Source: an uncultured Burkholderiales bacterium
GTDB lineage: Bacteria; Pseudomonadota; Gammaproteobacteria; Burkholderiales; Burkholderiaceae_C
Assembly (NCBI GenBank): GCA_903892175.1
Contig: CAITHK010000157.1
Span: 1-36,912 of the forward strand
DNA length: 36,912 nt
Direction: 5' to 3'
Position 1 is the first letter of the stretch. Each line of letters opens with the position of its first letter. Made by a program: the position numbers and the translations under genes. The notes under the pieces were generated by a model. It was given only the letters and a program-made list of their open reading frames with translations, was not told where the DNA came from and did not search any database. Below, piece by piece: positions 1 to 36,912 of the stretch.

Positions 1-23
1 GCGCCCAAAATTCTGATCTTCAT
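1..23 (-). CDS. 5' end of a leftward gene, cut by the window edge
   Basis: Read on the minus strand, an ATG at 23-21 is preceded by AAAGGA about eight bases upstream, a good ribosome binding site. The seven complete codons read MKIRILG and the next codon begins GC (Ala). This start resembles the N-terminus of NAD(P)-binding proteins such as 2-dehydropantoate 2-reductase (MKI..LGAG), but that rests on only eight residues and is a guess. The gene would be divergent from the truncated gene at 164-964. Confidence 0.35.
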
Positions 24-163
24 CGTGTCGCTTCCTTTGCGGGGTCAAGATTAACCCAGAACTTGGCGTGTAGCGGCACAGTCTTTGCTAATGCAAAAGG
101 GTTAGAGCCAAGCGCCATCGCCTCAACCACGCGCCCGTCGCCAACTTAGAAAGATCGTCATGT

Positions 164-964
164 CAACTCGCCCAACACTTCGTGGTGGACAACCGCCCCG
201 GCGCTGGAGGCAGCGTGGGTGGCAGCTATGTGGCGCAGTCCCCCGCCGATGGCTATGTGTTGATGCTCTCCAACTCCACGCCCATTTCGATTGGGCCATT
301 TGCTTTGGACAAACAACCGTATGACCCGGTAGAGGCCTTCACCCACATCGCCTCGGTAGGTGCTGCACCCTGTGTGGTGATGGCCTACCCGGCTTCAGGC
401 ATTCGCAGCCTGAATGACTTGCAGGCTTTCGCTCGCAAAGAAGGCCGGCTCGACTTTGGTTCTGGCGGACCCGCATCCATTGGCCACATCTACGGCGAGT
501 TGATGAAGAAAGAGTTAGGCCTCAACATGGTGCATGTGCCTTACCGTGGTGGTGCACCCATGACCACCGATTTGATTTCGGGCGTCATTCCTGTGGGCAT
601 GGACGTGTTGACCGCCTATGTGCCGTACTTCAAAACCGGCCAATTGGTGCCTCTGGCTGTGACCTCCGCCAAGCGCTCGCCTCTGGTGCCCGACGTGCCC
701 AGCATCACCGAGCTGGGCAACTACCGCAAGCTGGTGCTCGACAACTTCTTTGGCGTGTCAGGCCCCGCCAAAATGCCCGCTGAGGTGGTGGCACGCATCC
801 ACAGCGCCTGCAATGAGGTGATGGCGCAAGCCGACATCAAAAAGCGCATGCTCGATTTGGGCATCACCCTCAGCCCAAGCTCAACCGCCAGCTTCACGGC
901 CTATGTGCGGGATCAGGTGGAAACCTTGGCACCAGCGGTCAAGGGTGCTGGCGTCAAACTTTAA
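164..964 (+). pseudogene. 5'-truncated TctC/Bug-family solute-binding protein
   Basis: The frame reads from about QLAQHF into VVDNRPGAGG, the hallmark segment of TctC-type periplasmic binding proteins of tripartite tricarboxylate transporters, and stays collinear with the family to the stop (TAA at 962). Family members are about 320 residues, with a signal peptide and about 60 mature residues before this motif. Here the frame upstream of about 164 shows no family resemblance, no signal peptide and no start with a ribosome binding site, and it is closed by TAA at 89-91. A GTG at 182 could start a 260-residue product, but it would lack a signal peptide and half of the first lobe. I read it as a decayed or deletion-truncated gene. 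A hairpin terminator follows directly. No TctA/TctB membrane genes are nearby, which is common for orphan Bug proteins of Burkholderiales. Confidence 0.7.
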
Positions 965-984
965 ATGTCGGCTTGGTACATATC

Positions 985-1016
985 ACACAGCCGCTCGCCG
1001 CGGCTGTGTACGTTTT
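985..1016 (+). terminator. Intrinsic terminator after the TctC remnant
   Basis: A perfect 10-bp stem (ACACAGCCGC at 985-994 with GCGGCTGTGT at 1000-1009) with a 5-base loop is followed by a short T run (1013-1016). It lies between converging genes. The T run overlaps the stop codon of the leftward DUF3830 gene, so it probably serves mainly the rightward transcript. Confidence 0.75.
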
Positions 1017-1431
1017 AGCCAATGGCTTCAAACAACACGTCTTGTGCACCTTGCCAGAGGATTTTTTTACCCATGGCCGCCAAGTGTTCGCGTCCTTCCG
1101 CCACTGTCAAAAAGTGGTTGCCCGCCAGTTGCCCCATCTTGCTTGAAAAGCTGCATGCCCCATAAGCCCAGATGATTTCGGTCTCACTGTAGCCCCCCGG
1201 GTAGAACAAGATGTCGCCCACTGAGGGGTGGCTGGTGTGGTTCTCATAAGCGAGGCCGGGTGACCAGTCGCCCAGCGGCACCCACACGCCCTCGCCGCTC
1301 CAGCGCACATGGATGAGTTGCTGCTTGTAGGGCAGCAATTTTTTAAAAGCCGCCACGGTCTGCGGCGCATCGGGATGGGTGTGCGCCACAAACGTAAAGC
1401 CTGCGGCGGTGATGCGAATTTTTTCAGTCAT
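1015..1431 (-). CDS. DUF3830 family protein (cyclophilin-like fold)
   Basis: A 138-residue protein. The central stretch YENHTSHPSVGDILFYPGG followed by SETEIIWAYG and QLAGNHFLTV matches what I recall of the DUF3830 family, whose members have a cyclophilin-like beta fold and no established enzymatic role. AAGGT lies about eight bases upstream of the ATG. The gene follows the LOG-family gene with a 33-base gap, so it is probably the last cistron of the long leftward operon that begins at 7905. DUF3830 genes often sit near amidohydrolase and transporter genes, which fits this context, but no reaction can be assigned. There is no signal peptide or membrane segment. Confidence 0.7.
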   Translation of the reverse strand: MTEKIRITAAGFTFVAHTHPDAPQTVAAFKKLLPYKQQLIHVRWSGEGVWVPLGDWSPGLAYENHTSHPSVGDILFYPGGYSETEIIWAYGACSFSSKMGQLAGNHFLTVAEGREHLAAMGKKILWQGAQDVLFEAIG

Positions 1432-1464
1432 GGGGCATACCTTGGTGTGTGATCGCGGACCGGT

Positions 1465-2061
1465 TCAGGCCTGCGGTTGGTCAATCCATTTGGTCACGGT
1501 GGGTGCTTTCCAAGTGGCCACTCGATCCAGCAACAACGCCGCATCTGCGTCCAACACCAACATGTCGCGGTGCTCGGTCTTCATGAAGCCTTCTTGCACC
1601 GCCAGGTTGAGCATGGCCATCATCGGGTCAAAAAAACCACGGACATTGAGTGCGCCACAGGCTTTGTGCTGGTCGCCCAATTGGGTCAAGGTCGCCGCTT
1701 CAAACAACTCTTCCAAAGTACCCAATCCACCGGGCAAGGCGATAAACGCATCGGCCAAGCTGGCCATGCGCGCTTTGCGCTCGCGCATGTTGTCCACCAC
1801 GTCGTGGTGGGTCAGGTGCGGGTGCAAATGGCCACGCTCGAACAAACGCCGATTGATCACACCCGAGACCGAGCCTCCGCCCTCCAACATCGTGTCGGCC
1901 AACACCCCCATCAACCCTTTGTTGGTGCCACCGTAGACCAGGATCAAGCCACGTTTGGCAATCTCTTGACCCAGGCTCACGGCGGCTTGGCGGTAGGCGT
2001 CTGAAAACCCAAAATTGGAACCACAAAACACAGCAATACTGCGCAAAGAAGGGTGCGACAT
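1465..2061 (-). CDS. LOG family protein (TIGR00730), nucleotide 5'-monophosphate phosphoribohydrolase
   Basis: A 198-residue Rossmann-like protein. It carries the family signatures CGSNFG near residue 13, LVYGGTNKGLMG around residues 41-52 and PGGLGTLEE around residues 109-117; the last is the PGGxGTxxE motif holding the phosphate- and ribose-binding residues. Family members cleave the N-glycosidic bond of nucleoside 5'-monophosphates (cytokinin nucleotides, AMP and others) to free base plus ribose 5-phosphate. It starts eight bases after the permease gene ends, so it looks co-transcribed with the ABC transporter and hydrolase genes upstream. That context raises the possibility that it feeds or drains a base-catabolic route, but LOG genes also occur in unrelated contexts. 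Length is typical. Confidence 0.85.
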   Translation of the reverse strand: MSHPSLRSIAVFCGSNFGFSDAYRQAAVSLGQEIAKRGLILVYGGTNKGLMGVLADTMLEGGGSVSGVINRRLFERGHLHPHLTHHDVVDNMRERKARMASLADAFIALPGGLGTLEELFEAATLTQLGDQHKACGALNVRGFFDPMMAMLNLAVQEGFMKTEHRDMLVLDADAALLLDRVATWKAPTVTKWIDQPQA

Positions 2062-2069
2062 AAACGCTT

Positions 2070-2852
2070 TCAGCTCAAAGAAAAGTCATTCTTGCGCTGG
2101 GTCCAACCGGTCATGCGCATCTCGAAAAATGCGGACACGGCGTACAAGGCAATGCCCAACACCGCCAGGATGAACAAGCCCGCAAACACCATCGGCACAT
2201 CAAAGTTGCCACTGGCAATGATCATCACGTTGCCAATGCCTTTGTTGGCCGCCACGGTCTCCGACAAGACGGTGCCGACAAACGCCAAGGTGATGGCGAT
2301 CTTGAGTGAGGCAAACAAATACGGCAGCGCGCGGGGCAAACCCACGTTCCACAAGATGTCGAGCTTGGACGCACCCAGCACCCGAAACACGTCTTCCAAC
2401 TCGGGCTCGGTGGTGGCCAAGCCGGTGGCCACGTTCACCACCACGGGGAAGATGCAGATCACCGCCGAGGTCAAGATGGCGGGCACCGTGCCCGAGCCAA
2501 ACCACACCACAAAAATTGGCACCACCGCCACCTTCGGGATGCTGGAGAACCCCACCAACAGCGGATAAGCCACGTCATACGCCAGCTTGGAAGAGCCAAT
2601 CACAGCGCCCAAGAGCACGCCCACCAAGACGCCGATGGCAAAGCCGGCCACAGTGGTGTAGAGGGTCTGCACGGTATGCGGCCACAACAGTGGCATTTTT
2701 TGCCACAGCACCCCCGCAATTTGACTGGGTTTGGGCAAGACCAAATCGGAGACACCCAAGGCCACACAGGCCATTTCCCAGAGTACGAAAAAACCGATCA
2801 GCACAGACGCTGACAGAATGTTGTGTTGGATGTTTTTAGACAACGGGCTCAT
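2070..2852 (-). CDS. ABC transporter permease, SsuC/TauC/ThiX type
   Basis: A 260-residue inner-membrane protein of the BPD_transp_1 family with about six hydrophobic segments. The first (residues about 15-35) is followed by LVLPKPSQI, typical of the taurine/sulfonate/thiamine-pyrimidine permease group. The EAA-type coupling loop lies around LEDVFRVLGASKLDILWNVG, ending in the usual LPRALPY. The start ATG overlaps the stop of the ATPase gene by four bases (ATGA), indicating translational coupling. With the ATPase at 2849-3712 and the binding protein at 5985-7025 it forms a complete importer. The substrate cannot be read from sequence; the hydrolase neighbours suggest a cyclic amide or pyrimidine-like compound. 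Confidence 0.9.
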   Translation of the reverse strand: MSPLSKNIQHNILSASVLIGFFVLWEMACVALGVSDLVLPKPSQIAGVLWQKMPLLWPHTVQTLYTTVAGFAIGVLVGVLLGAVIGSSKLAYDVAYPLLVGFSSIPKVAVVPIFVVWFGSGTVPAILTSAVICIFPVVVNVATGLATTEPELEDVFRVLGASKLDILWNVGLPRALPYLFASLKIAITLAFVGTVLSETVAANKGIGNVMIIASGNFDVPMVFAGLFILAVLGIALYAVSAFFEMRMTGWTQRKNDFSLS

Positions 2853-3712
2853 GACACGCTTTCAAAGGTAGAGGCCTTGGCCGAAGTCGCTGGATGGGCG
2901 GATGGGTCGTCTTCGGTGCGAGCCTGGGCAATGCACATGCGCAGTTGTTGCACCAGGCTGGCGAACTCGGGGGAGTAGCTTTTCTCTAGCGTTCTTGGGC
3001 GCTCAAAAGGCACCGGGCTGTCTTGCAAAATGCGGCCCGGGCGCGAGGTCATCACACAAATGCGTGTGGCCAAATAGGCCGCCTCACGCAAGTCATGGGT
3101 CACCAACAACACCGTGGGCTGGTGGGTCATCCACAGGTTTTGCATGATCGACCAAAGCTCTTCGCGGGTGAACTGATCAAGGGCACCAAAGGGTTCGTCT
3201 AGCAACAGCAGTTGTGGCTCATGGATGAGCGCACGGCACAGCGAGGCGCGCTGCAACATGCCACCCGACAATTGCCAAGGTCGCTTGTCGCCAAAGCCTT
3301 TCAAGCCCACTTGCGTCAGCAATGCATCGGCGCGCTCGGCGAACTCGGTGTGTTTCTTCTTGGCATAGTCTTGGCGAAACGGCTGCACGATCTTCAAAGG
3401 AATCAGCACGTTCTCGCGAATCGTCAGCCAAGGCAGCATGGTGGGGTTTTGAAACGCCATGCCAATGCGCACCCCGCTAGCCGCTTGGCCACTGCGCCCC
3501 AGCACACCCACCTCGCGCCCGCCCACAATCACGCCGCCAGAACTCGGTGCCAGCAAACCCGCCACCAACTTCAAAATGGTGGATTTGCCACACCCGCTGG
3601 GCCCCACCAGAGCCACGAACTCGGAGGGCTGGATGTGCAAGTCGGTGTGGTCCAGCGCCACCGTACCCGCACCGTATTGCAAGCTCACATCGGAGAGTTG
3701 AATCAGTGACAT
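2849..3712 (-). CDS. ABC transporter ATP-binding protein, SsuB/TauB type
   Basis: A 287-residue cytoplasmic ATPase. The Walker A motif GPSGCGKST is near residues 38-46, the Q-loop is in AFQNPTMLPWLT, the signature is LSGGM (an M where Q is usual), Walker B is LLLLDEPFGALD, and the switch His is in LLVTHD. The AFQ-P-LLPW-T style is typical of nitrate/taurine/sulfonate importers. A C-terminal tail of about 30 residues rich in Ala, Ser and Thr extends past the domain. The gene begins one base after the cyclic amidohydrolase stop codon and overlaps the permease start, so it is embedded in the catabolic operon. Confidence 0.92.
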   Translation of the reverse strand: MSLIQLSDVSLQYGAGTVALDHTDLHIQPSEFVALVGPSGCGKSTILKLVAGLLAPSSGGVIVGGREVGVLGRSGQAASGVRIGMAFQNPTMLPWLTIRENVLIPLKIVQPFRQDYAKKKHTEFAERADALLTQVGLKGFGDKRPWQLSGGMLQRASLCRALIHEPQLLLLDEPFGALDQFTREELWSIMQNLWMTHQPTVLLVTHDLREAAYLATRICVMTSRPGRILQDSPVPFERPRTLEKSYSPEFASLVQQLRMCIAQARTEDDPSAHPATSAKASTFESVS

Positions 3713-3713
3713 C

Positions 3714-5174
3714 TCAGGCCCCCGTTGGCAACGCGTGGGTGGGCAAGCCCTCGGGCGGGGTGAGGATGGCTTGGGTGTAATGCTCGGTGTTTTTAGGCTG
3801 GGGCTTGGGCATGCGCTGCACGCTCTTGACCGATTTGCCCCAACCCGCCGCTTCGCTCACCAAGTGACCATCGCGCATCACAAAACGGCCACGCACCAAG
3901 GTGTGCAAGGGGTAGCCCTGCACCGAGCGTCCGTTCCATGGCGAAATTTTGCTGATGCTTTGCAACTTGCCTTGCGAGAGCACGCCCGTGCGGTCCATGT
4001 CGACCACAGCGATGTCGGCATGCGCGCCCGCTGCAATGACGCCCTTGGTGCCGTACAAGCCCCAAGCCTTGGCGGGGTTGACCGAGCTCCAACGCACATA
4101 GTCCATCAAGCTGGCACGCTGGCGGTTGACCTCGGTCAGCATCAAGGGCATTTGGGTTTCGACACCCGGAAAACCGCAGTCGCAGTCCCAAATATTGGGC
4201 CGGGTTTTTTCTTCCGGCGTGTGCGGCGCATGGTCGGTGGCAATCATGTCGATCACGCCTTCCATCAAGGCGTCCCACAGCGGCTGGTTGTGGCGCTGCT
4301 CGCGAATGGGGGGGTTGACGCGCAAGATGCCGCCCAAGCGCAGCATGTCTTGGGTGTTGAGCAACAAATACTGGGGACAGGTTTCCACCGTCACATCCAC
4401 CCCGCGACGTTTGGCGTCGCGCAACAAATACAACGAATCGGCGGCACTGTGGTGCGCAATGTGCACCCGCGCCCCCGTCCATTCGGCCAGCGTCAACACG
4501 CGGCCAATGGCTTCGATTTCACACACCGCTGGGCGTGCGGCCAAATGGGCCAGCGCATCTATGCGCCCGGCCTTGACCAAGTGGTCTTGTCGGCGCGCCA
4601 TGATGGACGAGTTCTCGGCATGCACCACGGTACGAATGCCCAAGGGTGCGAGTTTTTCAAAACCCTCCAGCAAAGCGCCATCGGTGGGTGCAGGCAAGTT
4701 GCCAAAGGTGTTGCCCACAAAGGCCTTGAAGCTGGTGACACCGGCTTCGAGCAGTTCGTCCAAACGGTCGAGCGTGTCGTCACCCAGCAAGCCGTGAATG
4801 CCAAAGTCCACGTACGACGACTCGGCGGCTTTGAGCTTGAGGTTCAAGGCGTCCAGCGTGCCGGTGGCCGGTTTGGTGTTGGGCATCTCAAACACGGTGG
4901 TCACGCCGCCACAGGCTGCCGCCGCAGAACCGCTTTTCCAGGTTTCTTTGTTCGGGTAACCGGGGTCGCGAAAGTGCACATGGCTGTCGATGGCACCCGG
5001 CAGCAGGTACAAGCCCTTGGCCGACAGCTCTTGGCGCGCAGGCGGCATGGTGTCGTCGTGGCCCACAGCCACGATGTGCTCACCGGCAATCGCCACCGAG
5101 GCTTCGAAAATGTGGTCGGGTGACACCACCTTGGCGCCACGGATCACCAGGTCAACGTCAGGTCGCAAGCGCAT
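3714..5174 (-). CDS. Cyclic amidohydrolase of the dihydroorotase/allantoinase/hydantoinase group
   Basis: A 486-residue amidohydrolase-superfamily enzyme. Visible metal-centre residues follow the binuclear zinc pattern: H65 and H67 (DSHVHFRDPG), K150 in TSFKAF (the position of the carboxylated lysine), H185 in VVHAEN, H241 in HIAHHS and D314 in IATDHAPH. Such enzymes open cyclic ureides and imides (dihydroorotate, allantoin, hydantoins, dihydropyrimidines). MPNTKP and HFRDPG favour the dihydroorotase/allantoinase branch. It is unlikely to be the housekeeping PyrC/PyrX because it sits between an SDR gene and an importer ATPase in a catabolic operon. GGAGA precedes the ATG. The exact substrate is unresolved. 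Confidence 0.88.
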   Translation of the reverse strand: MRLRPDVDLVIRGAKVVSPDHIFEASVAIAGEHIVAVGHDDTMPPARQELSAKGLYLLPGAIDSHVHFRDPGYPNKETWKSGSAAAACGGVTTVFEMPNTKPATGTLDALNLKLKAAESSYVDFGIHGLLGDDTLDRLDELLEAGVTSFKAFVGNTFGNLPAPTDGALLEGFEKLAPLGIRTVVHAENSSIMARRQDHLVKAGRIDALAHLAARPAVCEIEAIGRVLTLAEWTGARVHIAHHSAADSLYLLRDAKRRGVDVTVETCPQYLLLNTQDMLRLGGILRVNPPIREQRHNQPLWDALMEGVIDMIATDHAPHTPEEKTRPNIWDCDCGFPGVETQMPLMLTEVNRQRASLMDYVRWSSVNPAKAWGLYGTKGVIAAGAHADIAVVDMDRTGVLSQGKLQSISKISPWNGRSVQGYPLHTLVRGRFVMRDGHLVSEAAGWGKSVKSVQRMPKPQPKNTEHYTQAILTPPEGLPTHALPTGA

Positions 5175-5183
5175 GGCATCTCC

Positions 5184-5975
5184 TCACAACATGGCCCAGC
5201 CGCCATCGACCGGCAAGTCCACGCCGGTGATTTGACGGGCCAAGTCACTGGCTAAAAACAAACAGGCGTGGGCAATGTCTTCGTCGGTGGAGACACGCTT
5301 CATGGCGTAGTCAGCGGCATGGCGCGTCATGGCCTCTTCCAGGCTGATGCAAAGTTTGTCGGCCATGTTGGCGCACACCTTGTCGCGAAAACGCGGGCCG
5401 TCCACCATGCCGGGAGCCACGCAGTTGACGTTGATGTTGTGCGGCCCAGCTTCCAACGCAAAGCTTTTGGTGATGCCACGCAAGCCCCACTTCGAGGCCG
5501 AATAGGCCATGCGCCCAGCACGCCCACGCATGCCAAAGGTGCCTCCCACATTGACCACTTTGCCGTAGCGTTGCGCCACCATGCTGGGCAGCACGGCGTG
5601 CAGGGTGTTGAAGCACCCGGTCATGTTGAGCTCCACAATTTGGTTGAACTCATCGGTGCTGGTTTCCCAACCGGTCTTACCTATCGGGCCCGAGCCACCA
5701 GCGACATTGACCAAGATGTCGATGCGACCAAACGCAGCCAAGGTCTGTTGGGCCAGGGCTTCGGTTTGCGCTGGGTCGGTCATGTCGCAGGGCACCACAT
5801 GCACGGTCACACCGAGCGTGCGAGCCTCTTGGGCCACCGGCTCAATGGCGGCGAGGTCTCGGCCCGCCAGCACCAGGTGAGCGCCCTCTTTGGCAAAAGC
5901 CAAACTGATGGCTCGACCCATGCCTTTGGCGGGCCCGGTGATCACAGTCACCTTGTTCTTGAGTTGCAGGTCCAT
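5184..5975 (-). CDS. SDR family NAD(P)-dependent oxidoreductase
   Basis: A 263-residue classical short-chain dehydrogenase. The cofactor motif is TGPAKGMG near residues 14-21 (a K-G-M variant of TGxxxGxG), followed by VNVAGG, and the catalytic pair is YSASK. CDMTD and the C-terminal TGVDLPVDGG are typical. I place the start at the ATG ending at 5975 rather than at the TTG codon just upstream. It lies nine bases after the binding-protein stop and nine before the amidohydrolase start, so it belongs to the same operon. It presumably oxidises or reduces an alcohol/carbonyl intermediate before or after ring hydrolysis; the substrate is unknown. Confidence 0.88.
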   Translation of the reverse strand: MDLQLKNKVTVITGPAKGMGRAISLAFAKEGAHLVLAGRDLAAIEPVAQEARTLGVTVHVVPCDMTDPAQTEALAQQTLAAFGRIDILVNVAGGSGPIGKTGWETSTDEFNQIVELNMTGCFNTLHAVLPSMVAQRYGKVVNVGGTFGMRGRAGRMAYSASKWGLRGITKSFALEAGPHNINVNCVAPGMVDGPRFRDKVCANMADKLCISLEEAMTRHAADYAMKRVSTDEDIAHACLFLASDLARQITGVDLPVDGGWAML

Positions 5976-5984
5976 CAAGCGCTT

Positions 5985-7025
5985 TCAGAATTTGCTGATC
6001 AAGTCAGCACGTGCGGGCAGGTAGCGGCGGTCAAACACCTCGTCCACCGTGGGGGTGCGGGGCAGTTGGTTGGCCTCGACCACCACGCCAATCGAACGCT
6101 TCATGCGCTCGGTGTCGATGTCACCCAAGCCGATGCGCGCGATCTCGGGGTGGTTCATCTCTTCTTTGATGGTGGCGATCAAACGCTCTTTCTCCAGGTC
6201 ACGCTTAAGCAAAGGCTCGCGGGCCATCAGCGCATCCATGCCGGCTTCGGGGTTGGCCACCACCTCTTTGATGGCACGGTTGAGCGCTTTGACAAAGCCT
6301 TGCACGGCCTTGGGGTTGTCGCGCACAAAACCGCGTGAAAACAAAATCGCATTGGAGTACAGGTCGATGCCATGGTTGCCGTAGTTGATGAAGCGCAGGT
6401 CTTTGTCGGGGTCTAAGCCGACCAACTTGGCACTGAACCAAATGGTGTTGATGTAGCCAAAAATACCGTCCACCTGACCACGCACCAGCATTTGCTCGCG
6501 CAGGTTGGGCGCCATGTTGGAGATGGTGACTTTGCTGGCATCGAACTTGGCAGCTTTGGCCAAGGCTGGGAACAACTTCAGGGCGCCGTCGTTGGCAGGA
6601 CCCCCAATGTTCTTACCCTCAAAATCTTTGGGCGTTTTGATCGGGCTGTCTTTTTTGACCGCGATGGTGAAAGGCGGCGTGTTGTAAATCATGTAAACGG
6701 CCACTGGGGCTTCGGCGGGACGCTTAGCCGCAAAGTCGATCAAAGCATTCATGTCGCCAAAGCCTGCGTTGTAGGCACCGGCAGCGATCTTGGCCACTGG
6801 TGCAGACGAGCCCTCGCCTTGGTCGATCTCCACATCCAGGCCTTCGGCTTTGAAATAGCCTTTGTCTTGCGCCAGAAAAAACCAGGCTTGTGGGCCTTGG
6901 TACTTCCAGTTCAACACCATCTTGATTTTGGTTTGCGCCATGGCTGCGGGAGCCAGGCTCAGGGCCATCACAGCCAGCACGCCAGACAGCACGGTGGCCA
7001 ATTTGGGTTTGAAAGTCAAAGTCAT
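5985..7025 (-). CDS. ABC transporter periplasmic binding protein, NMT1/THI5-SsuA type
   Basis: A 346-residue secreted protein. The signal peptide has a Lys-containing start, a hydrophobic core (VLSGVLAVMALSLAPAAMA) and a cleavage site after AMA-Q near residue 30. The mature start KIKMVLNWKYQGPQAWFFLA then DKGYFKAEGLDVEI is the fold-defining opening of the NMT1/THI5-like family that binds thiamine pyrimidines, sulfonates, nitrate or other small anions and heterocycles. I start at the ATG ending at 7025 because AAGGAG sits six bases upstream; two TTG codons in between would start only two residues earlier. It is the binding component for the ATPase and permease at 2070-3712. NMT1-type ligands are often pyrimidine-like, which suits the cyclic amidase neighbours. 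Confidence 0.9.
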   Translation of the reverse strand: MTLTFKPKLATVLSGVLAVMALSLAPAAMAQTKIKMVLNWKYQGPQAWFFLAQDKGYFKAEGLDVEIDQGEGSSAPVAKIAAGAYNAGFGDMNALIDFAAKRPAEAPVAVYMIYNTPPFTIAVKKDSPIKTPKDFEGKNIGGPANDGALKLFPALAKAAKFDASKVTISNMAPNLREQMLVRGQVDGIFGYINTIWFSAKLVGLDPDKDLRFINYGNHGIDLYSNAILFSRGFVRDNPKAVQGFVKALNRAIKEVVANPEAGMDALMAREPLLKRDLEKERLIATIKEEMNHPEIARIGLGDIDTERMKRSIGVVVEANQLPRTPTVDEVFDRRYLPARADLISKF

Positions 7026-7041
7026 CAACAACTCCTTCAGG

Positions 7042-7905
7042 TTAAAAGTCAGACAGATTTACGGCGTTTAGATTTGGCCGAGGCAGAAGAAGGCTTGAGC
7101 TGGGCCAACCCTTCCAGCAAGGTGGTGGTGTTGGAGACAAGCCATGCAGCTGTTGCACCACGTAAAGAATGGCGCGGCTCACATAGCTGGGTGACACTGT
7201 GCTGCAGACGTCTTCGAGCAGCACACAGTCGTAGCCCAAAAAGTTGGCGTCTTGCAAGGTCGAGAACACACAGCGATCGGTGTTGACGCCTGCAAACAGC
7301 AAGGTGGTGGCCCCTTGCAAGCGCAGCACGCTGTCGAGTTCGGAATCCCAAAACCCCGACAAGCGGTGTTTGAACACCACCATGTCTTCGGGCAACACGG
7401 GCAAGGCATCAATCACTGCGGCACCCCAGGTGCCGGGCACCAACGAAGGCCCATGGTCCTCGGGTGAATGTTCGGCATAGCCCACACCGTCTGGTGTGCG
7501 CTTGGCTTTGAACTGCATGGTCGGGCCGAGGTTGAGGCGGTCGGGGCGTACGCCCCAGTTCAGCCACAACACCTTGCCGCCTGCTTCGCGCCACGGCCCC
7601 AGCAGTGCGTTGAGCGGGGCCACCGGGCGAAGCAGGGCCTTCAAGCTCAAGCCCCTTTGACCAAACCAACCTTTGGGATGGCAAAAGTCGTTTTGCATGT
7701 CCACCACGATCAACACGGTTCGCACCACATCAATCTCAATGCACTGCGGCTGTGCATCTAAGCGCACGCTTTTAGCGCGCAGCTGTGGACGAACGAAGCT
7801 GACGCGCTCGGCATTGACATCCCACCGATGCAAGGCGGAGGGTCCATAGGAGGTGCTGGCACTGGGCGGCGAGGCCTGGGTTGTGGCGGCGTTGGTGCGT
7901 TTCAT
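7042..7905 (-). CDS. Isochorismatase-fold cysteine hydrolase with an apparent 3' frameshift
   Basis: The catalytic triad is visible: D69 in VVDMQNDF, K179 in VFKHR and C212 in NTDRCV, as in ureidoacrylate, biuret and related amidohydrolases that release ammonia or carbamate from ring-opened ureides. A leader of about 55 residues precedes the domain. The frame stays family-like to QQLHG (residue 255) and then turns into a Pro/Ser-rich tail. The -1 alternative frame continues with FVSNTTTLLEGL-like sequence, the family's normal C-terminus, and stops at 7049. One extra base at about 7139-7141 would restore a 285-residue protein. Either a sequencing error or a real frameshift altering the last 30 residues. 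It is the first gene of the leftward operon, divergent from the LysR gene. Confidence 0.85.
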   Translation of the reverse strand: MKRTNAATTQASPPSASTSYGPSALHRWDVNAERVSFVRPQLRAKSVRLDAQPQCIEIDVVRTVLIVVDMQNDFCHPKGWFGQRGLSLKALLRPVAPLNALLGPWREAGGKVLWLNWGVRPDRLNLGPTMQFKAKRTPDGVGYAEHSPEDHGPSLVPGTWGAAVIDALPVLPEDMVVFKHRLSGFWDSELDSVLRLQGATTLLFAGVNTDRCVFSTLQDANFLGYDCVLLEDVCSTVSPSYVSRAILYVVQQLHGLSPTPPPCWKGWPSSSLLLPRPNLNAVNLSDF

Positions 7906-8008
7906 GCCCTGTGTGTACGCACGTGACGTGCCAAAACACGTTGCCTATAAATGTTTTTTAACGTTTTACCCGATGCTTAAAAAGCAACGCACATGGCCTT
8001 GTTATTGC
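7906..8008. promoter_or_regulatory. Divergent promoter/operator region of the catabolic locus
   Basis: This 103-base spacer separates the leftward operon from the rightward LysR gene. It contains a 13-base palindrome, GCACGT-G-ACGTGC at 7919-7931, ten bases or so from the leftward start codon. A more A/T-rich stretch follows (about 7945-7990) with CCTATAAATG, an AACGTT palindrome and a short GCTT-AAA-AAGC stem. These are plausible operator and promoter elements for the divergent LysR regulator. I did not find unambiguous -35/-10 pairs. Confidence 0.5.
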
Positions 8009-8950
8009 ATGACACAACAACCCAAGCCCACACCTGCCATGAACCACCTGCGCTTTTTGAACTACATCGACGAGATTGCCCGTGCTGGATCGATCCGGCA
8101 AGCGGCAGAGCGTCTGCATGTGGTGGCCTCTAGCGTCAATCGGCGTTTGCTCGACTTTGAAGAGGAGCTGGGCACGCCCATTTTCGAGCGACTGCCGCAC
8201 GGTATGCGGCTCACTGCTGCGGGCGAGCTGTTCATCAACTACATCCGCAGCCACCGAGCGGCTTTGGACCAAACCCGTTCGCACATTGAAGAGCTCAAGG
8301 GGCTTCGACGGGGGCAGATTCGCTTGTTGGTCAGCCAAGGCGTGGCGGTGAGCTTTTTGCCGCGTGCCATTGCTTTGTTTCAACAGACCCACCCCATGGT
8401 CGAATTCCATGTGCTGGTGTTGGACCATGTGCAAGCCCTCAACGCCTTGCGCAACTACCAAGCTGATTTGGCCTTGGTGTTGAACCTGCCCGACGAAGCA
8501 GACATCGAACGTTTGCTGGTGTTGCCTCAGCCCTTGAAGCTGATGCTGCACCGCAGCCATCCCTTGGCCAGTCAACGCGAAGTGCGTCTGCGCGATGCCT
8601 TCAATTACCCGGTGGTCCTGCCCGACGCGGATTTTGGTGCCAGACGCCTGTTGCAGCGCTACCTCAAGCGCAGCAGCTTGACGCTGGCACCCGTCATCAC
8701 CAGCAACAGCTTTGAATTTTTGCGCGGCTGCTTGCACCACAACCAGATGGTGAGTTTTCAGTTCGACATAGGCTCGCAAGACGAGGGCGGCCAGTTGGCC
8801 GTGCGCGACATTGCAGAGCGTGGTTTTCCAAGCGGCGAGCTGGTGCTGGCGCGTTTGCGCGGGCGGCAACTCGAAGTCATCACCAACGTCTGGGTCGAAG
8901 CCCTTCAGCAACAGTTGCAAAAACCCACAGCCCACATCCACAAAGTTTGA
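8009..8950 (+). CDS. LysR family transcriptional regulator
   Basis: A 313-residue regulator. The winged helix-turn-helix covers the N-terminal 70 residues (RAGSIRQAAERLHVVASSVNRRLLDFEEELGTPIFER in parts, with the GTPIFER wing), followed by a periplasmic-binding-like effector domain starting near GQIRLLVSQGVAVSFLP. The ATG at 8009 or the one at 8039 (MNHLRF, 303 residues) could be the start; neither has a strong ribosome binding site, and the second puts the helix-turn-helix at the usual distance from the N-terminus. It is divergent from the cysteine hydrolase operon and is followed after 17 bases by the ring-opening amidohydrolase, so it probably senses the ring compound and controls both directions. 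Confidence 0.88.
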   Translation: MTQQPKPTPAMNHLRFLNYIDEIARAGSIRQAAERLHVVASSVNRRLLDFEEELGTPIFERLPHGMRLTAAGELFINYIRSHRAALDQTRSHIEELKGLRRGQIRLLVSQGVAVSFLPRAIALFQQTHPMVEFHVLVLDHVQALNALRNYQADLALVLNLPDEADIERLLVLPQPLKLMLHRSHPLASQREVRLRDAFNYPVVLPDADFGARRLLQRYLKRSSLTLAPVITSNSFEFLRGCLHHNQMVSFQFDIGSQDEGGQLAVRDIAERGFPSGELVLARLRGRQLEVITNVWVEALQQQLQKPTAHIHKV

Positions 8951-8967
8951 TATCGGAGAAACCTCAC

Positions 8968-10089
8968 ATGCAACAACAAATCATCACGGTGCAGCGCGTG
9001 CTGTGCCAAGGCCCGTCCGATCTGTCGGGCGTGCAGCAATTGGTTGACCAGGGCTTGCTGGACCCGCGCCACATCGTCGCGGTGATGGGCAAGACCGAAG
9101 GCAACGGCTGCGTCAACGACCACACGCGCGACTTTGCCAGCATGGCTTGGTGCCATTGGCTGGCGCCACACCTGGGGTGCAGTCCTGAAGAAGCCCACCA
9201 GCGCGTGGCCTTGGTGATGTCTGGCGGCACCGAAGGCGTGCTGTCACCGCACTTCACTGTTTTCTCACGCCAATGGGTGAACACACAATCGCCCTCACCC
9301 ACCCCCCGCTTGGTGGTGGGCGTGGCCCAAACCCGTGACTTTGCGCCTTGGGAGATGGGGCGCATGGCCCAAATCCAGGCCACCGCGCAAGCGGTCAAAG
9401 CAGCCATGCAAGAAGCGCAAATCGAACAGGCAGCCGATGTGCACTTTGTGCAAATCAAATGCCCCCTGTTGACCATGGACAAAATTCGCGCGGCACAACA
9501 ACAAGGCCACGACACGGTCACCCACGACACCTACGAGTCGATGGGCTATTCACGCGCAGCCTCGGCCTTGGGCGTTGCGCTGGCTTTGGGTGAAGTCACG
9601 CCAACACAACTGAGTGACGACACCGTCATGCGCGACATGTCGCTGTATTCGTCCACGGCCTCGGCCTCTTCGGGCATTGAGCTGGAGAACAACGTGGTGG
9701 TGGTGCTGGGCATGTCACGCGCGGGCCAATCCAACTTGGCCATCGCCCACACCGTGATGCAAGACGCGATCGACGCTCGCTCAGTGAGTCAGATGCTGCA
9801 CGCCTGCGGTTTGCTGAACACGTCTGACACCACGGGGGCCGAAACCCCGCAACTGGTCAACCTGCTGGCCAAAGCCGAAGCCGCACCCAGCGGCAAAATT
9901 CGCGGCACGCGTCACACCATGCTCGACGACTCCGACATCAACGCCACCCGCCATGCGCGGGCCGCCGTGGGCGGTGTGCTGGCCAGCCTGACCGGGCATA
10001 CCGCCCTGTACGTCTCCGGCGGTGCAGAACACCAAGGGCCTGCGGGCGGGGGGCCGGTGTGTGTGATTTATCAGGCCTTGCCTGACTGA
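8968..10089 (+). CDS. Ring-opening amidohydrolase (barbiturase / cyanuric acid hydrolase family)
   Basis: A 373-residue protein of the rare toblerone-fold family, which hydrolyses cyanuric acid to carboxybiuret or barbituric acid to ureidomalonate. Three pseudo-repeats each supply a Lys and a Ser: K42 (GKTEGNG), K164 (QIKCPLL), K310 (GKIRGT) and S85 (MSGGTEG), a Ser in SSTASASSG near residues 229-236, and S350 (VSGGAEHQGP). All three Ser-Lys pairs appear intact, so it should be active. Family members are about 350-370 residues. I start at the ATG at 8968, with GGAGA about eight bases upstream, rather than at the TTG at 8947. The name cannot be narrowed to barbiturase or cyanuric acid hydrolase from motifs alone. 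The cyclic amidase and cysteine hydrolase nearby suit either route, as the next hydrolysis steps. Confidence 0.9.
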   Translation: MQQQIITVQRVLCQGPSDLSGVQQLVDQGLLDPRHIVAVMGKTEGNGCVNDHTRDFASMAWCHWLAPHLGCSPEEAHQRVALVMSGGTEGVLSPHFTVFSRQWVNTQSPSPTPRLVVGVAQTRDFAPWEMGRMAQIQATAQAVKAAMQEAQIEQAADVHFVQIKCPLLTMDKIRAAQQQGHDTVTHDTYESMGYSRAASALGVALALGEVTPTQLSDDTVMRDMSLYSSTASASSGIELENNVVVVLGMSRAGQSNLAIAHTVMQDAIDARSVSQMLHACGLLNTSDTTGAETPQLVNLLAKAEAAPSGKIRGTRHTMLDDSDINATRHARAAVGGVLASLTGHTALYVSGGAEHQGPAGGGPVCVIYQALPD

Positions 10090-10133
10090 AACCTTCCTTG
10101 CTTTATGCCCCATAGGCATATACGCCCAACTAA

Positions 10134-10149
10134 CAAATCGTTTGATTTG
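10134..10149. promoter_or_regulatory. Inverted repeat upstream of the sulfur operon
   Basis: CAAATC (10134-10139) and GATTTG (10144-10149) form a perfect 6-bp inverted repeat with a 4-base spacer, 28 bases before the TSUP gene start. TTGATT (10142-10147) and TACAGT (10164-10169) at 16-base spacing are a possible -35/-10 pair overlapping it, which would give a very short leader. A LysR-type activator such as CysB/Cbl is an obvious candidate for such a site, but the match is not specific. Confidence 0.35.
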
Positions 10150-10176
10150 GCATAAGAGGCGATTACAGTCGCCGCC

Positions 10177-10968
10177 ATGCAAGATTTTGGTTTCGTGTTT
10201 GCTGGCTTTTTTGTCGGTGTGATCGTCGGTTTGACGGGGGTGGGCGGCGGCTCGCTGATGACGCCGTTGTTGATCTTTTTCTTTGGCGTTAAGCCCTATT
10301 TGGCCGTGGGCACCGACTTGCTGTTTGCGGCTTTCACCAAGGCAGGCGGCACGCTGAGCATGGCGCGTCAGCGTCTGGTGCCCTGGCGTGTGGTGTTCTC
10401 TCTGTGCGCGGGGAGCTTGCCCGCTTCGGCCTTGACCTTGTGGGTATTGCACACCGTGGGGCCGTCTGACCCGGCGGTGCAGCATGTGATGACCTTTACA
10501 CTTGGCGTCGCGCTGCTGTTGACCGCCTGTGCCATGCTCTACAAAGCCATTCGCGGCAAACAAGCGCCTGCCAGCGTGGCCGCACCCGATCTGTCGCAAG
10601 CCACCCTGCCCCGTCACTGGGCCTTGCCCGTGTTGTTTGGTGCGGTGATTGGCACCTTGGTCACGCTCACCTCGGTGGGGGCTGGGGCCATTGGCGTGAC
10701 GGTGTTGATGATCCTGTACCCGCAACTGCCCTTGTCGCGCATCATCGCGGCAGACATTGCCTACGCCGTGCCTTTGACCTTGATGGCGGGCTTGGGCCAC
10801 GCCTCGCTGGGGTCGGTGGACTGGTCGCTGCTGTTGCTGTTGCTGGCGGGTTCTTTGCCCGGCATTTGGGTCGGTTCGCGGCTGGTGCACAAAACACCAG
10901 AACGCGTGATCCGTTCGATTCTTTCTGTGTTGCTGGCCTGGGCCGGCAGCAAACTGGTTTTAGCCTGA
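10177..10968 (+). CDS. TSUP (TauE/SafE) family membrane transporter, likely sulfite/sulfate-linked
   Basis: A 263-residue integral membrane protein with about eight hydrophobic segments in two halves. Each half carries the family's G-rich motif: VGLTGVGGGSLMTPLL near residues 19-34 and LTSVGAGAIGVTVLMIL near residues 167-183. TSUP proteins move sulfite, sulfoacetate, thiosulfate or other anions. The stop codon lies eight bases before the sulfite reductase start, so it is the first gene of the sulfur operon. Its probable role is sulfate uptake or sulfite export; direction cannot be told from sequence. Confidence 0.85.
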   Translation: MQDFGFVFAGFFVGVIVGLTGVGGGSLMTPLLIFFFGVKPYLAVGTDLLFAAFTKAGGTLSMARQRLVPWRVVFSLCAGSLPASALTLWVLHTVGPSDPAVQHVMTFTLGVALLLTACAMLYKAIRGKQAPASVAAPDLSQATLPRHWALPVLFGAVIGTLVTLTSVGAGAIGVTVLMILYPQLPLSRIIAADIAYAVPLTLMAGLGHASLGSVDWSLLLLLLAGSLPGIWVGSRLVHKTPERVIRSILSVLLAWAGSKLVLA

Positions 10969-10976
10969 TTTTCAAG

Positions 10977-12767
10977 ATGTACCAATACACCGAATTTGAC
11001 CGAGAGTTTGTCCAATCGCGCGCGGCGCAATACCGCGACCAACTCACCCGCAATCTGGCCGGCACCTTGGGCGACGACGAGTTTCGCCCGCTGCGTTTGC
11101 AAAACGGCTGGTACATCCAACGCTACGCGCCCATGCTGCGTGTGGCCGTGCCTTACGGTGAACTCAACAGCGCGCAGTTGCGCGTGCTGGCCACCATCGC
11201 CCGCGACTATGACACGCCCTCGCCCGAATTGCTGGCTCAGGCGCAAGCCACGCAAGACAAGATTGGTCACATTGCTGCCCCGAAGCTGACCACGCACTAC
11301 GCCCACTTCACCACCCGCCAGAACGTGCAGTTCAACTGGATTCCGCTGGAGAAAAGCGCCGACGTGATGGAGCTCTTGGCCAGCGTCAACCTGCACGGCA
11401 TTCAAACCAGCGGCAACTGCATTCGCAACATCACCAGCGACGAGCGCGCCGGCATTGCGGTGGACGAAGCGGTGGACCCACGTCCTTATGCCGAAGTGCT
11501 GCGCCAGTGGAGCACCTTGCACCCTGAGTTCGCTTACCTGCCACGCAAGTTCAAGATCGCCATCACAGGGGCGGTCGAAGACCGTGCCGCCATTGCTTGG
11601 CACGACATTGGCCTGCGCGTGCTGCGCAATGCCCAAGGTGAGGTGGGTTTTCAGGTGTTTGTGGGCGGTGGCATGGGCCGCACACCGGTGATTGGCACCG
11701 AAATTCGTGCCTTCTTGCCCTGGGACCAAATCATCAACTACCTCGAAGCCGTGGTGCGTGTCTACAACGGCTGGGGCCGCCGCGACAACATCTACAAAGC
11801 GCGCATCAAGATTTTGGTCAAGGCCGAAGGCCAGCGTTACTTTGACGAGGTGGAGGCCGAGTACCAGCGCATCTTGGCCAACGGCGCGCACCACACCATT
11901 CCCCAAGCCGAGTTGGACCGCGTCAGTGCCTGCTTTATCGCGCCGGTGTTGACACAGTGCAGCGCCTCTGACGCCGAAGCGCGCATTGCCCGCATCTTGA
12001 AAGCAGCCGCCGAAGACGATGTGGAATTTGGTCGCTGGATCGAGCGCAATGTGGCCGCCCACAAAAACTCGGACATGCGCGCCGTGACCCTGTCGTTCAA
12101 GCGCTTGGGCCAAGCCCCTGGCGACGCCACGGCAGACCAACTCAAGCTGGCCGCAGACTTGGCAGACAAGTACAGCGCCGGTGAAGTGCGTGTCACGCAC
12201 GACCAAAACCTGCTGCTGCCCTGGGTCGGTTGCGACCAACTGCCCGAGTTGTGGCGCGAAGCGCGCAAGGCGGGTTTTGCCCGCCCGAACATCCATTTGC
12301 TCAGCGACATGATTGCCTGCCCCGGTGGCGACTACTGCGCCTTAGCCAACGCCCGTTCGCTGCCCATTGCAGCCGCCATCACAGAGCGTTACCAAGACCT
12401 CGACGAGTTGTTTGACCTGGGCGAGATTGACCTGCACATCAGCGGCTGCATCAACTCCTGCGGTCACCACCACAGTGGTCACATTGGCATCTTGGGCGTC
12501 GACAAAGACGGTCAAGAGTGGTACCAAGTCACTTTGGGCGGCTCGGATGGCTCCACCCTCAGCGGTGCCGCCAAGGCCGGCAAGGTGGTTGGCCCTTCAT
12601 TTGCGGCCGACGAGGTGGTAGACGTGATTGAAGCAGTTCTGGAGGTCTACAAAGACCAACGCACAGTGGGCGAAACCTTCACCGACGCCCTGCAACGCGT
12701 GGGCTTTGACGCCTTCAAAACCGCTGCCAATGCCGCCCGCCACGCCACCGCGCGCGCCACGGCCTGA
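10977..12767 (+). CDS. cysI: Nitrite/sulfite reductase hemoprotein (CysI-like)
   Basis: A 596-residue siroheme/[4Fe-4S] reductase with the duplicated ferredoxin-like and siroheme domains. The cluster-siroheme ligand pattern is complete: C448 and C454 (ACPGGDYC, Cx5C) and C491 and C495 (GCINSC, Cx3C). It reduces sulfite to sulfide with six electrons. SGNCIRNITSD belongs to the substrate/siroheme pocket region. I start at the ATG at 10977 (MYQYTEFDREF), eight bases after the TSUP stop; reading further upstream enters that gene. There is no flavoprotein CysJ in the window. Ferredoxin and ferredoxin reductase genes at the end of the same run suggest ferredoxin as the electron donor. The operon context favours sulfite over nitrite. 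Confidence 0.92.
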   Translation: MYQYTEFDREFVQSRAAQYRDQLTRNLAGTLGDDEFRPLRLQNGWYIQRYAPMLRVAVPYGELNSAQLRVLATIARDYDTPSPELLAQAQATQDKIGHIAAPKLTTHYAHFTTRQNVQFNWIPLEKSADVMELLASVNLHGIQTSGNCIRNITSDERAGIAVDEAVDPRPYAEVLRQWSTLHPEFAYLPRKFKIAITGAVEDRAAIAWHDIGLRVLRNAQGEVGFQVFVGGGMGRTPVIGTEIRAFLPWDQIINYLEAVVRVYNGWGRRDNIYKARIKILVKAEGQRYFDEVEAEYQRILANGAHHTIPQAELDRVSACFIAPVLTQCSASDAEARIARILKAAAEDDVEFGRWIERNVAAHKNSDMRAVTLSFKRLGQAPGDATADQLKLAADLADKYSAGEVRVTHDQNLLLPWVGCDQLPELWREARKAGFARPNIHLLSDMIACPGGDYCALANARSLPIAAAITERYQDLDELFDLGEIDLHISGCINSCGHHHSGHIGILGVDKDGQEWYQVTLGGSDGSTLSGAAKAGKVVGPSFAADEVVDVIEAVLEVYKDQRTVGETFTDALQRVGFDAFKTAANAARHATARATA

Positions 12768-12786
12768 TCTGTAGAGCACACACCCC

Positions 12787-13161
12787 ATGACACTGCAACT
12801 CATCACTTCTTCTGCCCATGCCGACGAGACGGCGGGCCTCGTGTTGGCCAACGATGCCGACGCGCACAACGTAGCCCTTGAGGGCGTGACGCGCATTGAC
12901 CTGAACTTTCCCAAGTTCACCGATGGCCGCGCCTTCAGCCAGGCGTTTGTGCTGCGCCGTCGCGGCTTCACGGGTGACATCCGCGCCCATGGCGACGTGC
13001 TGATTGACCAACTGCTGCAAATGCAACGCAGTGGTTTTTCCAGCGCCGTGCTGCGCGCCGACCAAGACGCGACGCACGGCCAACGCTTGCTGGGCCACTA
13101 CAAAGGCTTCTACCAAGGCGACGCGGTGCATGCCGCGCCGCATTTTGCTGACGCTGCTTGA
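12787..13161 (+). CDS. DUF934 family protein of the sulfur operon
   Basis: A 124-residue protein with INFPKFTDGRAFSQAF-like sequence (here DLNFPKFTDGRAFSQAF) and RGFTGDIRAHGDVLIDQL, the conserved core of DUF934. The family is found almost exclusively next to cysI/cysH in proteobacteria and is thought to assist sulfite reduction, but its biochemical role is unproven. It starts 19 bases after cysI and is followed by an 88-base gap before cysH. That gap is C/T-rich with no clear hairpin. Confidence 0.88.
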   Translation: MTLQLITSSAHADETAGLVLANDADAHNVALEGVTRIDLNFPKFTDGRAFSQAFVLRRRGFTGDIRAHGDVLIDQLLQMQRSGFSSAVLRADQDATHGQRLLGHYKGFYQGDAVHAAPHFADAA

Positions 13162-13249
13162 TGCGAGTCCACATCTCTCGCACCTCTCCCTTCTCACGAA
13201 CCTGTACCTCCTCACGCACCTCACGCACATTCCTGAGCCGCGCATCCCC

Positions 13250-14005
13250 ATGAGCACTTCCTCTCTTTTTTCTTCACACGGCGCTGCCAAAGCAACCGAA
13301 GTGAACGCCCGCGCCAGCGACGACTACGCCGCCAAACTGGCTGAGACACAGGCCATGCTGAAACAAGCCGCCGCCGAGTTTTCTCCCGTCTCGCAAGCCT
13401 CCAGCTTGGGCGCAGAAGACGTGGTGATCACCCACCTCATCAATAGCCTGCGGCTGGAAATTCCCATCTTTGTATTGCAAACCGGCGCATTGCACACAGA
13501 AACCCTGGCCTTGCTGGAACGCACCGAAGCCAACTCGCACGCGCCCGTCCATGTGTACAAGCCATCCCATGAATCGGTCATGACCTTTGTGCGCACGCAC
13601 GGCCAAGACGCGATGTACCAAAGCATCGAGCTGCGCAAAGCCTGCTGCGGCATTCGCAAGATGGAACCCTTGGCACGCGCCCTTCAAGGCCAACGCGCCT
13701 GGATCACGGGCTTGCGCAAAGAGCAATCCAATGCCCGCGCCGACGTGCCCCTGCGTGATGACAGCGAAGTCGCAAGCAGAGGCTTGAGCAAATTCAACCC
13801 CTTGGCCCAATGGACTTGGGGCGATGTGTGGCACTACATCGCCACCCAAGGGGTGGACTACAACCCACTGCACGACCAGTTTTACCCCAGCATTGGCTGC
13901 GCGCCTTGCACCCGCGACATCGCCATGGGCGAAGACTTCCGCGCCGGCCGTTGGTGGTGGGAGGACGAGGCCGCCAAGGAATGTGGATTGCATGTGAAGT
14001 CTTAA
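13250..14005 (+). CDS. cysH: APS/PAPS reductase, [4Fe-4S] type
   Basis: A 251-residue PP-loop-like reductase. The paired Cys motif C132-C133 (KACCGIRK) and CxxC at C217/C220 (GCAPCTRD) are the ligands of the [4Fe-4S] cluster found in adenylylsulfate-reducing enzymes. Therefore it probably reduces APS directly, which agrees with the absence of an APS kinase (CysC) here. SSLGAEDVV, TGALHTETL and WITGLRKEQS are substrate-binding segments. The start ATG at 13250 is the first that gives a normal length; the open frame further upstream overlaps the DUF934 gene and is not family-like. Confidence 0.92.
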   Translation: MSTSSLFSSHGAAKATEVNARASDDYAAKLAETQAMLKQAAAEFSPVSQASSLGAEDVVITHLINSLRLEIPIFVLQTGALHTETLALLERTEANSHAPVHVYKPSHESVMTFVRTHGQDAMYQSIELRKACCGIRKMEPLARALQGQRAWITGLRKEQSNARADVPLRDDSEVASRGLSKFNPLAQWTWGDVWHYIATQGVDYNPLHDQFYPSIGCAPCTRDIAMGEDFRAGRWWWEDEAAKECGLHVKS

Positions 14006-14052
14006 CCCACACACCACTGAAGCACACCGAACGAGATCCACCGAGAGTTTGT

Positions 14053-15003
14053 ATGAACGCCAGAACCCACAATGAGTTACACAGCCTGAGCAACGCCCAC
14101 CTCGATGCGCTGGAAGAAGAAACCATCTTCATCTTGCGTGAAGTGGCCGCCGCTTTTGAGCGCCCCACCTTGCTGTTTTCGGGTGGCAAAGACTCGTTGG
14201 TGATGCTCAAGTGCGCCGAAAAAGCCTTTGGCGGAAAAACAAGCCCCTCCGGCAGCGGCCGCATTCCCTACCCGCTGTTGATGATCGACACCGGGCACAA
14301 CTTCCAAGAAGTCACCGACTTCCGCGATTCACGAGCCCAAGAACTCGGAGCCGAGCTGATCGTGCGCAGCGTGGAAGACTCGATGAAGCGCGGCACCGTG
14401 CGCCTGGCCCACCCGGGCGAGAGCCGCAATGTGCACCAGTCGGTCACCTTGCTCGAAGCGATTGAAGAATTCCGCTTTGACGCCTTGATCGGCGGCGCAC
14501 GCCGCGACGAAGAAAAAGCCCGCGCCAAAGAGCGCATCTTCAGCCACCGCGACAGCTTTGGCCAGTGGCAGCCCAAGGCGCAGCGCCCTGAGTTGTGGAC
14601 CTTGTTCAACACCCGCTTGCAGCCGGGCGAACACTTTCGCGTGTTTCCCATCTCCAACTGGACTGAGCTGGATGTGTGGCAATACATCGCCCGCGAAAAA
14701 ATCGCCCTGCCTTCGATTTCTTACACCCACAAGCGCGAGGTGGTCGACCGCCGTGGCCTGCTGGTGCCCGTGACCGAACTCACCCCACCCAAAGACGGCG
14801 AAGAGGTGCAAGTGCGCGATGTGCGTTTTCGCACCGTGGGCGACATCACCTGCACCTGCCCGGTGGAGAGCACGGCGGCTACACCTGAGCAAATCGTGAT
14901 CGAAACCTTGGCCGCTGACGTCAGCGAGCGCGGAGCGACACGCATGGACGACAAAACTTCCGACGCTTCGATGGAAAAGCGCAAAAAAGACGGGTATTTC
15001 TAA
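14053..15003 (+). CDS. cysD: Sulfate adenylyltransferase subunit 2
   Basis: A 316-residue ATP sulfurylase subunit that adenylylates sulfate. The PP-loop SGGKDSLVML lies near residues 43-52. RDEEKARAKERIFS and the C-terminal half with TCTCPVES are typical, as is the tail rich in Lys ending in DGYF. It is slightly longer than the E. coli protein because of a KTSPSGSG insertion near residue 62-69. The stop codon shares its last base with the cysN ATG (TAATG), indicating translational coupling. I start at the ATG at 14053; the longer frame runs into cysH. Confidence 0.94.
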   Translation: MNARTHNELHSLSNAHLDALEEETIFILREVAAAFERPTLLFSGGKDSLVMLKCAEKAFGGKTSPSGSGRIPYPLLMIDTGHNFQEVTDFRDSRAQELGAELIVRSVEDSMKRGTVRLAHPGESRNVHQSVTLLEAIEEFRFDALIGGARRDEEKARAKERIFSHRDSFGQWQPKAQRPELWTLFNTRLQPGEHFRVFPISNWTELDVWQYIAREKIALPSISYTHKREVVDRRGLLVPVTELTPPKDGEEVQVRDVRFRTVGDITCTCPVESTAATPEQIVIETLAADVSERGATRMDDKTSDASMEKRKKDGYF

Positions 15004-16271
15004 TGAGCAACGACACACAATTTTCAGCCCTCAAATTCATCACCTGCGGGTCGGTGGATGACGGCAAAAGCACCCTGATTGGCCGTTTGCTGGTGGACAC
15101 CAAAGCTGTGTTGCAAGACCACTTGGCAGGTGTGCAGCGCGCCGGTGAAACCGACCTGGCACTCTTGACCGACGGCTTGAGCGCGGAGCGCGAGCAAGGC
15201 ATCACCATCGACGTGGCCTACCGCTACTTCAACACCGAGCACCGCAAATTCATCATCGGCGACGCGCCCGGCCACGAGCAGTACACCCGCAACATGGTGA
15301 CTGCAGCTTCCAGCGCCGATGCTGCCGTGTTGCTGGTGGACGCCACCAAACTCGACTGGCGCAATGCCGAGCTTGAGCTGCTGCCACAAACCCGTCGTCA
15401 CTCATTGCTGGTCAACCTGCTGCGTGTGCCCTCAGTCGTGTTTGCCATCAACAAGCTCGACGCGGTGGAAGACGCCACCCTGGCCTACCAACACATTGGC
15501 GCAGCGCTCAAGAAGTTTGCCCAGGCCGCAGGCATCACCATCACTGCGCTGGTGCCCGTCTCGGCCCTCAAAGGCTGGAACGTGGTCGACTCACAGCCCG
15601 ATTGGTGCGATTACAACGGCCCCAGCCTCTTGAGCATTTTGGAAGGTTTGCCCGTCACGCCCGCCGAGACCGACGTGGCTTTCAGCTTCCCCGTCCAGTG
15701 GGTGGAGAAGTTCCATGACTCCAACGTGACCACCCAAGGCCGGCGCGTGTTCTGGGGCCGTGTGGCCACCGGCAGCGTGGCACCGGGCGACACGGTCAAG
15801 GTCTTCCCCAGCGGCCAAACCGCAGTGGTGTCGCAAGTTCTGTCTGCCACCCGCGAACCGCAAAACAAAGCCGCCGGTCACAGTGCGGGCATCGTGCTCG
15901 ACCGGGAAGTGGATGTGTCACGCGGCGACTGGTTGCTGTCTGCCGAACACGCACCTGAGGCCCAGCGCCAACTCAACACCACCATCGCCTGGATGGACGA
16001 CGAGCCCTTGGTGGCCGGTCGTGTCTATTGGGCTCTGCACGGTCACCGTTGGGTCAAAGCCAAGGTGCAACGCGTGGTGCACCGCCTCAATGTGAACACT
16101 TTGGCAGAAGAAGAAGCCACCGAGCTGGCACCCAACAGCATCGGCCACGTCACCCTTGCCCTGCAAGAGCCTTTGGTGACGCTGCCTTTTGCCCAGTCGC
16201 GCATCTTGGGTGCGCTGGTCTTGGTGGACACCGCCAGCCATAAAACCTCAGGTGCCGTGCTGGTGAACTGA
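15003..16271 (+). CDS. cysN: Sulfate adenylyltransferase subunit 1 (GTPase)
   Basis: A 422-residue EF-Tu-like GTPase that drives sulfate adenylylation by CysD. G1 is GSVDDGKST (residues about 17-25), G3 is DAPGHEQYTRNM, and G4 is NKLD. The two beta-barrel domains follow. There is no C-terminal APS kinase domain, so this is CysN rather than a CysNC fusion, consistent with a direct APS-reducing CysH. The start overlaps cysD by one base. Confidence 0.94.
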   Translation: MSNDTQFSALKFITCGSVDDGKSTLIGRLLVDTKAVLQDHLAGVQRAGETDLALLTDGLSAEREQGITIDVAYRYFNTEHRKFIIGDAPGHEQYTRNMVTAASSADAAVLLVDATKLDWRNAELELLPQTRRHSLLVNLLRVPSVVFAINKLDAVEDATLAYQHIGAALKKFAQAAGITITALVPVSALKGWNVVDSQPDWCDYNGPSLLSILEGLPVTPAETDVAFSFPVQWVEKFHDSNVTTQGRRVFWGRVATGSVAPGDTVKVFPSGQTAVVSQVLSATREPQNKAAGHSAGIVLDREVDVSRGDWLLSAEHAPEAQRQLNTTIAWMDDEPLVAGRVYWALHGHRWVKAKVQRVVHRLNVNTLAEEEATELAPNSIGHVTLALQEPLVTLPFAQSRILGALVLVDTASHKTSGAVLVN

Positions 16272-16345
16272 AGCGTTTAAAATCAAAAGCCTTGGCGCTC
16301 AAACCTTCGCCGCTGAGTCCCTACCTCTTTACCGATTGAATTGTC

Positions 16346-16672
16346 ATGACGCACGTTGTCACCGAAGCCTGTATCCGTTGCAAGTACACCGACTGTGTGG
16401 ACGTTTGTCCCGTCGACTGCTTCCGCGAAGGCCCTAATTTTTTGACCATCGACCCCGATGAATGCATCGACTGCGCGGTGTGCATTCCCGAGTGCCCCGT
16501 CAACGCCATCTACGCCGAAGAAGACGTGCCTGATGGTCAACAGCACATGACCCAGCTCAACGCCGAGTTGTCGCAAATTGGCTGGCCCAGCATCACCAAA
16601 CGCAAGGCACCGATGCCTGACGCCGACGACTGGAAAGACCGCACCGGCAAGCTGGCCGAGTTGCAGCGCTGA
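16346..16672 (+). CDS. fdxA: Seven-iron ferredoxin (FdxA type)
   Basis: A 108-residue ferredoxin. Its cysteines match the Azotobacter FdI pattern shifted by one: C9, C17 and C50 for the [3Fe-4S] cluster and C21, C40, C43, C46 for the [4Fe-4S] cluster. C12 and C25 are additional. The tail of about 50 residues is characteristic of the FdxA group. It lies 74 bases after cysN and 11 bases before a ferredoxin-NADP reductase gene, suggesting an electron supply pair, perhaps for the sulfite reductase upstream. Confidence 0.93.
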
Positions 16673-16683
16673 TTGACACACCC

Positions 16684-17715
16684 ATGATCGAGACCGACGC
16701 CGTCATCGTGGGTGCCGGGCCGGTCGGGCTCTTCCAAGCCTTTCAGCTCGGACTGCAAGACATTCGCTGTCACCTCATCGACGCCCTGCCCCATGTGGGT
16801 GGCCAATGCGCCGAGTTGTACGCTGACAAACCCATCTACGACATTCCCGGTCTGCCGTTTTGCACCGGACGCGAATTGGTCGAGCGTTTGCAACAGCAAA
16901 TTCGTCCGTTTGCCCCCCACTTCCACCTGCACCAAGAAGTCAGCCAAGTGGCGCAAAGGCCCGACGACCGCATCGACGTGCACACTTCGGCGCAGCAACA
17001 CTTTGTGTGCAAAACCTTGTTCATTGCGGCAGGTGTGGGCGCGTTCCAACCGCGCAAGCTCAACCTAGAAGGTGCTGCGGAGCTGGAAGGTCGCCACATC
17101 CATTACCACCTGAGCGAAACCACACGGTTGGCAGACCAGCATGTGTGGGTGCTGGGTGGCGAAGCCCAAGCCGTGGACACGGCCTTGCAACTGAGCCAGG
17201 CCACCGACCACGCCCCCGCAAGCGTCACGCTGATCCACCGCCGCGATGTGTTTCAAGCCGAACCGCAGGCGCTGAGCGCCATGCGCGAAGCCGTGGCCGC
17301 TGGCCGCTTGCAGTTGCAAATTGGGCAGATCACCGCCTTGCAAAGCGCCAACCAACACTTGCAATCGGTGCACGTGGCCACCCCCGAGGGTGAGACCGTG
17401 GCGCGAGCCGCGCAGCAGTTGCTGGTGTGCTGGGGCTTGTCCCCAAAGCTCGGGCCCGTGGCCCACTGGGGCTTGGAGATGGCGCGCAAGCAATTGGTGG
17501 TGAACACCGAAAACTTTGCCACCTCGGTGCCTGGCATTTTTGCGGTGGGTGACATCAACACCTACCCGGGCAAGAAAAAACTCATCCTGTGTGGTTTTCA
17601 CGAAGCCACCTTGGCCGCCTTTGGTGCCGCCGACATCGTGCACCCCAACCGCAAAACCTTGTTGCAATACACCACCACCTCAAGCGAGCTGCACCGCTTG
17701 CTGGGTGTGTCGTAG
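16684..17715 (+). CDS. Ferredoxin-NADP+ reductase, thioredoxin-reductase-like type
   Basis: A 343-residue flavoprotein. The FAD-binding motif VGAGPVGLFQAF is at residues about 8-19, the NADPH-binding segment VWVLGGEAQAVDTALQL near residues 155-171, and the FAD C-terminal motif FAVGDINTYPGKKKLILCGFHEA near residues 281-303 in parts. The absence of a CxxC redox pair and the GKKKLI...GFHEA segment separate it from thioredoxin reductase and place it in the type-2 FNR group. It would exchange electrons between NADPH and the ferredoxin encoded just upstream. Confidence 0.9.
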   Translation: MIETDAVIVGAGPVGLFQAFQLGLQDIRCHLIDALPHVGGQCAELYADKPIYDIPGLPFCTGRELVERLQQQIRPFAPHFHLHQEVSQVAQRPDDRIDVHTSAQQHFVCKTLFIAAGVGAFQPRKLNLEGAAELEGRHIHYHLSETTRLADQHVWVLGGEAQAVDTALQLSQATDHAPASVTLIHRRDVFQAEPQALSAMREAVAAGRLQLQIGQITALQSANQHLQSVHVATPEGETVARAAQQLLVCWGLSPKLGPVAHWGLEMARKQLVVNTENFATSVPGIFAVGDINTYPGKKKLILCGFHEATLAAFGAADIVHPNRKTLLQYTTTSSELHRLLGVS

Positions 17716-17744
17716 AATTCATTTCGCGTTTTAAATCACGCATC

Positions 17745-17828
17745 CGCTGGGGGTGTTGGTGTCTCGACAGACATCGACTGAGAAAGTCCCTTTGAACCTG
17801 ATTGAGGTAATCCTCGCGCAGGGAAGCT
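17745..17828 (+). promoter_or_regulatory. TPP riboswitch (THI element)
   Basis: The aptamer core is clear: GGGGGTG on the 5' side, a P3 hairpin formed by GGTGTCT and AGACATC around a CGAC loop, the invariant CTGAGA (17788-17793), then CCCTTTGAACCTGAT, a P5 hairpin GAGG-TAAT-CCTC, and the closing CGCAGGGAAGC. All conserved TPP-contacting segments are present in order. It precedes the LuxE-like gene at 17912, so thiamine pyrophosphate should repress that six-gene operon. No other THI element was seen in the window. Confidence 0.95.
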
Positions 17829-17846
17829 TGTCAAAAGAACCGGTAC

Positions 17847-17860
17847 AGGGACATCTCCCT
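17847..17860 (+). promoter_or_regulatory. Candidate riboswitch expression platform hairpin
   Basis: AGGGA (17847-17851) and TCCCT (17856-17860) form a 5-bp stem with loop CATC. The same TCCCT could instead pair with AGGGA at 17820-17824, part of the aptamer's closing strand, so the two pairings exclude each other when ligand fixes the aptamer. No T run follows, so control would be translational or Rho-dependent rather than by an intrinsic terminator. The start codon is 52 bases downstream. Confidence 0.4.
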
Positions 17861-17911
17861 CTCCACTGCCGATTCCCAGTCAGCCCCCTGCTTGTTGCAA
17901 GTGAAACACAG

Positions 17912-18997
17912 ATGGCTTCTGACGCGTCCACGATTCCTGCTGACTTGCTGAACTTCTTCGCCTTGCCCGAGGTGAGCGACGACGACTTCAATGCCATGGC
18001 GCTGCGTCTGTTTGCCCATCAGGTGCAGCACAACCTGCCCTTCCAGCGCTTTTGCCAGCTGCGCGGCAAGACGCCACGCACCGTCAAACACTGGCATGAC
18101 ATTCCGGCTGTGCCGATCAACGCCTTCAAAGACCTCACCCTCAGCTGTGTGCCGCCAGACACGTGCGCACGCGTGTTCATGACCAGTGGCACCACGCGCG
18201 GCGATGTCAAAGGCCACCACCACCACCCTGCGCTTGAGGTGTACGACAGCTCCATGCGCCTGAACTTTGCGCAGCAGGTGATGCAAGGCCAAACCCGCAT
18301 CCGCATGGGGGTTCTGTTTCCCGACGAAGTGGCATTGCCCCACTCGTCGCTGGCCCACTACCTGCAACTCGCCCTCACGCACTTTGGCACGGCAGACAGC
18401 GGCTACTTCATGGGCGCGCTAGGCTTGGACATTGCTGGGCTGAGCGCCGCGCTGCAACAGGCACAAGACTCCGGGCAGCCGTTTGCCTTGCTGGGCGCGA
18501 GCTACAGCCTGGTGCATGCCATGGACGCCCTGGCGGCCCTGGGCCAATCCTTCAAGTTGCCCGCAGGCAGTTGGCTGTTTGACACCGGGGGCTTCAAAGG
18601 CCAGTCGCGCGAGATTGACATGGATGCGTTTTACGACCAGCTCTCGGCCACCTTCGGTGTGCCACGCACGCATTGCATCAACATGTACGGCATGACCGAG
18701 CTCAGCACCCAGTTCTACGACCGGGGCAATGCCACGGTGCCATCGGTCAAACGCGGGCCGCACTGGATTCGCTCGCGTGTTATTGACCCGATCAGCGGGC
18801 GCGAGATGCCACGCGGCGAACGCGGCATTTTGGTCCACACCGATTTGGGCAACTACAACGCCGTAACCACCATCTTGACCGAAGACGTGGGCGTGGCCAC
18901 CGATGACGGCTTTGTGCTGCTGGGCCGCGCCCAGGGCGCGCAGGCCAAGGGCTGCTCGCTGGCGGTAGAAGACTTTTTGAAAGCGGCACGCGCATGA
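17912..18997 (+). CDS. LuxE-like acyl-protein synthetase/acyl-adenylating enzyme
   Basis: A 361-residue member of the LuxE family, related to ANL adenylating enzymes. MTSGTTRGDVKGHH near residue 90 is the phosphate-binding loop and NMYGMTELSTQFYD near residues 258-271 is the adenylate-binding motif. GCS 14 residues from the C-terminus matches the region where LuxE carries its acyl-accepting cysteine. In luminous bacteria LuxE activates fatty acids with ATP and hands the acyl group to LuxC. Here it lies directly under a TPP riboswitch with no luxA/luxB, so the acid is more likely a thiamine-related carboxylate; this is inference. I start at ATG 17912; an upstream open frame runs through the riboswitch. 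The stop overlaps the next gene start (ATGA). Confidence 0.85.
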   Translation: MASDASTIPADLLNFFALPEVSDDDFNAMALRLFAHQVQHNLPFQRFCQLRGKTPRTVKHWHDIPAVPINAFKDLTLSCVPPDTCARVFMTSGTTRGDVKGHHHHPALEVYDSSMRLNFAQQVMQGQTRIRMGVLFPDEVALPHSSLAHYLQLALTHFGTADSGYFMGALGLDIAGLSAALQQAQDSGQPFALLGASYSLVHAMDALAALGQSFKLPAGSWLFDTGGFKGQSREIDMDAFYDQLSATFGVPRTHCINMYGMTELSTQFYDRGNATVPSVKRGPHWIRSRVIDPISGREMPRGERGILVHTDLGNYNAVTTILTEDVGVATDDGFVLLGRAQGAQAKGCSLAVEDFLKAARA

Positions 18998-20460
18998 GCA
19001 CGCTGAGCTTCAAAGCGGGCTACCTGCCAGGTCTGTCAGATCATGAGGTGGATTGGCACACCTTGCACTTTGGCACGCCTGAGCACCCCCTCACGGTGCA
19101 GGTGCAGGTGCCGCAGCTCAGCGCTGCACACATGACCGCCTTGGCCTCGCGCGTGCGCCAAGCCAGCCGCACACAGTTGCAACACTGGCCGGTGTCGGAG
19201 ATGGTGGCCGTGATCGACCGTGCCGTGGCGCGTTTGCTCGACAGCCGTGACCCCTACCGCCAACAGCTCGACACCTTGCTGCCGCATGTCACCGGCTTGG
19301 ATGCCGAGATGGTGCGCATCCACCTCAGCGCCTACTTGCAGACCTTTCGGGCCCTGCAACTGCAACGCTTTGTGGTGGAAGACTTTGCCAACCCGCTGCT
19401 GCTGGATGCGTTTCAGCCCCGCGTGGGTGGCGGCTGGAGCAAAGCCTGTGGCCCCGAACTGATCGCCCATGTGTGGGCGGGCAATGTGCCGGGCTTGCCC
19501 ATGTGGAGCCTGATCTCGGGCTTGCTGGTCAAAGCGGGCTCGGTGGGCAAAGTCGCCAGCGCCGAGCCGGTGTTTGCCAGTGTGTTGGCGCGTGTGCTGG
19601 TGGCGGTGGAGCCGCGCTTGGCCGACTGCCTGGCCGTGGTGTGGTGGCCTGGCAGCGACACGGCGCAATCAGCCCCCTTGTTTGCACAGGCCGAGGTGGT
19701 GCTGGCCTATGGTGGCAACACCGCCTTGCAAGCCATGCAACAACACGTGCCTGTGACCGCACGCTTTTTGCCGCATGGCCACAAGCTGAGTTTTGGCATG
19801 GTGTCCACGGCGGCGTTGACGCTGCGCCGCGCCAAGACCACCGCGGCGCTGGCCGCGCAGGACGTGGCGCGTTACGAGCAGCAAGGGTGCTACTCGCCGC
19901 AGATGTTTTATGTACAACGTGGCGCCCAGGTGAGCCCGCACGAGTTTGCCCAAAGCCTGGCCAGCGAGCTGGCCGCCCTGGGCCACAAGTTTGTGCGCCG
20001 TCCCTTGTCGCTAGAAGAAGCCGCAGGCGTGGCCGCTTGGCGCGAGTCACACGAGTTCGCCATGGTCAACGGCCCCAGCACCCAGGTGTTGGGCGACGCC
20101 ACCCAAGCCTGGGCCGTGGTTTACCGCGACGCGCCCACACCCCTGCAACCCGGGCCCTTGAACCGCTGCGTGGTGGTGGCCGCTGTCGACACGCTGGACG
20201 AAGTGGCCGAGCTGGCCCATGCCCAGCGCGACCACTTACAAACCGTGGGACTGGCCGCAGCCCCCGAAGAACTGCTGCGGCTGGGCGCGTCCCTGGCGCA
20301 AGCGGGTGTGACGCGCATCTGCGCCATGGGCGCCATGACCGCCCCCGCTGCGGGTTGGCACCACGACGGGCGCTTCAGCCTGCTGGATCTGGTGCGCATG
20401 GTGGACATCGAAGCCTCCACCGAAGCGGCTGGCGAGCACTTCACCGCGTATGCGCCCTGA
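18994..20460 (+). CDS. LuxC-like acyl-CoA/acyl-protein reductase
   Basis: A 488-residue aldehyde-dehydrogenase-superfamily protein of the LuxC group, which reduces an activated acyl group to the aldehyde with NADPH through an acyl-Cys intermediate. HVWAGNVPGLPMWSLI (about residues 159-174) and AYGGNTALQAM lie in the cofactor-binding half. C299 in QQGCYSPQ is the likely catalytic nucleophile. Four-base overlap with the LuxE-like gene and 11-base overlap with the ABC ATPase gene show tight coupling. The natural substrate is unlikely to be a fatty acyl group given TPP control; it may be the acyl product of the LuxE-like partner. Confidence 0.85.
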   Translation: MSTLSFKAGYLPGLSDHEVDWHTLHFGTPEHPLTVQVQVPQLSAAHMTALASRVRQASRTQLQHWPVSEMVAVIDRAVARLLDSRDPYRQQLDTLLPHVTGLDAEMVRIHLSAYLQTFRALQLQRFVVEDFANPLLLDAFQPRVGGGWSKACGPELIAHVWAGNVPGLPMWSLISGLLVKAGSVGKVASAEPVFASVLARVLVAVEPRLADCLAVVWWPGSDTAQSAPLFAQAEVVLAYGGNTALQAMQQHVPVTARFLPHGHKLSFGMVSTAALTLRRAKTTAALAAQDVARYEQQGCYSPQMFYVQRGAQVSPHEFAQSLASELAALGHKFVRRPLSLEEAAGVAAWRESHEFAMVNGPSTQVLGDATQAWAVVYRDAPTPLQPGPLNRCVVVAAVDTLDEVAELAHAQRDHLQTVGLAAAPEELLRLGASLAQAGVTRICAMGAMTAPAAGWHHDGRFSLLDLVRMVDIEASTEAAGEHFTAYAP

Positions 20461-21217
20461 CACCTTGAGCACCCTACCCGTGCTGCGTTTGCAGCAGCTG
20501 CGCTACGCCTACGCCACGGGGGCTGAAGCGGTGCGCAACGTGAGCTTGGACATCGCACCCGGCACTGTGCACTGCTTGGTCGGGCGCAGCGGCTGCGGCA
20601 AAACCAGCGTGCTCAAACTCGCGGCGGGCTTGCTGAGTCCCCAACACGGCCAGGTGCTGTGCCAAGGTGAACGCGTGAACGGGCCGAGAGCCGACATGGG
20701 CTTTGTGTTTCAACACCCCACGTTGCTGGAGTGGCTCAGTGTGGTCGACAACGTGCTGTTGCCCGTCTCGCTGCACCGCACTGTTCGCAGCAGCGACCGC
20801 GACCAAGCCACACACCTGCTCACGCGCATGGGCTTGGGCGCTCACACGCAGCACAACACGCTGACCTTGTCTGGCGGGCAGCAAAGCCGGGTGGCGCTTG
20901 CCCGTGCGCTGATGGGCGAGCCAAACATGTTGTGCATGGACGAGCCGTTTGCAGCACTCGACGCCATCACCCGCGAAGAGCTGCAACACGACTTGCTCGC
21001 GCTGTGCGCACAACAAGGCACCTCGGTGCTGTTTGTCACCCACGACATGGCCGAAGCGGTGTACCTGGGCGATCACGTGTCGGTGATGCAGCAAGGCCAG
21101 ATCGTCCACACCTTGCCCATTGCGCTGCCCCGGCCACGCAGCAACGCGCTGCGTCACAGCGCCGAGTTCAATGCGGTGTGTGCCCAGTTGCGTCACGCCA
21201 TGGAAGCGGGGCTGTGA
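20450..21217 (+). CDS. ABC transporter ATP-binding protein, ThiZ-like
   Basis: A 255-residue ATPase. Walker A is GRSGCGKTS (residues about 41-49), the Q-loop is in VFQHPTLLEWLS, the signature is LSGGQ, Walker B is MLCMDEPFAALD, and the switch His is in LFVTHD. The FQ-P-LLEWL style is shared with importers of the sulfonate/nitrate/thiamine-pyrimidine group. Its position under the TPP riboswitch supports a thiamine-precursor importer (ThiXYZ-like). The start lies inside the end of the LuxC-like gene; the stop overlaps the permease start. Confidence 0.9.
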   Translation: MRPDTLSTLPVLRLQQLRYAYATGAEAVRNVSLDIAPGTVHCLVGRSGCGKTSVLKLAAGLLSPQHGQVLCQGERVNGPRADMGFVFQHPTLLEWLSVVDNVLLPVSLHRTVRSSDRDQATHLLTRMGLGAHTQHNTLTLSGGQQSRVALARALMGEPNMLCMDEPFAALDAITREELQHDLLALCAQQGTSVLFVTHDMAEAVYLGDHVSVMQQGQIVHTLPIALPRPRSNALRHSAEFNAVCAQLRHAMEAGL

Positions 21218-21981
21218 TGCGCCACACACGTCTTGTGTCCTGGATGCTCGGCCTGCTGTGCTTGGGCGCGTGGGAGCTGGCGGTGCAGCAGCTGGCCACG
21301 TCGGCCTTGGTGCTGCCCGCGCCTTCTGTGATTGCCAGCGCCTTGTGGCGGGGCTTGAACAACGGTTACCTGTGGCCGCATGTGTGGCAAACCCTGACCG
21401 AAGTGGGCTTGGGCCTGCTGCTGGGCGGCAGCCTGGGCTTTGTGGGTGGCGTGGCCCTGGGCCAATCTGCCCGTCTGCGTGGCGTGTTGATGCCCTATGT
21501 GGTGCTGAGCCAGGTGGTGCCCAAACTCGCGCTGGCCCCCCTCTTCATCGTGTGGTTTGGTTTTGGCACCTTGCCCACGGTGGTGATGACGGGGCTGATT
21601 TGTTTTTTCCCCCTGCTCGAGAACACCGCCACGTGCATGCAGCAAGTCGATGCACAACGGCTGGAGCTGTTTCGCATGCTGCGTGCCACGTCATGGCAAA
21701 CGCTGTGGCGTTTGAAAATTCCAGCGGGATTGCCCCACATCATGGCGGGCTTGCGCGTAGCCGTGGTGCTGGCGTGGGTGGGTGCGGTGGTGGGCGAATT
21801 CATTGGCGGCAGCAAAGGCCTGGGGGCTTTGATCATTGCGGCCCAAGGCTCGATGGACACGCCTTTGATGTTTGCTGTGCTGGTGCTCATCACCGCGCTG
21901 GGTATCTTGAGTTACAGCGGCGTGCAAGCGCTTGAGCGCCGATTCTCACCTTCCTCTCCTTTGACTTCTTTGAAAGTTTGA
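21217..21981 (+). CDS. ABC transporter permease, ThiX-like
   Basis: A 254-residue BPD_transp_1 permease with about six hydrophobic segments. LVLPAPSVIASAL after the first segment is typical of the TauC/SsuC/ThiX group, and the EAA-type loop is near RLELFRMLRATSWQTLWRLKIPAGLP. I start at the ATG at 21217 (MRHTRLVSW), which overlaps the ATPase stop (TGATG arrangement); upstream open frame lies within the ATPase gene. The binding protein follows after three bases. Confidence 0.9.
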   Translation: MRHTRLVSWMLGLLCLGAWELAVQQLATSALVLPAPSVIASALWRGLNNGYLWPHVWQTLTEVGLGLLLGGSLGFVGGVALGQSARLRGVLMPYVVLSQVVPKLALAPLFIVWFGFGTLPTVVMTGLICFFPLLENTATCMQQVDAQRLELFRMLRATSWQTLWRLKIPAGLPHIMAGLRVAVVLAWVGAVVGEFIGGSKGLGALIIAAQGSMDTPLMFAVLVLITALGILSYSGVQALERRFSPSSPLTSLKV

Positions 21982-21984
21982 CGC

Positions 21985-23061
21985 ATGACTTTTTCCACAC
22001 TTTGCTCGGGCTTGCCGCTTGCCAATACAAGAGCGTCAGCGCTACTGTCAGCGCGCCTATCCACGCGTCTGTTGGCGGGCTTGCTGGTCAGCCTGTTGAT
22101 CGCGGCCAGCACTTGGCCTTTGAGCAGCCAAGCCCAGTCGCCCGCCAAGGCCGACAAAGTGGTGGTGGCGGGTTGGAGCAAGCCCATCACCGAAATCACC
22201 AACCTGCTGGTGGAAGAGGACAAAGGCTTTTTCAAAGCCCGTGGCATTGAACTCGCCTACGTCCCCGGTGCCGGTGGCGGCGACGCGTTGCGCAACATCT
22301 TGAGCGGCCAGGCCGACATCGCCTTCACCGACCCAGGCTCCTTCTTCGCTGCGCTCGACAAGGGCGAGAAGCTGCGCGCCATCTACGACATTTATCCGCA
22401 GAACGTGTTCAACGTGGTGTCACTCAAGTCCCAAAACATCACCAAACCGGCCGACCTCAAAGGCAAACGCATTGGGGTGTACAGCCTTGCCAGCGGCACC
22501 CGGCAAAACCTGCAAGTGCTGTTGCACCAAGCCGGCTTGAGCGAGTCTGACGTGACCGTGGTGGTGACGGGCTTGTTGAACTTTGCGCCGCTGATGCAAG
22601 GCCAAGTCGACGCCACCGCCGCCACCGACACCGGCTTGTTGGTGGGCAAACAAAAGGGCTTGGGTGACGTCCACGTGATGGAAGTGAAGAACTACGTCAA
22701 CATTTCCAGTGACTTCTTTGTGGTGCGCGAAGACACCTACGTCCAAAAGAAAGATGCGCTCAAGCGCTTTTTGCAGGCCTACCAAGACAGCGCCGAGTGG
22801 ATGATGCGCTCGCCGCAAGAAGCGGCCAAACTGGCGGTGAAGGTGGCGATTGACGGACAAAACGAAGCCATCAACTTGGAGGTCATCAAGCTGCGCAACG
22901 CGTCCAGTGTGTCGACCACCACCGCACAGCGTGGCTTGGGTGCTTTTGATTTGGTCGCGCTGCAAAAAGGCGCGCAAGCCTACAAGGCGTTTGGCGTGAT
23001 TCAGCGCGACATCAAGGTCAGCGACGTGGTCAGCCAAGACCTGTTGCCCGGCAAAAAATGA
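21985..23061 (+). CDS. ABC transporter periplasmic binding protein, NMT1/THI5 (ThiY-like)
   Basis: A 358-residue secreted protein. An unusually long N-terminal region (about 35 residues) leads to a hydrophobic segment LLAGLLVSLLIAA and cleavage near SQAQS. The mature part has KPITEITNLLVEEDKGFFKARGIEL in pieces, then GGDALRNILSGQADIAFTDPGS, the NMT1/THI5 fold. I do not see the Cys-rich CCCFC motif of yeast Thi5, as expected for a binding protein rather than an HMP synthase. Riboswitch control predicts a thiamine precursor ligand. A later start would shorten the leader; none has a better ribosome binding site. Confidence 0.88.
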   Translation: MTFSTLCSGLPLANTRASALLSARLSTRLLAGLLVSLLIAASTWPLSSQAQSPAKADKVVVAGWSKPITEITNLLVEEDKGFFKARGIELAYVPGAGGGDALRNILSGQADIAFTDPGSFFAALDKGEKLRAIYDIYPQNVFNVVSLKSQNITKPADLKGKRIGVYSLASGTRQNLQVLLHQAGLSESDVTVVVTGLLNFAPLMQGQVDATAATDTGLLVGKQKGLGDVHVMEVKNYVNISSDFFVVREDTYVQKKDALKRFLQAYQDSAEWMMRSPQEAAKLAVKVAIDGQNEAINLEVIKLRNASSVSTTTAQRGLGAFDLVALQKGAQAYKAFGVIQRDIKVSDVVSQDLLPGKK

Positions 23062-23840
23062 GCGCGCCCACTGCACGCTTTGACGGCCAAGTGGTTTTGG
23101 TCACCGGGGCCAGCCGGGGCATTGGTGCGGCCATTGCCAAAGCCTTTGCGCGCGAAGGCGCGCTGGTGTTGGTGAACTACCTGCACAACGCAGCCGCCGC
23201 GCAAGAAGTGGTCATGGCCTGCGAGCAAGCGGGCGGCCAAGCCTGGGCACTGCAAGCCGATGTGCGCGCGCCTGAGGCCGTGCAAGCCATGGTGGCCCAA
23301 GCGGTGGCCGAGACCGGACGCATTGATGCGGTGGTGAACAACGCCTTCAGCCCCTACGCGTTTGACCCCGAGCACCGCCAGCGGTTTTGGGAGTTGCCCT
23401 GGAGTGCCTACCAAGGCCAGTTCGACGGGGCGGTGCAAGCGACCTATCACGTGTGCCAAGCGGTATTGCCCCACATGCGTCAACGGGCCAAGGGCAGCAT
23501 CGTCAACTTGGTGAGCGACCTGGTGCAACGCCCCAGCATTGCCTACCACGACTACACCACCGCCAAGTCAGCACTGGTGGGATTTAGCCGTAACTTGGCC
23601 ACTGAGCTGGGGCCTTTGGGCATTCGGGTGAACTGTGTGGCCCCTGGCTTGGTGAGCCCTACGACGTCGAGCCAGTACACCAAAGAAGCGGTGAAAGACG
23701 TGCTGGTGGCACAGACCCCTCTGGGCCGCTTGGCCACGCCTGACGACGTGGCAGGCCCGGTGCTGTTTTTGGCTTCCGACTGGAGCCGCTTCATGACCGG
23801 TCAGGTGCTGGTGGTCGACGGTGGCTTGGTGATGGCATGA
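23058..23840 (+). CDS. SDR family oxidoreductase at the end of the riboswitch operon
   Basis: A 260-residue classical short-chain dehydrogenase similar to FabG-type reductases. The cofactor motif is TGASRGIG (residues about 16-23), followed by NNAFSPYAF, and the catalytic pair lies in YHDYTTAKSAL. The C-terminus has TGQVLVVDGG. The start overlaps the binding-protein stop by four bases (ATGA). As the last cistron of the TPP-controlled operon, it could reduce the aldehyde made by the LuxE/LuxC pair to an alcohol such as the hydroxymethyl group that ThiD phosphorylates; this is inference from order and chemistry. Confidence 0.88.
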   Translation: MSAPTARFDGQVVLVTGASRGIGAAIAKAFAREGALVLVNYLHNAAAAQEVVMACEQAGGQAWALQADVRAPEAVQAMVAQAVAETGRIDAVVNNAFSPYAFDPEHRQRFWELPWSAYQGQFDGAVQATYHVCQAVLPHMRQRAKGSIVNLVSDLVQRPSIAYHDYTTAKSALVGFSRNLATELGPLGIRVNCVAPGLVSPTTSSQYTKEAVKDVLVAQTPLGRLATPDDVAGPVLFLASDWSRFMTGQVLVVDGGLVMA

Positions 23841-23908
23841 GCATGCCCACACGTCGCTTGGGCCACCGCAGCGCGGCTTGGCAACGCAGCGGCCCAGCAG
23901 GCCCTGCC

Positions 23909-24757
23909 TCAGCCGCGCAGGTGCATGGCCACAGGCGCAAAGCCGTGGTTGAGTGGCCCGTGGCCGTGGCCGGTGGTCACGGCTGCGCCGTGCTCGATGG
24001 CGCCCAAGATAAAGCGCCGTGCCAGCGTGACGGCCTGCGCCAAGTCGTGCCCCAAGGCCAGGTGTGCGGCAATGGCCGACGACAAGGTGCAGCCCGTGCC
24101 ATGCACATTGCGACTGGCAATGCGGCGCGACGCCAACCGTTGCGACACGGTGCCGGGTTGTGCCAGCAGGTCCACCACCTCGTCACCGGGCAAATGCCCG
24201 CCTTTGAGCAACACCGCGCGAGCACCTTGGGCCAACAGATCTTGTGCGGCGGCTTCAAGCGCATCTGCGTTGGCAATGTCGTGCCCCAGCAGCAAAGCGG
24301 CCTCGTCCAAATTGGGGGTGATCACGCGGGCACGCGGGAACAGCTCGCGCACCAACACCTGCACGGTCTCGCTGGCGATCAACCGGTCCCCGCTGGTGGC
24401 CACCATCACGGGGTCGAGCACCACGTTGTTGAGTTGGTAATGGTCGATGGCCCATGCCACCACCTCCACGATGGCGGGTGCGTGCAGCATGCCGATCTTG
24501 ACGGCATCCACACCCATGTCTTCCACCACCGACTGGATTTGCGCTTTCAAAAACTCAGCCGGTATGCCATGTATGCCCTGCACGCCCACGGTGTTTTGCG
24601 CAGTCAGCGCGGTGATGGCGCTCATGCCATAGCAGCCCAAGGCGGCAAAGGTTTTGAGGTCAGCCTGAATGCCTGCGCCACCGCCGCTGTCCGAGCCCGC
24701 AATGGTGAGGACGCGTGCGTAGTGCAAGGGAGAAGAGTGGGTGGGGGTGGTGCTCAT
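23909..24757 (-). CDS. thiD: Hydroxymethylpyrimidine/phosphomethylpyrimidine kinase
   Basis: A 282-residue ribokinase-fold kinase that phosphorylates HMP and HMP-P to HMP-PP. AGSDSGGGAGIQADLKTF near residues 20-37 (in parts) is the family N-terminal signature. LDPVMVATSG, VITPN, and the C-terminal HGTGCTLSSAIAA with the catalytic Asp region are present. I start at the ATG ending at 24757 rather than at TTG at 24775. It converges with the riboswitch operon (68-base gap, no clear terminator) and diverges from thiO across 53 bases, which leave room for only short promoters and contain no riboswitch. Confidence 0.94.
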   Translation of the reverse strand: MSTTPTHSSPLHYARVLTIAGSDSGGGAGIQADLKTFAALGCYGMSAITALTAQNTVGVQGIHGIPAEFLKAQIQSVVEDMGVDAVKIGMLHAPAIVEVVAWAIDHYQLNNVVLDPVMVATSGDRLIASETVQVLVRELFPRARVITPNLDEAALLLGHDIANADALEAAAQDLLAQGARAVLLKGGHLPGDEVVDLLAQPGTVSQRLASRRIASRNVHGTGCTLSSAIAAHLALGHDLAQAVTLARRFILGAIEHGAAVTTGHGHGPLNHGFAPVAMHLRG

Positions 24758-24810
24758 GCGTTGAATTATCCGCAACTCGCTTCAGGTATTTTTCAGAAAG
24801 ACAGAGATCA

Positions 24811-25896
24811 ATGAGTTCACCACAACACAGCGTGGTTTTGGGTGCGGGCCTGATGGGTCGCTTGTTGGCCCACAGCTTGGCAAGACTCGGTCACCGGGTT
24901 GAAGTGCACGAAGCTCTGGGCCCCGATGCACAAGGCGCAGCGGCCCGTGTGGCCGCGGCCATGCTGGCACCGCTGGCCGAATCGGCCATCACCGAACTGC
25001 CGGTGGTGCGCATGGGCCAGCACGCGCTGACGCGCTGGCCTGAATTGATGGGGCAGTTGCAGCAACCGGTTTTTTTTCAGCAAAACGGCACCTTGATCGT
25101 GTGGCACCGCCAAGACGCAGGCGAAGCCCAACGCTTTGAACAACTGCTGGCGCGCACCCACACCCAACTGCCCAGCCTACCCGCATCCCAAAGCCTGGAC
25201 ACAACAGCACTGGCGGCCTGCGAGCCCGCGTTGGATGGACGCTTTCAACGCGCCTTGTATTTGCCTGAGGAAGGCCAACTCGACAACCGCCAGTTGTTGG
25301 CGGCCTTGTTAGACAGCCTGCACACACAAGGCGTTGCACTGCACTGGCAAAGCCCAAAATCGCCCAGCGACTTTGCACCGGGCACACCGGGCCAACCCGA
25401 TTGGGTGTTTGATTGCCGTGGCCTGGGCGCGCGCACCGACTGGACACAGCTGCGCGGTGTGCGCGGCGAGGTGGTGCGCCTGCATGCACCCGAGGTCACG
25501 CTGCTGCGGCCCACGCGCTTGATTCATCCGCGTTACCCGATCTACATCGCGCCCAAAGAAGACCATGTGTTTGTGATTGGGGCCACCGAAATTGAAACCG
25601 AAGACCTGTCGCCTGCCAGCGTGCGCTCGACCCTGGAGTTGTTGAGCGCGGCCTACACCGTGCACAGTGGCTTTGCAGAGGCACGCATTTTGGAAATCAA
25701 CAGCCAAGCGCGCCCCACCCTGGCCGACAACCAGCCTGCGGTGCGCTGTTTGAGCCCGCGCTGCGTGCAACTCAACGGCTTGTACCGCCACGGCTTTTTG
25801 ATTGCACCGGCCATGCTCGACGTGGCGCTGGAATGGGTGGAGCACCAGAGCACTGAGCTTGCGGCAAAATTTGCATTGAAGTTTGAACATGTCTGA
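24811..25896 (+). CDS. thiO: FAD-dependent glycine oxidase ThiO
   Basis: A 361-residue D-amino-acid-oxidase-family flavoenzyme that oxidises glycine to dehydroglycine for thiazole synthesis in aerobes. The FAD motif is VLGAGLMGRLLAHSLA near residues 7-22. VFDCRGLGAR and VRGEVVRLHAPEV lie in the middle, and YRHGFLIAPAM near residues 320-330 is the substrate/flavin-binding segment. I start at ATG 24811 because the longer frame overlaps thiD's promoter and start. It overlaps thiS by eight bases and begins the thiO-thiS-thiG-thiE run. Confidence 0.93.
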   Translation: MSSPQHSVVLGAGLMGRLLAHSLARLGHRVEVHEALGPDAQGAAARVAAAMLAPLAESAITELPVVRMGQHALTRWPELMGQLQQPVFFQQNGTLIVWHRQDAGEAQRFEQLLARTHTQLPSLPASQSLDTTALAACEPALDGRFQRALYLPEEGQLDNRQLLAALLDSLHTQGVALHWQSPKSPSDFAPGTPGQPDWVFDCRGLGARTDWTQLRGVRGEVVRLHAPEVTLLRPTRLIHPRYPIYIAPKEDHVFVIGATEIETEDLSPASVRSTLELLSAAYTVHSGFAEARILEINSQARPTLADNQPAVRCLSPRCVQLNGLYRHGFLIAPAMLDVALEWVEHQSTELAAKFALKFEHV

Positions 25897-26104
25897 AACC
25901 ACCACCATCCGGGTGCTGATCAACCAAGCCCCACACGATCTGAGCGCAGGTGCCACATTGGCCGATGCGGTGCAACACGCAGGCATTCAGCCGCCGTTTG
26001 CTGCCGCCGTGAACCTGCAATTTGTACCGCGTACCCAATATGCCCAACACAGCTTGAATGACAACGACCAGATTGAATTGATCGCGCCCATCACGGGCGG
26101 TTGA
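25889..26104 (+). CDS. thiS: Sulfur carrier protein ThiS
   Basis: A 71-residue ubiquitin-like protein ending in the required GG (PITGG). Its C-terminal thiocarboxylate donates sulfur to thiazole synthase. ATLADAVQH and the acidic DNDQIELIAPI stretch are typical. I use the ATG at 25889 (MSETTT), which overlaps the thiO stop. ThiG starts 18 bases after the stop. ThiF, the adenylating partner, is not in the window. Confidence 0.94.
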   Translation: MSETTTIRVLINQAPHDLSAGATLADAVQHAGIQPPFAAAVNLQFVPRTQYAQHSLNDNDQIELIAPITGG

Positions 26105-26122
26105 TCGCAACCCCACCACACC

Positions 26123-26917
26123 ATGCCTCACACGACCTCTCTCACGCTCTACGGCGAAACCTTTGCCAGTCGCTTGCTGCTGGGCACCTCGCGCTACCCC
26201 TCACCCAGCGTGTTGCTGGCTGCCATTGAGCGCGCCAAGCCCGCCATGCTGACCGCCTCGTTGCGCCGACAAACCGGCAGCGGCGGTGAAGCCTCGCAAA
26301 GTTTTTGGAACCTGCTTCGCCAAGCCGGTGTGCCGGTGTTGCCCAACACCGCGGGTTGCCACAGCCTGCAAGAAGCCATCACCACCGCCGAGATGGCACG
26401 TGAGGTGTTTGAAACCGACTGGATCAAGCTGGAGCTGATCGGTGACGACTACACCTTGCAACCCGACACCTTGAACTTGCCCGAAGCAGCCAGCCGCTTG
26501 ATCAAAGCCGGCTTCAAAGTGCTGCCCTACTGCACCGAAGACCTGGTGTTGTGCCAACGCCTGGTGGACGTGGGCTGCCAAGCCGTGATGCCCTGGGCGG
26601 CACCCATTGGCACCGGCAAAGGCCCCGTCAACCCCACCGCCTTGCGCACACTGCGTGAGCGGCTGGATGTGCCGCTCATCGTCGATGCTGGACTGGGCTT
26701 GCCTTCGCACGCCTGCCAGGTGATGGAATGGGGCTACGACGCCGTGTTGCTCAACACCGCCGTGGCGCTGGCCCAAGACCCGGTGCGCATGGCCGGCGCG
26801 TTTGCCGACGCGGTGGATGCAGGCCACAGCGCTTATGTGGCGGGCGCCATGCAAGCGCAAGACAGCGCCCAACCCAGCACCCCCGTGTTGGGCACACCGT
26901 TTTGGCACCAAGCATGA
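26123..26917 (+). CDS. thiG: Thiazole synthase ThiG
   Basis: A 264-residue TIM-barrel enzyme that joins DXP, dehydroglycine and ThiS thiocarboxylate into the thiazole phosphate carboxylate. K102 in WIKLELIGDD is the Schiff-base lysine. TLQPDTLNL, MPWAAPIGTGKG (phosphate binding) and VDAGLGLPSHA are family landmarks. The stop overlaps the thiE ATG. Confidence 0.96.
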   Translation: MPHTTSLTLYGETFASRLLLGTSRYPSPSVLLAAIERAKPAMLTASLRRQTGSGGEASQSFWNLLRQAGVPVLPNTAGCHSLQEAITTAEMAREVFETDWIKLELIGDDYTLQPDTLNLPEAASRLIKAGFKVLPYCTEDLVLCQRLVDVGCQAVMPWAAPIGTGKGPVNPTALRTLRERLDVPLIVDAGLGLPSHACQVMEWGYDAVLLNTAVALAQDPVRMAGAFADAVDAGHSAYVAGAMQAQDSAQPSTPVLGTPFWHQA

Positions 26918-27810
26918 ACGCTCACGAGATCGCCCATGCCATTGCGCAACAACATGCCCACATGTTGGCCGGTGAGCCGCAAAGCCATGCACAAGCACCC
27001 TCGGACAACACCTTGACGCCCGAGATGGCGGGTGTTCTGAAAGGCTGTCGCCTGCTGGGCTTTTTGGAACACGACGCGCAGTGCGTGATGCACGCCTGGC
27101 AACAACAAAGCCTGCGTCTGGGTGGTTTTGATGTGAGCGCATGGCCTGTACACCCCGCAGACTTTGGCATCGCGCCCGCGCCCAGAGTCCACGCGTTTGC
27201 GCCCTGCCCGCACGCCTTGGGTTTGTACGCCGTCCTGCCAGATGCGCAGTGGGTGGGCCGCATGGCACGTGCTGGTGTGCCCACGGTGCAACTGCGTTTC
27301 AAGTCGGACGATGCCGCCGCCATTGCCCACGAGGTACACGCCGCCGTGGCCGCTGTGCAAGGCACCCAGGCTTTGCTGTTCATCAACGACCATTGGCAGG
27401 CCGCGATTGATGCAGGAGCCTATGGCGTGCATCTGGGCCAAGAGGACATGGCCGATGCCCCCTTGCAAACCATCCGCGCTGCAGGCCTGCGCTTGGGCTT
27501 GAGTACCCACGGCTACGCCGAGATGCTGCGCGCCGATGCGGTGTCACCCAGCTACATCGCGCTTGGGGCTGTGTTTCCCACCACCTTGAAGCGCATGGCC
27601 ACCGCACCACAAGGCATGGGACGTTTGCAGGCCTATGCCCGCTTGATGCAGCAGCACCCGTTGGTGGCCATTGGCGGCATTGACGAATCGCGCTTGTCTG
27701 CGGTGTTACAGACCGGTGTGGGTTCGGTGGCCATGGTGCGTGCCATCACCGATGCGCCAGATCCACAAGCGCGTGCACAAGCCTTGATGAAAATCATGCA
27801 GGCGGCCTAG
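26914..27810 (+). CDS. thiE: Thiamine-phosphate synthase with an N-terminal extension
   Basis: A 298-residue protein. The ThiE TIM barrel begins near residue 103 (LGLYAVLPDAQWVGRMARAG) and contains TVQLRFK, FINDHW, GVHLGQED, the family's STHG and GAVFPTTLKR. It couples HMP-PP and thiazole phosphate to thiamine phosphate. Typical ThiE is about 210 residues; here an extra 100-residue N-terminal part (with AWPVHPADFGIAPAPR before the barrel) has no motif I can name, although long N-termini occur in other betaproteobacterial ThiE proteins as I recall. It overlaps thiG by four bases, and its 3' end overlaps the convergent LysR gene by 17 bases. Confidence 0.92.
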   Translation: MNAHEIAHAIAQQHAHMLAGEPQSHAQAPSDNTLTPEMAGVLKGCRLLGFLEHDAQCVMHAWQQQSLRLGGFDVSAWPVHPADFGIAPAPRVHAFAPCPHALGLYAVLPDAQWVGRMARAGVPTVQLRFKSDDAAAIAHEVHAAVAAVQGTQALLFINDHWQAAIDAGAYGVHLGQEDMADAPLQTIRAAGLRLGLSTHGYAEMLRADAVSPSYIALGAVFPTTLKRMATAPQGMGRLQAYARLMQQHPLVAIGGIDESRLSAVLQTGVGSVAMVRAITDAPDPQARAQALMKIMQAA

Positions 27811-28738
27811 AAGAATGACTTTTCTCGTACCGCTGGAACAGCTTACAAACCAAACTGCGCATCCACATGTGACGCGAATCGTTGTCCGTGCTTTTGTGCC
27901 AGACCATTCGTACCTCATAAACAGGTGCATCGGTGATATCCCAGACACGGAGGTCTTGACGCAGTTGCAATTCACGGACAAACATTTCCGGGATGATGGC
28001 AATCAAATCTGTTTGACGGGCAATGTCTGGCATGGCGCTGAAGTGTCGTGATCGCAACACAATCCGATCTTCTAACTTCATCTTGGTCAGCATTTTTTCT
28101 ACGCTCCCGTGAAAAGTAGCTGTGGGTGATGCCACCGCAAAGCCAGATTGACGCAACTGCTCAAGGCTCAGAGTTTTTTGGACCCGCCCACTCATGGGTT
28201 TCCAATTCGAAGCAGTCACCGCCATATAACGCTCATGAAACAACAACTCTGAGCGGATGCCGCGGTTTTCTGGCGCCAAAATCCCCAACGCCAAATCAAT
28301 TTCACGAGATTCGAGTGCGTTTGTGACTTGGTTCGCGTTGACGGCAATGTTCGACAAGCTCGCGTTTGGCGCATCAGCCCGCAACGCAGATGCCAATTGG
28401 GGAAGAAACATCATTTCACCCAAATCCGACAGAGAAATCTTCCAATGCACATCACTGCTGACAGGGTCAAATTCTTGTTGCCCCACCAACTTGGACTCCA
28501 GGGCGAGCAATTGCTCGTACACATCGGTGGCAAGTTGTTCGCACATTCGGGTGGGCTTGAGTCCGGTTGGCGAACGAACAAATAACTCATCCCCAAAATA
28601 GTCACGCAAGCGCGCAAGCGCATTGCTCGTCGCAGGCTGAGACAAAGACAGTGACTTACCCGCCAACGTGACCGAGCCAGTTCGATGAATGGCCACCAAC
28701 ACGTGCAAAAGATTCAGATCGAGTTGACGGAAATTCAT
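27794..28738 (-). CDS. LysR family transcriptional regulator
   Basis: A 314-residue regulator of the NodD/PcpR-like branch: DLNLLHVLVAIHRTGSVTLAGKSL in parts, then LSQPATSNALARLRDYFGDELFVRS forms the DNA-binding helix-turn-helix and wing in the first 65 residues. The effector domain follows (VHWKISLSDLGEMMFLP). TGAGGAG lies about ten bases upstream of its ATG. It diverges from the 2-oxoacid ferredoxin oxidoreductase genes across 148 bases, so it probably controls them. Its 3' end overlaps thiE. Its codon choice is visibly less GC-rich than the thi genes. Confidence 0.9.
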   Translation of the reverse strand: MNFRQLDLNLLHVLVAIHRTGSVTLAGKSLSLSQPATSNALARLRDYFGDELFVRSPTGLKPTRMCEQLATDVYEQLLALESKLVGQQEFDPVSSDVHWKISLSDLGEMMFLPQLASALRADAPNASLSNIAVNANQVTNALESREIDLALGILAPENRGIRSELLFHERYMAVTASNWKPMSGRVQKTLSLEQLRQSGFAVASPTATFHGSVEKMLTKMKLEDRIVLRSRHFSAMPDIARQTDLIAIIPEMFVRELQLRQDLRVWDITDAPVYEVRMVWHKSTDNDSRHMWMRSLVCKLFQRYEKSHSSRPPA

Positions 28739-28766
28739 AAGCTGCGACTCCTCAGGGTAATGCCTA

Positions 28767-28791
28767 ATTATTCATAAAACAAATGAATAAT
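28767..28791. promoter_or_regulatory. Perfect 9-bp inverted repeat, candidate LysR operator
   Basis: ATTATTCAT (28767-28775) and ATGAATAAT (28783-28791) are exact reverse complements separated by AAAACAA. The site lies 29 bases upstream of the regulator's start and about 95 upstream of the oxidoreductase ATG, inside a strongly A/T-rich spacer (28739-28886). Location and symmetry suit the binding site of the divergent LysR protein. Confidence 0.6.
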
Positions 28792-28886
28792 ATTTGATTT
28801 ATCCATTTGCTAAATGCTGAAATCTATCCTAAATTGATTTGAATTCTGGATTCACGACAGAGTTCACCAATAAGGAAATTACAGAA

Positions 28887-31054
28887 ATGGCTGAACGTTC
28901 ATTCCTTGCGGAGGTTGAAAAACTCAAGCTCGGTGCCGGCGAAGAATTTCACGGCGAGGGCATTTTGGCTGTGACCAAAGCCTTATTACAGTCTGGCGTG
29001 TCCTATGTAGCGGGTTACCAAGGCGCGCCCATCTCACATTTGATGGACGTGCTCACAGACGCCAACGATATTTTGTCGGAGCTGGGCGTTCACTTTGAAC
29101 ACAGTGCCTCTGAGGCCACAGCCACCGCCACCTTGGCAGCGTCTGTGAATTACCCACTGCGAGGTGCGGTGACGTTCAAATCAACCGTGGGCACCAATGT
29201 GGCCTCAGATGCTTTGGCCAACCTGGCGTCCGGCGGGGTCATTGGCGGAGCCATGCTGATTGTGGGTGAGGACTACGGCGAAGGCTCCAGCATCATGCAA
29301 GAGCGCTCACACGCGTTCGCCATGAAATCACAAGTCTGGTTGCTTGATCCCAGGCCCAATCTGCCCAGCATCGTCAATGCCGTTGAAAAAGGCTTTGAGT
29401 TGTCAGAGGCCAGCAACACCCCCGTGATGCTGGAGCTGCGAATCCGTGCCTGCCATGTGCATGGTCAATTTCCGACCAAAGATAACGTACGCCCCACCTT
29501 CACACTGAAGGATGCCATTGAACACCCCAAGCGTGACGTCAGCCGAATCGTGTTGCCGCCGTCCAGCTATTTGCACGAGCAAGAAAAAATCAAAGAACGT
29601 TGGCCAGCGGCCGTTAAATTCATTCAAGACCAGGGGTTGAATGAATTTTTTTCGAGCTCAGCGAAAGACTTTGGCATTGTGCTGCAAGGCGGCATGTACA
29701 ACGGCGTGCTTCGCGCCTTGGAAGTGCTGGGTTTGGCCAATGCGTTTGGCGAGTCTCAAATTCCGCTGTATGTGCTGAATGTCACCTACCCTTTGGTGGA
29801 CGATGAATTCAAAACCTTTTGCACGGGCAAGCGTGGACTGATGATTGTGGAAGAAGGTCAACCCGACTTCATTGAGCAAAATATCCATTCCATTTTGCGC
29901 AAAGCCGATTTGCAAACATCCGTTCACGGCAAAGAATTTCTGCCCATGGCCGGCGAATACACAGGCGGCGTCATTTTGCAAGGCGTGAAAAGTTTCATCA
30001 AACTGTATGCCCCCGAATTGCTGAGTGCGTCAGCGCATGACGAGCACGCGGCGCAAAGCTCAGCGCTGGTCACCCAGGCTGTTGCCGACGCCACTGCGCA
30101 AGTCCTGCCTCGCCCGCCTTCCTTTTGCACAGGCTGCCCTGAGCGCCCCATCTTCACAGCCATCAAAATGCTCGAAAAGGAATTAGGGCCACGGCACATC
30201 AGCTGTGACATTGGCTGTCACCTCTTTTCAATCTTGCCCCCATTCAATGTGGGCGCTACGACCATGGGCTATGGTCTTGGCTGGGCGGGCGCATCTGCGT
30301 TCAATACGCCTGAAACCCAACACCGCACCATGGCCATCATGGGCGATGGAGGCTTTTGGCACAACGGCCTGACCAGCGGCGTGGGCAATGCAGTCTTCAA
30401 CCAAACGGACAACGTTTTATTGGTGGTGGACAACGGCTATTCAGCCGCTACGGGTGGACAAGACGTTTTGTCTTCGAAGGCGATCAACCCCATTCGCAGC
30501 ACCAACAACCCGATCGAAAAAGCCGTCAAGGGTGTGGGTGTCAATTGGGTGAAAACCGTCACGCACACCTACAGCCTGGATCAAATGCGAGGTGCGCTAA
30601 GGGATGCCTTAACAACCTCAACCCGAGGTCCTAAAGTGGTTGTGGCGCAAAGCGAGTGCATGCTGAACCGCCAACGTCGGGTGAAACCGCAAATTCGCCA
30701 GCTCATCCAAAAAGGCGAGCGGGTGGTTCGCGAGAAGTTCGGCGTTGACCCCGACACTTGCACAGGAGACCACTCTTGCATACGTTTGTCGGGTTGCCCC
30801 TCATTGAGCATCAAAGCGAACCCAGACCCCTTGCGATCAGATCCGGTGGCAGCGGTGGCCGACAGTTGCGTGGGATGCGGATTGTGTGGCGAAGTGGCCC
30901 ATGCGGCCGTTTTGTGCCCCTCGTTTTACCGTGCCGAAATCATCAACAACCCCAATGGATGGGATCGGCTTAAAGTAAAAATTCGCAAATGGGTCATTGG
31001 CCATTTGCAAAACCGCATTGAACGTCGTCTGGATGGTATTTCGGCTGCGGCTTG

Positions 31055-31055
<1 letters not shown>
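28887..31055 (+). CDS. 2-oxoacid (indolepyruvate-type) ferredoxin oxidoreductase, alpha subunit
   Basis: A 722-residue TPP-dependent enzyme subunit of the IorA family, catalysing aryl/branched 2-oxoacid + CoA + oxidised ferredoxin to acyl-CoA, CO2 and reduced ferredoxin. The N-terminal pyrimidine-binding domain (GYQGAPISHLMDV) is followed by the PP domain with CDIGCHLFSILPPFN, GDGGFWHNGLTSG and VDNGYSAATGG. The C-terminal Cys-rich region (TCTGDHSCIRLSGCP and DSCVGCGLCGEVAHAAVLCP) binds iron-sulfur clusters. AAGGAA precedes the ATG at 28887; an upstream TTG start is less likely. The beta gene follows with a one-base overlap. Exact oxoacid is unknown. Confidence 0.9.
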
Positions 31056-34162
<3,107 letters not shown>

Positions 34163-34166
<4 letters not shown>

Positions 34167-35482
34167 ACACCTGGCAATTTGCTGCTTGCCTCATGCTAGG
34201 AGGCTCCACGGTTTTGCTTTTCATTGGCATGCCGGTCGCGCTGACCTTCATTGGCATCAACATTGTGGGTGCCTGGCTTTACATGGGCGCAGAGCCGGGA
34301 TTGGTGCAGCTCGTTCGCAGCAGTGTGAGCTCTGTCATGGCCTTTTCACTCACGCCCATTCCGCTGTTTGTGCTCATGGGCGAAATTTTGTTTCATACAG
34401 GCCTGGCCTTCAAAGTCATTGAAGGCGTCGAACGACTCATCATGCATGTACCGGGTCGCTTGGCCGTGGTGGCCGTTGTGGCTGGCACGGTTTTTTCTGC
34501 CATTTCAGGGTCCACCATCGCCACCACGGCCATGCTGGGCTCTCTCATGCTGCCTGTCATGTTGGCCAGGGGCTATCACCCCACCATTGCCACAGGTCCC
34601 ATCATGGCCATTGGCGCTGTCGACATGCTCATCCCACCTTCGGCGCTTACCGTTTTGTTGGGTTCATTGTCTGGTATCTCTATTTCTAAGCTGCTCATCG
34701 GCGGCGTGTTACCCGGCATCTTGTTGTCCATATCTTTCGTGGCATGGATCATCATTCGGGTGCGCATCAGCCCTCATTTAGCACCCAATGAAACCAGTGT
34801 TGTCCATCACAAGGGATGGGAGCGCTGGCAGCCATTTTTTGCCTATGTATTGCCCACCCTTTCCATCTTCGGTGTGGTGGTTGGCGCTTTGGCCGCAGGT
34901 TGGGCCACCCCCACCGAATGCGCGGCACTGGGGGCCTTTGCCACCATGGTGTTGGCCGCTTTTTACAAAGCGCTCAAATGGCAGGCCGTGCTGAAGTCCC
35001 TCAAGGGCACAGCAGGTATTTCGGGCATGATTTTGTTCATTATTTTGGGCGCCACGACATTTGCCCAAATTTTGTCGTTCTCAGGGGCCAGTACCGGCTT
35101 GGTGCAATTCATCACAGGACAGGGTTTGTCTAGCGCCTGGATTGTGGTGGGCATGATGCTGATGCTCATTTTCTTGGGCATCTTTGTGGATCAGGTGAGC
35201 ATGATGATGATCACGCTGCCCATCTTCATGCCTATCGTGACAGCGCTTGGCATTGACCCCATTTGGTTTGGTGTGATGTTCCTCATTTGCATGCAATTGG
35301 GTTTGCTGCTGCCGCCTCACGGCTTGCTGCTCATGACCATGCGCGGTGTCGCCCCCTCATCAGTGACCATGGCACATATTTTCGTGGCCGTGGTGCCTTA
35401 TGTGGTCATGAGTTTGATTTTGTTGTTGGCGGTCTTCTTCATTCCAGGCATTGCCACGTGGCTGCCCGGATGGATTGGTTAA
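34163..35482 (+). CDS. TRAP transporter large permease (DctM family)
   Basis: A 439-residue inner-membrane protein with about eleven to twelve hydrophobic segments. SLTPIPLFVLMGEIL, SGSTIATTAMLGSLMLPVM and PPSALTVLLGSLSGIS are hallmark segments of the Na+-coupled translocation subunit. The second half has GIFVDQVSMMMITLPIFMPI in pieces and LGLLLPPHGLLLMTMRG. It completes the importer encoded downstream of the oxidoreductase, suggesting that the TRAP ligand feeds that enzyme. Confidence 0.92.
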
Positions 35483-35501
35483 TCAAATCTCCCTATGAAA
35501 G

Positions 35502-35512
35502 GGGGAAACCCC
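35502..35512 (+). other. Small hairpin in the leader of the LivJ-like gene
   Basis: GGGG-AAA-CCCC forms a 4-bp stem shortly after the large-permease stop. No T run follows, so it is not a convincing intrinsic terminator. The rest of the 120-base spacer (35483-35602) shows a T-rich stretch near 35572-35580 and then the ribosome binding site of the next gene. Confidence 0.25.
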
Positions 35513-35602
35513 GGGTTCTCTGGAGTTCAGTTTCGGCAAAGAATTGTGGGTTGTCATCTGGGCACGGGCTTTCTTTTTTATCGGTCTCATCAGGAGTTCA
35601 TC

Positions 35603-36787
35603 ATGTCTTTTCCGCTCGCTAAAAGTCTTGTCACCCTCTCTGCAGCAGCCACGTTGGCTATCCAACCTGCGCTAGCTGCTGATAAAGTGAAGGTTGGATT
35701 TGTAAGCACGCTCTCAGGTCCTTCTGCGGCCTTGGGCGTGGACATTCGTGATGCCTTTATGTTGGCCGTCAAACTCAACGGCGGCAAACTGGGCGGCTTG
35801 CCAGCCGAAGTTTCCATCTCTGACGACCAATTCAAACCCGATGTGGGCAAGCAATTGTTTGAGCGCTATGTCAAACGCGACAAAGTGGACTTCTTAACAG
35901 GCGTGGTGTTCTCCAACATCATGTTGGCTGGCTTGCCTGAGGCCATTGACAGCAAAACCATTTACCTTAGCCCCAATGCCGCCCCCTCGCCTATTGCTGG
36001 CGCGCAGTGCACGCCTTACTTTTTCGCAGTCTCGTGGCCCAACGATGCCTACCATGAAGCAGCGGGTCAATATGCCACTAACCTCAAGGTCAAGTCCGCC
36101 TATTTGCTCGCCCCCAACTACCAAGCTGGCAAAGATTCATTGGCTGGTTTCAAACGTTTCTTCAAAGGTAATGTGACGGGCGAGGTTTATACCAAGCTCG
36201 GTCAGTTGGACTACTCTGCGGAATTGGCCGAAATTCGCGCTGCCAAACCAGAAGTGGTTTACACCTTCTTGCCTGGTGGCATGGGAATCAACTTCATCAA
36301 GCAGTTCATGGCCGCGGGCTTGAACAAAGACATTCGACTCATTCAACCGGGGTTCGGCGCAGACCAAGACGTGATTCACGCAGTAGGCAACGACATGCTG
36401 GGCATTTTTGACACGGCCCACTGGGGCCTTGACCTGCCCAACGAGGCCAATAAGAAATTCGTGGCCGAGTTTGAAAAAGAATACAAGCGTCTGCCCACTT
36501 TGTACGCGGCCCAAGGTTACGACACCGCGCTGCTCATGGATGCTGCCGTGCGTGCTGCCAATGGCAAGATTGAAGACAAAGAAGCCCTGATCAAAACGCT
36601 CAAGACCGTGAAGTTCAATTCAGTGCGCGGCGACTTCCGTTTCAATACCAACCACTATCCCATCCAAAATTACTATCTGCGTGAAGTTCAAAGAGACTCT
36701 CAAGGTCGATTGGTCAACCGCATTGTGGGTCAACCGATCATGACCAACCACGGCGACGCCTATGTCAAAGACTGCCCCATGAAGTAA
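35603..36787 (+). CDS. ABC transporter substrate-binding protein, branched-chain amino acid (LivJ/HAAT) type
   Basis: A 394-residue secreted protein. The signal peptide runs to ALA-A near residue 26 (LAIQPALAADKVKVGF). VGFVSTLSGPSAALGVDIRDAF is the type-I periplasmic fold opening of the Liv/HAAT family; DQFKPDVGKQLFERYVKRDKVDF follows. AGGAG sits six bases before the ATG at 35603; a longer open frame upstream covers leader sequence without family resemblance. In the betaproteobacterial context such proteins often bind aromatic acids rather than amino acids. A LivH-type permease gene follows after 20 bases. Confidence 0.88.
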   Translation: MSFPLAKSLVTLSAAATLAIQPALAADKVKVGFVSTLSGPSAALGVDIRDAFMLAVKLNGGKLGGLPAEVSISDDQFKPDVGKQLFERYVKRDKVDFLTGVVFSNIMLAGLPEAIDSKTIYLSPNAAPSPIAGAQCTPYFFAVSWPNDAYHEAAGQYATNLKVKSAYLLAPNYQAGKDSLAGFKRFFKGNVTGEVYTKLGQLDYSAELAEIRAAKPEVVYTFLPGGMGINFIKQFMAAGLNKDIRLIQPGFGADQDVIHAVGNDMLGIFDTAHWGLDLPNEANKKFVAEFEKEYKRLPTLYAAQGYDTALLMDAAVRAANGKIEDKEALIKTLKTVKFNSVRGDFRFNTNHYPIQNYYLREVQRDSQGRLVNRIVGQPIMTNHGDAYVKDCPMK

Positions 36788-36807
36788 CAGGGGGTAAGGT
36801 TCATCGC

Positions 36808-36912
36808 ATGAGCAGTATTTTGTTTTTGGAGCAGGCCTTGAATGGCCTGCAGTTTGGTTTGATGTTGTTTTTGCTAGCGTCTGGGCTCACGCTGGTGTTT
36901 GGCATCATGGAC
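36808..36912 (+). CDS. Branched-chain amino acid ABC transporter permease (LivH type), 5' part
   Basis: The first 35 codons are in the window: an acidic/hydrophobic start (SSILFLEQALNGLQFG) and a first membrane segment LMLFLLASGLTLVFGIMD. The QALNGLQFG-x-x-LFLLASGLTLVFGIMD pattern is characteristic of LivH-family permeases. The gene runs off the right edge, and the rest of the transporter (LivM, LivG, LivF) would be expected beyond it. Confidence 0.85.
   Translation, partial: MSSILFLEQALNGLQFGLMLFLLASGLTLVFGIMD

Follow-up and report, generated by a model that had tools for sequence, protein, structure and literature searches.

A thiamine pyrophosphate (TPP) riboswitch in the window (the whole stretch of 36,912 nucleotides analysed here) precedes a compact operon of six genes for LuxE-like and LuxC-like enzymes, an ABC importer and a short-chain dehydrogenase/reductase (SDR), and riboswitch and operon are conserved together across Proteobacteria and Bacilli. 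Judged from protein families and gene content, the operon probably serves to import 4-amino-2-methylpyrimidine-5-carboxylate and to reduce it via the aldehyde to HMP, the substrate of ThiD. A little more cautiously, we propose that this acid (carboxy-HMP) is a nutrient imported and reduced by a repurposed Lux-type acid reductase in at least two phyla, permitting loss of thiC while the remaining thiamine synthesis is kept.

The window comes from a genome of 3.39 Mb in 312 contigs (96.6% complete, 6.55% contamination). Its TPP riboswitch aptamer (THI element, RF00059) lies on the forward strand at 17739-17841, scores 56.2 bits against a gathering cut-off of 54.3 (E 1.4e-8), and is the single RF00059 match found across that genome. 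Downstream on the same strand are genes for a LuxE-like putative acid-activating enzyme of 361 aa (17912-18997; PF04443, 65 bits) with a TSGTT motif and Cys348 in KGCS, a LuxC-like putative acyl-thioester reductase of 488 aa (18994-20460; PF05893, 296 bits) with Cys299 in QQGCYSP, an ABC transporter ATPase (20450-21217; PF00005, 112.9 bits) and permease (21217-21981; PF00528, 116.4 bits), a periplasmic binding protein of the NMT1/THI5 family (21985-23061; PF09084, 174 bits), and an SDR (23058-23840; PF13561) that matches NF006393 (PRK08642) at 296.7 bits against a cut-off of 292. Successive genes overlap by 4, 11 and 1 bases at the first three junctions, stand 3 bases apart at the fourth and overlap by 4 bases at the fifth. 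A longer luxE-like frame of 414 aa begins with GTG at 17753; because it reads through the aptamer and the family alignment begins near 17912, the ATG at 17912 was taken as the start. Convergent with the operon on the reverse strand is thiD, encoding HMP/HMP-P kinase (23909-24775; PF08543, 319.5 bits), followed by thiO, thiS (25883-26104, named by its position and GG end), thiG and thiE. A sequence-only reading of this DNA had placed a THI element before six tightly packed genes beside thiD and thiOSGE, and the riboswitch score, profile matches, junctions and gene order bear it out. No terminator-like site was found in 17600-18050, and aptamer plus leader fold no better than shuffled sequences (z -0.27).

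The six-gene order is kept in 74 of the 80 relatives fetched, which range from Burkholderiales to Bacilli; five of the other six loci are cut by contig ends and one lacks the transporter. Since contig numbering differed, riboswitch matches were assigned to 49 loci by coordinates inside the correct genome, a procedure with extra chance coincidences visible at L021, L037, L068 and L077, and a match stands upstream of the operon in 43 of them. The recurrence of both features argues that the arrangement is not due to chance. Among the six misses, L002 and L005 start within luxE, L006 starts at the luxE start, and L008 starts within the aptamer, its first 28 bases being the 3' part of the window aptamer; L014 and L022, both loci of alphaproteobacterial MAGs, have long upstream sequence with no RF00059 match. 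Direct Rfam scanning of eight loci reached the gathering score upstream of luxE in three (L047, L065, L068); of the others, L036, L040 and L052 have lower scores in a separate search (53.1, 53.9 and 42.2 bits), and L002 and L008 are cut. Among four further loci it was reached in three (L003, L070, L074), with L046 at 52.2 bits in that separate search. A text-pattern search overlooked some of the sites that Rfam found. The copy on a Priestia plasmid has no riboswitch at gathering score.

Neighbouring genes and transporters vary around this core. In eight of the 80 loci thiD immediately precedes luxE, in seven it lies convergently just past the SDR, and at L070 thiC with its own TPP riboswitch directly precedes the riboswitch and luxE. 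The operon also travels on plasmids in a variant form: in Lactiplantibacillus, Levilactobacillus and Niallia plasmids, one of them a 10 kb plasmid from a food lactobacillus, the place of the ABC importer is taken by an NCS2 nucleobase symporter, again with TPP riboswitches ahead of the genes. The binding protein is related to THI5 and ThiY, and its PDB relatives include THI5 and the FAMP-binding protein 3ix1; 3qsl and 4nmy, binding proteins of unknown ligand, outscore all of these.

Cys348 of the LuxE-like protein and Cys299 of the LuxC-like protein are each conserved without exception across the 40 sequences aligned, and they line up with cysteines of the LuxE chain and of chain A of 7xc6, respectively; we propose the former as the acyl-accepting residue and the latter as the nucleophile. 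Membership in these families would by itself be no proof of carboxylate reduction, which is suggested by the families and conserved residues together. The sequence-only reading had postulated a thiamine-related carboxylate reduction system, named no substrate, made its case depend on a THI element linked to LuxE and LuxC in relatives, and suggested checking whether the six-gene order is conserved; the linkage extends over two phyla and the gene order beyond Burkholderiales, which strengthens that proposal. The same family memberships could speak for a Lux-like reduction of fatty acids to aldehyde or alcohol merely placed under TPP control, and current annotations call the homologues "long-chain fatty acid--CoA ligase" and "acyl-CoA reductase" and assign them the term bioluminescence. 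Fatty-acid reduction is nevertheless highly improbable: the LuxE-like protein scores 51 bits against the cut-off of 550 for the fatty-acid LuxE equivalog NF052244, and the LuxC-like protein 106.8 bits against 750 for the LuxC equivalog NF052251; operon LuxC forms one group in the tree (96/97) on a long branch apart from Photorhabdus LuxC; luxD was found in none of 50 operon genomes, although the positive control record W01 matched at 1.7e-169; and the enzymes are constantly paired with an NMT1/THI5-type or nucleobase transporter.

The genome of the window contains thiG and gave no match to thiC (PF01964), no TenA, and no thiM above cut-off. A family sample of 250 genomes, 244 of which matched the housekeeping control rpe, was scored for thiC, thiG and operon LuxC. 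Operon LuxC occurs in seven of the 10 genomes that lack thiC and retain thiG (the exceptions being G050, G076 and G176), in none of the 72 that lack both, in none of the three with thiC and without thiG, and in 17 of the 165 with both. Counted by genus, thiC-lacking genomes with operon LuxC fall into five genera with thiG and none without, and those without operon LuxC into three and 51, respectively (Fisher p 1e-5 for the whole genus table). Within genera g1, g98 and g111, thiC-lacking genomes hold either both thiG and operon LuxC or neither. The pattern emerges only once thiG is taken into account; a simple association of the operon with thiC loss finds no support, with thiC missing from seven of 24 genomes with operon LuxC versus 75 of 226 without. 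Since 17 of these 24 retain thiC, the operon cannot be read simply as a substitute for thiC. A TenA-family match occurs in seven of 24 thiC-lacking operon genomes, and another pyrimidine route may therefore exist in them. Limnohabitans sp. JirII-31 and Ramlibacter paludis are environmental isolates that carry the operon and lack thiC.

The difference between thiC-lacking genomes with and without thiG makes it most likely that the operon feeds the pyrimidine branch rather than the thiazole branch or whole thiamine; this narrowing also draws on thiD before luxE and on the nucleobase-symporter swap. A TPP riboswitch would also suit import of thiamine acetic acid and its reduction to thiamine, yet bacteria without both branches would benefit most from such salvage and are those in which operon LuxC is missing throughout the family sample, leaving this reading very improbable. 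Salvage on the thiazole side, with 4-methylthiazole-5-acetate reduced to the thiazole alcohol HET, is slightly less so. That compound, a thiamine catabolite, is an equally natural acid, and thiM, encoding HET kinase, is above cut-off in 12 of the 50 operon genomes, including all nine Bacilli of the set, so that gene content there is compatible with a thiazole role. Against it stand the absence of operon LuxC from the genomes with thiC and without thiG, the lack of thiM above cut-off in the window's own genome, the nucleobase symporter variant, and thiD as the neighbour found, in loci that were not searched for thiM.

Starting from these observations, we infer the substrate, direction, catalytic steps, cofactors and regulation of the preferred pyrimidine route. 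Going by the riboswitch class, low TPP would permit expression of the operon. The NMT1/THI5-type ABC importer would then take up an oxidised pyrimidine, most likely 4-amino-2-methylpyrimidine-5-carboxylate, in which the CH2OH of HMP is replaced by COOH. The LuxE-like enzyme would adenylate the acid with ATP and bind it to Cys348 in thioester linkage. From there the acyl group would pass to Cys299 of the LuxC-like enzyme, which would reduce it with NADPH to the aldehyde, and the SDR would complete the reduction to HMP, the alcohol. From HMP, ThiD would form HMP-PP, to be coupled by ThiE with the thiazole from ThiOSG. The route would be a pyrimidine source in bacteria lacking thiC and a supplement in those that have it. 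Less likely, though of some weight, is a different nucleobase-like carboxylate, perhaps not derived from thiamine, that is converted to HMP or an HMP precursor and would provide new HMP independently of ThiC rather than recycling it. Such an acid shares the phyletic, riboswitch and transporter evidence, and sequences do not fix the exact acid; however, among molecules from which three such enzymes would make the ThiD substrate, the 4-amino-2-methylpyrimidine acid is the simplest, and the annotated copies viewed hold only LuxE, LuxC, SDR and, apart from two Pantoea copies, a transporter, with no enzyme of ring chemistry.

If the pyrimidine-acid route is correct, some bacteria may dispense with the normal pyrimidine-making enzyme, and LuxE/LuxC homologues gain a testable vitamin role. 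Genome-based calls of thiamine auxotrophy would change, because scored pyrimidine auxotrophs may live on oxidised pyrimidine. A further prediction is an unmeasured B1 vitamer, a pyrimidine acid.

An SDR named oarX is reportedly described in a 2002 JBC paper on the thiamin regulon; a literature search by that name gave nothing. Searching the literature accessible to us found no paper on the operon, and an earlier mention may stand in supplements or in the thiamin-regulon paper. Excerpts of PMC3766115, PMC10807462, PMC10881298, PMC2258182, PMC7780320, PMC2211319 and PMC5627462 were checked for related passages. LuxC and LuxE do not occur in PMC2258182 and PMC2211319, and in PMC3766115, which was searched by terms other than LuxC and LuxE, "acyl" occurs once only, within aminoacyl-tRNA synthetases. 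According to PMC2211319, metagenomes contain tauA- and tauC-like ABC genes downstream of thiamine riboswitches; these genes could belong to ThiXYZ or to the luxE-luxC operon. The vitamer table seen in PMC10881298 comprises HMP, AmMP, FAMP, HET and cHET, with no pyrimidine acid.

Three known systems resemble the operon in part. With the LuxCDE fatty-acid reductase (7xc6) it shares the adjacency of both enzyme families and both conserved cysteines, and it differs in the TPP riboswitch, the adjoining importer and SDR, the lack of a detected luxD, scores under the fatty-acid equivalog cut-offs and a separate LuxC group. Like ThiXYZ, it has a TPP riboswitch ahead of an ABC importer whose binding protein belongs to the NMT1/THI5 family, and like ThiXYZ with TenA-type salvage of FAMP and AmMP, its importer is proposed to supply the pyrimidine branch; unlike that system, it occurs here in a genome without TenA, and its enzymes would reduce an acid instead of hydrolysing an amine or formamide. 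The third parallel is the HMP auxotrophy of Pelagibacterales with ThiV, where, according to PMC10881298, thiC is missing, thiG and thiE are kept, external pyrimidine is needed and a transporter gene lies by a TPP riboswitch; the compound imported by the operon, unlike that of ThiV, would have to undergo three further enzymatic conversions to become a ThiD substrate.

A TPP riboswitch (17739-17841; RF00059 score 56.2 bits, cut-off 54.3), the sole match to this family found in the window's genome, precedes six genes coding for a LuxE-like protein (17912-18997), a LuxC-like protein (18994-20460), an ABC ATPase (20450-21217), a permease (21217-21981), an NMT1/THI5-like binding protein (21985-23061), and an SDR (23058-23840), which overlap at every junction except for one 3-base gap. 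Downstream lie thiD, in convergent orientation, and then thiO, thiS, thiG, and thiE. The thiE frame (26728-27810) has an extension ahead of the TMP-synthase domain, ~110-150 residues long according to which start codon is used, that has no Pfam match. A gene pair of the indolepyruvate/pyruvate ferredoxin oxidoreductase type (28839-32611), one member with a TPP-enzyme C-terminal domain and the other with POR and DUF6537 domains, is followed by TRAP transporter genes.

Querying genome contigs with the LuxC protein and keeping the best 80 of 97 relatives revealed the same six-gene order in 74 of the 80 loci, which span Burkholderiales, Alphaproteobacteria, Enterobacterales, and Bacilli (including Geobacillus, Oceanobacillus, Sporosarcina, and Neobacillus). 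Contig ends truncate five others (L005, L011, L016, L023, L030); Pantoea dispersa (L047) lacks the importer and keeps luxE-luxC-sdr. RF00059 was searched for in the genomes of 49 of these loci and in the window's own; 43 of the 49 have a match 5' of luxC, the distance being 1.1-1.3 kb in most, ~2.0 kb in loci that begin with thiD, and 1.7 kb for the Neobacillus group. Among the six remaining loci, the contigs of L002, L005, and L006 begin inside or at luxE and that of L008 within the aptamer; L014 and L022 gave no match even at E 0.1. Scans at gathering score confirmed the riboswitch in three of eight sources (L047, L065, L068) and in three of four of a second set (L003, L070, L074). The linkage between a THI element and this gene order, noted in the sequence-only reading, is borne out in relatives.

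Thiamine genes recur beside the operon. Within the same best 80 of 97, thiD stands immediately 5' of luxE in eight loci, mainly Ramlibacter, and converges right after the SDR gene in seven; L074, L077, and L081 have thiD and thiE upstream. The alphaproteobacterial MAG locus L070 carries thiC (6726-8585), with its own TPP riboswitch, directly ahead of the operon riboswitch (8679-8813) and luxE, the stretch 6521-8813 reading in a single row as TPP riboswitch, thiC, and second TPP riboswitch before the luxE operon. TPP riboswitches also occur near thiO in L008 (6976-7073) and L046 (18066-18177); the window's thiO is without one.

The 50 operon-linked genomes (the window's own plus 49) were surveyed for thiC (pyrimidine branch), thiG (thiazole branch), and thiM (thiazole alcohol kinase). 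thiC was found in 32 (in G011 only in pieces) and not in 18, strong thiG in 47 (exceptions G001, G016, G049), and thiM over cut-off in 12, including all nine Bacilli; the own genome gave no thiM match over cut-off. In a family sample of 250 genomes, each at least 90% complete, operon LuxC was called from matches at least 53% identical, irrespective of neighboring genes, in 24 genomes, with five genomes having only distant matches (27-34%) excluded from this count. Tracking of thiC loss alone is not supported, there being no enrichment (thiC absent in 7 of 24 genomes with operon LuxC vs 75 of 226 without). A supplier of whole thiamine would be expected to be favored in genomes lacking both thiC and thiG, a supplier of thiazole in genomes lacking thiG, and a supplier of pyrimidine to be retained exactly where thiG is retained. 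Operon LuxC was present in 7/10 genomes lacking thiC but having thiG, 0/72 lacking both, 17/165 having both, and 0/3 having only thiC, a pattern that separates these hypotheses and makes the pyrimidine branch the most likely place of the operon. Counting thiC-lacking genera, which corrects for part of the kinship among genomes, gave five with thiG and operon LuxC, none with operon LuxC and no thiG, three with thiG only, and 51 with neither; in genera g1, g98, and g111, thiC-lacking genomes carry thiG and operon LuxC together or neither. TenA-family proteins had no match in 17 of 24 thiC-lacking operon genomes and a match in seven. The window's own genome is assembled in 312 contigs, with contamination at 6.55%; thiG without thiC is also seen in loci not labelled MAG, namely Limnohabitans JirII-31 (L003/G002), Ramlibacter paludis (L046/G031), and Oceanobacillus salinisoli (L065/G038), the last additionally having thiM and TenA.

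Relatives of the binding protein include THI5 and the FAMP-binding protein 3ix1, both outscored by 3qsl and 4nmy, binding proteins without a known ligand. PMC2211319 reports that ABC genes resembling tauA and tauC follow thiamine riboswitches in metagenomic DNA. Three plasmids, two from lactobacilli (L082, L088) and one a Niallia megaplasmid (L087), carry an NCS2-type nucleobase:cation symporter where the ABC genes would be, with LuxE, LuxC, and SDR after it (symporter and gene order from annotation only in L088). Since this transporter is of a different class yet of a nucleobase family, the swap points to a pyrimidine-like substrate.

At gathering score, four of five plasmid copies have the riboswitch (L082, L084, L085, L086) and the Priestia copy L083 gave no match; L087, L088, and L089 were confirmed, and the outgroup L090 gave no match. 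Riboswitch, symporter, LuxE, LuxC, and SDR form a small cargo in L082 (NZ_CP035118.1, 10,287 bases; 1390-6321), near an integrase and a toxin-antitoxin pair, and likewise in the food lactobacillus plasmid L088, while a tandem riboswitch pair (3633-3929) heads the L087 genes. The luxC of L089, a Pseudomonas silvicola plasmid, looks broken because it matched as two pieces with split frames (6929-8269); the riboswitch (5688-5815) is still present. Other plasmid LuxC-family genes (L090, L092, L093, L094) occur in different settings in Salmonella, Streptomyces (with an 853-residue protein), and Chloroflexota, three of the four beside an annotated acyl-protein synthase/synthetase, which suggests further uses of this pair.

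In the fatty-acid reductase of bioluminescence, LuxE is the ATP-dependent acid-activating half and LuxC the NADPH-dependent acyl-reducing half. The window's LuxE-like and LuxC-like proteins match the chains of 7xc6, and Cys348 (KGCS) and Cys299 (QQGCYSP), respectively, align with cysteines of those chains and are each invariant in 40/40 aligned sequences; their roles we take to be those of the Lux enzymes. NF006393 is the best NCBIfam match of the SDR in the window and five plasmid copies (above cut-off in the window, L083, L085, and L086; slightly below in L082 and L084). In the mechanism that we propose, the cell would import 4-amino-2-methylpyrimidine-5-carboxylate, which the LuxE-like enzyme would activate and transfer as a thioester, the LuxC-like enzyme would reduce to the aldehyde, and the SDR would reduce to HMP for phosphorylation by ThiD; substrate and steps alike are what we infer beyond the pyrimidine branch. 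This carboxylate is a thiamine metabolite of rat urine according to a 1964 title in the reference list of PMC7780320.

Compared with fatty-acid LuxE and LuxC, the window proteins have equivalog scores far under the cut-offs, and unlike the Lux fatty-acid reductase, the operon has no detectable luxD in its genomes (0/50, with the positive control detected). Forty LuxC proteins from the operons cluster together (96/97), separate from five other LuxC-family proteins, Photorhabdus-type LuxC included, that served as outgroups and whose placement is unsure because of long branches. Literature searches, with most subscription papers outside reach, turned up no paper describing this operon. Thiamine pyrimidine salvage is already known; a Lux-type acid reductase serving it would be a new variant.
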